Shown here piece by piece: positions 1-51,664 of a stretch of DNA of 51,664 nucleotides (positions are counted from its first letter, which is position 1; each line of letters opens with the position of its first letter). The position numbers and the translations under genes were made by a program. The notes beneath the pieces are model-generated. The model was given only the letters and a program-made list of their open reading frames with translations. It did no database searches and was not told where the DNA came from. Source of the DNA: a virus; IMG/VR virus record IMGVR_UViG_3300050821_010028, positions 1 through 51,664 of that record; one strand, given 5' to 3'.

Positions 1-692
1 TTCATGCTAGCAGAAAAGAAATTAGAATCCATACCAGCATTATTGCTACAGTTTTGTACACTAATACTACCGGCACTAGAGCCTTTAGCTGCCCCACCTA
101 CAATAGTATTAGAAGAATAGGTTCCACCAATTCCTCCACAAGTAATATCGCCTATCCAAATTGGACTAACTGGATACACTGGATAAGTTGGATAAACCGG
201 ATAGACTGGGGTGATACTGCGTCTAATACGATCATAACGATCATAATGATGATGGTGATGTTCTACCGGAGCTGCCTTGATTGGCTCTACATGTCCTTCG
301 GTATAGACAGCCGCAGCAATAATGCCACGGTTGGACAAATCTCCATGAGTATGAACGGCGACACTATTTGAACCGCTGGTAAAAACTAATTGGGCTCCAC
401 CATTATTGGTTTCTGGCCAAGCCTTAAGAGATAGTGTACCATAACCATTGACTACCCACATATCACTGGTAGGTTCGGTAGTGGCAAGCTCTCCACTGAG
501 CACATCAGTACCATCCACAGAAAGTTTAACTTGGACTTTTTGCCAAGTATGATTAGTAAATTTGATTTCAAATGGCTCATCGCCCCAAGCACCGATGGTA
601 TCAATGCCGTCCACGTAATATTTACGGAGGCTCTTGTTTCTAAATGTAGGGTGATGCGAAATGATTTCTAGTGAGTAATTTGGGTTAGACAT
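1..692 (-). CDS. Histidine-rich virion-like protein, partial (runs off left edge)
   Basis: The minus-strand frame stays open from an ATG at 692, preceded by AAGGAG, to the window edge, so only the first 230 or so residues are visible. The N-terminal half looks like a beta-rich domain (KVQVKLSVDGTDVLSGEL). It is followed by a run of five histidines, then tyrosine/proline repeats of the type PVYPVYPTYPVYP, then a Gly/Ser-rich stretch. I do not recognise the family. The composition and the similar His-rich gene at 3014-3283 suggest a structural or surface protein; that is inference. Confidence 0.8.
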   Translation of the reverse strand, partial: MSNPNYSLEIISHHPTFRNKSLRKYYVDGIDTIGAWGDEPFEIKFTNHTWQKVQVKLSVDGTDVLSGELATTEPTSDMWVVNGYGTLSLKAWPETNNGGAQLVFTSGSNSVAVHTHGDLSNRGIIAAAVYTEGHVEPIKAAPVEHHHHHYDRYDRIRRSITPVYPVYPTYPVYPVSPIWIGDITCGGIGGTYSSNTIVGGAAKGSSAGSISVQNCSNNAGMDSNFFSASM

Positions 693-779
693 GTGTTCTC
701 CTTAAGTCAATTAACCTTCAGCTCCACATATATCATATCTTTCATAGAAATTATCACTTTTTATCAGTAATAGCAAAAA

Positions 780-2063
780 TTACCCATTCTCAAAGAGAGA
801 AATATATCTTTTGGCGACATTTTCCCAAGTGTTTTCATTGAGATAGTCAATTTGTTTGTTGACTTGGTTGTCGCGGTGGGTCGGATTAAGAAACAAATCC
901 TCTAAAGCTTTAGCAATTTCTTCGGGAGAATCTGCTTTAATAGTGGGTAAATCGGAGAAATGATTGACAGAAGAAGTCACTACTGGGAGGGCTTTTGCCA
1001 TGGCGATGCGAGCGGCTCCAGAGGCGCCAAATACTTCATGAGAGGGATGCGAGATATACGGAAACAAAGTAGCTTGGTTAGTACGCATATAGCTATCTAA
1101 AGTTTCTTCAGATTGATATCCACGAAGAATGGCTACATTCTCTTCTACACCTAGTTGTTGAATAAGTTCTACTAACTCATTATAATATAGTTCATGCTCT
1201 GATTTATTATAAGGTGATTCAGAAAACAAACCAGTAAAGAAAACATCTGGATGATTTTTCTTTAAGACAGCGACTGTTTTAATAGAATTTTCCCAGCCCT
1301 TATATCGAAAACCAAATCCAAATTGCATGAAAGTCTTTTCAGATTTGTAAAAGTTCCATAGACGTTCTCGATTGGTACAAGGGAAACAGCCATGAGGTAT
1401 AACATATACCTTACCAGGAATATGTTTTTGGTTCTTCAAAACATCATAGGCTCCATCTAAATGGACTACGATTTCTGGGATAGCAGCCTCTACGATAGTC
1501 TTATCTTTGTGATTGAAAACTGAATGCATTGTCACGATGACGCGATACTCTGCCAGCTGACTCATAAGCGAGAGCCAATGACAAGCATTAGGCCATAATC
1601 CGAACTCATGCTGAATCCAGATGATATCTGGATCATATTCTTTTAATTCTTTTATTAGCTCTTGAAGAGGCTGTCCACGTTTCCAACAAGCCACTACTTT
1701 ATCGGGAGAAAATTCTCTACCACCAATTTCATTGAGCGCGCCAATAGAACTATCATTGTTCTCAATGAACATTTTGAAATCGCCAATATGTTTAATAACT
1801 TCTGACCATAAATTTTCTGAATAGGTAGCGATACCACATTTCATTTTCCAATTGCCAACTAAAGCAATTTTCATTTTCTTGGCTGACTTCTTTGCCAATT
1901 TAGAAACTATTTTGCCGTTCTTTACTCTGCCTCCAGTAATCAAATCTAATGAAGGTATATGAGATAGCTCACAAGGAATCTCTATAATTTGTAAGTCTTC
2001 TGAGACAATGGGACTATCTGATATGATACAGATCCTGTTATTTTTCACTCCGGCATAACGCAT
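780..2063 (-). CDS. GT4-family glycosyltransferase
   Basis: A 427-residue protein. After an N-terminal extension of about 65 residues, a GT-B fold begins (KIALVGNWKMKCGIATYSENLW, split here as in group 4 enzymes). The C-terminal donor domain carries VFGASGAARIAMAKALPVVTSS, the region that binds the sugar nucleotide in GT4 enzymes. It would transfer a sugar to a glycan or protein acceptor in the cytoplasm. Its start overlaps the end of the pyruvyl transferase gene upstream by 26 bp, so the two are probably translated together. The pair suggests modification of a virion or cell-surface glycan. The acceptor cannot be told from sequence. Confidence 0.85.
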   Translation of the reverse strand: MRYAGVKNNRICIISDSPIVSEDLQIIEIPCELSHIPSLDLITGGRVKNGKIVSKLAKKSAKKMKIALVGNWKMKCGIATYSENLWSEVIKHIGDFKMFIENNDSSIGALNEIGGREFSPDKVVACWKRGQPLQELIKELKEYDPDIIWIQHEFGLWPNACHWLSLMSQLAEYRVIVTMHSVFNHKDKTIVEAAIPEIVVHLDGAYDVLKNQKHIPGKVYVIPHGCFPCTNRERLWNFYKSEKTFMQFGFGFRYKGWENSIKTVAVLKKNHPDVFFTGLFSESPYNKSEHELYYNELVELIQQLGVEENVAILRGYQSEETLDSYMRTNQATLFPYISHPSHEVFGASGAARIAMAKALPVVTSSVNHFSDLPTIKADSPEEIAKALEDLFLNPTHRDNQVNKQIDYLNENTWENVAKRYISLFENG

Positions 2064-3051
2064 GTTCTACCCTTTGTCTTAGTTCCGTAAATATATTTCG
2101 GTCTATTGGTAGAACAGAGGAAACTTTTCCAGTTAATAGATCATTAATTTCTTTCATCAAAAGGTTTTTAGAACATCCGTAATAGGAGAGGTGGGATCGG
2201 CTAGAATCTTTTAACTTATCATGATGTGCAATAGTAAGACAAGGAGTCCGTGCCATATCTGCCAAAATCATGCCATGGTATCTCTGTGTGATGATGATAC
2301 GATGTTTAGACATTAAATCAATAGCAGACTGTAAATTAGCGGGTTTATCTAGAATAGAATTCTTTTCAATACCCTTCATCCTATTAATGATCTCGGCAGC
2401 AGCATAACAGTCATTTAGTTTACCATTGATACAATATGGTAGAAACTTGACCGTATAGTCATTATCAATAAATGAATCTAATAGCTGAGCCATTTCAATT
2501 TTGAAGTAGTCCCAAGCAGCATGTTGCCAATGCGGATCGTTCCACTTAGGAACCACCGCAATATTAGGAATGAAAAGAATAGAATTAGGTATTTTAGAGA
2601 TAGCCAAGGGACTATGCAAAGAATATACTAAATCTGTAATAACCATGATATTATCATTTAGTCTTTTCAGATTATCATAACCGGCATAACTTCTTAAGGC
2701 TATTAGTTTAGCTAATGGCAATAGCCGTTGATGGTCGGGATGTATATCCGTTTCAGCACCAACACCAATATACATTATAGATTTCTGTTTTAACAATTCA
2801 AAATCGAGAGCGCGGGAAGTTTTCAAAGGCTCGCCCAAAAATGAGCCGCCCCCAAAAAATACTACATCCACATCTTGAAGATGATGATTTTTAATCTTAT
2901 CAGTAAAAACAAAGTTAAAAGAAGGAAATATTCTTTTGAACGCCTCTACAAATAAATCATCACCAAGATTACCCTGATGATACCATCCATACACTAGGAC
3001 GGTGGGATTTACTTTAATAGTAGGCGACCCAGAAAATTTCTCTAACGTCAT
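2038..3051 (-). CDS. Polysaccharide pyruvyl transferase family protein
   Basis: A 337-residue protein with the features of the CsaB/WcaK family: N-terminal GWYHQGNLGDDLF, a glycine-rich VVFFGGGSFLGEPL around residue 65, and C-terminal RYHGMILADMARTPCL. Known members add ketal pyruvate from phosphoenolpyruvate to sugar hydroxyls, making cell-wall or capsule polymers acidic. GGAAAG lies just before the ATG. It overlaps both neighbours and forms one block with the downstream glycosyltransferase. The family is clear; the substrate is unknown. Confidence 0.85.
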   Translation of the reverse strand: MTLEKFSGSPTIKVNPTVLVYGWYHQGNLGDDLFVEAFKRIFPSFNFVFTDKIKNHHLQDVDVVFFGGGSFLGEPLKTSRALDFELLKQKSIMYIGVGAETDIHPDHQRLLPLAKLIALRSYAGYDNLKRLNDNIMVITDLVYSLHSPLAISKIPNSILFIPNIAVVPKWNDPHWQHAAWDYFKIEMAQLLDSFIDNDYTVKFLPYCINGKLNDCYAAAEIINRMKGIEKNSILDKPANLQSAIDLMSKHRIIITQRYHGMILADMARTPCLTIAHHDKLKDSSRSHLSYYGCSKNLLMKEINDLLTGKVSSVLPIDRNIFTELRQRVEHALCRSEK

Positions 3052-3283
3052 AGACTTTCCACTTAATAACTAGAGTAAATTCGTGATGATGAGTATTGTC
3101 GCGGTGAATTGACCACTCCAATTCATCATGGTGATGATGGTGATGATGAGGATCACATGGAGGTGGCTCATGCTTATGTCTAAACTTGACTTCTACTCTG
3201 TGGGGTAGTCCTTGTAATGGAAGACGAACCGTATCGCTTCCTACGGCAACTAGTTCTCCACCTTCTTCGTTTCTTGGGCGCAT
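3014..3283 (-). CDS. Small protein with seven consecutive histidines
   Basis: An 89-residue protein started by ATG behind AAGGAG. The middle holds HKHEPPPCDP, then seven histidines in a row, then DELEWSIHRDNTHHHEF. The His codons alternate CAT and CAC, so this is a natural tract and not a single-codon repeat. The C-terminus overlaps the next gene by 38 bp. The beta-rich flanks resemble the first gene of the window, which also has a His run. Metal binding or a virion structural role is possible, but no family is recognised. Confidence 0.7.
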   Translation of the reverse strand: MRPRNEEGGELVAVGSDTVRLPLQGLPHRVEVKFRHKHEPPPCDPHHHHHHHDELEWSIHRDNTHHHEFTLVIKWKVYDVREIFWVAYY

Positions 3284-3318
3284 AGTATCTCCTTAAAGAT
3301 TTATGCTCTTATGCCCAA

Positions 3319-3936
3319 TTATTCCAGCATTCTGAATAAGTTTTCGTTCCCCTTACAATAGACACGTAATCTATCCAGCCAAGCCTGAGACTTTATCTTA
3401 AACATTACCGGCATTTTAGCAAAGGTCGTACTGGCACCCTTACAAACCACCCCCTCAAAAGTCATCCCAGGCAGGGTAGATTGTTTAACTTTGTCAAATA
3501 AATCTACACTAACTAGACCCTCATAAAGGACCTTCGGGGTATCTAGGTGTCCAAACAATGTAATAAATTGCTGTGGCTCCAGGATGCCCTGCTTATATGG
3601 GTTGACGTCGAATAGAGTCACGGTCAGGTCTTCCTCGAAGTTATGAGTGCCGGCAAAAGAGCTGGGTCCCCATAATTCAAAGAAGCAAATGGTATCCTTC
3701 CATCCCTGTTCCTTGAACACCTTAGCTAGGTCAGCTTCATACTTATCTCGCACCATCCTAACGGCAACTCCAAACGGTTTGGAGTTTTCATCCATTAATT
3801 GATTCTTGGTACCAAATTTATAGAATCCTCGCTTAGAATTCCATTCGGCTCGGATGTTGGACCCATCTAGCTTATCGAAAGCATAAATATGAACATCGTG
3901 CCTAATTTCTTTGGTAATGGAAGGATAGTGTTTCAT
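3319..3936 (-). CDS. RNA ligase-like nucleotidyltransferase (copy 1)
   Basis: A 205-residue protein with the covalent nucleotidyltransferase motifs of the Rnl2-like family. Motif I is DKLDGSN, with the expected adenylated lysine at residue 22. After it come FGTKNQ, FELWGPSSFAGTHNF, motif IV EGVVCKG and motif V MFKIKS. Known members activate with ATP and seal 5'-phosphate to 3'-OH RNA ends, often tRNAs cut by host nucleases. There is no obvious extra C-terminal domain, so this is the minimal catalytic module. A paralogue lies at 37390-38004. The start overlaps the stop of the upstream gene by 4 bp. Confidence 0.8.
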   Translation of the reverse strand: MKHYPSITKEIRHDVHIYAFDKLDGSNIRAEWNSKRGFYKFGTKNQLMDENSKPFGVAVRMVRDKYEADLAKVFKEQGWKDTICFFELWGPSSFAGTHNFEEDLTVTLFDVNPYKQGILEPQQFITLFGHLDTPKVLYEGLVSVDLFDKVKQSTLPGMTFEGVVCKGASTTFAKMPVMFKIKSQAWLDRLRVYCKGNENLFRMLE

Positions 3937-4547
3937 AGGAATGGTTTAAATACGTTGGTAATGAATTTAGTCAACTTACTGTTGGAATAACCAAACAGTT
4001 CTTTATGTTCTTCACAGCAGCAGCCTTCAGTGAAATCTCCACTAACGAGCTGAGTATACACCGCTTCATTGGGGCAATCTTTTTTGAAATTGCATTTGCG
4101 GTCTAGATAGGCTTGATGATACCCGCCCTCATCTTTCCAGACTCGGTACTCATAGGCTTCTTGATCTTGCTCCCAGAGTTCCTCTCGGGTAGCATTGCCA
4201 TCAAAATCCATGTCCGCAAGGTCTGGTTTGATTTTACACTGTACAAACAGCTGGCGCAGACATTTCTCACAAAAACTAAAGGTATAGCGAGTCATATCAA
4301 ACAAATGATACGAATCATAGCCGCCAGTTACTTTTGCTTTGTATAATCCGTGAGGATACTGCTCATTGTGAGTTCCAAGGGGACACATTGTTTCGCCGCA
4401 TAAATTACACAGGATTTCTCGTGGGTCAATCACTTGACGAGTGTTATTACACTGCCGACAAGGGTGTTCTTTCCAGTCGTGGTCAGGTGAGTTTTCAAGA
4501 CGCCAGTTGCAACCCTGACATTCTACGTAGGTATGTTTTTTGTTCAT
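3933..4547 (-). CDS. Cysteine-rich zinc-binding protein
   Basis: About 204 residues with several Cys pairs: CQGCN, CRQCNN, CNLCGETMC, CEKCLRQ and a C-terminal CCCEEHKELFG. These suggest several zinc knuckles. I take the ATG at 4547 because the alternative eight codons upstream (4571) lies inside the terminator hairpin of groES. Neither start has a good ribosome site. No family is recognised. Nucleic acid or protein binding is a guess based only on the zinc motifs. Confidence 0.6.
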   Translation of the reverse strand: MNKKHTYVECQGCNWRLENSPDHDWKEHPCRQCNNTRQVIDPREILCNLCGETMCPLGTHNEQYPHGLYKAKVTGGYDSYHLFDMTRYTFSFCEKCLRQLFVQCKIKPDLADMDFDGNATREELWEQDQEAYEYRVWKDEGGYHQAYLDRKCNFKKDCPNEAVYTQLVSGDFTEGCCCEEHKELFGYSNSKLTKFITNVFKPFL

Positions 4548-4553
4548 AGTGTA

Positions 4554-4585
4554 ATAAAAAAGCCGTCCCATTGCTGAGACGGCTT
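4554..4585 (-). terminator. Rho-independent terminator after groES
   Basis: An 8-bp GC-rich inverted repeat (AAGCCGTC / GACGGCTT) with a ten-base loop, followed on the minus strand by a run of T. It ends the groES transcript about 20 bp past the stop codon. Confidence 0.8.
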
Positions 4586-4605
4586 AGAAACTTAATTGAA
4601 TGAAG

Positions 4606-4896
4606 TTATCTGATAACGGCTAGGATTTGATCTTCTCTGAGAACCAGAGCAGTCTGTCCAGCATCCGTTAGCTCAGTAGCAAAATTCTTATTGAAGACAA
4701 TGACGTCTCCAACATGAACTTCTAGTGGCACAACAGAACCATCAGCGGCGACACGACCAGAACCAACGGCAACAATCTTGCCACGAACTAGTTTATCCTC
4801 GACAGTATCAGGTCGGTGGATTAGGCTACCAGCGAACTGCTTAGGTGCCTCTTCTTTGGTAACGACAACGAAATCTCTTAGTGGTTGAATGCTCAT
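4606..4896 (-). CDS. groES: Co-chaperonin GroES
   Basis: A 96-residue protein of normal GroES length: N-terminal IQPLRDFVVV, a mobile-loop region around residues 17-32 (APKQFAGSLIHRP), VRGKIVAVGSGR, VGDVIVFNKNFATEL and a C-terminal VLREDQILAVI. It caps a GroEL ring during folding of client proteins. No groEL is in the window, so it presumably works with the host chaperonin or one encoded elsewhere, as phage T4 Gp31 does. AAGGAG precedes the ATG. The gene is alone with its own terminator. The mobile loop differs from the cellular consensus, which could change partner or substrate size. Confidence 0.93.
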   Translation of the reverse strand: MSIQPLRDFVVVTKEEAPKQFAGSLIHRPDTVEDKLVRGKIVAVGSGRVAADGSVVPLEVHVGDVIVFNKNFATELTDAGQTALVLREDQILAVIR

Positions 4897-4921
4897 ATGA
4901 ACTCCTTGTCAGATTCATATA

Positions 4922-5092
4922 TCACTCGGAGTCGGCTTCAATAATTCTAATCAATTGCTCAAAGCAAAACTTGATTCTTTTCTTATCTGCCATCTCATTG
5001 AACTTGATTTCAAACTGATAGACCTTCTCATAATCGTTGAAATCCATATTTTTAATCTTGAGAACCTGACAAGCTTGCCGAATGATACCCAT
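4922..5092 (-). CDS. Small unknown ORF, in frame behind the HNH gene
   Basis: A 56-residue reading frame from an ATG at 5092, with GAGGAG about 12 bp upstream, to TGA at 4922. It is rich in Lys, Glu and Ile (KIKNMDFNDYEKVYQFEIKF). The same frame is open without a start codon from directly behind the TAA of the upstream HNH gene, so about 30 further sense codons precede the ATG. It may be a separate small gene or the remains of a longer HNH protein cut by a nonsense change. Confidence 0.45.
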   Translation of the reverse strand: MGIIRQACQVLKIKNMDFNDYEKVYQFEIKFNEMADKKRIKFCFEQLIRIIEADSE

Positions 5093-5191
5093 TGGCAGCG
5101 CCCGCTCCTCTTGATTGACTGCTTTCGGCAGACACTCTTCTTTAGCTATATTCAGTACTTTGATTCTTAGGTTATTGAAATATAATCTTTT

Positions 5192-5455
5192 TTACTTCTC
5201 TAACTTATCAGTTGACCAATTGAATTTCTTACAATATTCAAAGAAAGGTTTATTACCTCTTTGGTTATTGTGTAAAGAGCAAGAAACGGTGAGGTTGGTG
5301 GTGTTGTAAGTTCCTCGACGACTATCTGGAACAATATGTTCCATGGTGACAGTCTCGGGAGTGAGTACTTGATCGCAGTAGCAGCAAATCATTCCGTCGC
5401 GATTGATGACGTAATCTTTGATGCGCTTCTGTCTTTTTCTTTCCTGGGCGCCCAT
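5192..5455 (-). CDS. HNH endonuclease
   Basis: An 87-residue protein with a compact HNH domain: CCYCDQ, then EHIVPDSRRGTYNTTNL and CSLHNNQRG, giving the His-Asn-His metal site plus one zinc-type Cys pair. The start at 5455 (MGAQERK) has AAGGATT before it, and its basic N-terminus fits DNA binding. Such genes are usually free-standing homing nucleases or DNA-nicking enzymes in phages. The same frame continues past the stop (see 4922-5092). Confidence 0.8.
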   Translation of the reverse strand: MGAQERKRQKRIKDYVINRDGMICCYCDQVLTPETVTMEHIVPDSRRGTYNTTNLTVSCSLHNNQRGNKPFFEYCKKFNWSTDKLEK

Positions 5456-5463
5456 ATTAATCC

Positions 5464-6135
5464 TTATAGTAAGTGTGCACAATCATTAATGCTCAATAAT
5501 CTCCATCCATCCTTTCCAAAATACAATTTTGAGAGAGAAGTGTTTTCGATAGTAACCTTCCAAGTGAAACTCTGATCAAATCCCATTACATAATGTAATA
5601 GACACTTGATGGTCATTCCGTGACTGAAACAATAGATATTGGTTGGCGGTTTACCTGCCTTACGATTTCTGGCAGCAGCCTCGATGTATCCTTTATTATA
5701 TAGGATAGTATCTTCCACCCACCTAGAAGCTCGACGCTCAACCTGATGAAGAGACTCACCATTAGGTGGCAGAAAGCCATGAGCTAACAGTCCCATACGA
5801 GCTTGTACGGGTAGAGTGATAGTATCTTTGCGGGAAGCATGGGTCCAATCCCCAGCACTGTATTCTCTTAGGTCTTCCGCAATAGTAATTCCGGCTGGGC
5901 TCGTCCTATTAGTAGCAATCATGGCGGTGTCTAAAGCACGAGTATAATGAGATGAGTAAATGTGATCAATGCCCTTTAACTCGGGTGCCAATCTATCTCT
6001 CAATAGATGGGCTTGACGCCTACCATTATCAGATAGTGGAGTAGTTCCTTCCTGTCCCATTAGGTCAGGATTCTCATTGGTGGTAGATTGACCATGACGA
6101 ACTAGTGTCAGATAAAACTCATTATAGTCTAGCAT
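5464..6135 (-). CDS. Histidine phosphatase (phosphoglycerate mutase-like) protein
   Basis: A 223-residue protein with the catalytic LVRHGQSTTNEN motif at residues 12-22, the second His region in CFSHGMTIKCLL, and the acidic residue region REYSAGDW. GGAGAATG lies before the start. The branch-1 histidine phosphatase superfamily includes mutases and phosphatases. The sequence does not say which small molecule or protein is dephosphorylated. The C-terminus overlaps nothing and the HNH gene follows 9 bp later. Confidence 0.82.
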   Translation of the reverse strand: MLDYNEFYLTLVRHGQSTTNENPDLMGQEGTTPLSDNGRRQAHLLRDRLAPELKGIDHIYSSHYTRALDTAMIATNRTSPAGITIAEDLREYSAGDWTHASRKDTITLPVQARMGLLAHGFLPPNGESLHQVERRASRWVEDTILYNKGYIEAAARNRKAGKPPTNIYCFSHGMTIKCLLHYVMGFDQSFTWKVTIENTSLSKLYFGKDGWRLLSINDCAHLL

Positions 6136-6478
6136 AGATACATTCTCCTAATAGCAGCGTAGAAAACAAAGCGAAAACAAGAATGCTAAACATAAGTATG
6201 CCTCGTTTAGTTGCCGCCTTCTTACAGTATGCTTCAAATTCTTTTTGAGCATGTTGTGTCCAATATTCGTTAGCTTGAACAGCATTGTATGAATGATTGG
6301 CACAATCATCGCTACAGAACCACGGACCCTTATCCCAATTGGGAGACCAAAAAGCTTTGCGCCTCCAACCTCTAGATGCCCACTCTTCTTGTTGAGCTTT
6401 ATACTCAGTGCCATGAGTCAGGGGGTGTTGTTCTGATTTTCTGCACCCCCAGCATTCAAGATAAACAATTCCGCTCAT
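6122..6478 (-). CDS. Zinc-finger protein with a C-terminal membrane segment
   Basis: 118 residues from an ATG that overlaps the stop of the upstream gene (ATGA). CWGC near the start and WFCSDDC around residue 55 could form one zinc site. A hydrophobic segment close to the C-terminus (ILMFSILVFALFSTLLLG) would anchor it in a membrane with the zinc domain in the cytoplasm. It resembles small FCS/MYM-like treble-clef modules, but the family is not certain. Confidence 0.65.
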   Translation of the reverse strand: MSGIVYLECWGCRKSEQHPLTHGTEYKAQQEEWASRGWRRKAFWSPNWDKGPWFCSDDCANHSYNAVQANEYWTQHAQKEFEAYCKKAATKRGILMFSILVFALFSTLLLGECIYARL

Positions 6479-6867
6479 GACTCCGTCGTCCTTCCAATGG
6501 TCAAGTGAAAACCAAATCTTGGTTCCCTTGGCAAGCCATACTTCTCTCGCAATTCCGAAAGATAAGGACATTTTGCCTTGAGCCAGTAGTATTCGTTGTT
6601 GTCTATAACGCCGCCTTCGTATTCGAATTCAACAATCTTATTGGCGTCAATTCCCCACAAATTCATATTAGGAATGCGTTCTCCCCTAATAATAGAAACG
6701 TGAGTTCCCCAAACTGGTCGGGTCAACTTGCCCCTCCAAGGAAATTCCCTAGTGAACAAACACCTATAGTATTTGGAGATTTCATCGTCACACATCAACA
6801 CTAACCACCTCTCAGAAGAGGCTAGGTGCGTGCGTGGTGAATACACCAGCTTACCGACAGACTTCAT
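6475..6867 (-). CDS. Candidate 2H (LigT-like) phosphoesterase
   Basis: A 130-residue protein with two H-x-T/S motifs at the right spacing: THVSIIRGE at about residue 56 and FHLTIGRT close to the C-terminus. This pattern marks the 2H superfamily (LigT, CPDase, AKAP18), which acts on 2',3'-cyclic phosphates or 2',5' linkages in RNA. In a genome with two RNA ligases, a role in healing cut RNA ends is plausible but unproven. Translationally coupled to its neighbours on both sides. The assignment rests on the two motifs only. Confidence 0.6.
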   Translation of the reverse strand: MKSVGKLVYSPRTHLASSERWLVLMCDDEISKYYRCLFTREFPWRGKLTRPVWGTHVSIIRGERIPNMNLWGIDANKIVEFEYEGGVIDNNEYYWLKAKCPYLSELREKYGLPREPRFGFHLTIGRTTES

Positions 6868-7265
6868 AGAAAAACTTTCAAGTGATTGATTTTGTGTACT
6901 AGTTTAACTAGTCGACAGATTTTATCAACCGTATTTATAGCACTATTAGAGTCGAAATGAGTTTTATAGTGATCAATAGTAAAAAGATTTTGAATCTCTT
7001 TAATTTCTTTGAAACGAGTATCTGTTAATGGAATAACAACTTTTTCATTAACGATATTGCCGTCTTCATCTTTTTCAATGTCAAAGAAAAAGAGAGTAAC
7101 CATATGACCATTACAATTATCAGGAGTTACTATCTCTGCTACCACTTTGTAATCGGGTAGATGAAGATTGTAAGTTAGCTCGCGCATCTGCCCAATGTAG
7201 ACGGAAGCATGTTTACGAAATCTGGTAAGGTCTAATTTTTCACCAATATCTAATCGGTATTCCAT
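6864..7265 (-). CDS. Unknown protein, paralogue of the gene at 25884-26300
   Basis: A 133-residue protein. Its last third (TDTRFKEIKEI and ICRLVKLVHKINHLKVFL) matches in layout the C-terminus of the 25884-26300 product (SDTRFNNYKPI and LCELIRYLYRLSNLTAFV). A central PDNCNGHMVTLFFFD stretch looks like a beta strand pair. No known family. It starts 11 bp behind the 3' end of tRNA-Arg and lacks a clear ribosome site. Confidence 0.6.
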   Translation of the reverse strand: MEYRLDIGEKLDLTRFRKHASVYIGQMRELTYNLHLPDYKVVAEIVTPDNCNGHMVTLFFFDIEKDEDGNIVNEKVVIPLTDTRFKEIKEIQNLFTIDHYKTHFDSNSAINTVDKICRLVKLVHKINHLKVFL

Positions 7266-7276
7266 AATAAAAATAG

Positions 7277-7347
7277 TTCCGGGGATTGGATTCGGACCAA
7301 TATTTGGAAAGTCGGAGTTTCCTGTCCTGCCATTAGACGAACCCGGA
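7277..7347 (-). tRNA. tRNA-Arg(CCG)
   Basis: Cloverleaf readable on the minus strand: anticodon stem GGAAA/TTTCC around loop CTCCGAC (anticodon CCG, codon CGG) and T loop TCCGAAT. One mismatch at the base of the acceptor stem. CCA is not encoded, unlike most tRNAs here. Confidence 0.8.
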
Positions 7348-7358
7348 GGAGAGAAATT

Positions 7359-7432
7359 TGGCTCGGGAACAAGGATTCGAACCTAGATTAATGGAGTCAG
7401 AGTCCACTGTCCTGCCGTTGGACGATTCCCGA
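7359..7432 (-). tRNA. tRNA-Gln(CTG)
   Basis: Acceptor TCGGGAA/TTCCCGA, D arm GTCC..GGAC, anticodon loop CTCTGAC (CTG, codon CAG) and T loop TTCGAAT. CCA is encoded at 7359-7361. It lies 11 bp from tRNA-Arg. Confidence 0.9.
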
Positions 7433-7439
7433 ATTACCT

Positions 7440-8243
7440 TTATGTAACTTTATTACTATCGTTTAAAGTCCAAGATTCTGGATATTCACCCTTCATCATA
7501 TAGTGGCAACCATGTTTCTTCAAAAACTCTTGAAGTGGTTTATAAGGAATACGTTTTAATTTTCCGAAATTAGTATCCTCATTGTAATCTTTTTCTTCAC
7601 TTTCCTTACGACCATATTCGTCAATAAGTGTTTGACCCATATTCACCTTTAATGAACCATATGTCGACAAAATTGCAGGGGTTTCATAATTACCAAACCA
7701 TTTACCACCAGCAGAGATCAGTCGATGATCTCTGGCTTGGATGCATTCAATCATAGGAAACAACCCTGTATCTATAAATGTCGGAGCATAGATATCAGGA
7801 AATGATGTTAGTGGAGCCAACTGATAAGCCAACACAAGCAATAAATCATGTGTGGGAATAACATTTTTCAGCGTTACCTTTTGAGTCAAACGCCCGGACG
7901 GCTCTCGTGGCGAAGGCGGCGTTTTCATCTTAACATTCTGAGGTGGCACGTAAAGTGTTTTAAGCTCAAGGCGGGCGCCCGAAATATGATCAAAATCAGG
8001 ATAACCTTCACGCTCACCGACAGTTTTGCTAGCTCTTCGTAAACCCAAACCATTGATACTAGAATAAAGCTTGTCCAGTGTCGGAATACACCCATCTACT
8101 AAGGTGCCAACAATTGTCCCAATTTGGGACGGCTCAAATTCAAGTAAAGTGCTTTTGTGTAAATGGATAATATCCAGCTGAACACCAATAAGAGATTTTA
8201 AGCTGTCTTCTACATCTTTCATCATCTGTTGTGGAACACTCAT
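7440..8243 (-). CDS. Putative PD-(D/E)XK nuclease (restriction-like)
   Basis: A 267-residue protein. Around residues 80-97 it has GYPDFDHISGARLELKTLYV, which fits the active site of PD-(D/E)XK nucleases (acidic residue, short spacer, then E-x-K). The rest includes conserved-looking blocks but no second domain. A type II restriction enzyme-like or DNA-processing role is likely. No methyltransferase gene is adjacent, so it is not an obvious restriction-modification pair. GGAGTATTT precedes the ATG. Confidence 0.5.
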   Translation of the reverse strand: MSVPQQMMKDVEDSLKSLIGVQLDIIHLHKSTLLEFEPSQIGTIVGTLVDGCIPTLDKLYSSINGLGLRRASKTVGEREGYPDFDHISGARLELKTLYVPPQNVKMKTPPSPREPSGRLTQKVTLKNVIPTHDLLLVLAYQLAPLTSFPDIYAPTFIDTGLFPMIECIQARDHRLISAGGKWFGNYETPAILSTYGSLKVNMGQTLIDEYGRKESEEKDYNEDTNFGKLKRIPYKPLQEFLKKHGCHYMMKGEYPESWTLNDSNKVT

Positions 8244-8252
8244 AAATACTCC

Positions 8253-8603
8253 TTACCAATCCTTTTTGAACGGCTGACCTACCGGAGTCTGTCTAGAACG
8301 ACAGAACTTCTTACAATTATCAAGAAAAACGTCCTCGGGCGGTAATGTTGGATCATAACCAACTGGACCTTCCGGTAGAATTTCATACAGTCTGAGGTCA
8401 TCTACCCAACAACGGTCATCACCTTTTTGGTCTCGATGATAGCGAATAGCGTCCTGAAGTTTCATTACTGCATTAGCTAGGTCTCTGTTTGCAAGAAGTA
8501 ACTCAGTACCTTTTTCTTGAAGCTCTTTCACTTGCCTTCGCATATGAGTATTCTCTTCAAAAAGTCTTCTAAGGTCTTCTTCATCAATATGGACATTACT
8601 CAT
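8253..8603 (-). CDS. Unknown coiled-coil protein
   Basis: A 116-residue protein whose first 55 residues (HIDEEDLRRLFEENTHMRR, then VKELQEKGTELL) should form a coiled coil. The C-terminal part is Pro-rich and acidic (ILPEGPVGYDPTLPPEDVF). Its start overlaps the stop of the upstream gene by 4 bp. No family recognised. Confidence 0.65.
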   Translation of the reverse strand: MSNVHIDEEDLRRLFEENTHMRRQVKELQEKGTELLLANRDLANAVMKLQDAIRYHRDQKGDDRCWVDDLRLYEILPEGPVGYDPTLPPEDVFLDNCKKFCRSRQTPVGQPFKKDW

Positions 8604-8863
8604 TTCAAAATCTTCTTATCAAATTCAAGTTTATCTTTTTCAAGTTCTTTGTTTTTGTAATACTCATCGGAGCCAACAAAGTATTTGAGATCATCAAGTC
8701 TTTCCACAGAACCATCAATGTCAGATGACTTCAACTGACTTAAAGCCTCTCTAGTTTCTGGATTGAGTCTTTGAACCACTGCACCTGGAACATTCAATGT
8801 TCGCTGGGAACATAGACCAGACACATAGAACATCGCTCTTTTGAAGGCATCAATCGGATTCAT
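8600..8863 (-). CDS. Unknown small protein
   Basis: An 87-residue protein, mostly charged and helical, ending in a Lys/Glu-rich stretch (NKELEKDKLEFDKKILK). It lies in a tight run of small genes leading away from tsf, with ATGA coupling to the next gene. No family recognised. Confidence 0.6.
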   Translation of the reverse strand: MNPIDAFKRAMFYVSGLCSQRTLNVPGAVVQRLNPETREALSQLKSSDIDGSVERLDDLKYFVGSDEYYKNKELEKDKLEFDKKILK

Positions 8864-8864
8864 G

Positions 8865-9236
8865 TTAATCCAAGAAGGGATGATAGCCCAAAGTATCTAC
8901 CCAGAATTGGATAAAGTCTTGATAACTTTGAGTCACTTTGTCTTCGGCAAAAGCTTTTTTGAAGGCAACAATTTCATTAGCATAAGTATCAGCATCCTGG
9001 CGAAGGATATGAACTTGCTGTGCTAACAAATCAGAAGCAACTCTCGGTTCCCAACTAATAGCCAGGGCGGAGTGCACTTTGATACGATCCACAGTTTTCT
9101 GAAGTGTATCAATACGCTCAAAGAGCAATTTGAATACATCGGTCATTCTATCGAAAAATTCAATTGGCTCTTTTGTGCCAACTGACTCTTTCATATATTT
9201 CAATAGATATTCGTGCTTCTCTAATGGATTACTCAT
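8865..9236 (-). CDS. Unknown helical protein
   Basis: A 123-residue, mainly alpha-helical protein (FDRMTDVFKLLFERIDTLQ and related stretches suggest a helical bundle). One bp separates it from the next gene and it overlaps the previous one by 8 bp. No family recognised. Confidence 0.65.
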   Translation of the reverse strand: MSNPLEKHEYLLKYMKESVGTKEPIEFFDRMTDVFKLLFERIDTLQKTVDRIKVHSALAISWEPRVASDLLAQQVHILRQDADTYANEIVAFKKAFAEDKVTQSYQDFIQFWVDTLGYHPFLD

Positions 9237-9573
9237 TTTTACCTTGCTTGTTCCAATAGTCTTTGTACTCTTTGATTTCTGTTTCTATGGTAGATGGAAT
9301 TTTGTTCATGCGTGCCCAATACTCTCGGATGATTGACATGGACATATCATCGGGATGAATGAATCCCAACTTCTTCATGTAATCAAATAAAGCTCCACCC
9401 TTCCAAAGATCCCAATTATTTCTAATCCATCGACCCAATCCATGATGGCATTGAATCAATTCATCCTTGGTCATCCCAATGACTTCTGCTTGCTCCTCAG
9501 TGGTTAGTACCTCTTGAAGAGCCGACATGCATTCATCCAATGAAGCCGGTTTGTGTTTACTTCCTCGCATCAT
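9229..9573 (-). CDS. DUF6794-like protein
   Basis: A 114-residue protein with LDECMSALQEVLTTEE, then HHGLGRWIRNNWDLW, then GFIHPDDMSMSIIREYW. This order and the conserved G-x-W-I-R-N-N-W block are what I remember of the DUF6794 family, whose function is unknown. Two ATGs stand side by side at the start; the first overlaps the upstream stop codon. Confidence 0.65.
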   Translation of the reverse strand: MMRGSKHKPASLDECMSALQEVLTTEEQAEVIGMTKDELIQCHHGLGRWIRNNWDLWKGGALFDYMKKLGFIHPDDMSMSIIREYWARMNKIPSTIETEIKEYKDYWNKQGKNE

Positions 9574-9863
9574 GCCTTCTGAACATGAAGGAGTTCACCC
9601 AATTCTTGAACTGGGTCTCTTGGTTGCGCGGTCATGGCAACGAACGAAGTGGCTAGAGTTTTAATCGTAGTATGTAGATCATCTCCGCGAGCATGGCAAA
9701 CTACCTGCTTGCCTTTGGCAAAAGCTCCACTATAGCGAACCACGGAACAGTAGTAGCCTTTTTTGAGGCGAGACACTGTTACGCCGGGAGCCGTCTTATC
9801 TTCTTTAAACTTGAAAGTAACTGCGTTGGTTAGTTTGTCCAACAAATTATCTGTATTACTCAT
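9570..9863 (-). CDS. Unknown small basic protein
   Basis: A 97-residue protein with a beta-rich middle (APGVTVSRLKKGYYCSVVRY) and a helical C-terminus. It follows tsf by 9 bp and is coupled to the next gene by ATGA. Co-transcription with tsf is likely. No family recognised. Confidence 0.65.
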   Translation of the reverse strand: MSNTDNLLDKLTNAVTFKFKEDKTAPGVTVSRLKKGYYCSVVRYSGAFAKGKQVVCHARGDDLHTTIKTLATSFVAMTAQPRDPVQELGELLHVQKA

Positions 9864-9872
9864 ATTTCACCC

Positions 9873-10769
9873 TTACATCATCTTGGCGACTTCGTCTGCC
9901 AAGTTCTCTTTTTTCTTTTCGATACCTTCGCCAACCTGACAACGAACAAAGTTGACCACTTGGATTTCGCCGCCTAACTTGGTACCAACATTCTTGACCA
10001 CTTGTGCAATGGTTGTCTTAGGAACCACCACTGACTCTTGATTCAATAAACAAACTTCAGTATACCACTTATTGAACTTACCATCTAGAATCTTTGGCCA
10101 AGCTGCTTGCGGCTTATTCAGCTCCGTTAGTTGAGCTTCGAAGATTCCTTTTTGTCTTGCTACTGCTTCTGGATCCAAACGTTCAACAGAGACAGCAACT
10201 GGATTCATGGCGGCGACTTGCATAGCAAGGTCTTCCCCAAGTGCACGGAAAGCAGAGTCTCTAGTAGCATCGACAGAAGGAGCAAGTAAAGTCAATAGAA
10301 CTCCAATTTTATTATTGGAGTGAACGTAAGTAAACACTTGAGCGGCTGGAGAAGCAACTTCCTCAACCCACCACCTGCGCACTACCACATTCTCTTTAGT
10401 GGTTGATACAACTGCCTGTCTTTCTTTTTCAACATGATCAACTGTAAATGGTTCACTGGTAACCACGTCAACAACAAGGGTGTCTGAAACGAGTGTGGCG
10501 AACTTTCTAAAATCTGGGCTATTGGCTACGAAATCTGTTTGACAGTTGACTTCAACCATAGCTGCGCCATTACTGTAACGAGAGACAGCCGCAACCCCTT
10601 CAGATGCAACTTTACCTTCACGACCAGAGACAATGTTAAGTCCCTTCGTCTTGACGATATCTACTGCTTTCTGCAAATCCCAGCCAGCTTCCTCAAGGGA
10701 CTCTTTACAGTCTTTCATGCCGGCTTGGGTTAGTGCGCGCAGTTCTTTGATTAGTTCGGTGTTGCCCAT
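9873..10769 (-). CDS. tsf: Elongation factor Ts
   Basis: A 298-residue protein, close to the bacterial EF-Ts length. The N-terminal UBA-like domain (IKELRALTQAGMKDCKESLE, then AGWDLQKAVDIV) is followed by the core with VEVNCQTDFVANSPDF, the EF-Tu contact motif TDFVA, and a second subdomain ending in NFVRCQVGEGIEKK. It exchanges GDP for GTP on EF-Tu. In bacteria tsf sits beside rpsB; here it is beside phage-type unknowns. GAGGAAACT precedes the ATG. Few phages carry this factor, and it may keep host EF-Tu active during infection (inference). Confidence 0.95.
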   Translation of the reverse strand: MGNTELIKELRALTQAGMKDCKESLEEAGWDLQKAVDIVKTKGLNIVSGREGKVASEGVAAVSRYSNGAAMVEVNCQTDFVANSPDFRKFATLVSDTLVVDVVTSEPFTVDHVEKERQAVVSTTKENVVVRRWWVEEVASPAAQVFTYVHSNNKIGVLLTLLAPSVDATRDSAFRALGEDLAMQVAAMNPVAVSVERLDPEAVARQKGIFEAQLTELNKPQAAWPKILDGKFNKWYTEVCLLNQESVVVPKTTIAQVVKNVGTKLGGEIQVVNFVRCQVGEGIEKKKENLADEVAKMM

Positions 10770-10789
10770 AGTAGTTTCCTCGTGTCTTC

Positions 10790-10817
10790 AAGGTAAATCG
10801 TAAAAAATTCAAGTCAA
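10790..10817 (-). promoter_or_regulatory. Possible sigma70-type promoter for tsf
   Basis: TTGACT (10812-10817) with a 16-bp spacer to TACCTT (10790-10795) on the minus strand, just upstream of tsf. The -35 fits the motif seen at other operons in the window; the -10 is poor. Confidence 0.35.
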
Positions 10818-10956
10818 GGCGTTCCGCATTTTTAGAAAAACATCATTGAACACCAGCGTCTTCTTCCAATATAACTATCAACCACTTCCTAACTTCTGAC
10901 GGCAATTAAAATAAATTTTGGTAATAATGGGTCATAAGGTTGAAGGATGGTACAAT

Positions 10957-11736
10957 ATGTTTATTGCCGTTATTAATGAGTCTACTATGGTCAGTAATGC
11001 TGACTGTGATCTGATGTGTCAAGCCATTCAAATCCAACTAGATTTACATGTTCTTCCAGCTTGGAATATGAAATCCGGAACCATTAAGTTCTACTCTGAT
11101 AAAACTAAAGTTCCAGGTTATGCTTGGGTAGTTAGTATGTTGGATAACTCTACTGTCGCCGGTGCTTTGGGATATCATTCCGAAGACAACGACAAGGTAG
11201 ATGCTTTCATCTTTGCTCAACCAGTGCTAAGCAATGCCGGAGTCGTTCTATATGATACAACCAATCCACAAAACGTCAGCGTCTCTTCTGTTCTGAGTCA
11301 TGAAGTCTGTGAGATGGTCGGTGATAGATATGCCGGCTTCTGGTCTGATGGTCCAGCCATTACACAAGGCAGTCAATATGCTCTAGAGCTTTGTGACCCT
11401 GTCGAGGCTGACTCCTACTCAGTTAGTGTTGGTAGCACCCTAGTATCTCTTTCTAACTTCGTCTTCCCATCTTGGTTCAATGCCCAGGCAACTGTTGCTT
11501 TGAACATGCCATTCGACTATCTAGGCAAACTATCTGCTCCATTCACTATGACTAAGGGTGGATACATGATTGTACAAACATCCTCTAATACTCAACAAGT
11601 ATTTGGTCATGCAGCTGGTGAACATGATGAGCATATCTATAATGCTTCCAATGGAAACACTTTACATTTGGTAATGGATAAAGATATGCCAGCTTGGAGA
11701 AAAGAACAAGTCAAGAGTGAGTGGTACAGAAGATGA
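10957..11736 (+). CDS. Metallopeptidase-like protein, probable virion protein
   Basis: A 259-residue protein starting at 10957, where AAGGA lies 9 bp before ATG; the longer frame upstream begins with TTG and lacks a ribosome site. The segment SSVLSHEVCEMVGDRYAGFW contains an H-E-x-x-E arrangement like a zinc peptidase helix, and LELCDPVEADSY follows. The C-terminus is beta-rich and ends in HDEHIYNASNGNTLHL. It could be a lytic, adhesive or virion enzyme. It opens a two-gene plus-strand unit, which separates it from the minus-strand genes around. Confidence 0.65.
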   Translation: MFIAVINESTMVSNADCDLMCQAIQIQLDLHVLPAWNMKSGTIKFYSDKTKVPGYAWVVSMLDNSTVAGALGYHSEDNDKVDAFIFAQPVLSNAGVVLYDTTNPQNVSVSSVLSHEVCEMVGDRYAGFWSDGPAITQGSQYALELCDPVEADSYSVSVGSTLVSLSNFVFPSWFNAQATVALNMPFDYLGKLSAPFTMTKGGYMIVQTSSNTQQVFGHAAGEHDEHIYNASNGNTLHLVMDKDMPAWRKEQVKSEWYRR

Positions 11737-12038
11737 GCTGGTTAACTAATATCCTAACCAATAAGTGGATGAATAATCCCAACTTCTTGGCACAGAGCGC
11801 TCACTTTTTTGGCTCTTATGCCGCCATGCTAACAGCTGAAGCCCTATGGGGACATACTGGTAGCATCATCACTGGTATCGTGTTTATGCTTGCCGCCGCT
11901 CTCAAAGAGTTCTGGTACGATGCTAACTATGAACTTCCAAAACAAACTTCCTTTGATAACATCCTAGACTTTTCGTTCTATGGCATTGGAACCGTTGCAG
12001 GTTTGTTAGTTGACTTGTTAGTCAAGCACCACGGTTAA
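11733..12038 (+). CDS. Small membrane protein, holin-like
   Basis: A 101-residue protein whose ATG overlaps the stop of the gene before it (ATGA). Two hydrophobic segments (FFGSYAAMLTAEALW plus ITGIVFMLAAALKEFW, and FSFYGIGTVAGLLVDLLV) suggest two or three membrane passes, with a charged loop between. Size and layout recall phage holins or virion-associated membrane proteins, but no family motif confirms this. Confidence 0.65.
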   Translation: MSWLTNILTNKWMNNPNFLAQSAHFFGSYAAMLTAEALWGHTGSIITGIVFMLAAALKEFWYDANYELPKQTSFDNILDFSFYGIGTVAGLLVDLLVKHHG

Positions 12039-12466
12039 GCTGTCTTAAAAGAGAAAATAGTTTCAGCTTCCAGTTCCATTTGATCGGTAATAATCCAATC
12101 GCCGGTCGTGTACGTGTAATCTAATGCTGTAATCCAAGCATTTCGAAGGGTAGTAGTGATTTTATCACCATCTATTATTTCGATTTGTAAGGGATACCTT
12201 TGTGAGGAAACATGAACGAAACCTCGGCTAAATGCTTCCGCAACACGGGCTTTGTCGAACCTAACTCGACTAGCTTTGGCAGTAACAGATAAAGAGTCAT
12301 TCTCACATCTCTTTTCTGTAATAGAAAGAGATTGGATGGCGCCCACTGCTTTGTCCCCAACCTTTACTATAATAACAGTAGAAATTGGTTTAACGTCAAA
12401 TGGTGCCGGCGGTGGTTCTGGTTTGAAGAATCGAATAAGTTTATTGAAGAGGTCTCGTATGGTCAT
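12035..12466 (-). CDS. Possible phage tail or virion protein
   Basis: A 143-residue protein. After a short basic helix and a Pro-rich stretch come blocks such as VGDKAVGAIQSLSITEKR and IDGDKITTTLRNAWITALDY. The mixture of beta strands recalls tail-tube or other virion subunits, but I cannot name the family. It is convergent with the plus-strand membrane gene (4 bp overlap) and has no clear ribosome site. Confidence 0.5.
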   Translation of the reverse strand: MTIRDLFNKLIRFFKPEPPPAPFDVKPISTVIIVKVGDKAVGAIQSLSITEKRCENDSLSVTAKASRVRFDKARVAEAFSRGFVHVSSQRYPLQIEIIDGDKITTTLRNAWITALDYTYTTGDWIITDQMELEAETIFSFKTA

Positions 12467-12481
12467 ACGAGTTAATATAAC

Positions 12482-13684
12482 TTAGAAAGAACGATGTTCA
12501 TTGTAAACTGGATCAAAGAATCTAAAATCACCATATCCAGTAAATCCAATATTACCCATATGAAGATCGGTTCTATTAGTTAGATATTTGACAATCAATT
12601 CTTCGGCTAATGATTCTAGCCAATTAGATTTCAGCTTATCTTGTAGATTATCTTCAATCTTAGTAATGTGGCGACCATAATGTCTTTTCATATCATGAAC
12701 TAATCTTTGGGCGCCATTCTTGATTTCCTGTTTTAATTCAGAGTGCTTATCTGGATTACCTACATATTCCTTAAACTTCCTCCAATGAGACCCTCTATCA
12801 TTGAGAATAGTGCTTCTCATTTGATCAATTAAGGTTTCTAAGGAACTATACACATTTGAATCCATATTGGACAATGGCACCATTTTTTCAATAACATAAT
12901 AGTAAACGATTTGATTTTCGAAAGTTCCCAGTTCGCCAGCATCATAAATCATAGCTTCCGTCTTAGCTAGCTCTGGGTTCTTATGCAATCTGTCCATAGC
13001 CATCACAGCATGATTAAAAGCATTTTTATTTCTAAAAATCTTAAGTACCAGATGAGAGCTAATAGCAAAAGCAACTCCATCAGCCCCTTGTCCTAGTACA
13101 GTAGGATTACTTACTTCAAAATGTCTTCTAATTTTATCAATCTTGGTTCTATTTTCCTTAACAAACTCTCCTACTTCTTGCAAGAAGGCGCCATATTTGC
13201 CACGACCAAACAGACTAGACAAGGCAGTCATTAGCCAATCTTCATGAGCTAACTCTGGACTGGTTTGTTCGGCAAGATTTTGTTTCTTCTTTTGTCCACG
13301 GTAAAACCATAAAGTAGGAATTTGTCCATCACTTTGGAGTAAAGCGGCTTCGGAAACATCTATACCAGCAGGCGGCTGCGAAGTCTTGCCAATAAAAACA
13401 TAAATAGATTCTCCATCATCATCGTATCTATCAAATGTTCGTAGATAGATATTATTACCAGCGTTAAGGGTGCGCCAATCTCCACCACTAATGGTTTGTA
13501 AAATTGGTTTATTCTTTTCCACCCAAGCCATAATCTCTTCAAAAGGAACAGATATTCCTAATAAATTAGAGATGGCAGCCAGTGCCGCCGGATAAAAAGA
13601 AGCAGCTTGTTTCAAAAATGATAGCGCTCTCCTTTCAAAAAGAGAGGCGAGTAATAGCAGATTATCTAACTTGGCAGACGGCAT
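12482..13684 (-). CDS. Kinase-fold protein with helical N-terminus
   Basis: A 400-residue protein. The C-terminal half is kinase-like: glycine loop VLGQGADGVAF, putative ATP-binding lysine in LVLKIFRNKNAF, hinge region YYYVIEKMV, catalytic-loop-like TDLHMGNIGFTG and FDP in place of DFG. The first 25 residues (KLDNLLLLASLFERRALSF) form an amphipathic helix like those of the genes at 16050 and 17428. Residues 45-200 match nothing I know. It may phosphorylate a protein or small molecule, or be a virion protein delivered to the host; both are inference. Confidence 0.6.
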   Translation of the reverse strand: MPSAKLDNLLLLASLFERRALSFLKQAASFYPAALAAISNLLGISVPFEEIMAWVEKNKPILQTISGGDWRTLNAGNNIYLRTFDRYDDDGESIYVFIGKTSQPPAGIDVSEAALLQSDGQIPTLWFYRGQKKKQNLAEQTSPELAHEDWLMTALSSLFGRGKYGAFLQEVGEFVKENRTKIDKIRRHFEVSNPTVLGQGADGVAFAISSHLVLKIFRNKNAFNHAVMAMDRLHKNPELAKTEAMIYDAGELGTFENQIVYYYVIEKMVPLSNMDSNVYSSLETLIDQMRSTILNDRGSHWRKFKEYVGNPDKHSELKQEIKNGAQRLVHDMKRHYGRHITKIEDNLQDKLKSNWLESLAEELIVKYLTNRTDLHMGNIGFTGYGDFRFFDPVYNEHRSF

Positions 13685-13705
13685 AGTTAGATGCGCAATT
13701 ATTAA

Positions 13706-14041
13706 TTACTGAAACAAAACATACTTTTTCAGTTTATCCAGCCAATGGGTAGCTGATTCATGAGTCAATTCATCTAGTGGAAACGTTTTGACAATGCGAC
13801 GATCATCATTATTTTCCACCACATTGGCTTCATGATAGGCAGGAAAGAATACTAAATGGTAGTTTCCGATGGTCAAAGTTTCGGATTCCGTGTAGCCATC
13901 TGAAGAAAAAACAATGGAATATTTCTTACAATGCGAACACCAATGGGAACCACGGCGGCTTGCAACGTAAATGGATGAAACAGAAAACTCTTTTTCACAA
14001 AACTTACAGGTGTGTTTCATCATATCGGCACAGGATGGCAT
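13706..14041 (-). CDS. Zinc-ribbon protein
   Basis: Up to 111 residues; the start may be the double ATG at 14020-14023. The N-terminus has CKFCEKEF and WCSHCKKYS, two CxxC pairs of a treble-clef or zinc ribbon. The remainder (LTIGNYHLVFFPAYHEANVV) is beta-rich and ends in a helix (ATHWLDKLKKYVLF). No family recognised. Confidence 0.6.
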   Translation of the reverse strand: MPSCADMMKHTCKFCEKEFSVSSIYVASRRGSHWCSHCKKYSIVFSSDGYTESETLTIGNYHLVFFPAYHEANVVENNDDRRIVKTFPLDELTHESATHWLDKLKKYVLFQ

Positions 14042-14090
14042 ACCGCGTATATACCTGCGTTTTTAACTGCTTTGCACTTATCCAGAGTTT

Positions 14091-14165
14091 TGGAGCGGTT
14101 AGGGAGAATCGAACTCCTCGTTCCGTGGATGGCAACCACGAGATCTACCATTGATTTATAACCGC
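14091..14165 (-). tRNA. tRNA-Gly(GCC)
   Basis: Acceptor GCGGTTA/TAACCGC, anticodon stem CGTGG/CCACG with anticodon GCC (codon GGC) and T loop TTCGATT. CCA is encoded at 14091-14093. Confidence 0.9.
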
Positions 14166-14291
14166 ATAGACGACTAAGATTGATGAGATTTTTATTAAGA
14201 TCCTCTTGCGAGTTTCCGAGAAGGCTTCGAATCCTTCTAGAATCAGGATTGCTCCTGATGCATTACCATGTAATCACATCTGCATTCGTCC
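14166..14291. other. Gap inside Gly tRNA cluster with hairpins
   Basis: No reading frame. On the minus strand a short stem CAGGA/TCCTG is followed by AGAAGG/CCTTCT enclosing ATTCGAAG. The latter looks like a decayed T arm, possibly a dead tRNA. Confidence 0.35.
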
Positions 14292-14366
14292 TGGAGCGGA
14301 TGACGGGGCTCGAACCCGTGACATTCTGCTTGGCAAGCAGACATTCTACCACTGAATTACATCCGC
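14292..14366 (-). tRNA. tRNA-Gly(GCC), second copy
   Basis: Acceptor GCGGATG/CATCCGC, anticodon stem TCTGC/GCAGA with anticodon GCC, T loop TTCGAGC. CCA encoded at 14292-14294. Confidence 0.9.
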
Positions 14367-14376
14367 TTAAGATGTT

Positions 14377-14451
14377 TGGAGCGGGTAGTCGGGCTCGAAC
14401 CGACGACGTCCAACTTGGAAGGATGGCATTCTACCACTGAATTATACCCGC
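14377..14451 (-). tRNA. tRNA-Gly(TCC)
   Basis: Acceptor GCGGGTA/TACCCGC, anticodon TCC (codon GGA) in a stem with one A-A type mismatch, T loop TTCGAGC. CCA encoded at 14377-14379. Confidence 0.85.
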
Positions 14452-14454
14452 GTG

Positions 14455-14480
14455 TCACTATCTATATCGAGTTATTAGCT
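14455..14480 (-). promoter_or_regulatory. Possible tRNA promoter, shared 12-bp motif
   Basis: GCTAATAACTCG followed by ATATAGA on the minus strand, 17 bp upstream of the Gly tRNA cluster. The same 12 bases followed by TTATATA stand upstream of tRNA-Cys at 32236-32254. Confidence 0.4.
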
Positions 14481-14563
14481 TATTTAATTGAGTTTTAATC
14501 TATCAATTTCTATGTATTCTTTTACATTAGACTAAGGTTTAGTTACTTAATTTTGGAGAAAAT

Positions 14564-15490
14564 ATGACCGCCCATACACCACTTCGTTGCGCAAATACTG
14601 TAATGTCAGCCTTCCCGGGATCTGCTGGCAAGCAAGTTGTTCTTTTGGATTCAGGCAACTATCCTGCTTTTGCCAACTACCTAAATGAAACTTGGACCTT
14701 CAATGGTGCTACTCCTGACTGGACCAACCAAAGCGTCGGTGTACTTGATGCCGCTGGTCCTCTACCAGGTCGTGTCGATGCTGTAATGGCATATGACGGA
14801 ACTGGTGTCACACTTTACGGCGGACGTGGTGGTTCTAGTGCAGATGGTGTTCTTCAAGACACCTGGACTTGGAACGGAACTACTTGGACCAAGAGGGCGC
14901 CAGCTACTTCTCCATTCGGTCGTTACAAGGCTGAAGCTGCTTATCTAGCAGGTACTGGTGTGGTAATGTTCGGTGGAAGAACCCTTAATGATATTCTTCT
15001 AGAAACTTGGGTATGGAATGGAACTACCTGGGCACTTCAAACTCCAGCTCACGTTCCTCCAGCCAGAGTTGATCATGCGATGGCAGCTGGTGGTGGTATT
15101 GTGGTTATGTTTGGTGGTTCTGGTACTAACAGTCAATTCAATGATACTTGGACTTATAACGGTACTGATTGGACTAAAGCTGCTCCAACTGCATCTCCAT
15201 CTATTAGAAGTGGTGCCTCTATGGCTTACGCTTCTACTGGTGGTTTGTTCGTCATGTTTGGTGGACAAGATACCAAAACCTATCTAGACGAGACTTGGGT
15301 ATACAATGGTACCACTTGGACAAAGGTAGTCGGAGCTGGACCTACTGGTCGTATCAATGCCGAGATGGCTTATGACGCAGCTACTAACAAGGTCATCTTG
15401 TTCGGTGGTGTCAGCGCTACTCTAGGTGCCGATGCAGCCAATGAGACTTGGTCTTTCGACGCTGTTGGTCTTACTTGGACTCAACTATAA
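14564..15490 (+). CDS. Kelch-repeat beta-propeller protein
   Basis: A 308-residue protein with about six kelch units, each with a di-glycine strand (VVMFGGRT, VVMFGGSG, FVMFGGQD, VILFGGVS) and a following ETWVWNGTTW-type strand. Together they should close a beta-propeller. There is no signal peptide or membrane segment. Such propellers bind ligands; on a phage it could be a virion decoration or receptor-binding protein (inference). TTGGAGAAAAT precedes the ATG. It has its own terminator and stands alone on the plus strand between tRNA clusters, consistent with separate, strong expression. Confidence 0.85.
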   Translation: MTAHTPLRCANTVMSAFPGSAGKQVVLLDSGNYPAFANYLNETWTFNGATPDWTNQSVGVLDAAGPLPGRVDAVMAYDGTGVTLYGGRGGSSADGVLQDTWTWNGTTWTKRAPATSPFGRYKAEAAYLAGTGVVMFGGRTLNDILLETWVWNGTTWALQTPAHVPPARVDHAMAAGGGIVVMFGGSGTNSQFNDTWTYNGTDWTKAAPTASPSIRSGASMAYASTGGLFVMFGGQDTKTYLDETWVYNGTTWTKVVGAGPTGRINAEMAYDAATNKVILFGGVSATLGADAANETWSFDAVGLTWTQL

Positions 15491-15513
15491 TCCTTAAAGC
15501 CTGATGGCTTATT

Positions 15514-15547
15514 GCCCTGCATTCTCTTTGAGAGTGCGGGGCTTTTT
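15514..15547 (+). terminator. Rho-independent terminator after the kelch gene
   Basis: A long hairpin (GCCCTGCA... with partner TGCGGGGC, inner TCTC/GAGA) followed by TTTTT on the plus strand, 24 bp past the stop. Confidence 0.88.
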
Positions 15548-15553
15548 ATTGGC

Positions 15554-15754
15554 TTATAGACAGCACCAACCACTACCCTGACCATAACAGAAGCAAGGAC
15601 TGCCAACTGGAGATAAGTTAATGACGCAGCGTCTAAACCCAGCAGCATCACAACAGAATCCACCATAGATTGGTTGAGCCTCTGCCTTCTGCTCAGGAGC
15701 AATGATCGCAACACCAATCGCCAAGGCAAATAGAATCGTAAATAATTTCTTCAT
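15554..15754 (-). CDS. Small secreted cysteine-rich protein
   Basis: 66 residues from an ATG at 15754 with GGAGAAAG in front; an earlier ATG would lie inside tRNA-Val. A classical signal peptide (MKKLFTILFALAIGVAIIA) probably ends at AEA-QP. The mature part of about 40 residues has seven cysteines, in CC, C, C, C and CC groups, so it is likely disulfide-bonded in the periplasm or outside. Function unknown; it could be a toxin-like peptide, inhibitor or envelope factor. Confidence 0.75.
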   Translation of the reverse strand: MKKLFTILFALAIGVAIIAPEQKAEAQPIYGGFCCDAAGFRRCVINLSPVGSPCFCYGQGSGWCCL

Positions 15755-15776
15755 GACTTTCTCCAATTGTGAATTC

Positions 15777-15850
15777 TGGTAGGCAGTGAGGGAATCGAAC
15801 CCACGTAACTTGCGAGTCATGCAAGTACTCTACCATTGAGATAACCGCCC
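15777..15850 (-). tRNA. tRNA-Val(GAC), unusual loop
   Basis: Acceptor GGGCGGT/ACTGCCT with G-T pairs, D arm TCTC..GAGT, anticodon stem CTTGC/GCAAG. The loop ATGACTC gives anticodon GAC (codon GTC) but has T at position 37, where a purine is normal. CCA encoded at 15777-15779. Confidence 0.75.
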
Positions 15851-15859
15851 ATGGTATAT

Positions 15860-15933
15860 TGGTTGGAGCTAAGGGAATCGAACCCTTGTCTTCGGAGTGT
15901 AAAACCGAAGCTCTACCATTAAGCTAAGCTCCA
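15860..15933 (-). tRNA. tRNA-Val(TAC)
   Basis: Acceptor TGGAGCT/AGCTCCA, anticodon loop TTTACAC (TAC, codon GTA), T loop TTCGATT. CCA encoded at 15860-15862. Confidence 0.9.
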
Positions 15934-15938
15934 ATAGA

Positions 15939-16013
15939 TGGTCGGCGTTGGGGGATTCGAACCCTCGACTTCCAGCTTGTAAGGCTAGCACTCTACCGCT
16001 GAGTTAAACGCCG
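15939..16013 (-). tRNA. tRNA-Val(TAC), second copy
   Basis: Acceptor CGGCGTT/AACGCCG, D arm ACTC..GAGT, anticodon loop CTTACAA (TAC), T loop TTCGAAT. CCA encoded at 15939-15941. The sequence differs widely from the other Val(TAC) gene. Confidence 0.88.
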
Positions 16014-16049
16014 ATGCAGATTATATACCACTAAAGTCATATATGTAGT

Positions 16050-16445
16050 ATGAAAAAGTCTCAAGCCTACCTTCTTAAACTTGCCGCCAAATTTGGAAAC
16101 AAATACGCCCAGTCTCAATCACTCCAGCAAATTATTGAAGCTGCCGCTGGTTGGGGAGAGAAAAGCGCCAATGGCATCATGGATTTTCCTACCCAATTGA
16201 AACAAGATAAAGCTAACTTAACAATTGATATCACGGTTAGCAATGCCATGATGGGCGGCTATAATGTTGAAGTTGCTCCGCCTCAAGTGGACCCAGCACA
16301 GTTTGCTGCGAAGTATGCTAGACTACCTGACCAAATCAAAAAGTATTTGGATAGACATATTAAGGATTTCCCTCAAGTTTATCCTGGCACCACAACACTA
16401 AGGTTTGTCGGTAAAGATCCTGAAAGCGGCGTCGCCCAGAACTAA
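16050..16445 (+). CDS. Unknown protein with LAxxF N-terminal helix
   Basis: A 131-residue protein. It opens with SQAYLLKLAAKFGNKYAQSQ, the short amphipathic helix also seen at 12482-13684 and 17428-17745. The body (NLTIDITVSNAMMGGYNVEV and FPQVYPGTTTLRFVGKDP) is mixed alpha/beta. The ATG lacks a good ribosome site. It ends 2 bp before the CCA of tRNA-Met on the other strand. Possibly a virion protein (inference). Confidence 0.65.
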   Translation: MKKSQAYLLKLAAKFGNKYAQSQSLQQIIEAAAGWGEKSANGIMDFPTQLKQDKANLTIDITVSNAMMGGYNVEVAPPQVDPAQFAAKYARLPDQIKKYLDRHIKDFPQVYPGTTTLRFVGKDPESGVAQN

Positions 16446-16446
16446 T

Positions 16447-16521
16447 TGGTCGTGGTGGTGGGAGTCGAACCCACTTAGAACGGCGTATGAAACCGTCGCA
16501 TATCCGATTTGCTACACCACG
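16447..16521 (-). tRNA. tRNA-Met(CAT), elongator-type
   Basis: Acceptor CGTGGTG/CACCACG fully paired (C1-G72), so not an initiator. Anticodon CAT; T loop TTCGACT. CCA encoded at 16447-16449. An Ile tRNA read through lysidine cannot be excluded. Confidence 0.85.
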
Positions 16522-16546
16522 ATGGTGTGTCGTATATATCACATTA

Positions 16547-16780
16547 TTACTTACGTTGCGGACCTTTGTGCTCTAAATCGTAAATCAAAGCGGCTAAAGC
16601 CTCGAAAGCGCCCAATAAATACTCAGGAGAGTCTCGATTGATCTTCTCCACATCTTCCACGACTGGACACAGTTCAGTCGCCAATTCTTTCAAATCTGGT
16701 AACACATTTTGATGTGGCATCAAAAATGAAATCTTTAAAGCAGTAACATTAACTTTCTTCAGGTTATTGGAAGCAACCAT
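16547..16780 (-). CDS. Unknown small helical protein
   Basis: A 77-residue protein, N-terminal strand (KKVNVTALKISFLMP) and two helices (PDLKELATELCPVVEDVEKI and YLLGAFEALAALIYDLE). It lies 7 bp downstream of the RNase HII gene, probably in one transcript. No family recognised. Confidence 0.55.
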   Translation of the reverse strand: MVASNNLKKVNVTALKISFLMPHQNVLPDLKELATELCPVVEDVEKINRDSPEYLLGAFEALAALIYDLEHKGPQRK

Positions 16781-16787
16781 TGGAAAC

Positions 16788-17405
16788 CTACTTTGACATA
16801 TTTTTCATGGGTGCATAAGAGAACCTATGAAGGGGACAAGGACCATGCTCTTTTATTGCCTGAAGATGATCCTTAGATCCATATCCTACATTGGAGTCCC
16901 AACCATACTTGGGATACTTGTGATGCAGTTGATGCATGTCCCAATCACGAGATACCTTAGCTATAAGGCTGGCTGCCATGACATGCGGTACTTTAGTATC
17001 CGCTTTGATCATGGAGACTTTATTGTAGTCATCCACGCCCAGGTTGTCAAACTTTAAGATTCCATCCGAAATTATTAATGAATTAGGCTGGTACAAAGCA
17101 CGAAAACATTCTACATAAGCGTTCTTCAAAGCAAGAGCAACTCCTACCGCATCAATTTCAGTATTGGTTCGGATAGCTAAATGGTAGCTGATAGCACCGC
17201 TTTTAACCGCCTTCATGATCGGAAGCAGCATCGCCTCACGCTTCTTGGCGGACAATTTCTTAGAATCGTTTAGACCCACTAGCGCCCAATCTTTAGGCGC
17301 CCTGACTCCGACCACCACTAGCGGACCCGCTAAACAACCATAGCCAACCTCATCGCACCCAATGATAAAAGGCTCCAGAACATTCTCTAATCCAAGCAGA
17401 TTCAT
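16788..17405 (-). CDS. rnhB: Ribonuclease HII
   Basis: 205 residues from an ATG at 17405 with AAGG upstream; the open frame before it has no homology. Signature: GCDEVGYGCLAGPLVVVGV, with the D-E pair of the active site (the usual G-R-G is G-Y-G here), SDGILKF, and KADTKVPHVMAASLIAKVSRD with the remaining acidic residue. It cuts RNA at RNA-DNA junctions and removes RNA primers or misplaced ribonucleotides. Divergent from the plus-strand gene 22 bp away, so the promoters of both must overlap. Confidence 0.92.
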   Translation of the reverse strand: MNLLGLENVLEPFIIGCDEVGYGCLAGPLVVVGVRAPKDWALVGLNDSKKLSAKKREAMLLPIMKAVKSGAISYHLAIRTNTEIDAVGVALALKNAYVECFRALYQPNSLIISDGILKFDNLGVDDYNKVSMIKADTKVPHVMAASLIAKVSRDWDMHQLHHKYPKYGWDSNVGYGSKDHLQAIKEHGPCPLHRFSYAPMKNMSK

Positions 17406-17427
17406 ATTAATAACCTTACATTTAGGT

Positions 17428-17745
17428 ATGAGTTTCGATAAGATTGCAGAATTAGCTGACGAATTCGTCATCAAACTAGCCGAACAACAGTATGCTGACC
17501 AAGCACCTACTGATAAGAAGGCTTCGGATTTTAGTCCAGAAGAGCAAGCGCTTATCAAATCAAAATCGAAAGAGGATAACAATCAGGCACAGGACAACAA
17601 CGATCTTGATGAGAAAGTTTGGAAACGTGCCAAGAAGGTTGTCAAAAAATATTGGAAGAAGTACGATGAGCCTTATGCTGTCGTCTATGATGTCTATCGC
17701 AAAATGGGCGGTAAGATCAAAAAGAAGTCCAAGAAAAAGAAATAA
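17428..17745 (+). CDS. Small basic protein with LAxxF-type helix and Lys tail
   Basis: 105 residues from 17428. The N-terminus MSFDKIAELADEFVIKLAE is the third example of the short helix found at 12482 and 16050. A disordered acidic middle follows, then WKRAKKVVKKYWKKYDEPYA and VVYDVYRKMGG, then a tail of almost pure lysine (KIKKKSKKKK). The tail suggests nucleic-acid binding, perhaps inside the virion. The family is unknown to me. Confidence 0.65.
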   Translation: MSFDKIAELADEFVIKLAEQQYADQAPTDKKASDFSPEEQALIKSKSKEDNNQAQDNNDLDEKVWKRAKKVVKKYWKKYDEPYAVVYDVYRKMGGKIKKKSKKKK

Positions 17746-18165
17746 TCACTGGCTTAACAGGTAGGCACCTACCAGCATCACTACTACGCCAATCACTTTC
17801 ATGATACTGAAATGTTCATGTAGGATGAAGATGGATAGGATGAAGGTGACAATGGGATACAAAGACACCATCATGGTGGATGACCCGGCATGATTGTTTC
17901 CTTTGAGGCTGGTGTATAAGAGAACGTTAGCCGCAATAGAGCACAAGGTAGCTATAGCCGTGAGAACCACACTATAGGCAGACCATTTGTAATGCAAAGG
18001 ATTATTGACCCCAGTAAGTCGGAGGGCAACTGGAATATAGAAAAAGAAAACAGAACCTACAATAACTTGCATCAGCAAGGGCGGCATGCGCTCCACTGAG
18101 AGTCTGTTAAGGAATGAACTCACTCCCCACAGAATTACACATAGGATAATAAGTAGGTTGTTCAT
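17746..18165 (-). CDS. EamA/DMT-type small transporter
   Basis: A 139-residue, four- to five-helix membrane protein: NNLLIILCVILWGVSSFL, then MQVIVGSVFFFYIPVAL, YTSLKGNN, VSLYPIVTFILSIFILHE and VIGVVVMLVGAYLLS. It equals one EamA half of drug/metabolite transporters; such single-domain forms pair to make a full carrier. The substrate cannot be predicted. It ends 1 bp from the convergent plus-strand gene. Confidence 0.8.
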   Translation of the reverse strand: MNNLLIILCVILWGVSSFLNRLSVERMPPLLMQVIVGSVFFFYIPVALRLTGVNNPLHYKWSAYSVVLTAIATLCSIAANVLLYTSLKGNNHAGSSTMMVSLYPIVTFILSIFILHEHFSIMKVIGVVVMLVGAYLLSQ

Positions 18166-18179
18166 AATTAGATACTAAG

Positions 18180-18689
18180 TTATTCTGACGGTTTAGGACC
18201 AGATAACCATTCGGGCGCTCCATACGCCTTCATGTTCTCCCAATAATCTCCTGTTTCACGATACCTATCCACAAGGTCGTGAATACGTTTGTCATCATAA
18301 CCCATCTCTTTCATACGTGCGGCTGCCCTATCACAAAAATCTAGATGAGCCGGGACTTGCTTGATATACTTAAAGGTTTGAACCATAAAACTAACTAATA
18401 CACCACCTTCAAGTTTAGACACATCAACCTTAGTCAAAATCTCATTCATGAGATCAAATTTGGCATGTAGTTGCCAAAAAACATCAAAAACAACATCTAT
18501 ACCATCAGCTTTTTTACCTGAAGCTTGTTTCTCGTAAATACGAGATAACATCTTGTCAATGTCCAGTTTAAGTTCTCCTTTGCTGAGACCACAAGAACAT
18601 TTTCTATCTTCGGCAGGAAAAACATTCTTGCATGCCTCGCAAATTACCGTAAACAACCCATCAGAAGGAAATTTTTCATTTTTACTCAC
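18180..18689 (-). CDS. Unknown protein with zinc ribbon
   Basis: A 169-residue protein. A four-Cys ribbon (VICEACKNVFPAEDRKCSCG) covers residues 16-34 and a helical body follows. The C-terminal MGYDDKRIHDLVDRYRETGD resembles a helical repeat. It overlaps the ATP-grasp gene upstream by 8 bp, so both are likely made together. Function unknown. Confidence 0.6.
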   Translation of the reverse strand: MSKNEKFPSDGLFTVICEACKNVFPAEDRKCSCGLSKGELKLDIDKMLSRIYEKQASGKKADGIDVVFDVFWQLHAKFDLMNEILTKVDVSKLEGGVLVSFMVQTFKYIKQVPAHLDFCDRAAARMKEMGYDDKRIHDLVDRYRETGDYWENMKAYGAPEWLSGPKPSE

Positions 18690-19440
18690 AGCTTTTCTCC
18701 ATTGCTAACAGGGCTTGTAGCGGGTCGCATCCATATAATCCAGATGCCCACGCTTGGTTGGTTTCAATAATTGCCCAACCTTTTCCTTTGATTCTACCTA
18801 CGTCTATAACAGACGGGACGGTTTTGATTCCCCAATCATGAAAATTCATGTCATGAAGCACATCATTGACAATATCATGAGGGAAACGAGCATTTTCATA
18901 TGGAATCATATCCCAATAGTTTGGATCGGCAATGTGGTCATAACAAACATAATTGGACCAGGTCAAAACCTTTTTGCCATCAGTAAAGGTACGATACTCC
19001 AAATCAAACTCTACTACTTCAGAAACCAAAGTGGGAGTGTCATCCAATACTACTTCATGAGTAACAAGGGTACCAGGAGCATAAACACTAGCTGGGAAGA
19101 CCTTATCGTCAGCGGGTTTGATGAACCTAGTCTCCTTCAGTTTCTTGGCTTCACCCAGGGTCATGAACTCCACCTTACGCTTCAGGTAGAAGGGATGGAT
19201 CTTGGCTAGCCAGTCGAAGGAGTTGGCTTTCAAAGTCCAACCCATTTGCTGGGCGATGACCTCACCAAAAGTCTGGGAGCCATAGGGAACACCTTTGACC
19301 CCCGACTTAGTAAGCTCTTCATCCAAACGCCACCCGGAAGGAGCTGAGAGAACATCCCAGCCCAATTCACGGGCAGCAATTTGTAAAGCAAGAATCTCGT
19401 TATGAGAAGTTCCCACACGAGGTTGTGTAATAAGAATCAC
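18682..19440 (-). CDS. ATP-grasp domain protein (R2K-like)
   Basis: A 252-residue protein. RFIKPADDKVFPASVY holds the ATP-binding lysine, FDLEYRTFTDGKKV the next strand, and VIDVGRIKGKGWAIIETN followed by QAWASGLYGCDP the metal-binding C-terminal part. This layout matches the R2K clade of ATP-grasp proteins common in phages and in biological conflict loci. Known members ligate amino acids or peptides to targets. Substrate unknown. Coupled to both neighbours. Confidence 0.7.
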   Translation of the reverse strand: MILITQPRVGTSHNEILALQIAARELGWDVLSAPSGWRLDEELTKSGVKGVPYGSQTFGEVIAQQMGWTLKANSFDWLAKIHPFYLKRKVEFMTLGEAKKLKETRFIKPADDKVFPASVYAPGTLVTHEVVLDDTPTLVSEVVEFDLEYRTFTDGKKVLTWSNYVCYDHIADPNYWDMIPYENARFPHDIVNDVLHDMNFHDWGIKTVPSVIDVGRIKGKGWAIIETNQAWASGLYGCDPLQALLAMEKSCE

Positions 19441-19625
19441 TTTAATTTCTCTTGAATGCTTTCAAGTTTACTTTGATTAGACATTACATTCACTAAGATA
19501 ATAAATCCAATGAATGCTAAGTCTTTTAAAGTAGGATCTGCTTTAAAGAAGGCTATGTATCCACAATAGCCCATGATAAGTAGATCGGTGATAAATATTG
19601 CTAACTTTAGAAGTACATTATACAT
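19437..19625 (-). CDS. Small two-helix membrane protein
   Basis: A 62-residue protein with two hydrophobic segments (VLLKLAIFITDLLIMGYCGY and LAFIGFIILVNVMS) and a charged C-terminal tail. It lies between fusA and the ATP-grasp gene, overlapping the latter by 4 bp. No family recognised. Confidence 0.6.
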   Translation of the reverse strand: MYNVLLKLAIFITDLLIMGYCGYIAFFKADPTLKDLAFIGFIILVNVMSNQSKLESIQEKLK

Positions 19626-19629
19626 ATTC

Positions 19630-21720
19630 TTACTCTTCCAGATCAGATGGTTTTAATGGACAAACATCATAATGAGAAAACCTAACAGAAGGTACGGCTC
19701 GACCTTGAGTACCACCACGAAGTTCCATGGTGAACCCAAATAGTTTCCTTAGTGGCATGAAAGCATCAATCACCTTAGCATTACCTCGGTCAGAAGTAAG
19801 CTGGATCTGTCCGCTTCTTGCACTAATGGTACCAACCACCGCGCCCATGAATTCACTGGGAGAAGTGACCTGTACCGCCATGATTGGCTCTAAGATAACT
19901 GGAGACGCTAGCTTTACAGCTTCCTGTAAAGCCTTAGACCCAGCAAGTTCAAAACCAAAGGCACAACCATCAACCGTATGAGTGCTGCCATCAGTTAGGG
20001 TAACCTCCACATCCACCATTGGATTATGAGAGATAACACCATTCTGAAGGGCGTTCTTCACTCCCTTTTCAACAGAAGGAATGAACTCCTTAGGGATGTG
20101 ACCTCCGACCACTTCGTTGTTGAACACAAATCCAGAGCCTCTTAGCCCTGGCTTGACGTTCAAAACAGCATGACCATAGACACCCTTACCACCGTTATGA
20201 GCCCAATGCTTATGATCCGCAAAGCCCGTCTTAGTGATGGTCTCACGGAAAGAAACACGAGGTTTACCAGTGTTTACCCCTACTCCATGATCGTTGCGGA
20301 GTTTGTCCACTACGATTTCAAGATGAAGTTCACCCATACCCCTAAGGACAGTCTGCTGAGTATCCTCATCAGTCTCTACCTTAAGAGAAGGGTCTTCCAG
20401 AAGAAGTTTGCCCAGAGCATTAGCTAACTTATCCAAGTCCTCATTGGTCTTGGGTTCTACCGATAGCTCTACTACTGGCTCTGGGAAGTCCATCTTCTCT
20501 AGGAGAATAGGTTTGTTCTCATCGCAAAGGGTATCGCCCGTATAACTACCTTTGAGTCCGATGGCAGCTACGATAGTACCTGCGCCGGCTGATTCAATCT
20601 TCTCATGTTCATCAGCATGCACTAGAATGAGTCGAGAGATACGCTCTGACTTACCGCGTGTCACGTTGTACACGTAGCTTCCAGAATGTAGAACTCCCGA
20701 ATACACCCTAATGAAGGTCATATTACCGTTCCTGTCGCTAACTATTTTGAATGCCAAGGCACTCAAAGGTTCGCTATCAACAAGCTGACGGGATAGGCTG
20801 TCATTGGTTCTAGGATGCACACCACTGACTGGAGGCAAGTCTACTGGTGATGGTAGGTAGTTAAGTACCGCATCAAGTAGCATCTGTACTCCTTTGTTTC
20901 TCAAAGCTGTACCACATAGAACTGGGAACAGAACACGAGCTACTGTTCCCTTACGAAGAGCAGTTTGGATTTCTTCCACAGTTACTAAATGAAGTTCATC
21001 ATTGATAAACTTAGATGCAATAGAGTCATCTACTTCAGCTAAAACCTCAATCATTCGTGTCCTAGCCGCTAAAGCTTGGGGCAAGAAGTTTGCAGGGACA
21101 TCATTGATGGTGAAGGTCTTACCTTGATTTGAAGCATCAAAGGTGACAATCTTCATCTTAATGAGGTCAATAATGCCTTGGAAGTTCTCTTCTTCTCCTA
21201 ACGGGAGTTGAATAGGAACAGCCGCCACTCCTAGTCGGCTCTTGATTGAATCAAGAGACATTTGGAAGTTGGCTCCGGTCTTATCCATCTTATTGATGAA
21301 GATAACCCTAGCAACATTGTAACGGTCAGCTTGACGCCAGACTTGTTCAGTCTGAGGTTCCACGCCTTGGGAGCCATCTAGCACACAAACTGCTCCGTCA
21401 AGAACACGCAAAGACCTTTCAACTTCAACAGTGAAGTCAATGTGTCCCGGAGTGTCAATCAGGTTGATGCGGTGCATAGATCCCGAGCCATCTGTCAATT
21501 TCCAATAGACAGTGGTGGCTGCGGAGTTGATGGTAATGCCTCTAGCGCGTTCACGTGGGTCATGGTCCATAATGGTATCACCGTCATGGACTTCGCCCAT
21601 ACGGTGAATACGACCACTGTAGAAGAGAATTCTCTCAGACACAGTGGTTTTACCGGCGTCAATGTGCGCCATAATTCCGATGTTTCTAAATCTCTCTACG
21701 GGTACGTTAATATTTTCCAT
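19630..21720 (-). CDS. fusA: Elongation factor G
   Basis: 696 residues from an ATG at 21720, full EF-G length with all five domains. GTPase motifs: G1 AHIDAGKT (18-25), G2 RGITI (60-64), G3 DTPGH (89-93), G4 NKMD (143-146). The C-terminal domain ends in MELRGGTQGRAVPSVRFSHY. It drives ribosomal translocation and, with RRF, recycling. The switch I stretch MDHDPRERARGITI departs from the usual EQERGITI. No ribosomal protein genes accompany it. It is last in a run with J-kinase, VWA and pyruvate-kinase-like genes. Resistance to host translation shutdown is a possible role. Confidence 0.96.
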   Translation of the reverse strand: MENINVPVERFRNIGIMAHIDAGKTTVSERILFYSGRIHRMGEVHDGDTIMDHDPRERARGITINSAATTVYWKLTDGSGSMHRINLIDTPGHIDFTVEVERSLRVLDGAVCVLDGSQGVEPQTEQVWRQADRYNVARVIFINKMDKTGANFQMSLDSIKSRLGVAAVPIQLPLGEEENFQGIIDLIKMKIVTFDASNQGKTFTINDVPANFLPQALAARTRMIEVLAEVDDSIASKFINDELHLVTVEEIQTALRKGTVARVLFPVLCGTALRNKGVQMLLDAVLNYLPSPVDLPPVSGVHPRTNDSLSRQLVDSEPLSALAFKIVSDRNGNMTFIRVYSGVLHSGSYVYNVTRGKSERISRLILVHADEHEKIESAGAGTIVAAIGLKGSYTGDTLCDENKPILLEKMDFPEPVVELSVEPKTNEDLDKLANALGKLLLEDPSLKVETDEDTQQTVLRGMGELHLEIVVDKLRNDHGVGVNTGKPRVSFRETITKTGFADHKHWAHNGGKGVYGHAVLNVKPGLRGSGFVFNNEVVGGHIPKEFIPSVEKGVKNALQNGVISHNPMVDVEVTLTDGSTHTVDGCAFGFELAGSKALQEAVKLASPVILEPIMAVQVTSPSEFMGAVVGTISARSGQIQLTSDRGNAKVIDAFMPLRKLFGFTMELRGGTQGRAVPSVRFSHYDVCPLKPSDLEE

Positions 21721-21733
21721 GACAAACTCACAT

Positions 21734-22741
21734 TCACAAATCGTGCTTAATACCGTTGAAGACGGCAACAGCACTAGCTAATAGGTTCTCCTTCAAACAG
21801 ATTTCGTCACACAACATCATGCGACGGTATCCAATATCGTATAGCCAAGCTATCTCTACGAGGTCAGCACATGATGGCACGGGGCTATCAATGACCGACA
21901 GTAGAAGTCGCGAGCCTACACAAGCTTCTGGGTCTTTTGCAATAATCTGGCGTAAAGCCTGAATCATATGATGAGGTTGTTCCACCTCAACGAACAAATC
22001 TCCACGAGCTGCAACCAATACCAAATTATCCCGTTTCTTGAATTCATTGGTAACGAACTGCATGCCAGGGAGACTTTCAATCTTCAACCAGACTTCAGCA
22101 TCCCGACCAACCAATTCTAGGAACTGGTCTATATCACTTTGCTTTTCAACATAGGATAAAAAGTATTTATTGAATCCGGCAGCCCTCACCTTTTCAATTT
22201 TCAATAATTCTTGTGGAGTAAAGATATTACCCTTTACCTCCAAAGACTTATCTCTAATGTGGAGAGACTCTCCTGGTACCACTTTGTATCTGGGACCGCC
22301 ATCGAATACTAAGGTCTCCCCATCGTCTTCTAAGTGATCCAACAGAGCTTGGTCGGCTCCAGCTTTGAACAAGACTACACAGGGAGTCTTGACGGCAATG
22401 GGATGGTTGAGCTTGATGATAAGCTTTTCCTTATCAGGAATCACCTCAGTCACCCTCATCTGACGTCCCTTAACATCAAAGAAAAGGGGATTTCTGACAT
22501 GAGAAGACTTAATCAGTTCTAGTTCTTTGTCTAGCTCTGGATTGCTCATCATGGCGCTGTTCAAACGAATGCCAGTGATTCTAGAGTCATTGGCAAAGCG
22601 TTTGAAGTGTGGAAAACTTGGCCAAAGAGTTACGGATAACTCAGGAGCCATCTTCTTCCAAGCATTTCGTTTCTCAAAACGCTCTCGCATTTCATTAACC
22701 AAGTTCCAATTGACCTTGGCTTTATCAACAGGTCTTAACAT
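21734..22741 (-). CDS. Pyruvate-kinase-like protein
   Basis: 335 residues from an ATG at 22741 with GAGGAAATA before it; upstream Mets fall in the previous gene. Visible features: SVTLWPSFPHFKRF and GIRLNSAM near the start, a small beta domain (NPLFFDVKGRQMRVTEVIP), then a TIM-barrel part with VWLKIESLPGMQFV, LVAARGDLFVE and SRLLLSVIDSPVPSCADLVE. These match pyruvate kinase in order, but the C-terminal allosteric domain is missing. Members of this shorter group occur in phages. It may act on PEP or another phosphoester; true kinase activity is uncertain. Confidence 0.7.
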   Translation of the reverse strand: MLRPVDKAKVNWNLVNEMRERFEKRNAWKKMAPELSVTLWPSFPHFKRFANDSRITGIRLNSAMMSNPELDKELELIKSSHVRNPLFFDVKGRQMRVTEVIPDKEKLIIKLNHPIAVKTPCVVLFKAGADQALLDHLEDDGETLVFDGGPRYKVVPGESLHIRDKSLEVKGNIFTPQELLKIEKVRAAGFNKYFLSYVEKQSDIDQFLELVGRDAEVWLKIESLPGMQFVTNEFKKRDNLVLVAARGDLFVEVEQPHHMIQALRQIIAKDPEACVGSRLLLSVIDSPVPSCADLVEIAWLYDIGYRRMMLCDEICLKENLLASAVAVFNGIKHDL

Positions 22742-22748
22742 TATTTCC

Positions 22749-22955
22749 TCACGGCTTTGCTTGTTGATCATAGGGTCGAGCAAAAGGCAAAGAGCACCCT
22801 CGCTCTCGGGCATCTTCGATGCTGGTGGCGACAATGGGAACCCAATGTTCACCCCAACCTTCTTCGAATCCCTTTTGAGAACGAAAGTACTCTAATGTCT
22901 TGACAAACACAGACCCTGAAAACTGGTTCACATGAACCATGTAGACATCTTTCAT
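22749..22955 (-). CDS. Unknown small protein
   Basis: A 68-residue protein beginning within the stop codon of the VWA gene (ATGA). It has HVNQFSGSVFVKTLEYFRSQ and GEHWVPIVATSIEDARER. The size and layout suggest a small accessory of the VWA/kinase unit. No family recognised. Confidence 0.6.
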   Translation of the reverse strand: MKDVYMVHVNQFSGSVFVKTLEYFRSQKGFEEGWGEHWVPIVATSIEDARERGCSLPFARPYDQQAKP

Positions 22956-23905
22956 GGGAGCAAGCGCTTGGTCTTACTACCCTTCATATGGGTATGCATG
23001 ACAGACTTACCACTACCGTCATCATCAACGGGAGCAGCAATAGCATGGATAGTCTTCAATGACTTGTAGACCGTATCCACTTGATCCTTGCGCTGACGCT
23101 CTTCAATTTCCTTCTTGAAGTAGTCAACTTTGTTCTTCTCTTGAGCTAAGATACCGAAGATAACGTCTACCACTCGGTCAGCTGCTGGAAGGATAGCAAT
23201 GTGCTCCTTGCCAATCAAATCTTCCCACTTCTTCTGAATATACTTGTCATCGCTAGACCCATAGGGCTTGCGAATCAAATACACCGAGTACTTCTCTTTC
23301 AACTCTTCGAAGACCGTAGTGGTCTGAATGTCGGCACTTCCTAGCTTGACATGAGCCATTTTGGCATGGTCTTTGCTGATATTCTCATAGAAACCTTCGT
23401 CTCCGATGATAATCAAGATAGGACGCTTAGCATTGGGCATCTCAGCATTGCGGGCGTAGTACAGTGCCGTTAGCTCGTAGCTTTCATGACACTGACCACC
23501 ACCATTGCCCTCAATGACCAACTCTTTCAGTTGAGCTTCCATGTCTCGACCTTTGGCGAAAGGACGAACTTGGATAGGATATTGGTCAGAATGGGCGTCT
23601 CCCACAGCGGCAAAGCTGAGTTCAAAGTCTTCTCCCAAATACTCTTTGCATTCATTATCCATGTATGGAAGTTTGGAGAACATGACTGCTGGCCAATCTC
23701 CCATAGAACCAGTGACGTCAATCAGAATAGAAAGAGGTGCAGTAGATTCGGTCTTGATAGTTTCAGGAACAAGGTCTGCCACTCTCTTATTGTCTGCTTT
23801 TGCTACGCTGTAGCTACGTCCAACGTGCTTATCGTAGGTCTTACGAGCTGCATCGAAGTCATAACCCTTCCAATCGCCTGGGCTGTAATCTGCTGATTCT
23901 GACAT
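22952..23905 (-). CDS. VWA-domain protein
   Basis: A 317-residue protein. The von Willebrand A domain starts around residue 55 with the metal-site motif LSILIDVTGSMGDW (D-x-T-x-S variant of MIDAS), then LSFAAVGDAH, GGGQCHESYELTALYYA and ILIIIGDEGFY. The C-terminus is charged and helical. VWA domains build metal-dependent protein contacts. It lies 15 bp downstream of the J-domain kinase, in the same transcript. VWA-kinase pairs occur in tellurite-resistance-like and other stress systems; here no PP2C partner is seen. Confidence 0.85.
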   Translation of the reverse strand: MSESADYSPGDWKGYDFDAARKTYDKHVGRSYSVAKADNKRVADLVPETIKTESTAPLSILIDVTGSMGDWPAVMFSKLPYMDNECKEYLGEDFELSFAAVGDAHSDQYPIQVRPFAKGRDMEAQLKELVIEGNGGGQCHESYELTALYYARNAEMPNAKRPILIIIGDEGFYENISKDHAKMAHVKLGSADIQTTTVFEELKEKYSVYLIRKPYGSSDDKYIQKKWEDLIGKEHIAILPAADRVVDVIFGILAQEKNKVDYFKKEIEERQRKDQVDTVYKSLKTIHAIAAPVDDDGSGKSVMHTHMKGSKTKRLLP

Positions 23906-23920
23906 GGTAATCTCCTATCT

Positions 23921-24919
23921 TCAACTGTTAAATCCTGGAATGTTTCTCATTCCGGACCTGGTTCTACCAAACGAATCCTGGCGAACCTTAATGAAATCTT
24001 CAAACAAATTCGATTGAGGACGAGATAACACGTCCTCTTTGGTTAGTTTAGCAATGAAATCCGTCATCGGATCCGGTACCGTGGTAGGTACTTGCTTTTT
24101 GTCCATTCGCTTGCCACCATTGAGAGCATAGACCATCAACATGCCTACGCTATAGTAATCAGAGGCAGGTAACAGAGTCTTACCCTTGATCTGTTCCGGC
24201 GAAGCAAAGACTGGAGTATAGCCAATCGACTTGTCAGAACTACCAGGACGGACCATGGCTAGACCAAAATCCACTAGAACCACCGAGTGATTGCTAGGTT
24301 GGATGATAATGTTCTGTGGCTTGATGTCACCATGAATCACTCCATGGTGGTGCAGGTACAAAAGGGCATTGAGGATACGCTCAGTAATCCAAGCAGTAGT
24401 TTCCGGCTCAATCTTACCAGCCTTTTCTACAATCTGTTCCAGGGTATAACCGGGAATGTAGCTCATGATCAGGGCTAGAGAGCCATCATCAAGGCGTTGC
24501 AGGTCACGCATAACGGGCATGGCATAGTGGCGCAAGTCCCAGATGGATTTCATCTCTTGGATGAGGATAGCATCGTGGGCGGGGCTGACCATAGAGCAAT
24601 GCTTGATACAGACAGGGTCTTTAGTAATGACATGCTCACCTTTGTAAGTAATACCAAAGCCACCTTCTGCAATAGACTCTAGTACTCTGTAGCTGCCAAT
24701 GATGGTGCCTATTTGGTTTTTGGCTTCCTTATCGTACTCTTTCTTCTTGGTTGGGTCAGACAAGACATCGTAAGCTGCAATGAGTTCTTTAGTCTTATCA
24801 CCATCACCATTATGATCAGGATGATACTTCTTGATCAGGGCTTGATAGGCAGCTTTGATAACAGTAGGACTCGCTCTGTTACTCACTTCGAGGGTTTTGT
24901 ACGGATCGATAATAGTCAT
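23921..24919 (-). CDS. J-domain and Ser/Thr protein kinase fusion
   Basis: 332 residues from 24919; upstream Mets lie in the promoter. Residues 5-65 are a J domain with HPD at 33-35, which should recruit DnaK. Residues 75-320 are a protein kinase: glycine loop AEGGFGITYKG (84-94), lysine in CIKHC (106), catalytic loop HGDIKPQN with D198, K200 and N203, DFGLA at 217, and SPEQIKG. The kinase appears active. The fusion could direct phosphorylation to chaperone clients. It is first in the run VWA, small protein, pyruvate-kinase-like, EF-G. Confidence 0.9.
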   Translation of the reverse strand: MTIIDPYKTLEVSNRASPTVIKAAYQALIKKYHPDHNGDGDKTKELIAAYDVLSDPTKKKEYDKEAKNQIGTIIGSYRVLESIAEGGFGITYKGEHVITKDPVCIKHCSMVSPAHDAILIQEMKSIWDLRHYAMPVMRDLQRLDDGSLALIMSYIPGYTLEQIVEKAGKIEPETTAWITERILNALLYLHHHGVIHGDIKPQNIIIQPSNHSVVLVDFGLAMVRPGSSDKSIGYTPVFASPEQIKGKTLLPASDYYSVGMLMVYALNGGKRMDKKQVPTTVPDPMTDFIAKLTKEDVLSRPQSNLFEDFIKVRQDSFGRTRSGMRNIPGFNS

Positions 24920-24944
24920 ATTGGAGGTTACCTCGCTTATGTTC

Positions 24945-24972
24945 ATAGTAAGCATTGCGGCGCCCTTGTCAA
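24945..24972 (-). promoter_or_regulatory. Sigma70-type promoter of the J-kinase operon
   Basis: TTGACA (24967-24972), 16-bp spacer, TACTAT (24945-24950) on the minus strand. Transcription would start near 24938, 19 bp before the ATG chosen for the kinase, which supports that start. Confidence 0.75.
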
Positions 24973-25017
24973 GGCACACGTTTATTTTTCACGTCGAATA
25001 TTGATAATCAATAGTAA

Positions 25018-25206
25018 TTACCAAATCACAATTTCCTTGTAGCCACCACCAACAAACTTATAATCTATTGGAACTAATATGTAACAAGGTTGAGCTGCCT
25101 TACGGCGAATCATTTTATAATTTTTGGAATACTCATCCAGCAAGTCTTCAATTGACTTTCCAGAAGGTTCGGAAGATTTTATCCCAGTGGAAGACAAAGA
25201 TTCCAT
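25018..25206 (-). CDS. Unknown small protein
   Basis: A 62-residue protein, GGGAAAA before the ATG, beginning inside the 3' end of the hydroxylase gene (59 bp overlap in another frame). It contains IEDLLDEYSKNYKMIRRKA and CYILVPIDYKFVGGGYKE. No family recognised; the large overlap lowers confidence. Confidence 0.5.
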   Translation of the reverse strand: MESLSSTGIKSSEPSGKSIEDLLDEYSKNYKMIRRKAAQPCYILVPIDYKFVGGGYKEIVIW

Positions 25207-25651
25207 AATTTTTTCCCATATCGACGTGATGAAGGTAATGTAACCTCACCCACTGATCGAATATAACCCTGACCCCTGGAATCCTGGTTAGGAAATGATC
25301 TTTAATATGGAAAGCATCATGCAGATAATCGTGTAAGAAACCCAGTAATCCTTCTACTACTAGGACAGTAATGACCAGGTGGAGGGGCAAAACCCCAAAA
25401 ACTCCCAACAGAATAGGCGTTAGAATCAAAGGGATAGCAGCAATGGCAAAGAATTTGGGAGTGCTATCTTTCCCGGCGTGTCGATAGGTTTCCGATAGAT
25501 AATCCTCGGGTGGATATAGCTTGAGGTGGTGAGTCATATGGGATTGATTGACTCTTCCTGTCCAGCTTTGATGTAGTGACCAATGAACTACATAGCCAAA
25601 TAGGCTAACAATAATATAGGTGATAAGAATGGTAAGGAAGAAAGCGCCCAT
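25148..25651 (-). CDS. Fatty acid hydroxylase / sterol desaturase superfamily protein
   Basis: A 167-residue integral membrane protein with the histidine clusters of the di-iron family: HWSLHQSW (residues 23-30), HMTHH (38-42), HDYLHDAFH around 110 and HYLHHVD near 138. Hydrophobic helices lie at residues 3-22 and 65-100. Known members hydroxylate or desaturate lipids, sterols or carotenoids with oxygen. A phage gene of this kind could change host membrane lipids. The substrate is unknown. Confidence 0.82.
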   Translation of the reverse strand: MGAFFLTILITYIIVSLFGYVVHWSLHQSWTGRVNQSHMTHHLKLYPPEDYLSETYRHAGKDSTPKFFAIAAIPLILTPILLGVFGVLPLHLVITVLVVEGLLGFLHDYLHDAFHIKDHFLTRIPGVRVIFDQWVRLHYLHHVDMGKNYGIFVFHWDKIFRTFWKVN

Positions 25652-25673
25652 ATTATTATACTACTTTAGTAGG

Positions 25674-25874
25674 TTAGATCAAGAAAGGTCTTCCTGAGGT
25701 GAGGTCATCTAGCGCCGCAGAGAATTTTACAAGTTCTTTCGCCTTGTCCTTGAAGCCGTCATCGGAGACGTCTCCGGCAACTTCTAGGGCTATGCTAGAA
25801 AGTTCTTTCATTACTTCCTTAGCAGAGTACTGCTCCAGAAGTTCCTTCAGCATATCCTTGTCCTTGTTCAACAT
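25674..25874 (-). CDS. Unknown small helical protein
   Basis: A 66-residue, highly charged protein (DKDMLKELLEQYSAKEVMKE) with a good ribosome site GAGGAG. It is probably a two- or three-helix bundle. No family recognised. Confidence 0.65.
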   Translation of the reverse strand: MLNKDKDMLKELLEQYSAKEVMKELSSIALEVAGDVSDDGFKDKAKELVKFSAALDDLTSGRPFLI

Positions 25875-25883
25875 GGCAGCTCC

Positions 25884-26300
25884 TCATACGAATGCGGTTA
25901 AATTGGAAAGACGATACAAATAACGAATCAATTCACACAAATGCAGAATAGGCATCTGTCGACCATCACTTAGGTTAACGATACCACTAGGGCTTTCAAA
26001 CGTATTGTACATAATAGGTTTGTAATTGTTGAAACGAGTGTCACTTCGTAAATCAACTATCACATGATGATTAGTTTTGGCAGATTTCTCAAATAGAGAA
26101 ACGTCTACCTTCTCATGCTTCAAAACACTATCATAGGGATCATCCGGACGGACATCTTGAATGTCACGAGGATACATGTTGACTTGAAAATTGCCAACAT
26201 CAAATTGGTAACACCCGCTATAGAGCCTTAACTCAGATAGCTTGCGTCTGATGACGTAGATGTTTTTGGCGTATTCTTCTTGGTCTAAAGTAGTATCCAT
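25884..26300 (-). CDS. Unknown protein, paralogue of the gene at 6864-7265
   Basis: A 138-residue protein. The C-terminal third (VDLRSDTRFNNYKPI, then MPILHLCELIRYLYRLSN) parallels the 6864-7265 product. The N-terminus contains IYVIRRKLSELRLYSG and FQVNMYPRDIQDV. The start lies directly behind the terminator of the upstream gene, with no visible ribosome site. Function unknown. Confidence 0.6.
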   Translation of the reverse strand: MDTTLDQEEYAKNIYVIRRKLSELRLYSGCYQFDVGNFQVNMYPRDIQDVRPDDPYDSVLKHEKVDVSLFEKSAKTNHHVIVDLRSDTRFNNYKPIMYNTFESPSGIVNLSDGRQMPILHLCELIRYLYRLSNLTAFV

Positions 26301-26303
26301 GGG

Positions 26304-26340
26304 ACAAAAAGAAAATGAGAGATATTGCTACCTCTCATTT
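26304..26340 (-). terminator. Rho-independent terminator
   Basis: A perfect 9-bp stem AAATGAGAG/CTCTCATTT with a ten-base loop and a T-rich tract on the minus strand. It ends the transcript of the 26347-26706 gene. Confidence 0.75.
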
Positions 26341-26346
26341 GGTTAA

Positions 26347-26706
26347 TCAGTTAACTAGGTTGGCATAAGTGATCTTATGCTTCTCCTCATACTCTGCAAT
26401 TAGTTTAATACAGTCATGCGCTTGACTTACCGCGTCTCCGAAGTAAGCGTTGATGGTGATGGCGCGCAAAAAGCTTTTAATATGAGGTAAGGATTGTTGC
26501 TTCACATTACCATTTTTAATTGATTCTTCGACGCCGACTTCTAGTATATTTTCGACTTGATTCTGAATCTGCCAGCCGAGTTTATTAAACTCTCTGCAAA
26601 TCATAATGATATCAGAGATATCAAGAGGGATACTATATTCTTCGTCTGTTTCGTTAGAGTTTGTGGTTGTAACTAAGTTTAAAACTTCTAATTCGTGTGC
26701 ATTCAT
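26347..26706 (-). CDS. Unknown acidic protein
   Basis: 119 residues from the ATG at 26706, six bases behind GGAG; the ATG four codons earlier has no ribosome site. Helical segments include DIIMICREFNKLGWQIQNQ and FLRAITINAYFGDAVSQAHD. No family recognised. It is alone, with its own terminator. Confidence 0.6.
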   Translation of the reverse strand: MNAHELEVLNLVTTTNSNETDEEYSIPLDISDIIMICREFNKLGWQIQNQVENILEVGVEESIKNGNVKQQSLPHIKSFLRAITINAYFGDAVSQAHDCIKLIAEYEEKHKITYANLVN

Positions 26707-26718
26707 TTGCAACTCCAT

Positions 26719-26848
26719 TTTATGAAAATCAATTAAGCGTGTGTGAATTTTTCAATGATCGAGTACCTCCTCGGTTAATCCTTACTATATATTCCCTTTT
26801 AGTAATAAATAAGGGAACAATAAGAATATATCAAGCAGTTTGGCTGCT
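26719..26848. other. Intergenic region with inverted repeats
   Basis: No gene seen. It holds an AT-rich inverted repeat (TTCCCTT...AAGGGAA) and a small stem AAGCAG/CTGCTT behind the HNH stop at 26849. It probably contains the promoter of the 26706 gene. Confidence 0.4.
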
Positions 26849-27181
26849 TTAGGAACTCAATTTTTCACTAGCTTCAATTGCTTTTTCTAAATTGGAATTG
26901 ATTGCTTTATAGAGATCGTCCGGTGCATAGCCGGGGTGAGCCACTCCAGTCGAATGAAACTCCTCAGCTTTCTTATGACACTCCTCACACAAAGAGATTC
27001 CATTCTCCCTAACATACCCACCATTGGGCATCAGATTTCTGTCAGTAATGTGATGTGCGTCTAGTTCTTGTTGAGCATGCTCAGCCGAAGACTTCATATG
27101 ACACATAGCACAACGATAGCCGTCACGCTTGTAACAAGAGTCTCGGAAGAGCGATCTGATTTGTTTTTTATTGGAAGACAT
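26849..27181 (-). CDS. HNH endonuclease
   Basis: A 110-residue protein: CYKRDGYRCAMCHMKSS with the first zinc pair, DAHHITDRNLMPNGG with the catalytic His-His, NGISLCEECHKKAEEFH with the second Cys pair and final His. This is a classic HNH fold of the zinc-stabilised type. AAGGG precedes the start. Likely a homing or DNA-processing nuclease. Confidence 0.85.
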   Translation of the reverse strand: MSSNKKQIRSLFRDSCYKRDGYRCAMCHMKSSAEHAQQELDAHHITDRNLMPNGGYVRENGISLCEECHKKAEEFHSTGVAHPGYAPDDLYKAINSNLEKAIEASEKLSS

Positions 27182-27183
27182 AA

Positions 27184-27420
27184 CTATAACCCTTTAATGA
27201 AGTTGTCGTCGTAGACGTTCTCTCCCTCTAAGGTTTGCCTAATGTCTTTCTCACTTTTGACTTTGAGACCAAGCAGTTTGAGGACTTCAAAGCTGGCGGC
27301 TGCTCCAGCTAATTCACTCCAGCCAGGATCACCTCCACCACCATAAAGAAGATTACTTATCGTAGTATTAAGATTTTTCTCAATCTTCTTGAGAACCTTA
27401 TCATCTATCTCTGCCATCAT
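27184..27420 (-). CDS. Unknown small protein
   Basis: About 78 residues from the double ATG at 27417-27420 behind AGCAGG. It contains KVLKKIEKNLNTTISNLLYG, then GDPGWSELAGAAASFEVLKL. It ends 2 bp before the HNH start and overlaps the gene upstream by 20 bp. No family recognised. Confidence 0.6.
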   Translation of the reverse strand: MMAEIDDKVLKKIEKNLNTTISNLLYGGGGDPGWSELAGAAASFEVLKLLGLKVKSEKDIRQTLEGENVYDDNFIKGL

Positions 27421-27709
27421 GAACCTGCTTCTGTAGGAGCTGAACGGTTGCCTCCAACTCATCAATACGCTCCTGCATTAGCTCAGCAGGGCACTCATGA
27501 TGAGGATAGCTTGACTTATATTCCTTGCGATGACTATATCCTCGCCAATGGAAAACGAAACACAGCCAGCTAAACTCCCACCAAGGAGCCATCCATGCCT
27601 TACCTTCTGTCTCAAATACGATGTTGGATTTGAGAAAAGAGGGCTTCCATCTCCAAGACTTCTTCTTGGGATGCGTCATCACTTCAAACCAAATGTGTTG
27701 TGTTTTCAT
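27401..27709 (-). CDS. Unknown Trp-rich protein
   Basis: A 102-residue protein with many Trp residues (KKSWRWKPSFLKSN, WMAPWWEFSWLCFVFHWRGY) and a C-terminal coiled-coil stretch (ERIDELEATVQLLQKQV). Its ATG overlaps the stop of the upstream gene. No family recognised. Confidence 0.6.
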   Translation of the reverse strand: MKTQHIWFEVMTHPKKKSWRWKPSFLKSNIVFETEGKAWMAPWWEFSWLCFVFHWRGYSHRKEYKSSYPHHECPAELMQERIDELEATVQLLQKQVHDGRDR

Positions 27710-28236
27710 CCGTCCAACTCTTCGTAGACAACGTCAAAACCGTACTCATCGTATAGCTCTTGCATGGCTTCCCGAACTTCAGGATACCTTGCCGAGAGAT
27801 TGGTAACAGCGTTATCCTTGTCATGAACCTCATAGAAGATGTCTTGTAGAGCATTGCTGCCGCAGATTCTCTCCAGCTTATCCAACCGCTTGATCAGATC
27901 GGCTACATCAAACTCCAATAAATTGGAAGGAAGTTCTTCCAAGTCATCCAGCTCATCAGGTTCCCGAACCAATTCCAAAACAGGTGGAGCAGGTGGTTTA
28001 GAGAAAGGAACATGATTGCCATTGGTGGTGAACTGATCGGCACGGGCGGTCTTGCTGGCAATGAAGTGCACCAAGACTTGTACTCCGAGCATCCTATCTG
28101 GGATGGCTTGTGTTTCTTTATTCATGTACTTGACGTACACTACAAATCGACCAATGCTATCCGTTCCCACTTCACAGAACCAAGGTTGTTCCTTGAACAT
28201 ACTGGTGAGTAGGCTAATTCCTTCATTCAGTTCCAT
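27706..28236 (-). CDS. Unknown acidic protein
   Basis: 176 residues from an ATG at 28236 behind GAGGGAAG. It contains FCEVGTDSIGRFVVYVKYMN, a Pro-rich acidic linker (PPAPPVLELVREPDELDDLE) and a helical end. It is first in a four-gene run ending with the HNH gene, preceded by a promoter. No family recognised. Confidence 0.65.
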   Translation of the reverse strand: MELNEGISLLTSMFKEQPWFCEVGTDSIGRFVVYVKYMNKETQAIPDRMLGVQVLVHFIASKTARADQFTTNGNHVPFSKPPAPPVLELVREPDELDDLEELPSNLLEFDVADLIKRLDKLERICGSNALQDIFYEVHDKDNAVTNLSARYPEVREAMQELYDEYGFDVVYEELDG

Positions 28237-28255
28237 TGCTTCCCTCATGTAAAAT

Positions 28256-28283
28256 AGTGTAATCATAGGAATAAAAAAGTCAA
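28256..28283 (-). promoter_or_regulatory. Sigma70-type promoter
   Basis: TTGACT (28278-28283), 16-bp spacer, TACACT (28256-28261) on the minus strand. The -35 lies in the T tract of the terminator that ends the tRNA array, so termination and re-initiation are back to back. Confidence 0.6.
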
Positions 28284-28315
28284 GGCGCCGACAATCTTAA
28301 AGATTGCAGCGCCTT
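28272..28315 (-). terminator. Rho-independent terminator of the Trp/Ser tRNA array
   Basis: A long stem (AAGGCGC with GCGCCTT, inner CAATC/GATTG) followed by GACTTTTTT on the minus strand, directly downstream of the tRNAs. Confidence 0.8.
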
Positions 28316-28320
28316 TTGTT

Positions 28321-28391
28321 TGGCAGAGCCGGAGAGAATCGAACTCTCTTCCAGAGATTTGGAGTTTCTGTTGTGTCCTACACTCGACTCT
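28321..28391 (-). tRNA. tRNA-Trp(CCA)-like, atypical D arm
   Basis: Acceptor AGAGTCG/CGGCTCT and T loop TTCGATT are good and CCA is encoded. The anticodon loop CTCCAAA reads CCA (Trp) in a stem with one mismatch. The D arm is only three pairs (TGT/ACA) around AGGAC and lacks the usual GG. It is 68 nt long; possibly weak or specialised. Confidence 0.6.
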
Positions 28392-28399
28392 ATAATGCT

Positions 28400-28484
28400 T
28401 GTAAGGTAGAGGACTCGAACCTCATCCAAACGTGGGACTACCCTCTCCCGAGGATATCAGCGTACCTATCTGAATTACACTTAC
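28400..28484 (-). tRNA. Class II tRNA-like sequence, anticodon unclear
   Basis: T arm with TTCGAGT and a variable arm TCC/GGA are present, but the acceptor has two mismatches and no CCA follows. The anticodon stem TATCC/GGGTA closes an eight-base loop TCGGGAGA without a proper T33. Possibly a decayed Ser or Leu tRNA. Confidence 0.4.
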
Positions 28485-28489
28485 CAGCT

Positions 28490-28563
28490 TGGCAGGGGCA
28501 TAGGGAATCGAACCCTCATTAGCCGTTTTGGAGGCGGCAGTCCTACCATTGAACGATACCCCT
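28490..28563 (-). tRNA. tRNA-Trp(CCA)
   Basis: Acceptor AGGGGTA/TGCCCCT, D arm GTTC..GGAC, anticodon loop CTCCAAA (CCA, codon TGG), T loop TTCGATT. CCA encoded at 28490-28492. Confidence 0.9.
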
Positions 28564-28569
28564 GTAGGA

Positions 28570-28656
28570 TGGCGGAAGAAAGAGGAGTCGAACCCCTGTC
28601 CCGAAGGACTCATCTGTTTTCGAAACAGCGCCAGCAGCCATGCTGGTTTATCTTCC
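28570..28656 (-). tRNA. tRNA-Ser(CGA)
   Basis: Class II tRNA: anticodon loop TTCGAAA (CGA, codon TCG), variable arm GTCC-TTCG-GGAC, T loop TTCGACT. Acceptor GGAAGAT/TTCTTCC with one mismatch. CCA encoded at 28570-28572. Confidence 0.85.
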
Positions 28657-28659
28657 ATC

Positions 28660-28751
28660 TGGCGGAGAATACAGGATTCGAACCTGTGGAGGGCTTTTAC
28701 ACCCTCAACTGTTTAGCAAACAGTCCCGATCAACCACTCTGGCAATTCTCC
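28660..28751 (-). tRNA. tRNA-Ser(GCT)
   Basis: Class II tRNA: acceptor GGAGAAT/ATTCTCC, anticodon loop TTGCTAA (GCT, codon AGC), variable arm GAGGG..CCCTC, T loop TTCGAAT. CCA encoded at 28660-28662. Confidence 0.9.
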
Positions 28752-28772
28752 GTAGTAAGACTATATAACAAG

Positions 28773-29864
28773 TTATGCAGAGATTTTGGACAAAATCCCC
28801 GGCTCTTTCACCACCAATTCATCAAAATTATCTGTCGGATAATACTTCATTGCCGCATTAAGTCGAGCAAAATAAGCTCGCGTTACCTCTTCATTAAATC
28901 GATGTGACTGCCCAGCAGAGTCAAGTAACGGACGAAGATAACAAAGATAACGATCAAGAGACTCCTGAAAAGATAATCTCTTCAGATAGTACCAAGCTAC
29001 ATAAAGATGTTTGCGATGATTGAAATCCTTTAGATTTAAAGAGCCATTTTCAAAAGCAAAGACCAGAGAATCTGGTTTATAAGGGATGTTTTTCTTGAAT
29101 CCACCCTTGTCAATTTGGGCGCGGATGAAGTTGGTTAGTTGTTTTTGTAATTCAAGGGGCATCTTCTTTTCCACATACTCCCAATTCAAATCACCGCAAC
29201 GAGCCATCAGTAGTTCATCTACCTCTTGGATATGCTGGGCTGGGAGACGCATACGACCACAGATACAATCGGTCTCACAGCTCTTAGCAAGAGCTACCTC
29301 AGGAGCACCAAGATGCTTTGAGATTTGAAGTATCTCACTCTTCCACAGATGAATAATCGGTTGCAAACTTACTGCCGTAGATGCATTGCTATAGTTTAAC
29401 AAGATATCTTCCGTTAGGTTTCTAGTACCTACCACCCAATATTGCTCTCCTGATGGGCGCAAAATGCGTGTCTTTTCATTAGAGACAGCAGATAAATCCA
29501 TCAAACATCCCCAACGTTGTCCATCACATCTCCAATCAATGGAGGTATCAATTAGGATATCAGCTTCCTGAGCCTGCTCATGCAGCCAAGGAATTACCTG
29601 ATTACTAAACCAAAGATGAACCTCTGCCTCAGGATGATCATATAGAAAATCTTCGGATGGAGCGAAGTGAACACCTAATACACGATTAGGTTTACCAGCT
29701 AACTCAAAAGCTCTGGCAGCAGCGAGAAAGCTTACTATTGAGTCAGTTCCACTGAGACCAACCAGAAAGCCCGGAGCCCCTTGATGAAGTATTAAGTCAT
29801 GAAACCATTCAACCAATGCATCAAAAGTTCTGGCAGGATTGATAGTTCGGGGAGTATTTAACAT
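28773..29864 (-). CDS. NAD synthetase-like PP-loop protein
   Basis: 363 residues from an ATG at 29864 behind GAGG. The N-terminal domain resembles NadE: FLVGLSGTDSIVSFLAAARA (PP-loop), VVGTRNLTEDILLNYSN, and LQPIIHLWKSEILQISKHLG. The PP-loop reads S-G-T-D-S, one residue shorter than the usual S-G-G-x-D-S. No glutaminase domain is present, so ammonia would be the donor. Residues 180-220 hold a four-Cys patch (CETDCICGRM). It starts 1 bp past the ADP-ribosylglycohydrolase stop; with the NUDIX gene this forms an NAD/ADP-ribose cassette. Confidence 0.72.
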   Translation of the reverse strand: MLNTPRTINPARTFDALVEWFHDLILHQGAPGFLVGLSGTDSIVSFLAAARAFELAGKPNRVLGVHFAPSEDFLYDHPEAEVHLWFSNQVIPWLHEQAQEADILIDTSIDWRCDGQRWGCLMDLSAVSNEKTRILRPSGEQYWVVGTRNLTEDILLNYSNASTAVSLQPIIHLWKSEILQISKHLGAPEVALAKSCETDCICGRMRLPAQHIQEVDELLMARCGDLNWEYVEKKMPLELQKQLTNFIRAQIDKGGFKKNIPYKPDSLVFAFENGSLNLKDFNHRKHLYVAWYYLKRLSFQESLDRYLCYLRPLLDSAGQSHRFNEEVTRAYFARLNAAMKYYPTDNFDELVVKEPGILSKISA

Positions 29865-29865
29865 C

Positions 29866-30801
29866 TTATTGAGCCTCAATACTAAGAAGTTCTTGTGTTA
29901 AGCCATCTAACAACGTAAAGTTCTCTACAGTCTTATATTCCTCTGGGAGACCTTCCATCCCATACCAAGTGCCCGCCATTGCCCCTACAATTGCCGCAGT
30001 GGTATCTGTATCTCCACCACCCTTGATTGCCATGATAACCGCTTCCTGGTACGATTGTGTGGCACCCAGACAGTAAAAAGCTGCCCCTACCGTCTCAGGA
30101 ACGTAGCCCCTGGTTCCGATGTCAGCCAAAGCTTCCTGAGCAATAGAATCTAAAGGAGTTCCTTGCTCAAGCCACTTCATAGCCTGTTGAATCTTACCCT
30201 GCACCATCGACTCTGTCAAGACCGAACTAACATCCCAAGCAACCGACTGAGGTGTACTTACCCTATTAGCCAGTAAAGCCACTCCCATTGCCACCGCAAC
30301 CGAACCCATTTTAGGCTCCAAGGAGTTGTGAGTAATAGAGGCATCCTTGATGGCTACCTCCATTAGCTTGACCAAATCATGACGATAGACCAGACCAATC
30401 GGAGAGGCTCGCATGGCTGTACCATTACCAGCTACATCTGTACCATCTGGATTCTTAGACAGACCGCTCTCTAAATGGGAGGCTCCCAGCTTCAAACGAG
30501 TCAAAGAAGCGGCAGTAGTTCCACCAATTCCTCGGGTGTTACCTGACTCCATCCAGGCTAGATATTTCTGTCCAGCATCGTCTGGATTGTACCCTTGGTG
30601 CTCGATTAAGCTGGCAGCTAGTGCCATACTCATCAGAGTGTCATCGGTATACTGTCCAGGTTGACCCCACCAAAAGGTTCCGCCTTCCTTAAAAAGACCG
30701 TCCCATTCAGCTAAACCGGGCTTAGTAGCAGCCCACATTTCAAATGGATTACCTAGGGCATCACCGATAGCACAGCCGACTAGTGTAGCAATCTTAACCA
30801 T
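29866..30801 (-). CDS. ADP-ribosylglycohydrolase family protein
   Basis: A 311-residue protein of DraG/ARH3 type. Motifs: VGCAIGDALGNPFE near the N-terminus, GQYTDDTLMSMALA (metal ligands T-D-D), GNGTAMRASPIGL, and GGGDTDTTAAIVGAMAGTWYG (metal ligands D-x-D). These enzymes remove ADP-ribose from proteins or nucleic acids, or hydrolyse related glycosides. In this cassette it may reverse host ADP-ribosylation or feed ADP-ribose to the NUDIX enzyme. It overlaps the NUDIX gene by 8 bp. Confidence 0.9.
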   Translation of the reverse strand: MVKIATLVGCAIGDALGNPFEMWAATKPGLAEWDGLFKEGGTFWWGQPGQYTDDTLMSMALAASLIEHQGYNPDDAGQKYLAWMESGNTRGIGGTTAASLTRLKLGASHLESGLSKNPDGTDVAGNGTAMRASPIGLVYRHDLVKLMEVAIKDASITHNSLEPKMGSVAVAMGVALLANRVSTPQSVAWDVSSVLTESMVQGKIQQAMKWLEQGTPLDSIAQEALADIGTRGYVPETVGAAFYCLGATQSYQEAVIMAIKGGGDTDTTAAIVGAMAGTWYGMEGLPEEYKTVENFTLLDGLTQELLSIEAQ

Positions 30802-31222
30802 TGTTAACTCGTTTCTGAGTGAAACCCCATGAAGCCAGAACTGGAACCACTACGGGAGAGATGTCATCTGGTAAGTCATTGAAGTTAAACCAACCTACAT
30901 CATAGAGGTCGCTTCCGTCCTTAGGAGTGTCATCTAGATTGAATCCAGACATAACTGAAGCGTGAGCTACCAAGATAAGTCGATCAGGAAGTTCAATCAC
31001 ATCGGGACGAGCCCAACGCTCTGAACAAGACCAAATCTCTAATCCAGTCTCTTCCTTGATCTCTCTTTGGAAGGCTTGTTCTAGTGATTCACCCTCTTGA
31101 ACTCCGCCACCAGGAAGCACAAAAAGACCTCGATTGGGGTCTTTACCACGACGCCCCATTAGGATATGAAGCGAGTGTTTACCACCACTTCGAATGATAC
31201 CGGCGACGCCTAATCGTTTCAT
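30794..31222 (-). CDS. NUDIX hydrolase
   Basis: A 142-residue protein with a complete NUDIX box, GGGVQEGESLEQAFQREI followed by KEETGLE, at residues 37-62. Such enzymes cleave nucleoside diphosphates linked to another group. The operon partners suggest ADP-ribose or NAD-type substrates, but mutT-like activity is equally allowed by the motif. GAGGTC precedes the ATG. Confidence 0.9.
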   Translation of the reverse strand: MKRLGVAGIIRSGGKHSLHILMGRRGKDPNRGLFVLPGGGVQEGESLEQAFQREIKEETGLEIWSCSERWARPDVIELPDRLILVAHASVMSGFNLDDTPKDGSDLYDVGWFNFNDLPDDISPVVVPVLASWGFTQKRVNNG

Positions 31223-31228
31223 GTGACC

Positions 31229-31591
31229 TCAATATTGAAAATCTTCGGCATGAGCTGCCCAATCTACCTTGTCAACTATATCGCTCACACTAACAATTGG
31301 TTCCTCGGAAAACCAAACAATAACCAAATGTGACCCATGATTTTCAGAATCTTTAGCTGAACCATCTGCCCAAACCATATGAGTCCAAGCAGGCAACATT
31401 TCATAGGGACCGAAGTGATGTTTCTTAGGAATCACTTGAATAATTGGCTCCATAATATAGATTGGGATTGCCATGCCCCATAATTTTTTAGCTTGATTAC
31501 GAATGCTATTATAGGTTGATTCTAATGGAGGAACACCTTCTAGGCAACCCGAATATGTACGATAGGAATAAAAATGACTAATGGACTTCAT
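31229..31591 (-). CDS. Unknown protein
   Basis: 120 residues from 31591; an earlier ATG would sit in tRNA-Ser. The start is 11 bp behind the CCA of that tRNA, with only GAGTAAG as ribosome site. Central HHFGPYEMLPAWTHMVWADG and LVIVWFSEEPIVSVSDIV suggest a compact alpha/beta fold. It leads into the NUDIX/ARH/NadE-like genes. No family recognised. Confidence 0.6.
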   Translation of the reverse strand: MKSISHFYSYRTYSGCLEGVPPLESTYNSIRNQAKKLWGMAIPIYIMEPIIQVIPKKHHFGPYEMLPAWTHMVWADGSAKDSENHGSHLVIVWFSEEPIVSVSDIVDKVDWAAHAEDFQY

Positions 31592-31602
31592 GTAACTTAC
31601 TC

Positions 31603-31690
31603 TGGAGGAAATGGTGGGATTCGAACCCACGGAACCTTACGGTCCTCTTGTTTAGTAGACAAGTCTGATAGACCACTCTAGCACATTTCC
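31603..31690 (-). tRNA. tRNA-Ser(ACT)
   Basis: Class II tRNA with perfect acceptor GGAAATG/CATTTCC, anticodon stem CTTGT/ACAAG, loop CTACTAA (ACT, codon AGT), variable arm GGACC..GGTTCC, T loop TTCGAAT and encoded CCA. A34 in the AGN serine box is rare in bacteria. Confidence 0.85.
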
Positions 31691-31693
31691 ATT

Positions 31694-31785
31694 TGGAGGA
31701 AGCTGTGGGATTCGAACCCACGGGGGACTTTTACATCCCCTCTTGTTTTCAAGACAAGCCCGATCAACCGCTCTGGCAAGCTTCC
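31694..31785 (-). tRNA. tRNA-Ser(TGA)
   Basis: Class II tRNA: acceptor GGAAGCT/AGCTTCC, anticodon loop CTTGAAA (TGA, codon TCA), T loop TTCGAAT. CCA encoded at 31694-31696. Confidence 0.9.
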
Positions 31786-31952
31786 TTATATTCATCTAAA
31801 AGGGTAGAAATTTTCTCCATCTCTTTCAACATTTCATTGTCTCTAGAATGATCTTCCGGATTCGTTTTGATCCACTCAAAAAGAGAATCAACTTTAGCTA
31901 CTTGCGTATCTATCTTCTTTTTAAAGAGACGATGAATATACTTGTTCTTCAT
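31764..31952 (-). CDS. Small unknown protein filling a tRNA gap
   Basis: A 62-residue, Lys/Glu-rich helical protein (HRLFKKKIDTQVAKVDSLFE, then EMLKEMEKISTLLDEYKEA). Its ATG lies one base after the CCA of tRNA-Ser(GGA), and its last seven codons plus stop run into the 5' end of tRNA-Ser(TGA). There is no ribosome site, so it would be leaderless if the tRNA is processed first. The composition looks like real coding sequence. Confidence 0.5.
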   Translation of the reverse strand: MKNKYIHRLFKKKIDTQVAKVDSLFEWIKTNPEDHSRDNEMLKEMEKISTLLDEYKEACQSG

Positions 31953-31953
31953 T

Positions 31954-32043
31954 TGGCGGAGGAGGAGGGATTCGAACCCTCGGACCCCTTACGAGGTCAC
32001 TACCTTTCCAGGGTAGCCGTTTCAGCCACTCACGCACCCCTCC
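31954..32043 (-). tRNA. tRNA-Ser(GGA)
   Basis: Class II tRNA: acceptor GGAGGGG/CTCCTCC, anticodon stem CTACC/GGTAG with loop CTGGAAA (GGA, codon TCC), variable arm GACC..GGTC, T loop TTCGAAT. CCA encoded at 31954-31956. Confidence 0.9.
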
Positions 32044-32049
32044 GTGGGG

Positions 32050-32130
32050 TTAGGTACTAATGGTTCCGTAGGAACCGTTGTTACCATTCTTATGAACTCC
32101 TGGGACATAGCCCAAATTAATGTTGTTCAT
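32050..32130 (-). CDS. Micro-ORF filling the gap between tRNA-Cys and tRNA-Ser
   Basis: 26 codons (MNNINLGYVPGVHKNGNNGS and a short end) from an ATG placed directly after the CCA of tRNA-Cys to a TAA 6 bp before tRNA-Ser(GGA). It is Gly/Asn-rich, without a ribosome site. The DNA also forms a hairpin (GGTTCC/GGAACC), so an RNA role is an alternative. Reported mainly because of the repeated start-after-CCA layout. Confidence 0.3.
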   Translation of the reverse strand: MNNINLGYVPGVHKNGNNGSYGTIST

Positions 32131-32206
32131 TGGAGTCGCGGGTCAGATTCGAACTGACAGATACAGAGGTTGCAGCTCTGCCCCTTAGCCATTTGGGTAC
32201 CGCGAC
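32131..32206 (-). tRNA. tRNA-Cys(GCA)
   Basis: Acceptor GTCGCGG/CCGCGAC, anticodon stem CAGAG/CTCTG with loop CTGCAAC (GCA, codon TGC), T loop TTCGAAT. CCA encoded at 32131-32133. Confidence 0.9.
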
Positions 32207-32257
32207 TTAATTGAGACCCGAGGTCTCGGCGTATGTATATAACGAGTTATTAGCAGG

Positions 32258-32479
32258 TTAATTAACTTCTTTTTCCAAATCAATTGCCGGCTCTGTCTGG
32301 ATGGAATGGATGGCTTCCTCCAAAAAAGCAAGTGCTACTTCATCTGGAATGTTGGAGGTAATGCCCAAATCGCCACTCGCTAGGTCTCCACAGACCATGA
32401 CGAATGCCGTTCCCTTGGGGAGAATATCTTTCAAAGTTTCCATAATCTTCAACGAAAGGTCTTTACCTACATCTTCCAT
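32258..32479 (-). CDS. Unknown small protein
   Basis: A 73-residue protein: DLSLKIMETLKDILPKGTAF, VMVCGDLASGDLGITSNI and a C-terminal helix. It starts 3 bp after the CYTH gene with TAGG as ribosome site, so the two are likely co-expressed. The VMVCGD stretch is beta-like. No family recognised. Confidence 0.65.
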   Translation of the reverse strand: MEDVGKDLSLKIMETLKDILPKGTAFVMVCGDLASGDLGITSNIPDEVALAFLEEAIHSIQTEPAIDLEKEVN

Positions 32480-32482
32480 GAC

Positions 32483-33022
32483 TTACCTACATTCTTCGTT
32501 TAGTTTTTTATCTGCCAAGGCAAAATTAGTGAATCGTTTATCCTTAGTTACTTCTTTAATAACCCTAAGAAACGGAGGTAACTCGACCGTCTCATCCATC
32601 TCTTTTAGCTCAATTTCCATGATAGCTAATCCTTTGAGAGGTCCTTTAAACAAATCCAGTTCAAAAGTTTGGTCTTGGTAGTTGATAACAAATCTAGTTT
32701 TTTCAACAGCCACCTTGTCAGAATTTGCCTTCTTAAGATATTTTTCATATTCCTTTTCAGAAATCTGACGCTCTGTTTCTTTATGAACCCCAGTCTCACC
32801 AGTCGGTTCTTTTTGATTATAATGAAAGACCGTTTTAGTATGTCCATCTAAACCTTCCACTGTCTTTCTGACCCTGGCAGCTTGCTCGCCTGGTTCTGGT
32901 TTGAGATAAGTTTGAGTGATTCTTTTGACATCCACCAAGTCTTCAAATAAAGAACCTAAATCTGCCCAGGATTTTGGAAGCTTGACTAAAAACTTTCGTT
33001 CCTTCTCTAATTGAGTTACCAT
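32483..33022 (-). CDS. CYTH-domain triphosphatase-like protein
   Basis: A 179-residue protein with the CYTH pattern: N-terminal LEKERKFLVKLP (E-x-E-x-K type), TQTYLKPE, ARVRKTV, TVFHYNQKE, VEKTRFVINY, FELDLFKGPL and IMEIELKE. The charged strands line a tunnel that binds triphosphates and metal ions. Members are inorganic or thiamine triphosphatases, RNA triphosphatases or class IV cyclases. It might act on RNA or nucleotide triphosphates; the sequence does not decide. Confidence 0.85.
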   Translation of the reverse strand: MVTQLEKERKFLVKLPKSWADLGSLFEDLVDVKRITQTYLKPEPGEQAARVRKTVEGLDGHTKTVFHYNQKEPTGETGVHKETERQISEKEYEKYLKKANSDKVAVEKTRFVINYQDQTFELDLFKGPLKGLAIMEIELKEMDETVELPPFLRVIKEVTKDKRFTNFALADKKLNEECR

Positions 33023-33040
33023 ATTAGATTGCCGTTCTAG

Positions 33041-33322
33041 TCATAGTGATCCGTTATAGTTTCCAGGTTTCAATGAAAAATCTTTTTGACAGTGTGGGCA
33101 CAGAGCATACATCCCATCTAAACCATATGGATTCTCGACAATAACATTTCCCGTTTGAGGAGAAAACTTCTTAGTCCCATGAATAATATAAACGTGCTTA
33201 GTCCATAAACTCTCAATCAATTCGCTACACCAGGGACAGGGAATCCCGGCTTTAACTTTGGAGCGTTCTTCATCAGGAAGAGCTGCTCGTTCTTGTTCAG
33301 TTAGTCGGTTCCAGATTTTCAT
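33041..33322 (-). CDS. Zinc-ribbon protein
   Basis: A 93-residue protein with two CxxC pairs (GIPCPWCSELIESLW and YALCPHCQKDFSLKPG) and a central WTKHVYIIHGTKKF. Probably one zinc ribbon with a long insertion. No family recognised. It lies between the CYTH gene and the genes at 33324. Confidence 0.65.
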   Translation of the reverse strand: MKIWNRLTEQERAALPDEERSKVKAGIPCPWCSELIESLWTKHVYIIHGTKKFSPQTGNVIVENPYGLDGMYALCPHCQKDFSLKPGNYNGSL

Positions 33323-33323
33323 A

Positions 33324-33671
33324 TTAGTTGAACAGTTTATTTCCGTTGGCTTCAGCTTTAAAAGCAGGGTCTAGGTCGTACAAAATGCCAGTGGTAGAGG
33401 CTTCGTATTCTCCCAACTTAACCGTTTGACCCCAATCAATAATCTCTAAATTTGTAAAATCAGGAGCCAAACCTGTGCCGGAGGGTTTGAAGATGCTGAA
33501 CGGCGCTATAACACTGGTGCCGTTACCGCGAAAAAGAATCAATTGTTTCAGGTCAAAATCAGCGTAGCCGGCGACGAATAACTTTCGTTTTTCTACTTCT
33601 TCGGCACCATTAATTACTTTCAATTGCTCTGGAGGAAGCACCTTCAGAGGTCCAATGTTTCTCTCACTCAT
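33324..33671 (-). CDS. DUF2442-like protein
   Basis: 115 residues from an ATG at 33671 behind AAAGG. LFVAGYADFDLKQLILFRGN, then SVIAPFSIFKPSGTGLAPDF, and IDWGQTVKLGEYEASTTGIL resemble the small DUF2442 fold (ruler strand, then D-W-x-x-x-x-L-x-E-x-x-A). The function of that family is unknown. The start overlaps the end of the upstream gene. Confidence 0.5.
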   Translation of the reverse strand: MSERNIGPLKVLPPEQLKVINGAEEVEKRKLFVAGYADFDLKQLILFRGNGTSVIAPFSIFKPSGTGLAPDFTNLEIIDWGQTVKLGEYEASTTGILYDLDPAFKAEANGNKLFN

Positions 33672-33993
33672 CGACAACCTTTGGATTGGGAACGGTGACA
33701 TCATGAATCTTGAGACCCAGGGACGTCAAATGTAACCACGCGCAGAGCTGCATCAAGGGGTGCCCAATTAAATTATGAACCGCCCAGGCGTGGCGGGTAT
33801 ACTTGGCTTGCTTTCCCTCCAAGGCACCAGGACACAACTCCATTACAATAGTAACAGCTTCGGGTCCCTCCACAATCTCTACATGATCATCCTTAGTATA
33901 CACCCTAATGTATCCTCTTTTGACCAAATTGATATAGTCAATCCACTCAATAGAGTCCGTATTGACTATCTTATTGTTACAATGAATAAACAT
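33664..33993 (-). CDS. Unknown protein
   Basis: A 109-residue protein. The N-terminal half is beta-rich (IEWIDYINLVKRGYIRVYTK). The C-terminal half has YTRHAWAVHNLIGHPLMQLC, a His/Trp-rich helix. The start overlaps the stop of the fusion gene upstream by 1 bp. No family recognised. Confidence 0.65.
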   Translation of the reverse strand: MFIHCNNKIVNTDSIEWIDYINLVKRGYIRVYTKDDHVEIVEGPEAVTIVMELCPGALEGKQAKYTRHAWAVHNLIGHPLMQLCAWLHLTSLGLKIHDVTVPNPKVVDE

Positions 33994-35249
33994 TATCCCA
34001 CCGATACCTGGTTACGATCCACCCCGTCCGTTGATTTGGAGAGATCAAAATTCTTGTCAATGAACTCAATCACCTTGTTGGGGTCCATGCTACGATTGAA
34101 TACAATGTTAGGTCCATGATTATCAAGGTAAACGCACTTGATACCCGGAACCTCTTCCCTTAGACCCTTACTAGTGTTCCTGCCACACTCATGGCTGCCA
34201 CACTCATGCTCTGCCTGGCTCCTCACCGATAGCTCCGTAGGGAACTTGGGAGGACAGTGGAAGTGTACGATACAGTCCACATCAGGATGTTCACTAAAGA
34301 CAATCCTTTGGGACTGACCACCAACTGAAGGCTTACCGCCTTGGCTCCAAACCTCGTCATTACCCACTGCATGCACCAGAGCTAGCTCTTCCAGCTGATT
34401 GAAGTTAGACTTCCTCATGGAGGTAAGGAACTTCTTCTCATCCAGCTTGACAGCGAAGTGTCCGACTGTAGATCCATTGAAAGGTTTGTAAGCACCAGCT
34501 TGGATGCAATGATCTACCACTGTCCTCAAAGAGGCTGGAACTAGCTCATGAGTCCAGGGAACACCCCTTCCAGTGACCACTTTAGAACGAGTGAAGTGAC
34601 CCGATGCCCTCGATAGGGTCATCTTGACTAACTCCCTTAATACCTTATCACGGTCAGTAGTAACACTGTAGCGAGCCTGTTCAGGTGTGATGATCATGTT
34701 GGTGCGAGTCTTGGTATCGTTTGCCAAAACTAGGTTGCAAGAGGAGGATTTGAGTAAGTGCAAGCCGGTTAAAAACTGCTCATCCTCGGAAGCTCCACAA
34801 GTTGTTTTAAATCCTACAAGGAAAATATCTTTACGTTCTTCACGGATTTTGGAAATTAATTTTGGACTTGGAACCAAATCCAACAATCTGTTTCCATCTG
34901 AAGTTTTCAGTCTCTCTTCGTATTTTCCGCTGGCAGTTCTCTCCATTTTACCTTCAAGCACACTTCCTTGATAGTCTACTAAGGCAACATTGAAAAAGAT
35001 GATACGAGTATCTGGATTAGCAATTAATTCGTCAACCAATTTAGAAATATCTTCATTGGTTTCGGGATTGCTAGAGCCTCCACCTGCCATCTTGGTTAGA
35101 TGCAGGTTGGTCCAGTAATCATTTCCCTTTAATTCATTGACTAGAGGGAACAATTGGCGAGCAGTTGAACCATAGGCTGGAGCTGTCAGTGCCAAATGGT
35201 TACGAACATGAAAGACCGTACCACCGCCCAGAATTTCAATATATTTCAT
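33993..35249 (-). CDS. CoaB-like flavoprotein domain fused to class II aldolase domain
   Basis: 418 residues from an ATG at 35249 that overlaps the upstream stop (ATGA). Residues 1-200 resemble the CoaB half of the pantothenate flavoprotein: ILGGGTVFHVRNHLALTAPA, DIFLVGFKTTCGASEDEQFL and NLVLANDTKTRTNMIIT. Residues 210-400 look like class II aldolase/adducin: HFHCPPKFPTE and KCVYLDNHGPNIVFNRS, with Cys-His clusters between. CoaB joins cysteine to phosphopantothenate; aldolase-like domains act on small sugar phosphates. The fusion points to a cofactor- or thiol-related reaction I cannot name. Confidence 0.6.
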   Translation of the reverse strand: MKYIEILGGGTVFHVRNHLALTAPAYGSTARQLFPLVNELKGNDYWTNLHLTKMAGGGSSNPETNEDISKLVDELIANPDTRIIFFNVALVDYQGSVLEGKMERTASGKYEERLKTSDGNRLLDLVPSPKLISKIREERKDIFLVGFKTTCGASEDEQFLTGLHLLKSSSCNLVLANDTKTRTNMIITPEQARYSVTTDRDKVLRELVKMTLSRASGHFTRSKVVTGRGVPWTHELVPASLRTVVDHCIQAGAYKPFNGSTVGHFAVKLDEKKFLTSMRKSNFNQLEELALVHAVGNDEVWSQGGKPSVGGQSQRIVFSEHPDVDCIVHFHCPPKFPTELSVRSQAEHECGSHECGRNTSKGLREEVPGIKCVYLDNHGPNIVFNRSMDPNKVIEFIDKNFDLSKSTDGVDRNQVSVG

Positions 35250-35593
35250 TTGATGACAATCCATTCTAGATAATCAGTATCTGGTTCCACCACTGTTTCT
35301 CGACCATCATACTCATCAATACGATAACGATCACCAGACAGTTCAATGACTTTCAACTTGGCACACCGACCAGAAGCAGCTTCGGAACCTAGCTCTTCGA
35401 CCACTTGAACGACAAGTGGATCATGGCGTGACACCCGATAGCCAAATGAATTTTGCATAAAAGACATTGATGGTTGTTTGCTCATTTCAAGCTCTTCCAC
35501 CATCTCTTTCATACCCAGTTCAACAAGACGAACGGCGGCAGCTTTGGAAAGAGAGAATCCACCAAAACAAACATTGTAAACAACTTTATTCAT
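35246..35593 (-). CDS. Conserved phage protein of unknown function
   Basis: 115 residues from an ATG at 35593 behind GGGTAAG. The start KVVYNVCFGGFSLSKAAAVR, then SRHDPLVVQVVEELGSEA and LKVIELSGDRYRIDEYDG, is a pattern I recall from many tailed phage genomes. The role is unknown. Coupled to the fusion gene downstream by ATGA. Confidence 0.75.
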   Translation of the reverse strand: MNKVVYNVCFGGFSLSKAAAVRLVELGMKEMVEELEMSKQPSMSFMQNSFGYRVSRHDPLVVQVVEELGSEAASGRCAKLKVIELSGDRYRIDEYDGRETVVEPDTDYLEWIVIK

Positions 35594-35597
35594 AATC

Positions 35598-35933
35598 TTA
35601 CCCGTATGGATTGTTTCTACATGAATAGCAAAGCAGAGAACCATCTTTTTGGTTTGGTTCCGCGAACTCGTAAAAGACCTTACACTTCTTACAAAGCATA
35701 CCGTCAGGATGCTTTCGCTTCCTGCGATTGATCATAAAGAGTTCTATACGATCAGCTAGAGCCATCAAATCAACATGAACTTTTTTCTCTTGAATAACCC
35801 AAGTGAAATATCCTTGAGTCTTTTCCATACCATCATCTGTGGCAGTATAATCTGCTACCACGTATTCAGTAGTATGATCTTGCGCCCATTGTTTAATCAA
35901 TTGCTCTAATAAGCGTCTCTCTCTGGTCACCAT
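35598..35933 (-). CDS. Unknown zinc-binding protein
   Basis: A 111-residue protein. The N-terminal helix (RRLLEQLIKQWAQDHTTEYV) is followed by a beta stretch, a basic segment (FMINRRKRKHPDG) and a zinc module (MLCKKCKVFYEF and LLCYSCRNN). The basic patch suggests nucleic-acid contact. No family recognised. Confidence 0.65.
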   Translation of the reverse strand: MVTRERRLLEQLIKQWAQDHTTEYVVADYTATDDGMEKTQGYFTWVIQEKKVHVDLMALADRIELFMINRRKRKHPDGMLCKKCKVFYEFAEPNQKDGSLLCYSCRNNPYG

Positions 35934-35978
35934 TTACTACCTCATTCCACAGTTAGACTATATCTAACTTATGTGGTT

Positions 35979-36299
35979 TTATTGGGTAGAATCAGATGAA
36001 TCTGCTGCTGGTGTAATAACTTTCTTTGCTTTCTTGATCACCTTGGCAGGACGAGTGCCGCGGATTAATCCACCGTTCTTACCACGAGTTACGTAGGCAA
36101 TGTCGGTTTGGTGAGCAAAATCATTGACGTATCCTAAAACACGTTTGGGGTCTAACGCAACCGCAGAAGCAACCTTCTTGGCTAATTCTTTAATTTGAAT
36201 GCGTTCACCAGCTACCATATTTTCGACGGTAGCTTGTGCCGCTTCTAAGATACGCTCAATATTCTCCATCATGGAATTGATGTTGGCGTTTGTACTCAT
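35979..36299 (-). CDS. Small basic protein, possible winged-helix
   Basis: 106 residues from an ATG at 36299 behind GGAGAAT. The body (IQIKELAKKVASAVALDPKR, VLGYVNDFAHQTDIAYVTRG) resembles a small helix-turn-helix or winged domain, followed by a Lys-rich tail (PAKVIKKAKKVITPAADSS). DNA binding is plausible. It has its own good promoter, which suggests strong expression. Confidence 0.6.
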   Translation of the reverse strand: MSTNANINSMMENIERILEAAQATVENMVAGERIQIKELAKKVASAVALDPKRVLGYVNDFAHQTDIAYVTRGKNGGLIRGTRPAKVIKKAKKVITPAADSSDSTQ

Positions 36300-36357
36300 T
36301 GTAATTCTCCGTAATTTAATTCTTAAAATTGGAGGGAATCTCCCTCTGGATATTACA

Positions 36358-36386
36358 ATAGTAAGCACGTCCAATATTCCTGTCAA
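36358..36386 (-). promoter_or_regulatory. Sigma70-type promoter
   Basis: TTGACA (36381-36386), 17-bp spacer, TACTAT (36358-36363) on the minus strand, about 55 bp upstream of the gene starting at 36299. Confidence 0.75.
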
Positions 36387-36559
36387 GGGCTCCAGGATAA
36401 ATTATAACATTGGCAAGCGTGTGCATCCTATCCTGATCGACCTCATGCTTCCACGAGGCGTAGCTCCCCTACCAGAAACCGGAAAAAAGATAAGTTCAGC
36501 GCTTACGACCTGAGATAAGACCTGCCCCGGTTCATCTCCGTTGCACACTCTATTATGCT

Positions 36560-36874
36560 TTAGTAATCAGATCCTTTGAATTCATAGTCTTCAATTAGAA
36601 TATCTAGTAACTTAGCTTCCAAGGTATCATTAGAGATACGAGTGCGCTCTTCCTTAATCTTCTCTAGAGTAAGTCCATCATCACATCTATAATGGGCATC
36701 TTCACCAATACCAGATCTGAAAACATCAATTAATAATTCTTCTAGTAATCCACTAATTTTGTTATCCCTAAACTGATAGGATAACATAATAGGATACATT
36801 TTCTCTTCTGGCTGGGGAGCATACTTAGGATAGCAAAGCCAGCAGGGATTACCAATACAGTGATGAGTTGCCAT
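36560..36874 (-). CDS. Unknown protein
   Basis: A 104-residue protein. The N-terminus has HHCIGNPCWLCYPKYAP, a possible Cys/His metal site; the rest is helical (GLLEELLIDVFRSGIGEDAH). Its start touches the stop of the cupin gene by 1 bp. No family recognised. Confidence 0.6.
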   Translation of the reverse strand: MATHHCIGNPCWLCYPKYAPQPEEKMYPIMLSYQFRDNKISGLLEELLIDVFRSGIGEDAHYRCDDGLTLEKIKEERTRISNDTLEAKLLDILIEDYEFKGSDY

Positions 36875-37191
36875 TAAATATACTTATCATTATTCGCACC
36901 AGGGTATTTTACTACCACGGTAACTACATCCGTCAAACATTCAAAATCTGTCTTATCCATCGGCTCAATGACAATAATATCATCGGCAACATATTTGATC
37001 CCATTCATGAGAACGGTACCAGAAATGATGGCAGTAATCTCAGTAGCAATCTTATGATAGTGAGCGGCTTCATAATCACCCGCTTGATAGCGTTTGATGG
37101 CGACTTCCACGTCATTGGTCTTGATAAGGGAGGGGTCGAAGTTGCCCACGAACCAGCCCTTGATAAAGGTTTTGAGGTCAGCTTTTTTCAT
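36874..37191 (-). CDS. Cupin-fold protein
   Basis: A 105-residue single-domain cupin: GDYEAAHYHKIATEITAIIS carries the H-x-H and Glu metal ligands of cupin motif 1, and ISGTVLMNGIKYVADDIIVI the following strands. Small cupins bind sugars, act as epimerases or isomerases, or serve as metal enzymes. Substrate unknown. It overlaps the next gene upstream by 14 bp. Confidence 0.75.
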   Translation of the reverse strand: MKKADLKTFIKGWFVGNFDPSLIKTNDVEVAIKRYQAGDYEAAHYHKIATEITAIISGTVLMNGIKYVADDIIVIEPMDKTDFECLTDVVTVVVKYPGANNDKYI

Positions 37192-37393
37192 GAATATCCT
37201 TTAATACTTCTAGAGAAAGAAGTAACAATCGCCCGCCCTCATGACTTGAAAACCATTCAGGATTTTCTAGATAATCAATCAGGAAATTATAAGCAGTTGA
37301 TTGTGAAGCATTAAATTTTACATTAGCCACTGAATCAAGTAATGCTTCTATCGCAGAAGATTCTTTAGCCAGCTCAAACTCTTTAGCGTTCAT
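37178..37393 (-). CDS. Unknown small helical protein
   Basis: A 71-residue, helical protein (AKESSAIEALLDSVANVKF and GRLLLLSLEVLKDIHE). Coupled on both sides (4 bp overlap with the RNA ligase, 14 bp with the cupin). No family recognised. Confidence 0.65.
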   Translation of the reverse strand: MNAKEFELAKESSAIEALLDSVANVKFNASQSTAYNFLIDYLENPEWFSSHEGGRLLLLSLEVLKDIHEKS

Positions 37394-38004
37394 CGTCTCT
37401 CCAGACGTTTAAGATAATCCTTAGTCTTCACTTTAGTCATGAAGACTTCTCCATCTACTATGCCTTTTACTACCACACCTTCATTGACATTATATTTGCC
37501 CTTACGAACATCCTCGGCAAATTGTCCCGTATACTTGCCACGGTAAATAATTTCGGCAGTTCTAAAACCATAGAACACATTGGTAAACAACTCGGGTGAC
37601 ATAAGCCTTCCATTGAGCATCACATCAATCATAACAAGCTCATGTTCATCATTTAGATCATGACCACCAGCAAATGAATTGGATCCATAAAACTCAGTGA
37701 AAAGAAGTATGGTTTGCATGTGATAAGCGGTGTTAACACAAAAAAACTTTGTTAGCTTGTCTCGCAACACATCACTAAAAATATATGGAGCACTAGCTAA
37801 TTCTGAATGTTCTTTTGCAAACTCATCCATTCCCTTTTTAGTTAGAGGGAACTGAGTGCGACGAGTGCCAAAATGAGTCCAGCCATCTTGTGGGTCCCAT
37901 TTCCAATGAAGATTAGTTCCATCATATTTTTCAAAGGCAATACACTTGCCGTGGAACTTATCACTGTTTTCTGGAATTTTGGGGTAAACTAAATCTACTT
38001 TCAT
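37390..38004 (-). CDS. RNA ligase-like nucleotidyltransferase (copy 2)
   Basis: A 204-residue protein. Motif I EKYDGTN has the expected nucleotidyl lysine at residue 26; FGTRRTQ, LFTEFYGSNSFAGGHDLN, motif IV NEGVVVKG and motif V MTKVKTKDYL follow. The order and length match copy 1 at 3319-3936, so the two are paralogues, but identity looks low. It lies 19 bp upstream of the 3' end of rnpB on the same strand, which places an RNA-joining enzyme beside a tRNA-processing RNA. Confidence 0.82.
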   Translation of the reverse strand: MKVDLVYPKIPENSDKFHGKCIAFEKYDGTNLHWKWDPQDGWTHFGTRRTQFPLTKKGMDEFAKEHSELASAPYIFSDVLRDKLTKFFCVNTAYHMQTILLFTEFYGSNSFAGGHDLNDEHELVMIDVMLNGRLMSPELFTNVFYGFRTAEIIYRGKYTGQFAEDVRKGKYNVNEGVVVKGIVDGEVFMTKVKTKDYLKRLERR

Positions 38005-38023
38005 ATGAACCTAAAACAAAAAT

Positions 38024-38367
38024 GGAGAGAGCCATCAATAAGCGGCGTCCTGTCTATAAAACGAGGCAATCATTAATCTACGCGGATAGTTACCTATCCG
38101 CTTTAGCACTAACCCGTAAGCTCGTCCCAACAAGACTCAGACGCTTACTGTTTAGCTTGCAGCACCCAGGGTTTGCCTTGCCATTGATGTCTCCATCCAT
38201 GCGGTAGTCTCTTACACTGCCATTTCACCCTTACCCTTGCGGGCGGTTTCTTTTCTGTTGCACTTTCCGTCACATCACTGTGCCTGGACGTTATCCAGTG
38301 GGTTGTTGTGCGCTGCGCCGACTTTCCTCGATAGTTGCCTATCGCGATTACCTAAATGACTCTCTCC
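38024..38367 (-). ncRNA. rnpB: RNase P RNA
   Basis: A 344-nt RNA on the minus strand. P1 is formed by GGAGAGAG at the 5' end and CTCTCTCC at the 3' end. Conserved blocks are in order: GAGGAAAGTC (P4 5' side), AGGGTGAAATGGC and GTAAGAGACTACCGC (the J11/12 region), and GACAGGACGCCGCTTAT (P4 3' side). This RNA is the catalytic part of RNase P, which cuts the 5' leader off tRNA precursors. No protein subunit gene is in the window, so it must use a host or distant rnpA. The P1 3' strand runs into TTTTTGTTTT, which may act as terminator. Confidence 0.9.
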
Positions 38368-38382
38368 AAAACAAAAATTAAT

Positions 38383-38643
38383 AGGGTACGAAAAGTTTCC
38401 AGAAAAGCTGGGTTAACAAGTGCTCATTGCTTAGTACTCATTGCTGAGGGCTTAGCGCTGACTGCTCACGATGCTATAAGTGCTAACCGCTGACCAGCTT
38501 TAAGATGCTGGGGTTGGTATCGAGATCGGAAGCGAGTTTTGCTCTTATCAAGGAGCGCCGGTTAATGGGTATCAATTAATTACCCGAAGGTAATTGTCCT
38601 ATGAAGAGGGGTTCCAACTTTTACTGTACGTTCTTCGTACCCT
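38383..38643 (-). ncRNA. Structured RNA of unknown class next to rnpB
   Basis: A 261-nt segment closed by a perfect long-range stem (AGGGTACGAA at the 5' end, TTCGTACCCT at the 3' end). Inside are AATTACC-TTCG-GGTAATT, CCAGC/GCTGG hairpins, GTTGG/CCAAC, and a region of ten or so repeats of the type TNAGC every 7-9 bases. It has no reading frame. Like rnpB it is followed by ATTTTTGTTTT. It does not show the tmRNA, 6S or SRP signatures I looked for. Confidence 0.6.
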
Positions 38644-38669
38644 AGTCCTTTGCCCTTTCGGGCGAATCT

Positions 38670-39176
38670 TTATACCGTAACGGTATGGTTCAAGTCTTCG
38701 ACGGCATTGTTCAGCCCTTCGAAGGTATTCTGAATGTCCTTAACCTGACGGTCACGTTCCTTCTCAGTAAGATCCGAAACGTAAGTGGTCTCGGTGACAC
38801 GAGTGATCTGCTTCATCTCATTGTCATCCCATTCAGACTGACGGTCCTTGACCGTCTCACTGCGCAGACTCAATCCTTTTAGGAAAGCAATCTGTCCCTT
38901 CAACTCTTGAAGGGTTCTCACTGCTTCGGCAAGCAGCATGGTGCGCTTTTCGAAAGTGACCTGGGTAGTTGCATTGGCAACCGCAATCTGGCTCTCTAAA
39001 GCCACCATTTCCATCTGAGCCGCTAGCATGGCAGCAAGAGACTCTTCGAAACGGAACTCTGGAACCTTGGTAGCATCATAGCTAACAGCAGCCTGGGCTC
39101 GGCTGGAATGTTCCGCAATCTGCCCCTTCAACTTTTTTACTCGGCGCAATGCTTGCGCAATGGTCATATCAGACAT
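38670..39176 (-). CDS. Coiled-coil protein, DIP1984-like
   Basis: A 168-residue, mostly helical protein with long heptad stretches (TIAQALRRVKKLKGQIAEHS and LLAEAVRTLQELKGQIAFLK) and an acidic C-terminus (EGLNNAVEDLNHTVTV). Order and composition recall the DIP1984 family, of unknown function. The start overlaps the SIMPL gene by 8 bp, so they are likely partners. Confidence 0.55.
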   Translation of the reverse strand: MSDMTIAQALRRVKKLKGQIAEHSSRAQAAVSYDATKVPEFRFEESLAAMLAAQMEMVALESQIAVANATTQVTFEKRTMLLAEAVRTLQELKGQIAFLKGLSLRSETVKDRQSEWDDNEMKQITRVTETTYVSDLTEKERDRQVKDIQNTFEGLNNAVEDLNHTVTV

Positions 39177-39951
39177 GATTCTCCTCTTGGGTACTCACTC
39201 CATTAGAGCTTCGTACCACTTGTGCTTTAACTGTTTGTAGAACTTTTTCGGCATAGCCAACCTCTAGATTGACTACAACTTCGGCAAGACCTGCTACCAA
39301 GTCAAGAGAAGTTTCACCATCGCCCCCACTCCCACCTGCGGGAGCAGCACATGCAACAGCTGCTTCATAGCTATTAGATACGCTACGAGCTGCCATATGA
39401 CCAGCTACCCTTTCGCCACGTTGCGAATCATGATAGGTGGCTTCCCAACTAGCGATTTTGAAATCAGCTGTATTGAGACCAAGAACTTCACATTCCGTCT
39501 CAAATCTAGCAGCAGCTTTCTCAAAGGCATTCTTTAATGCCTTCTTGTTCAGCCTTTCACGCTGAGCCGGTTTCAACCCAAAAGTAGGGCTAGCTACTCT
39601 AACTTCTCCTAGAGAAGTCAAAGTATCATAAACTTCATTCACCTTATCGAGTTCTTCGATCTGGAAGAAGAAATTGTAATTGACTATATATCCTTTGAAT
39701 TCGTTTTTGTTACTACGATATTCCCAATCTTCTCCCACACTAGAAGAGGCTCGAACCGAATTCTTCACGTATTCAATGCCCAACTTCTGACGAAGTGCAT
39801 CAAGAGCAGTATTCAATTCGTCAACTTTCTTCTTGAGTCTGGCTTTGGCAGTCGGTACAGTAGTACCCTTATCCGACAAAGAGAGGCTAAAACCCGCGAC
39901 AGTATACGGAGATTCCGCCAAACCACGGGCGGCGACAGTTGTTGCTTGCAT
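39169..39951 (-). CDS. SIMPL-domain (DUF541) protein
   Basis: A 260-residue protein. SLSDKGTTVPTAKARLKKKV, VNYNFFFQIEELDKVNEVYD, RVASPTFGLKPAQRERLNKK and ALKNAFEKAAARFETECEVL follow the SIMPL pattern (sensory strand pair, F-x-x-L, then K-A-x-x-x-A-F). There is no signal peptide, unlike many bacterial members. SIMPL proteins may bind small molecules or assemble as rings; the role is unclear. Confidence 0.75.
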   Translation of the reverse strand: MQATTVAARGLAESPYTVAGFSLSLSDKGTTVPTAKARLKKKVDELNTALDALRQKLGIEYVKNSVRASSSVGEDWEYRSNKNEFKGYIVNYNFFFQIEELDKVNEVYDTLTSLGEVRVASPTFGLKPAQRERLNKKALKNAFEKAAARFETECEVLGLNTADFKIASWEATYHDSQRGERVAGHMAARSVSNSYEAAVACAAPAGGSGGDGETSLDLVAGLAEVVVNLEVGYAEKVLQTVKAQVVRSSNGVSTQEENHV

Positions 39952-39961
39952 GTTTCTTTCC

Positions 39962-40300
39962 TTAACTAATGAAGACCCAAATTACTAACCACACAATCTT
40001 ACAAACCAAATGTAAAAGTTGGTCACCATGAATGGTATACTTTTGTAAGCATTTACCATAATCAATTGCAAAGTGGGCAACCGTTTCGGCAAGACCCAAC
40101 CATGCGGAACCTGTAATCAAAGCTACCGCTCCACCATGCTGAAAAGCATGAGAGCCCATCCAATAATACCAAGGCACATGTTTCTGTAACTCTGTGTTAG
40201 CAGAAGGATTTTTATTGACGGCTACGGTATCACCCTGTAGCGCATAGTCGAAAGCTGCGTGTGCAGCTAACAGTAAAAACAATACCATAAACCAAGTCAT
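39962..40300 (-). CDS. DUF3307-like membrane protein
   Basis: A 112-residue protein with three hydrophobic segments. HAAFDYALQGDTVAVNKN near the start and the later GSHAFQHGGAVALITG and AHFAIDYGKCLQKY fit the DUF3307 pattern (His/Asp in the first and second membrane helices). That family is common in phages and prophages; function unknown. A strong promoter lies 23 bp upstream. Confidence 0.7.
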   Translation of the reverse strand: MTWFMVLFLLLAAHAAFDYALQGDTVAVNKNPSANTELQKHVPWYYWMGSHAFQHGGAVALITGSAWLGLAETVAHFAIDYGKCLQKYTIHGDQLLHLVCKIVWLVIWVFIS

Positions 40301-40322
40301 GTGATTTCCTTACAGCACCGTC

Positions 40323-40351
40323 ATAATAAGCATCGCTTCCCGAGGTGTCAA
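40323..40351 (-). promoter_or_regulatory. Strong sigma70-type promoter
   Basis: TTGACA (40346-40351), 17-bp spacer, TATTAT (40323-40328) on the minus strand. It would drive the DUF3307-like, SIMPL and coiled-coil genes and, by read-through, the structured RNA and rnpB. Confidence 0.85.
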
Positions 40352-40413
40352 GGCGCGACAATTTTCAAAAATGGGATAACCCACAGCTCTTACACTGTAG
40401 ATTATCTAGCTAC

Positions 40414-41364
40414 TTATTGAGATTGAGTAACTGTACTTTGATCTAAAGTAACCGCAGTCTGTGCTAATAGTCTACCGTTAATTGATGCACTAGTATGTAA
40501 AGAGATTGCTGTTTGAGACAAAACAACACCTTCAAGATGTGAGGTCGTCCCAAGGTCTACACTACCAGATACCTGCCAAAAAACATTTCTGGCAAGAGCG
40601 CCTCCTGATAGGAAGATGTTTGCCCCACTGCTTACAGTAAGGTCTTGAGCAACTTCAAAAATCCATACATCTGCACAATTGCCGGTCAGAGTAACATTAC
40701 TAGGAATTAGAAGACCAGTGCTCCATTTATAAACTCCTGGAGACAATGTCATGCCACCAATATTACCAGCACCCAATTCAGTAACACTTGGTGCTCGACC
40801 TGCCGCATCAGTGAAGGCTGTTTCCATATCACTAACTGCTGTAGTCATATTAGCCGGAGTTGGCGGGGTATAGTCAGACGCATATACTTTACCAGTAACC
40901 TGTGTTGAGGTTGAGAACGTATTGGAAGAGTCCATGGTCAATGAGAATCCAGTGATGCCAATGGCAGCAATTGGACTAACTCCAATATCTCCTGTGATGA
41001 TAGAATTCGGCACGCTAGAGATTCCACTCTTGGTAAGAATGGCGAAATTACCCGCCGTTCCTAAATTAACAATCGGTCCAGCTGGAAGATTACAAACTGG
41101 AGGAGGAGGAGGAGGAGGAGGAGGAGGAGGAGGAGGTGGAGGTGGAGGTGGTGGATTACCAGCATCACAATCAACTAAAGGGGGACAGGAATCTGGTGGA
41201 GACGCCTCACAACATGCATCTTGAGGCGGGGGCGAGGCATCTACCACAGGAGGAGTTGCCGTATTATCTGTGGGAAACTCAACCAATTGAGAACCACACG
41301 CCACTAATGCTAACACTAAAGCAGCACCAACACTTACGTTTCTTACACTTAAGAAATTTTTCAT
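40414..41364 (-). CDS. Lipoprotein with ice-binding-like (DUF3494) domain
   Basis: 316 residues from 41364. The signal peptide ends in a lipobox (LVLALVACGS). The linker has Cys-rich parts and 19 prolines in a row. The C-terminal 220 residues form the DUF3494 beta-solenoid: NLGTAGNFAILTKSGISSVP, ITGDIGVSPIAAIG, GKVYASDYTPPTP, GVYKWSTGLLIPSNVTLTG and IFEVAQDLTVSSGA. The domain occurs in antifreeze proteins and adhesins. Here it would stand on the outer membrane. Leader and first residues (CGSQLVEFP) match the lipoprotein downstream of OmpA. Confidence 0.88.
   Translation of the reverse strand: MKNFLSVRNVSVGAALVLALVACGSQLVEFPTDNTATPPVVDASPPPQDACCEASPPDSCPPLVDCDAGNPPPPPPPPPPPPPPPPPPPVCNLPAGPIVNLGTAGNFAILTKSGISSVPNSIITGDIGVSPIAAIGITGFSLTMDSSNTFSTSTQVTGKVYASDYTPPTPANMTTAVSDMETAFTDAAGRAPSVTELGAGNIGGMTLSPGVYKWSTGLLIPSNVTLTGNCADVWIFEVAQDLTVSSGANIFLSGGALARNVFWQVSGSVDLGTTSHLEGVVLSQTAISLHTSASINGRLLAQTAVTLDQSTVTQSQ
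41098..41154 (-). repeat. Triplet microsatellite coding for polyproline
   Basis: On the plus strand, GGA repeats turn into GGT-GGA repeats; on the coding strand this is a run of CCT and CCA codons. Slippage in steps of three would change linker length without frameshift. Confidence 0.9.
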
Positions 41365-41446
41365 TATCATTCACTTTCTTTTACCGAATATTACGAGTTT
41401 ACTAAAACCACGTCATATAACCTTAATTCGTAAAAGAAAGATCATA

Positions 41447-41452
41447 ATTATA
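41447..41452 (-). promoter_or_regulatory. Possible -10 box for the DUF3494 lipoprotein
   Basis: A perfect TATAAT on the minus strand 83 bp upstream of the start codon. No good -35 is seen at 16-18 bp. Confidence 0.3.
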
Positions 41453-41487
41453 GCTATGCCAAAATTAGATTTATATTTTGAGACTAG

Positions 41488-41519
41488 AACAACCTATAGC
41501 TATTATACTATAGGTTGTT
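41488..41519. terminator. Perfect 12-bp inverted repeat after the lipoprotein operon
   Basis: AACAACCTATAG and CTATAGGTTGTT separated by eight bases, 7 bp past the stop of the Cys-rich lipoprotein. It lacks a long T run, so it may stop transcription weakly in either direction or stabilise the 3' end. Confidence 0.5.
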
Positions 41520-41526
41520 TAACTAC

Positions 41527-42297
41527 TCAACGTCTATCGCCATGTTCTTCATGACAAGAAACCTTATCATTATCTACGCAATAGTGATGTTTCTCTCCGG
41601 ACTCTCCATGAGGAGAGTGGCAAACACGAGTCTTGCCTTCACCACACTTATGACCATCATCGTCATCTTCACCTTCGCAAACACAAGTACCGTTTTTACA
41701 AGTTCTGCTTTCGGGGCAAACAACTCCAGCACAAGGATCTACTTTAACACAGGTTCCGTCTTTGCAGACTTTACCAGTGCAACACTTGACACCAGCACAA
41801 GGATCAACTGGCACACAGGAACCGTCCTTACAGACATCTCCTTTAGGACAGCAAACACCAGCACATGGATCAGGCGGTGAAGTACAAGTACCATCCTTGC
41901 AAGACTGACCTTCAGGACAGGTTACATTGGCACACGGATCAGGAGTTACACATTGACCATTCTGGCAAGTTGCGCCTTCTGGACAAGTAACACCAGCACA
42001 GGGGTCAACTGGCACGCAAGTTCCGTCTTTACAGACATCACCTGCGGGACAGGTTACACCGGCACATGGATCAACTAGAGTACAAACACCGTTTTGACAT
42101 GCTTGTCCGCCTGGACAGTTCTGGTCTACACAGGCGTTAGTATCCACTGGAGGAGTACTAACATCAGTTGTTGGCGCTCCAGAATCCATTGCTGGTGGAG
42201 TGCTGCTGGTATCACCTGGGAAATCAACTGCTTGAGATCCACAGGCAACAACTAACATCACAAAAAGGGCAGAGCCCAATCTTACTAAGTTCTTCAT
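41527..42297 (-). CDS. Lipoprotein with tandem cysteine-rich repeats
   Basis: A 256-residue protein. Lipobox LVVACGS, then a short Ser/Thr/Pro linker, then about seven units of the form DPCAGVTCPAGDVCKDGTCV (residues 55-205), each with four cysteines. An acidic patch (CEGEDDDDGHKC) and a His-rich Cys tail end it. The repeats should be disulfide-bonded modules on the cell surface. It follows ompA by 2 bp with AAGGGAAG as ribosome site. Its leader is paralogous to that of the DUF3494 lipoprotein. Confidence 0.85.
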   Translation of the reverse strand: MKNLVRLGSALFVMLVVACGSQAVDFPGDTSSTPPAMDSGAPTTDVSTPPVDTNACVDQNCPGGQACQNGVCTLVDPCAGVTCPAGDVCKDGTCVPVDPCAGVTCPEGATCQNGQCVTPDPCANVTCPEGQSCKDGTCTSPPDPCAGVCCPKGDVCKDGSCVPVDPCAGVKCCTGKVCKDGTCVKVDPCAGVVCPESRTCKNGTCVCEGEDDDDGHKCGEGKTRVCHSPHGESGEKHHYCVDNDKVSCHEEHGDRR

Positions 42298-42299
42298 AT

Positions 42300-43346
42300 T
42301 TACTTCCCTTCTTTTACCACGGTAAAGATTACGTTAAACTCTACGCGTCTATTGGCAACACGACCAGCTTCAGTCTTGTTATCGGCAACTGGATTCCTAG
42401 AACCAAATCCGGTAGCAGTTAGACGGCTTCTATCAACACCATTAGCAACAAGGAACTCAAGAACAGAATCGGCTCTCTTTTGAGCTAGCTTGTTATTGTG
42501 CTCAACTTGACCTTCAGAAGAAGCGTGACCCGCAATCTTCACATGATAAGATTTGTCAGCAAGCATTGCTTTGACAACATCCTTCAACGGAGTTACACCG
42601 ACTGGCTCAAGCTTAGCTGAATCCCAAGCAAATTGTACCTTCGGACTGAACAAAACTACCTCTGCTGGGGGCGGAGGTGGAGTAGGTGCAGGCTTCATAG
42701 GCGGCACAACCATTGGAGGCGGAACAGGTTTCGGCTCTTCCTTCTTAGCAACTTCAGCTTGCGCAGCTCTTCGAGGTGCACCAAACTCAAAGCTCAAACC
42801 AAGAATAGCAGTCTTTGCACTATTGGTATTGTACCCAGGTTTACCATCTTCTTGGTTAATAAGATCATATCTGGCGAAAGGACCAATCCAAAGCCAACGA
42901 CTATCACTGGTTGGAACCGAAGCACCAACCGCAACGGCTGTACCAAAACGATCCAAAGGACCCGTGTGAACAAGCTTTAAATCAGCATCAATCCAGGGAG
43001 ATACTGCTGACCAACCATGACCAGTGTTCTTCTCATCATGGGGGCGCTTCAAACGAAGGAAACCACCATAACTCCATGCATTGCCAGCATCAATGCCAGA
43101 AATTCTGGAGGGAAGCTGCATAACCTGAAGGCTAGGACCAATGCTTAGATAAGACCCTAAACCAAGTTCGGGCTTCACAGCAAGGGCTCCCCCAACACCA
43201 AATCGTTGATCTTGCGGATCAGTAGTCGGAATAGCTACACCAGGCTCAACTCGTAGCGTAAGCTCTTGTGCTTCTGCTAATGCTGGCAATGATAGTAAAC
43301 CGGCGCCTACCAATACTGCACTAAATACTTTTAAGAATTTTCTCAT
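42300..43346 (-). CDS. OmpA-family outer membrane protein
   Basis: A 348-residue protein. Signal peptide (KVFSAVLVGAGLLSLPALAEA), then a beta-barrel of about 165 residues, a Pro-rich hinge (PPPMVVPPMKPAPTPPPPP) and a C-terminal OmpA domain: VQFAWDSAKLEP, KIAGHASSEGQVEHNNKLAQ, KRADSVLEFLVANGV and GFGSRNPVADNKTEAGRVAN, then RRVEFNV. The last part binds peptidoglycan. Phages rarely encode such proteins; it may come from the host. First gene of the unit with the Cys-rich lipoprotein. AAGGAAG before ATG. Confidence 0.92.
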   Translation of the reverse strand: MRKFLKVFSAVLVGAGLLSLPALAEAQELTLRVEPGVAIPTTDPQDQRFGVGGALAVKPELGLGSYLSIGPSLQVMQLPSRISGIDAGNAWSYGGFLRLKRPHDEKNTGHGWSAVSPWIDADLKLVHTGPLDRFGTAVAVGASVPTSDSRWLWIGPFARYDLINQEDGKPGYNTNSAKTAILGLSFEFGAPRRAAQAEVAKKEEPKPVPPPMVVPPMKPAPTPPPPPAEVVLFSPKVQFAWDSAKLEPVGVTPLKDVVKAMLADKSYHVKIAGHASSEGQVEHNNKLAQKRADSVLEFLVANGVDRSRLTATGFGSRNPVADNKTEAGRVANRRVEFNVIFTVVKEGK

Positions 43347-43403
43347 ATTGTCTTCCTTATAAATCAGTAATACGCTAACGGCTCTTGCCGCCTCGTCTGA
43401 ACA

Positions 43404-43431
43404 ATTTCAGCACTCGGAGAGCATATGTCAA
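43404..43431 (-). promoter_or_regulatory. Probable sigma70-type promoter of the ompA unit
   Basis: TTGACA (43426-43431), 16-bp spacer, TGAAAT (43404-43409) on the minus strand, 58 bp upstream of the ATG. Confidence 0.5.
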
Positions 43432-43457
43432 GGAGTCAGATAATTGAAAACAAATAA

Positions 43458-43979
43458 TTAATCTTCCCAAATATCGCACAAATAATCAACAAAAAAGTCT
43501 GGAGAAATTACCGGCATTGATGCAGTAACATACTTTCTTTTATAGTACTCACTATCCACAACTGGTTGCGTATCCATCTTCTCAATCAATTTGAGCTGTA
43601 GTAATCTACTATACTTACCAGCACAAGTTCTTGAACAGAAAGGACCCGCTTTATTCTTCTTAGCTTTATCTCTAACCAATCTAGGTTGACGTTCAAACTC
43701 TTTATCACACCAAGAACAAGTAAACTTGACTGGTTTGACTCGACGAGTATCATCTCCAGAGTGTTGATCTCTAGGAACTAAACGTAAATTATTGAGATCA
43801 TTATTCTCAAAATTAGAATCAATATGATCTACTGTCTCTAAATTGGGATCTAAACGACGCCCCAATTGACATTCCATTAACCATTTTGGGTAAGAAACAG
43901 TACGACGTTTACCGTTAAGTTCTATGACTATAACGATTTGTCTACCATCCCTGCGTCTATATGGTCCATGCACCTTCAT
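43458..43979 (-). CDS. HNH homing-type endonuclease
   Basis: A 173-residue protein. The catalytic part is ETVDHIDSNFENNDLNNLRL with VPRDQH following (HNH_3 type). It is preceded by a strand-rich DNA-binding region (KRRTVSYPKWLMECQLGRRL). A zinc module (FTCSWCDKEF and FCSRTCAGKYS) follows and a variable C-terminus. It stands alone behind the ompA promoter region. Likely a free-standing homing nuclease. Confidence 0.85.
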   Translation of the reverse strand: MKVHGPYRRRDGRQIVIVIELNGKRRTVSYPKWLMECQLGRRLDPNLETVDHIDSNFENNDLNNLRLVPRDQHSGDDTRRVKPVKFTCSWCDKEFERQPRLVRDKAKKNKAGPFCSRTCAGKYSRLLQLKLIEKMDTQPVVDSEYYKRKYVTASMPVISPDFFVDYLCDIWED

Positions 43980-44003
43980 GTAAAGATGCAGGAATATTGA
44001 TTA

Positions 44004-44942
44004 TCAATAGTAAGGATAACGACCCTTGTAATAAGGATGTTCTTTGGGATCTAGGTCAGTGGTAGGAGACCAGGCTAAGACCTTGTTTTGATAGTATTCT
44101 GGGACGGTATTCCAGAAAGATAGTTCTTTATCGTTGAGTTTACGATCCTGACGGAAGAAAGGGCGACCATCCACCCATTTGGATTCGGTATTCAAAAGGA
44201 CGGGTTTACCATCTTCATAGACCAAAACACCAGCTTCGTACTTGTAAATGTTACGAACTTCCAAGTAAAGATAACGAAGTCCAGAATCGTAGTAATAGGG
44301 ACGACGACCTCCCCATTGGGTCATCCATTGTTCTTTACGCCACATACCCTTGTGTTTCTTGGCTTTACCAACGGGAACGAACCAGAAGTATTTGTTACCC
44401 ACTTTACCAACCACACGACCACTCAACCAGTTGGCGATTTGGGCGGTATTGAACTTAGGGACTTTTTCTGAGCCACGACGTTTGATAATAGTCTTCTCTC
44501 TCAAAATGCCTTCGGCATCCACATAGAATTCGTGGGGGCGATAGGCAGTGGTGTAATCATCAGGACCGTAGTAGTAGCGACCATAGCGAAGGTCAGGAGT
44601 TACTTCCACATCTCGAAGAAGGTGATCGTAGACAATGTGACGACCAGCAGTGGTGCGGGTGTCAAAAGTCTTAGCCACATCGGAACGAACATCATTCCAA
44701 GGGCGACCACATTGGCTAGAAAGCCAGCGTTCCATGGGGCTAAGTTTGTCGGTGAAACCTTTGCTGACTGGACGAGTTGGTTCGATATCGTAATCGTACC
44801 AGTTCTCGGGGTCTTCTAACACTTCGCTGACGTATGCTCTTTGTTGGGCGCGAGTTTCTTTGTGGGATTCACGACGATCCCATTTGTTGTAATTGTGTCG
44901 CCCGCCTTCGATGACGGTACGAGCCAGATTCTTGGTGGACAT
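44004..44942 (-). CDS. Large unknown basic protein
   Basis: A 312-residue protein rich in Tyr, Trp and Arg. Notable parts are EGGRHNYNKWDRRESHKETR at the start, MERWLSSQCGRPWNDVRSDV, TAGRHIVYDHLLRDVEVTPD, and a Tyr-rich end (DPKEHPYYKGRYPYY). No signal peptide or membrane helix. I have the impression of a conserved family but cannot name it. GGAG lies upstream. Confidence 0.75.
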   Translation of the reverse strand: MSTKNLARTVIEGGRHNYNKWDRRESHKETRAQQRAYVSEVLEDPENWYDYDIEPTRPVSKGFTDKLSPMERWLSSQCGRPWNDVRSDVAKTFDTRTTAGRHIVYDHLLRDVEVTPDLRYGRYYYGPDDYTTAYRPHEFYVDAEGILREKTIIKRRGSEKVPKFNTAQIANWLSGRVVGKVGNKYFWFVPVGKAKKHKGMWRKEQWMTQWGGRRPYYYDSGLRYLYLEVRNIYKYEAGVLVYEDGKPVLLNTESKWVDGRPFFRQDRKLNDKELSFWNTVPEYYQNKVLAWSPTTDLDPKEHPYYKGRYPYY

Positions 44943-44963
44943 TTCATTCTCCGTGGAGACAAA

Positions 44964-45389
44964 TTATTGAAAAGTGAGGATTGTTTTGATACGATTAACT
45001 AGTTTTTCTCGATTAGTTTTTGTAAAATCAAACAGAAGTTTTTGATCATAAGTAAAAAGTTTTGGTTTTTCTGTATCTAATATTCTATGTTCCGGATCTA
45101 CTTTTCTAATTAGAACCGTTGTACGTTGATGGGGGACGCCTTCCATCCAATGATGTTGACTGACCATGTATTGATGATGACCCTCATAAACAGTAGCTCT
45201 TTCGAACTCTAGTCTAATAGGATGTTCCCAGTGCACCAACCAAACACCATAATGCTCTGGATCATAAACACAACTAAAGTTTTGGTCTTTAGGTTTCTGT
45301 TCCAGCTTGGTCCAGTCCAGCAAATCAATCTGACCACCGCAGACAGGACACTTAAGGGAATTAAGAATTAATTTAGCAACCTTATCCAT
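44964..45389 (-). CDS. Zinc-motif protein, paralogue of 45696-46178
   Basis: A 141-residue protein. LKCPVCGGQIDLLDW near the N-terminus parallels LRCPLCAGQLDGN in the gene at 45696. Both then have a strand region with a Tyr/Trp-rich hairpin (VWLVHWEHPIRLEFERAT) and a C-terminal LLFDFTKTNREKLVNRIK that parallels LLFFRARMEEDVFLNKLK. Unknown family, probably a recent local duplication. Confidence 0.65.
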   Translation of the reverse strand: MDKVAKLILNSLKCPVCGGQIDLLDWTKLEQKPKDQNFSCVYDPEHYGVWLVHWEHPIRLEFERATVYEGHHQYMVSQHHWMEGVPHQRTTVLIRKVDPEHRILDTEKPKLFTYDQKLLFDFTKTNREKLVNRIKTILTFQ

Positions 45390-45396
45390 ATTACAA

Positions 45397-45531
45397 TTAA
45401 TATAACAAATGGAAATACACTTGCTCAGCTATTTCTCTATGATTCAAACCATCAACATTAAGCTTTAACCATTTAGCTAATCTAATTAACGCTTCAGGTT
45501 TACTTCTAAAGAAGATTGCTTTACGAATCAA
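45397..45531 (-). CDS. Micro-protein, tandem paralogue of 45528-45680
   Basis: 44 residues from a TTG at 45531 that overlaps the TGA of the upstream micro-gene, with GGGCGGG just before. The core KPEALIRLAKWLKLNVDGLN matches KPENVIRFAKWLKLNIDGMS of its neighbour residue by residue. Protein-level conservation with many silent differences in the DNA supports real translation. The fold may be a small helix-turn-helix. Confidence 0.55.
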   Translation of the reverse strand: MIRKAIFFRSKPEALIRLAKWLKLNVDGLNHREIAEQVYFHLLY

Positions 45532-45680
45532 AACCCGCCCCACTGTCTGTTTCTATGGAAACGCCAGACAATAAGTCCGATGATTTGTTTCACTGACATG
45601 CCGTCAATATTAAGCTTGAGCCACTTCGCAAATCTAATTACGTTCTCGGGCTTCGCTTTTTTCAACGTCGATTTCTTCAT
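45528..45680 (-). CDS. Micro-protein with KWLKLNxDG motif
   Basis: 50 residues from ATG 45680 to TGA 45528, basic and helical: a Lys-rich start, KPENVIRFAKWLKLNIDGMS, then VKQIIGLIVWRFHRNRQ. It is a tandem copy of the gene downstream. The helix-turn-helix-like spacing suggests DNA or RNA binding, which is inference. Confidence 0.6.
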   Translation of the reverse strand: MKKSTLKKAKPENVIRFAKWLKLNIDGMSVKQIIGLIVWRFHRNRQWGGF

Positions 45681-45695
45681 GACAATTTAATAACC

Positions 45696-46178
45696 TTAGC
45701 TGAAAACATTGTATAGTTTCAGCTTATTTAGAAAGACGTCTTCCTCCATTCTGGCACGGAAGAAGAGGAGTCGGCGTCCAGCATATCGAAAAACTTCTTG
45801 CTTAGTCTTTGCTCTATGTATTGGATGCGCATCCATATTATATCTATTGATAACTGTAGAAACTTGATTAAGCCAATCTGATCCATATTCAACTACGTAT
45901 TGATATTGTGTATAGGTATACATTATCAATTCGAAATCAGGATCAGTTTTACCTGGAGACCAAGTTACTTTGTATTCATTGTTATCATTAACGCAGTAAA
46001 GCCGAGCCAATTTTTGATGGATGTTGCCATCTAATTGCCCGGCACATAAAGGACAACGCAGAGCGTTACAGAATCTGACAAACTGTTTATGTTTGTCATC
46101 AACGTAAGCAACTTGCACTGGTCGCAGTGTATCAGAATAACTGTAGGCTATCTTTACTGATCTCTTAACTGCTGGCAT
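45696..46178 (-). CDS. Zinc-motif protein, paralogue of 44964-45389
   Basis: About 160 residues from an ATG at 46178, nine bases past the discriminator of tRNA-Met; earlier ATGs are inside the tRNA. Contains FCNALRCPLCAGQLDG, YKVTWSPGKTDPDFELIMYT, YTQYQYVVEYGSDWLNQV and VFRYAGRRLLFFRARMEED. No ribosome site is visible, so it may be another mRNA that begins at a processed tRNA end. Family unknown. Confidence 0.6.
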   Translation of the reverse strand: MPAVKRSVKIAYSYSDTLRPVQVAYVDDKHKQFVRFCNALRCPLCAGQLDGNIHQKLARLYCVNDNNEYKVTWSPGKTDPDFELIMYTYTQYQYVVEYGSDWLNQVSTVINRYNMDAHPIHRAKTKQEVFRYAGRRLLFFRARMEEDVFLNKLKLYNVFS

Positions 46179-46186
46179 GTAGTGGG

Positions 46187-46258
46187 TGCGGAACATGGGA
46201 GTTGAACCCAGTGTCATCAGCGTATGAGACTGATATGGAAGCCGTTTCACTCTTCCGC
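46187..46258 (-). tRNA. tRNA-Met(CAT)
   Basis: Acceptor GCGGAAG/GTTCCGC with one mismatch, anticodon stem TCAGT/GCTGA, loop CTCATAC (CAT), T loop TTCAACT. The 3' end reads A-CCC, so CCA is not exactly encoded. Could serve as elongator Met or lysidine-type Ile. Confidence 0.75.
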
Positions 46259-46263
46259 ATTTT

Positions 46264-46341
46264 TGGTTGCAGTAACGGGATTTGAACCACGTGACCTCAA
46301 GGGTATGAACCTTGCGAGCTGCCAGACTGCTCCATACTGCT
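46264..46341 (-). tRNA. Initiator tRNA-fMet(CAT)
   Basis: The D region TGGAGCAGTCTGGCAGCTCG and the T loop TTCAAAT match bacterial initiator tRNA. The first pair of the acceptor is A1 x A72, unpaired as in initiators, with AGCAGTA/TACTGCA otherwise paired. Anticodon CAT in stem CAAGG/CCTTG. The T stem carries one bulged T. CCA encoded at 46264-46266. Confidence 0.88.
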
Positions 46342-46363
46342 ATAGAAAGTAACCGAAGTTACT

Positions 46364-46437
46364 TGGTTGAGAAACTAGGAATCGAACCTAGATAGCGAGG
46401 GTCAAAGTCTCGCGTCCTGCCATTGGACGATTTCTCA
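46364..46437 (-). tRNA. tRNA-Gln(TTG)
   Basis: Acceptor TGAGAAA/TTTCTCA, anticodon loop CTTTGAC (TTG, codon CAA), T loop TTCGATT. CCA encoded at 46364-46366. A small hairpin AGTAAC/GTTACT lies just upstream. Confidence 0.9.
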
Positions 46438-46447
46438 ATAAACTTAC

Positions 46448-46521
46448 TGGCTCAGGAGCTAGGATTCGAACCCAGATAAGCAGGTTCAGAGCCTGCCGTC
46501 CTACCATTAGACGATTCCTGA
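46448..46521 (-). tRNA. tRNA-Gln(CTG)
   Basis: Acceptor TCAGGAA/CTCCTGA with one mismatch, anticodon stem GCAGG/CCTGC, loop CTCTGAA (CTG), T loop TTCGAAT. CCA encoded at 46448-46450. Confidence 0.9.
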
Positions 46522-46529
46522 ATGATAGA

Positions 46530-46603
46530 TGGCTCAGGGGTCTGGATTCGAACCAGCATAGCGGGGGTCAAAGTCCCGCGTCCTACCATTAGACGATCCC
46601 TGA
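46530..46603 (-). tRNA. tRNA-Gln(TTG), second copy
   Basis: Acceptor TCAGGGA/CCCCTGA with one mismatch, anticodon loop CTTTGAC (TTG), T loop TTCGAAT. CCA encoded at 46530-46532. Confidence 0.9.
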
Positions 46604-46613
46604 ATAGTATCTC

Positions 46614-46802
46614 TTATATATCTTTATTGCTAGAAGCTGCGATAGAATCTAAGATTTTAAATATCTCTGCGTCTTCCTCCGCCATAATTTGCTGGCGAAC
46701 AAGCTCACCCAGTGAACCTATTCGAGTAATGCTTTTGGTTCCAATATCGTCCTTGGAAGTAATAACTATTACTTCATGCTCAAACACTTGAGCCCCTGTC
46801 AA
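46614..46802 (-). CDS. Small unknown protein of a local paralogue group
   Basis: A 62-residue protein with FEHEVIVITSKDDIGTKSIT, matching FEHDVINIDDRDNIGTDSHL in the neighbouring gene at 46780 and FQHDIIEIDSADKIVRN in that at 47155. It overlaps the upstream gene by 23 bp and has no clear ribosome site. Function unknown. Confidence 0.5.
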   Translation of the reverse strand: MTGAQVFEHEVIVITSKDDIGTKSITRIGSLGELVRQQIMAEEDAEIFKILDSIAASSNKDI

Positions 46803-47130
46803 TGACGTTGAACCTGCGTCTCTTTACCTCACTAATTTTGATGGTTGGATTGGCATACAGCTCAAACTCTGGAACAGTAACTCGTCTACCAAATACTCGA
46901 TTGAGATGAGAATCTGTTCCAATATTATCACGGTCATCAATGTTAATGACATCGTGTTCGAAAGCTAGTACAACAGCGGAAACATCAATCTCTGTATCAT
47001 ATTCTACTGGCTGAGGAGGATTAGTAATCGCTCTTCTAGCAATACCTTGATAAGGTAAACTTCTTCTCACTCCAGGGCGTTTAACCTTGGATATTTGGTC
47101 TCGGCAGTCAATTTCGATTGGATGTTCCAT
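46780..47130 (-). CDS. Unknown protein of a local paralogue group
   Basis: A 116-residue protein. Its middle (VVLAFEHDVINIDDRDNIGT) is the shared motif of the three-gene group, and its start (HPIEIDCRDQISKVKRPGVR) may be a second, weaker copy. The C-terminus is basic. Possibly an internal duplication of a strand-turn-helix unit. No family recognised. Confidence 0.55.
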   Translation of the reverse strand: MEHPIEIDCRDQISKVKRPGVRRSLPYQGIARRAITNPPQPVEYDTEIDVSAVVLAFEHDVINIDDRDNIGTDSHLNRVFGRRVTVPEFELYANPTIKISEVKRRRFNVIDRGSSV

Positions 47131-47154
47131 GTCGGAACATATATCGAATTATCC

Positions 47155-47337
47155 TTACATCTTACCGGACCACTTGAGAATATCTTCGTAATCTCTTTGA
47201 TTCATAATAATTCTATTAGACTGTAAACTCCAGCCATCAATTACTTTGACAAGATCTTTTAGATCAGTTGCTAAACCATTATTCCTTACAATCTTATCAG
47301 CAGAATCAATTTCAATTATATCGTGTTGGAAATCCAT
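47155..47337 (-). CDS. Small unknown protein of a local paralogue group
   Basis: 60 residues from 47337: DFQHDIIEIDSADKIVRNNG, then LKDLVKVIDGWSLQSNRIIM. Third member of the H-[DE]-[IV]-I group. No ribosome site. Function unknown. Confidence 0.5.
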   Translation of the reverse strand: MDFQHDIIEIDSADKIVRNNGLATDLKDLVKVIDGWSLQSNRIIMNQRDYEDILKWSGKM

Positions 47338-47488
47338 ACACAATATATAACATTGGTCACCCAGGTCAGGCTCACACCGACATCTTCTTCCACCAAAGGA
47401 AGTGTTTTGATCAGAATACTAATCAGCGTAAGTTTGGTTAGCGCGCTCTCCCTTACACCAACATTCTCCCTTAAACTACCGGATGATA
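47338..47488. other. Gene-poor stretch, possible decayed tRNA
   Basis: No convincing gene. On the minus strand, AGAATGTTGGTGTAAGGGAG and AGCGC resemble a 5' tRNA half with a D arm, and AGAAT/ATTCT could close it, but there is no T arm. Confidence 0.3.
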
Positions 47489-47590
47489 TGGTACCTCGCC
47501 CAGGAATTGCACCCGATTCTCTGTCCATGCCAGTTCGTTGATTCAGCGCCGCGGAAGACAGCCAGCAGAGATTATTTCGAATTGCGAGGT
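47489..47590 (-). ncRNA. tRNA-like RNA with encoded CCA
   Basis: A minus-strand segment with perfect acceptor-like stem ACCTCGC/GCGAGGT, discriminator A, encoded CCA at 47489-47491 and a T-arm-like TCGGG-TGCAATT-CCTGG. The middle folds as TCTCTG/CAGAGA instead of normal D and anticodon arms. Too long (99 nt) and off-consensus for a standard tRNA. Confidence 0.45.
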
Positions 47591-47752
47591 ATAAAGTTGC
47601 CTTAATGACCTAACCTAACATCTTTCGATGGTTTGCTACTTAGTAACGTAATACGCTAAGATTCTGCTTCAATCAATTTGCGCACCTAGTCATGCAAGGC
47701 TCGACCGCTCAGTAACGCCAACTTATTGAATAAACGTTGATCACTAAAGTGT
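47591..47752. other. Intergenic region
   Basis: No gene, tRNA or clear hairpin found between the tRNA-like RNA and tRNA-Ala. It probably contains the promoter of the tRNA-like RNA. Confidence 0.3.
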
Positions 47753-47828
47753 TGGTGGAGCATACCGGATTCGAACCGGTCGCCTCCTGATTGCAAGTCA
47801 AGCGCTCTCCCTAATGAGCTAATGCCCC
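47753..47828 (-). tRNA. tRNA-Ala(TGC)
   Basis: Acceptor GGGGCAT/ATGCTCC, D arm GCTC..GAGC, anticodon loop CTTGCAA (TGC, codon GCA), T loop TTCGAAT. CCA encoded at 47753-47755. Confidence 0.92.
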
Positions 47829-47836
47829 AACTAGGA

Positions 47837-48005
47837 TACAGTTTATTTTCACTGGGTCATGATATCCTGTAGGACCCAGAGAATCCTTTACGGATTCAAC
47901 TACCATCTTTGATGGTCCCTTACGGGACACCATCTTCAAACTTTTACTCGGCTGAAATTAGGCAACTTGTGAAGCATTTCGCGATTTACGCTTCGTGCCT
48001 AACCA
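47837..48005. other. Chain of hairpins between two Ala tRNAs
   Basis: Five consecutive inverted repeats: CTGGGTC/GACCCAG type, GAATCC/GGATTC, ACCATC/GATGGT, GTCCC/GGGAC and TTAGGCA/TGCCTAA with inner GAAGC/GCTTC. No reading frame on either strand fits. It looks like structured RNA or processing signals. Confidence 0.45.
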
Positions 48006-48013
48006 GCGAGTTA

Positions 48014-48089
48014 TGGTGGAGCTTGCGGGGGTCGAACCCGCGACCTTCACACTGCCAGCGTGACGCTCTCCCAATTGAGCTAAAGCCCC
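48014..48089 (-). tRNA. tRNA-Ala(GGC)
   Basis: Acceptor GGGGCTT/AAGCTCC, D arm GCTC..GAGC, anticodon loop CTGGCAG (GGC, codon GCC), T loop TTCGACC. CCA encoded at 48014-48016. Confidence 0.92.
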
Positions 48090-48095
48090 ATAACC

Positions 48096-48293
48096 TTATC
48101 TTACTTTTACTAATTCGTCTTCTCTTTCTTTTCTTCCTGCTCTATATCCTAGCTCTGATAATGCCACCGCTACAACCCCCATAATCAACATGGAAAGATG
48201 TGCATGGTATGGATGAGTAATGAATCTTACTCCCCAATACATAAACATGGTAGAAGTGCTTAGAGCCTGTACTATTCTAAAATTCAGTTTCAT
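48096..48293 (-). CDS. Small membrane protein starting at a tRNA end
   Basis: 65 residues from an ATG one base after the CCA of tRNA-Ala(TGC) to a stop 6 bp before tRNA-Ala(GGC). Two hydrophobic segments (IVQALSTSTMFMYWGVRFI and LSMLIMGVVAVALSELGY) and a charged tail (RAGRKEREDELVKVR). There is no ribosome site. The plausible topology argues for real coding; it would be a leaderless mRNA if the tRNA is trimmed first. Confidence 0.6.
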   Translation of the reverse strand: MKLNFRIVQALSTSTMFMYWGVRFITHPYHAHLSMLIMGVVAVALSELGYRAGRKEREDELVKVR

Positions 48294-48294
48294 T

Positions 48295-48368
48295 TGGTGG
48301 ACCGTCAGGGAATCGAACCCTGAATTTCTGCGTGCAAGGCAAATGTTATCCCGTTTAACTAACAGCCC
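48295..48368 (-). tRNA. tRNA-Ala(TGC), second copy
   Basis: Acceptor GGGCTGT/ACGGTCC with G-T pairs, anticodon loop CTTGCAC (TGC), T loop TTCGATT. CCA encoded at 48295-48297. Confidence 0.88.
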
Positions 48369-48387
48369 AATCTTACTCCCTATATAT

Positions 48388-48591
48388 CTACTTATTGCCA
48401 ACTTTATCATATTCTTTCTGAGTGCAGTCTGGACATAAATCCTCATGACGAGAATAATTGGTCATGCCCCAACCATGAGTTTCAATAGAATTCCATCCCT
48501 TCGGGCGCTCCCAGGAATAGACTTCACGAACAAATTCCACCTTTTTACAGTAGTCACAGATGAATTTATAGTTTTTTAATTCGTAATTCAC
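48388..48591 (-). CDS. Small zinc-finger protein starting at a tRNA end
   Basis: 67 residues if translation begins at the GTG that directly follows the CCA of tRNA-Lys; the only ATG lies inside the tRNA acceptor. It has FICDYCKKVEFVREVYSW and HEDLCPDCTQKEYDKVG, a two-CxxC zinc site. The cysteine pattern shows it is a real protein. No ribosome site. Confidence 0.6.
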   Translation of the reverse strand: MNYELKNYKFICDYCKKVEFVREVYSWERPKGWNSIETHGWGMTNYSRHEDLCPDCTQKEYDKVGNK

Positions 48592-48668
48592 TGGTAGGTT
48601 CATTGGGATTCGAACCCAACCTGAGCAGCTTAAAAGGCTGCGGTGCTATCCGCTAACACTATGAACCC
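48592..48668 (-). tRNA. tRNA-Lys(TTT)
   Basis: Acceptor GGGTTCA/TGAACCT, anticodon stem GCAGC/GCTGC, loop CTTTTAA (TTT, codon AAA), T loop TTCGAAT. CCA encoded at 48592-48594. Confidence 0.92.
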
Positions 48669-48670
48669 AT

Positions 48671-48952
48671 TCATTTAATCAATTTTTCTACTTCATCTCG
48701 ACATGGAACATGAGTATAAACATTATCAGTTCCAATTGGATAACCATGAACATAACTGACTGCAAAACATAACCCGGTACGCTTATCCTTTACATACTGA
48801 ATCGCATTGACTTCCTGCGCTTCCGAAGAAAGCTTTTTCGGTTCTCCAGGTTGATTATCACAACCCACATAAATTAATCCAGCCAATACAATTGTAGTTA
48901 GCAATATGCAGTTGGCTAACAAATCCGTTTTATTCACCTTGGGCAAATGCAT
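48671..48952 (-). CDS. Small membrane-anchored or lipoprotein-like protein
   Basis: 93 residues from an ATG at 48952 behind AAGGAAAG. A hydrophobic N-terminal segment (LLANCILLTTIVLAGLIYVG) ends at a Cys followed by DNQPGEP, like a lipoprotein signal but with an imperfect lipobox. The mature part has a second Cys pair (GLCFAVSY and VPCRDEVEK). It overlaps the upstream gene by 23 bp. Confidence 0.65.
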   Translation of the reverse strand: MHLPKVNKTDLLANCILLTTIVLAGLIYVGCDNQPGEPKKLSSEAQEVNAIQYVKDKRTGLCFAVSYVHGYPIGTDNVYTHVPCRDEVEKLIK

Positions 48953-49340
48953 GTTTAATCTTTCCTTGAAAGGACACGAACACGAAACCTTGGAAAATTT
49001 CTCCATCATCCACTGCATCATTGGTAAAGTTGAAAGACAGTAAATTAGGATTGACATCACTCACTCGGACACCATACAGAATCCAATGCTCTGGCTTATG
49101 TCCCTCAGTCTTGAGAAACTCTGCCATGCTGTCATTGTCTTCTAACAGTTTAGAATAATCTCCTAGAGGAGCAATGTTGACGAACTCATGAGTCAGAGAC
49201 TCTGCTTTCTCAACCACATGATTACTAAGGGCTTGCTGCAATTCTAGAATAGAAACACCAAGTTTCTCTTGAATCTTTTGCTGGACTTGCTCCATGGTAT
49301 CTTCCACCTGCAAATCCAAATCTTCCATCTTCTCAATCAT
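48930..49340 (-). CDS. Unknown protein with coiled-coil N-terminus
   Basis: 136 residues from ATG 49340 behind GAGG. The first half is helical (DLQVEDTMEQVQQKIQEKLG); the second is beta-rich (HWILYGVRVSDVNPNLLSFN and IFQGFVFVSFQGKIKHA). A promoter lies 21 bp upstream and supports this start. No family recognised. Confidence 0.65.
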   Translation of the reverse strand: MIEKMEDLDLQVEDTMEQVQQKIQEKLGVSILELQQALSNHVVEKAESLTHEFVNIAPLGDYSKLLEDNDSMAEFLKTEGHKPEHWILYGVRVSDVNPNLLSFNFTNDAVDDGEIFQGFVFVSFQGKIKHAFAQGE

Positions 49341-49356
49341 GTTGATGCCTCGTTCG

Positions 49357-49950
49357 TTACAATGTAACCACGCGGGGCGTGCTGTCAATGTTTTTTATTT
49401 GATTCAAAACTTTTAATAGGTCGGCTTCCTCGGGCGGAGCTTCAATGTGTGGCAGCCTAAAGTCTTCCAGCAATTTCTTAATGCCAGAATCAATTTCTCG
49501 CGCTTCCGCTTCCGTCTGGTAACGCCCCTCGCTAATGTAAGGTTTGGTTCGTTTAAGGAAGACATGAATATGCTTGTGACCGTCATCCGCTGCTTGGCGA
49601 TAGAATGCCAGAGTGGCTGCCCTGACTCCCTCACCCAAGGTCTGAGTGCAGTAGCGCTGAGCATAGTAGAGGTTCATCATGACTGGAGAGTCAGTGACTA
49701 TGTAGTCTACTTTACCATACAGCATGGACTCACGACGAACTTGTTTCCCCAGGAAATAGATTTGGTCATAGGTACTAATCTTGCGACCTTCCCACGCCCA
49801 ATCTTTGACGTATTCTCTGACCAACTCTACGTTCTTATGTTCTGCTTTCAGAATATAATAGAAATAGGCGGCGGAGGTTGACTTGCCAGTTCCGGGACCA
49901 CCATATAAATTGATGATGGTAGTCTTTAGTTTATTGTCATGATGAGTCAT
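49357..49950 (-). CDS. P-loop kinase-like protein (AAA_28/NadR-like)
   Basis: A 197-residue protein with Walker A NLYGGPGTGKSTSAAYFYYI at residues 14-33, VELVREYVKDWAWEGRK, VDYIVTDSPVMMNLYYAQRY (Walker B region) and HIHVFLKRTKPYISEGRYQT (lid with Arg). This layout is that of the AAA_28 family, which includes the ribosylnicotinamide kinase part of NadR and polynucleotide-kinase-like phage enzymes. It could phosphorylate nicotinamide riboside or RNA/DNA 5' ends; both would fit other genes of the window. GGAG before ATG. Confidence 0.75.
   Translation of the reverse strand: MTHHDNKLKTTIINLYGGPGTGKSTSAAYFYYILKAEHKNVELVREYVKDWAWEGRKISTYDQIYFLGKQVRRESMLYGKVDYIVTDSPVMMNLYYAQRYCTQTLGEGVRAATLAFYRQAADDGHKHIHVFLKRTKPYISEGRYQTEAEAREIDSGIKKLLEDFRLPHIEAPPEEADLLKVLNQIKNIDSTPRVVTL
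49361..49388 (-). promoter_or_regulatory. Sigma70-type promoter inside the end of the kinase gene
   Basis: TTGACA (49383-49388), 16-bp spacer, TACATT (49361-49366) on the minus strand, overlapping the 3' end of the upstream gene and driving the 49340 gene. Confidence 0.7.
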
Positions 49951-49965
49951 TCTTTATCTTACTCC

Positions 49966-50040
49966 TGGTGGGCTGAGCGGGAATCGAACCCGCACGGACG
50001 GTTTAAGAGACCGCTATGCTACCATTAACATCATCAACCC
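49966..50040 (-). tRNA. tRNA-Lys(CTT)
   Basis: Acceptor GGGTTGA/TCAGCCC, anticodon loop CTCTTAA (CTT, codon AAG), T loop TTCGATT. CCA encoded at 49966-49968. Confidence 0.9.
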
Positions 50041-50276
50041 ATTACCCAGAGCTTGGAATCCAAGACTGGTTTCAATTTCTTATACACTTCATCAATACAA
50101 TCTCGACAGTAGATTTCCCTACTATCACCCAAATAAATCGCCAGAACAGTTTCATTTTCTTTAAGATGAAAATTTTTTCCTATTATGTTGTGGTGATATT
50201 TGGGATCATGTTTACAATCTGGATTGTCACATGACCATCCAGAAGTTTGCATTTTGAATAAACTTACTCTAATCAT
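50034..50276 (-). CDS. Small zinc-ribbon protein between two Lys tRNAs
   Basis: An 80-residue protein from an ATG one base after the CCA of tRNA-Lys(TTT); its stop lies 7 bp inside the 5' end of tRNA-Lys(CTT). Zinc-type pairs GWSCDNPDCKHDPKYHHN and YCRDCIDEVYKK show real coding. No ribosome site. One of the clearest cases of an ORF fitted exactly into a tRNA gap. Confidence 0.65.
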   Translation of the reverse strand: MIRVSLFKMQTSGWSCDNPDCKHDPKYHHNIIGKNFHLKENETVLAIYLGDSREIYCRDCIDEVYKKLKPVLDSKLWVMG

Positions 50277-50277
50277 C

Positions 50278-50353
50278 TGGTGGAACTGGAGGGAATCGAA
50301 CCCATCATTAGGCGGTTTAAAAGACCGCTATGCAACCATTACATCACAGTTCC
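50278..50353 (-). tRNA. tRNA-Lys(TTT), second copy
   Basis: Acceptor GGAACTG/CAGTTCC, anticodon stem GCGGT/ACCGC, loop CTTTTAA (TTT), T loop TTCGATT. CCA encoded at 50278-50280. Confidence 0.9.
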
Positions 50354-50355
50354 GT

Positions 50356-50430
50356 TGGTGAGTCCTGAGGGAGTCGAACCCTCATCGACCGGGTAAGAGC
50401 CGGCTGCTCTAGCCATTGAGCTAAGGACCC
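50356..50430 (-). tRNA. tRNA-Lys(CTT), second copy
   Basis: Acceptor GGGTCCT/AGGACTC, D arm GCTC..GAGC, anticodon loop CTCTTAC (CTT), T loop TTCGACT. CCA encoded at 50356-50358. Only 2 bp from tRNA-Lys(TTT). Confidence 0.9.
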
Positions 50431-50437
50431 ACGATAC

Positions 50438-51112
50438 TTACTTTAATCTTCTTAAGTATTTAGTTAGTTGATTGAATGCTTCTGGATTATTTGCCAATGA
50501 TTTTCCGAGTGGGCAATCATTGCAGGGTTCAAACTTTTTTGTAATACCCTTACCATCACAAGCATAACACGCTTTATAATCATCTAGATTACGAGATAGC
50601 AAATACATGGGCTTCAAAAGTTTCCATGGATATAAAACCTGGTCATCTTTATTGTACATTGGTTCTTTAGTGCGCAGGGCAATTGATGCTCTCCATTGTC
50701 TAATGTGACTGGATAGTTCCCATCCTCTCAAAATTAGATCACGACCTGTTCCAGCAACTGAAATAATTGCCCTATCATTAGGATCTTTCTTTTTGAGTAC
50801 CAAAGAATTCTCCTGCTCTTTAATCCATCTCACATCAAATACCTGAACATCTGGAACTCTGGTGAATTTTCCATCTGGATTATCATAAGGTATTTTCGCC
50901 CAATGAGCAACTGCTATTTCAGATCGCACCCAAGCAATTTCAGCTTCTTCAGAAGAATTTTCATCAATTCTACCATGTAACTTATTATTGGCGAACATTT
51001 CTTTACCATATTGCTCGCCTAAATCCATCTCATCATCTGTCAGAGTGATGAACACATAATGGGATTTAACTAGTGCGCCAAAATCTTGATTGTCGTAATC
51101 TACATCAGTCAT
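50438..51112 (-). CDS. Unknown phage-type protein, possible PD-(D/E)XK fold
   Basis: A 224-residue protein. AEIAWVRSEIAVAHWAKIPY, RVPDVQVFDVRWIKEQENSL and VLKKKDPNDRAIISVAGTGR, then RDLILRGWELSSHIRQW, follow the order of nuclease-like phage proteins (helix with Glu, V-x-D strand, acidic-x-R-W strand, K-x-D). A four-Cys zinc site (CYACDGKGITKKFEPCNDCP) lies near the end. Enzymatic activity is not certain. AGGTG stands before the start. Confidence 0.6.
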   Translation of the reverse strand: MTDVDYDNQDFGALVKSHYVFITLTDDEMDLGEQYGKEMFANNKLHGRIDENSSEEAEIAWVRSEIAVAHWAKIPYDNPDGKFTRVPDVQVFDVRWIKEQENSLVLKKKDPNDRAIISVAGTGRDLILRGWELSSHIRQWRASIALRTKEPMYNKDDQVLYPWKLLKPMYLLSRNLDDYKACYACDGKGITKKFEPCNDCPLGKSLANNPEAFNQLTKYLRRLK

Positions 51113-51253
51113 GATAACACCTGTAAAATTGAGGGTACACGGTTATTATAACGTGGACGGCGTGGATGAAATATAATTAAATAATTGGTATAGATGTGTT
51201 TTCATTAACGAATCTGTCATTACTGCCATCAACGTCATTGCTGTCATTGCCGA
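51113..51253. other. Intergenic region with promoter-like box
   Basis: No gene. On the minus strand a TATAAT stands about 30 bp upstream of the 51112 start. Closer to tRNA-Phe, AATGAC recurs three times within about 40 bp. Confidence 0.4.
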
Positions 51254-51330
51254 TGGTGCCGCCAAACAGAATCGAACTGTTATCTTCACGTTTTCAGCGT
51301 GACGCTCGTAAACCAATGAGCTATGGCGGC
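51254..51330 (-). tRNA. tRNA-Phe(GAA)
   Basis: Acceptor GCCGCCA/TGGCGGC, anticodon stem TCACG/CGTGA, loop CTGAAAA (GAA, codon TTC), T loop TTCGATT. CCA encoded at 51254-51256. Confidence 0.92.
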
Positions 51331-51471
51331 GTGCACGGTTAGTAGTGGGCTTTTAGAGGCTGCCCCACTTAGTTTAACAATTCTTCCCGCTAAAGAAGTT
51401 TGTTTGGGTAGAAGAGTTTGTCCCTTCCCTAGCTGGCTAACCAACTCCAGCGAGCCTATAGTCCCCCAAGA
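51331..51471. other. Gap with a D-arm-like remnant
   Basis: No gene. On the minus strand GCTGG-AGTTGGTTAG-CCAGC looks like an isolated tRNA D arm, and further hairpins follow, but no anticodon or T arm can be placed. Confidence 0.3.
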
Positions 51472-51564
51472 TGGAATCGAACCATCGACCTCCGCTTGTA
51501 ACGGCGCTCTGACCTAGATTTCTTTTCCTGTACACTACTCGGAAATCCGCTGAGCTATTGGGAG
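51472..51564 (-). tRNA. Aberrant tRNA-like sequence with D-loop insertion
   Basis: Acceptor CTCCCAA/TTGGGGG and T arm GATGG-TTCGATT-CCATC are sound and GCTC/GAGC form the D stem. The D loop, however, is about 40 nt and contains an extra hairpin GATTTC/GAAATC. The anticodon arm is shortened (CCG-TTACAAG-CGG), so TAC (Val) or another anticodon cannot be decided. No CCA. Confidence 0.4.
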
Positions 51565-51664
51565 ATATTGAAACAACAAAAAGTGGAAAGATGTGTTTCG
51601 CGTGTTAACCATTACACCATCCCCCAATATAGTTGGGGGAGAAGGAATAGGGCCTTCTTGTAGT
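51565..51664. other. Right edge: tRNA-half and strong hairpin
   Basis: On the minus strand GGGGGATGGTGTAATGGTTA and ACAC resemble the 5' half of a tRNA without a matching 3' half. Upstream of it TCCCCCAA/TTGGGGGA forms an 8-bp hairpin, and GAAGG/CCTTC encloses a seven-base loop like a T arm lacking TTC. Confidence 0.35.

Follow-up and report, generated by a model that had tools for sequence, protein, structure and literature searches.

A full-length gene for class A RNase P RNA under selection in a tRNA-rich viral contig

Nearly all cellular life possesses the ribozyme RNase P RNA. In bacteria, it requires the protein subunit RnpA in vivo, and many tests have shown RnpA to function with P RNAs of foreign origin. 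The tandem pre-tRNAs of T4-type phages are matured by RNase P (PMC11143913). T4 itself depends wholly on the RNase P of its host. The translation genes described for huge phages comprise tRNAs, the elongation factors EF-G, EF-Tu, and EF-Ts, tRNA synthetases, and a CCA-adding enzyme (Al-Shayeb et al. 2020, PMC7162821); RNase P is not mentioned in the main text of that paper. Lui et al. 2021 (PMC8172020) report having detected no RNAs other than tRNAs and a tmRNA in the circular megaphages they studied. No report of a phage- or virus-encoded RNase P RNA was found in the literature searched, with most subscription papers and preprints outside the scope of the search, and priority is unproven.

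The window, meaning the whole stretch of DNA analyzed here, is an IMG/VR record, a linear contig of 51,664 bases. The RNA specified by its rnpB gene is like bacterial class A RNase P RNA (E. coli M1 RNA) in its P1-P18 architecture with P6, P16, and P17, its P4 with a bulged U, and its GGU motif. Unlike the bacterial RNAs, it is encoded by a virus, the carrier has no RnpA gene in the searched records, P3 is short, P12 is minimal, P4 contains the pairs G71-C and C73-G, and J2/4 has a G for an A. The G71 variant is also present in some bacteria. The tRNA arrays, EF-G, and EF-Ts of the window correspond to those of the huge phages in PMC7162821, and the kind of phage and the setting are alike. The tandem pre-tRNAs, with their proposed maturation by RNase P, resemble the T4-type arrays, but unlike T4, this phage supplies the catalytic RNA itself. 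Overall, the rnpB gene is real, viral, and under selection, and a function in a hybrid RNase P is likely, although its activity is inferred. The features are listed in Table 1.

Table 1. Coordinates of rnpB, its structural elements, and other features of the window
Feature	Position	Strand	Basis or remark
rnpB, class A RNase P RNA	38024..38367	-	340-nt Rfam match plus 4 additional P1 base pairs
P3, short hairpin CGAUAG-GCAA-CUAUCG, 6 bp	38329..38344	-	RF00010 alignment and structure check
P4 5' strand AAG-U-CGGCG, bulged U	38316..38324	-	Full pairing with 38040-38047
P4 3' strand CGCCGCUU, end of conserved region V	38040..38047	-	Pairs with 38316..38324
P6 5' strand CAACAA	38303..38308	-	Complementary to UUGUUG, 38128-38133
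P6 3' strand UUGUUG in L17	38128..38133	-	Perfect pairing with CAACAA
P12, minimal, GCCC-GCAA-GGGU	38233..38244	-	RF00010 alignment
GGU motif, P15/L15 loop	38112..38114	-	CGGGUU (38116-38111) aligned to consensus CGGGU
RNA ligase, family F4	37390..38004	-	PF09414, E=1.4e-6; phrog_548
Conserved non-coding stretch directly upstream of rnpB	38370..38530	-	Alignable over full length in G040, G019, and G023
Nine tRNA genes (Arg, Gln, 3 Gly, 3 Val, Met)	7276..16521	-	ARAGORN; CCA in 8/9
Seven tRNA genes (2 Trp, 4 Ser, Cys)	28321..32206	-	ARAGORN; CCA encoded
Twelve tRNA genes (Met, 3 Gln, 3 Ala, 4 Lys, Phe)	46265..51330	-	ARAGORN; CCA encoded
Elongation factor Ts	9873..10769	-	PF00889, E=1.9e-48
Elongation factor G	19630..21774	-	PF00009, E=1.4e-59; phrog_6880, E=4e-114

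Identity, fold, and selection

A single RNase P match was returned by cmscan for the window, to RF00010 at positions 38363-38024 on the minus strand, with 258 bits (E=4.8e-83) at a gathering score of 100. The match was not truncated and covered positions 1-367 of the 367 in the model, so that the criterion of a significant covariance-model match over the whole class A model was met. P1 was lengthened beyond the Rfam match by the pairing of GGAG at 38367-38364 with CUCC at 38027-38024. Among 141 strongly conserved consensus positions, 124 agreed, and four of the departures were matched changes in P4. The sequence from 38367 to 38024 specifies a class A RNase P RNA in its entirety. The first-pass annotation, made from sequence alone, had placed an RNase P RNA at 38024-38367, and this held with the full-length score of 258 bits. 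Its length of 344 nt and start at 38367 held exactly with the P1 extension, and the test by covariance model that it had set was passed with a score far above the cut-off. Its view that peripheral helices had been lost held only in part, with P3 and P12 being shortened and no helix missing.

When the Rfam consensus structure was applied to the sequence, 93 nested pairs with five mismatches resulted, and every class A helix was present, including the P4 and P6 pseudoknots. All eight pairs of P4, which joins conserved regions I and V, could form, with CGGCG/CGCCG instead of the bacterial consensus CCGGG/CCCGG; the bulged U of this helix belongs to the catalytic core and corresponds to U69 of E. 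coli. The G71-C variant of P4 was considered as a phage-specific trait and rejected, as many Bacillota, Actinomycetota, and Bacteroidota carry it. The long-range pairing between P6 and L17, a hallmark of type A, was also found. The GGU motif is taken to be the binder of the 3' CCA of pre-tRNAs, as established for RNase P. The RNA departs from one class A criterion, that J2/4 should have its invariant adenosines (ACAGAA): the window, like the majority of its clade, has ACAGGA there, with one adenosine changed to G. The same ACAGGA was rare in the bacterial set examined but occurred in 2 of its 42 members, which shows that ACAGAA in J2/4 varies among bacteria and is not strictly defining for class A. 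The change could affect the activity of the RNA.

Selection on the fold was evaluated by a covariation test with an alignment of twelve sequences of the clade, the structure taken from the window, and 500 shuffles. In the clade alignment, 93.4% of the pair cells were paired (shuffled mean, 77.3), 64 of the 106 pairs showed changes on both sides (shuffled mean, 38.5), and the covariation score was 0.535 compared to 0.221 in the shuffled alignments. None of the 500 shuffles equaled the observed values for pairing, double changes, or covariation. Pairing fell to 33-42% when the partners were slid by 1 to 3 columns. P4 and P6 are not contained in the nested Rfam structure line; four of the eight P4 pairs showed double changes in the clade, and four of the five counted P6 pairs covaried. 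The rnpB fold is held by selection, the catalytic core and the substrate-binding domain included.

Viral setting, gene neighborhood, and distribution

The window contains 28 tRNAs for 11 amino acids according to ARAGORN, to which Rfam added one weak tRNA at 46187-46258; the about 31 tRNAs of the first-pass annotation were slightly too many. All of them are located on the minus strand, as are rnpB and most of the longer open reading frames. CCA is encoded by 27 of the 28 tRNAs, and the gaps between neighboring tRNAs of the arrays go down to 2-11 nt. The three clusters are likely to be the substrates of the phage RNase P RNA, a conclusion reached without activity data. Two other genes of the window are of note on their own: an ice-binding protein (40414-41370; PF11999, E=1.7e-74), which is unusual for a phage and may point to a cold habitat, and a protein in which a DnaJ domain is joined to a protein kinase domain (23921-24979).

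Evaluation of the viral nature of the window rests on a comparison with relatives because no terminase match was found in its 51.7 kb. These were sought in IMG/VR with two conserved words of rnpB, and the hits were confirmed with RF00010; the confirmed contigs include sizes of 130-480 kb. Clustering of the proteins encoded around rnpB revealed one conserved block in 13 contigs (11 of them distinct) besides the window, in the order F1 (HNH-like) plus F11 or F12 upstream, rnpB, F4 (RNA ligase), F2, F6, F8, F14, and F3. A large terminase subunit was present in five of the block-sharing contigs, identified by PF03237 (Terminase_6N) in G005, G015, G024, and G034 and by phrog_2 in G006; three of these five were scanned with phrog_675, and all three matched with E=1e-54 or better. 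The occurrence of block and terminase on the same contigs of relatives already joins rnpB to phage structural genes. The tested rnpB contigs above 120 kb carried 41-65 tRNAs. A search for 16S rRNA (RF00177) was negative in all 16 records, the window included, and found 16S in 9 of 14 controls. The conserved gene order and the viral context are thereby shown, and the contig is a fragment of a huge phage, a term that fits better than the "phage-like" element of the first-pass annotation. A chromosomal origin, which would have refuted that annotation, was checked, and the stretch passed as viral on the block common to 13 contigs, five with terminase, without 16S rRNA or RnpA.

The RNA ligase gene adjoins rnpB, 20 nt downstream, and in 10 other contigs a member of its family F4 follows closely after rnpB. 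The nucleotidyl-transferase motif EKYDGT can be seen in its sequence; repair or processing of tRNAs by this ligase is possible but speculative. The conserved non-coding stretch on the other side of rnpB may be a promoter or leader. A scan for promoters and terminators around rnpB yielded nothing beyond chance. This stretch of about 160 nt contains AGC-rich short repeats and TTTTCGTACCCTATTA, a motif with four near-matches in the window versus 0.46 expected; there is an inverted match at 38620-38651.

In a maximum-likelihood tree, the twelve distinct rnpB sequences of the clade formed one group (support 99/98), within which the window joined G040 and G019 (100/99). Its rnpB was 88% identical to that of G040 and 71-79% to those of the other distinct members listed. 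Five rows of the tree labeled HOST looked reverse-complemented, with a very long branch, and were left unused; G035 among the HOST rows is a phage of the window clade. P12 carries inserts of 150-180 nt in G019, G040, and G012. Those of G019 (L041) and G040 (L096) are homologous and apparently structured, about 150 nt long, and without an Rfam match; the window groups with G040 yet has a minimal P12. The insert of G012 (L048) is almost exactly one open frame for a hydrophobic peptide of 53 amino acids beginning with MNILSLMIG, whose start and stop codons both fall within the P12 stem. G031 has, just upstream of its full rnpB gene, a second, truncated copy of the 5' end (L253, 6349-6386).

Outside the window's block, rnpB was found inside the tRNA arrays of several other viral contigs that look unrelated, namely G016/G029, G025, G041, G036, G042, and G033. 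In G016/G029 (279 kb and 129 kb), 32 tRNAs, all with CCA, are near rnpB, and in the high-GC contigs G036, G042, and G033, rnpB is positioned between tRNA-Thr and tRNA-Gly among 33-38 tRNAs. G048 (252 kb) is another instance. The tree did not join all array-borne rnpB genes to the window clade, which fits more than one acquisition of rnpB. No firm number of acquisitions can be given because of the long branches and the biased bacterial set, which had been picked by the P4 pattern and leaves the bacterial source of the phage gene unresolved.

With the CYTH-like neighbor F3 as a probe, 31 loci were obtained. The supported subclade that includes the window has nine members, all with rnpB, and several more distant relatives lacked it, with related huge-phage contigs of 327-452 kb giving no class A match anywhere in the contig. 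This indicates that rnpB is a stable trait of one subclade but optional or dispensable in the wider family. Some of the huge phages lacking rnpB do have tRNAs. G054 (433 kb), a distant relative, contains a divergent rnpB copy that was missed by the word search. A blastn search of INPHARED with five phage rnpB sequences revealed no clear isolate phage with rnpB; blastn is weaker than a covariance model, and isolates may have been missed. The matches were unannotated metagenomic fecal records, prophage-edge or bacterial sequences, and "Microcystis phage MaAM05" (MW495066.1, 107320-123472; L243). The last, with fabI, engB, glyS, mtgA, and rnpB, seems to be bacterial sequence rather than a phage.

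Proposed function and rival explanations

No gene for RnpA (PF00825) was found in the window, in 16 records, or in 14 more. The RnpA criterion for an RNase P holoenzyme was not met in the window and these 30 other records, and the candidate explanation of an RnpA encoded nearby was rejected. The absence from the searched records is shown; the contigs are linear, and an RnpA gene outside them is not excluded. The best explanation, and a likely one, is a virus-encoded ribozyme that uses the RnpA of the host to mature the phage pre-tRNAs, with transcription, assembly with host RnpA, catalysis, and the benefit to the phage all being inferred. In this scheme, rnpB would probably be transcribed with its neighbors during infection. 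The RNA would adopt the class A fold and, as no RnpA is encoded by the phage, recruit that of the host. The resulting hybrid of viral RNA and host protein would cleave the 5' leaders of the many tandem pre-tRNAs of the phage, which may be recognized by the GGU motif reading the encoded CCA. Even with host rnpB destroyed, diluted, or outcompeted, tRNA maturation would then be secured. The claim of the first-pass annotation that such an element would control tRNA 5' maturation remains an inference without activity data. Points in favor of the enzyme are the full-length RF00010 match, covariation, gene order, terminase, the grouping of the twelve clade sequences, tRNA richness, the position of rnpB within a tRNA array in five further contigs (G016 among them), GGU together with CCA, and the absence of RnpA from the searched records. 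Against it stand the dispensability of the gene, the G in J2/4, a compatibility with host RnpA that rests on an unidentified host, and the lack of expression and activity data.

Alternatively, the RNA may be a decoy that binds host RnpA or pre-tRNAs and lowers the RNase P activity of the host, its own cleavage being unimportant. The phages carry the RNA without the protein, so that it must meet host RnpA, and the change in J2/4 near the active site would suit reduced catalysis. A decoy, however, needs neither the P4 core nor the specificity domain (P7-P14) nor GGU, all of which are kept with compensatory changes. The association with tRNA arrays in several lineages indicates processing of pre-tRNAs instead, and inhibition of RNase P would hurt the phage's own tRNAs, which makes a decoy improbable. 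Bacterial RNase P also cuts pre-4.5S RNA, tmRNA, some mRNAs, and phage RNAs (PMC11143913, PMC4919922), and the RNA could mainly process such non-tRNA targets, phage mRNAs or others. The strongest genomic association is nevertheless that with tRNA arrays and CCA-encoding tRNAs, and there is very little to recommend this possibility.

Equally weak is the case for a passenger, an rnpB acquired with host DNA or a tRNA cluster and with little present function. Several related huge phages live without rnpB, and its location inside the tRNA arrays of other lineages makes a joint capture with tRNAs plausible. A passenger would decay, yet strong covariation was seen, which already disfavors this explanation, and the gene occupies one conserved position in 12 distinct phages with rnpB sequences 71-88% identical to that of the window. 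Finally, the sequence might come from a bacterial chromosome or an assembly chimera. The missing terminase match in the window itself would agree with this, as would the prophage-edge contigs with host rnpB in IMG/VR, with matches near contig ends. The shared gene order with its five terminase contigs, the lack of 16S rRNA and RnpA, and 28 tRNAs in 51.7 kb leave almost no room for it, and host contamination was rejected on the conserved block, the terminase in relatives, and the absent 16S rRNA.

Beyond the preferred reading of a phage ribozyme working with host RnpA, several independent tRNA-rich phage lineages may have made RNase P a hybrid of viral ribozyme and cellular RnpA, in which the viral RNA would be tuned to phage pre-tRNAs and maturation would be under the control of the phage. 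The evidence falls slightly short of favoring this bolder reading. For checks of metagenome assemblies, rnpB is an unsafe sign of cellular origin. With a P12 smaller than any other seen here, next to relatives with large inserts, the window RNA is part of a natural test of which peripheral elements are required. If the RNA works, these phages would provide RNase P RNAs that evolve in nature while obliged to function with a foreign RnpA, and huge phages would contribute the catalyst of tRNA maturation in addition to tRNAs and translation factors.
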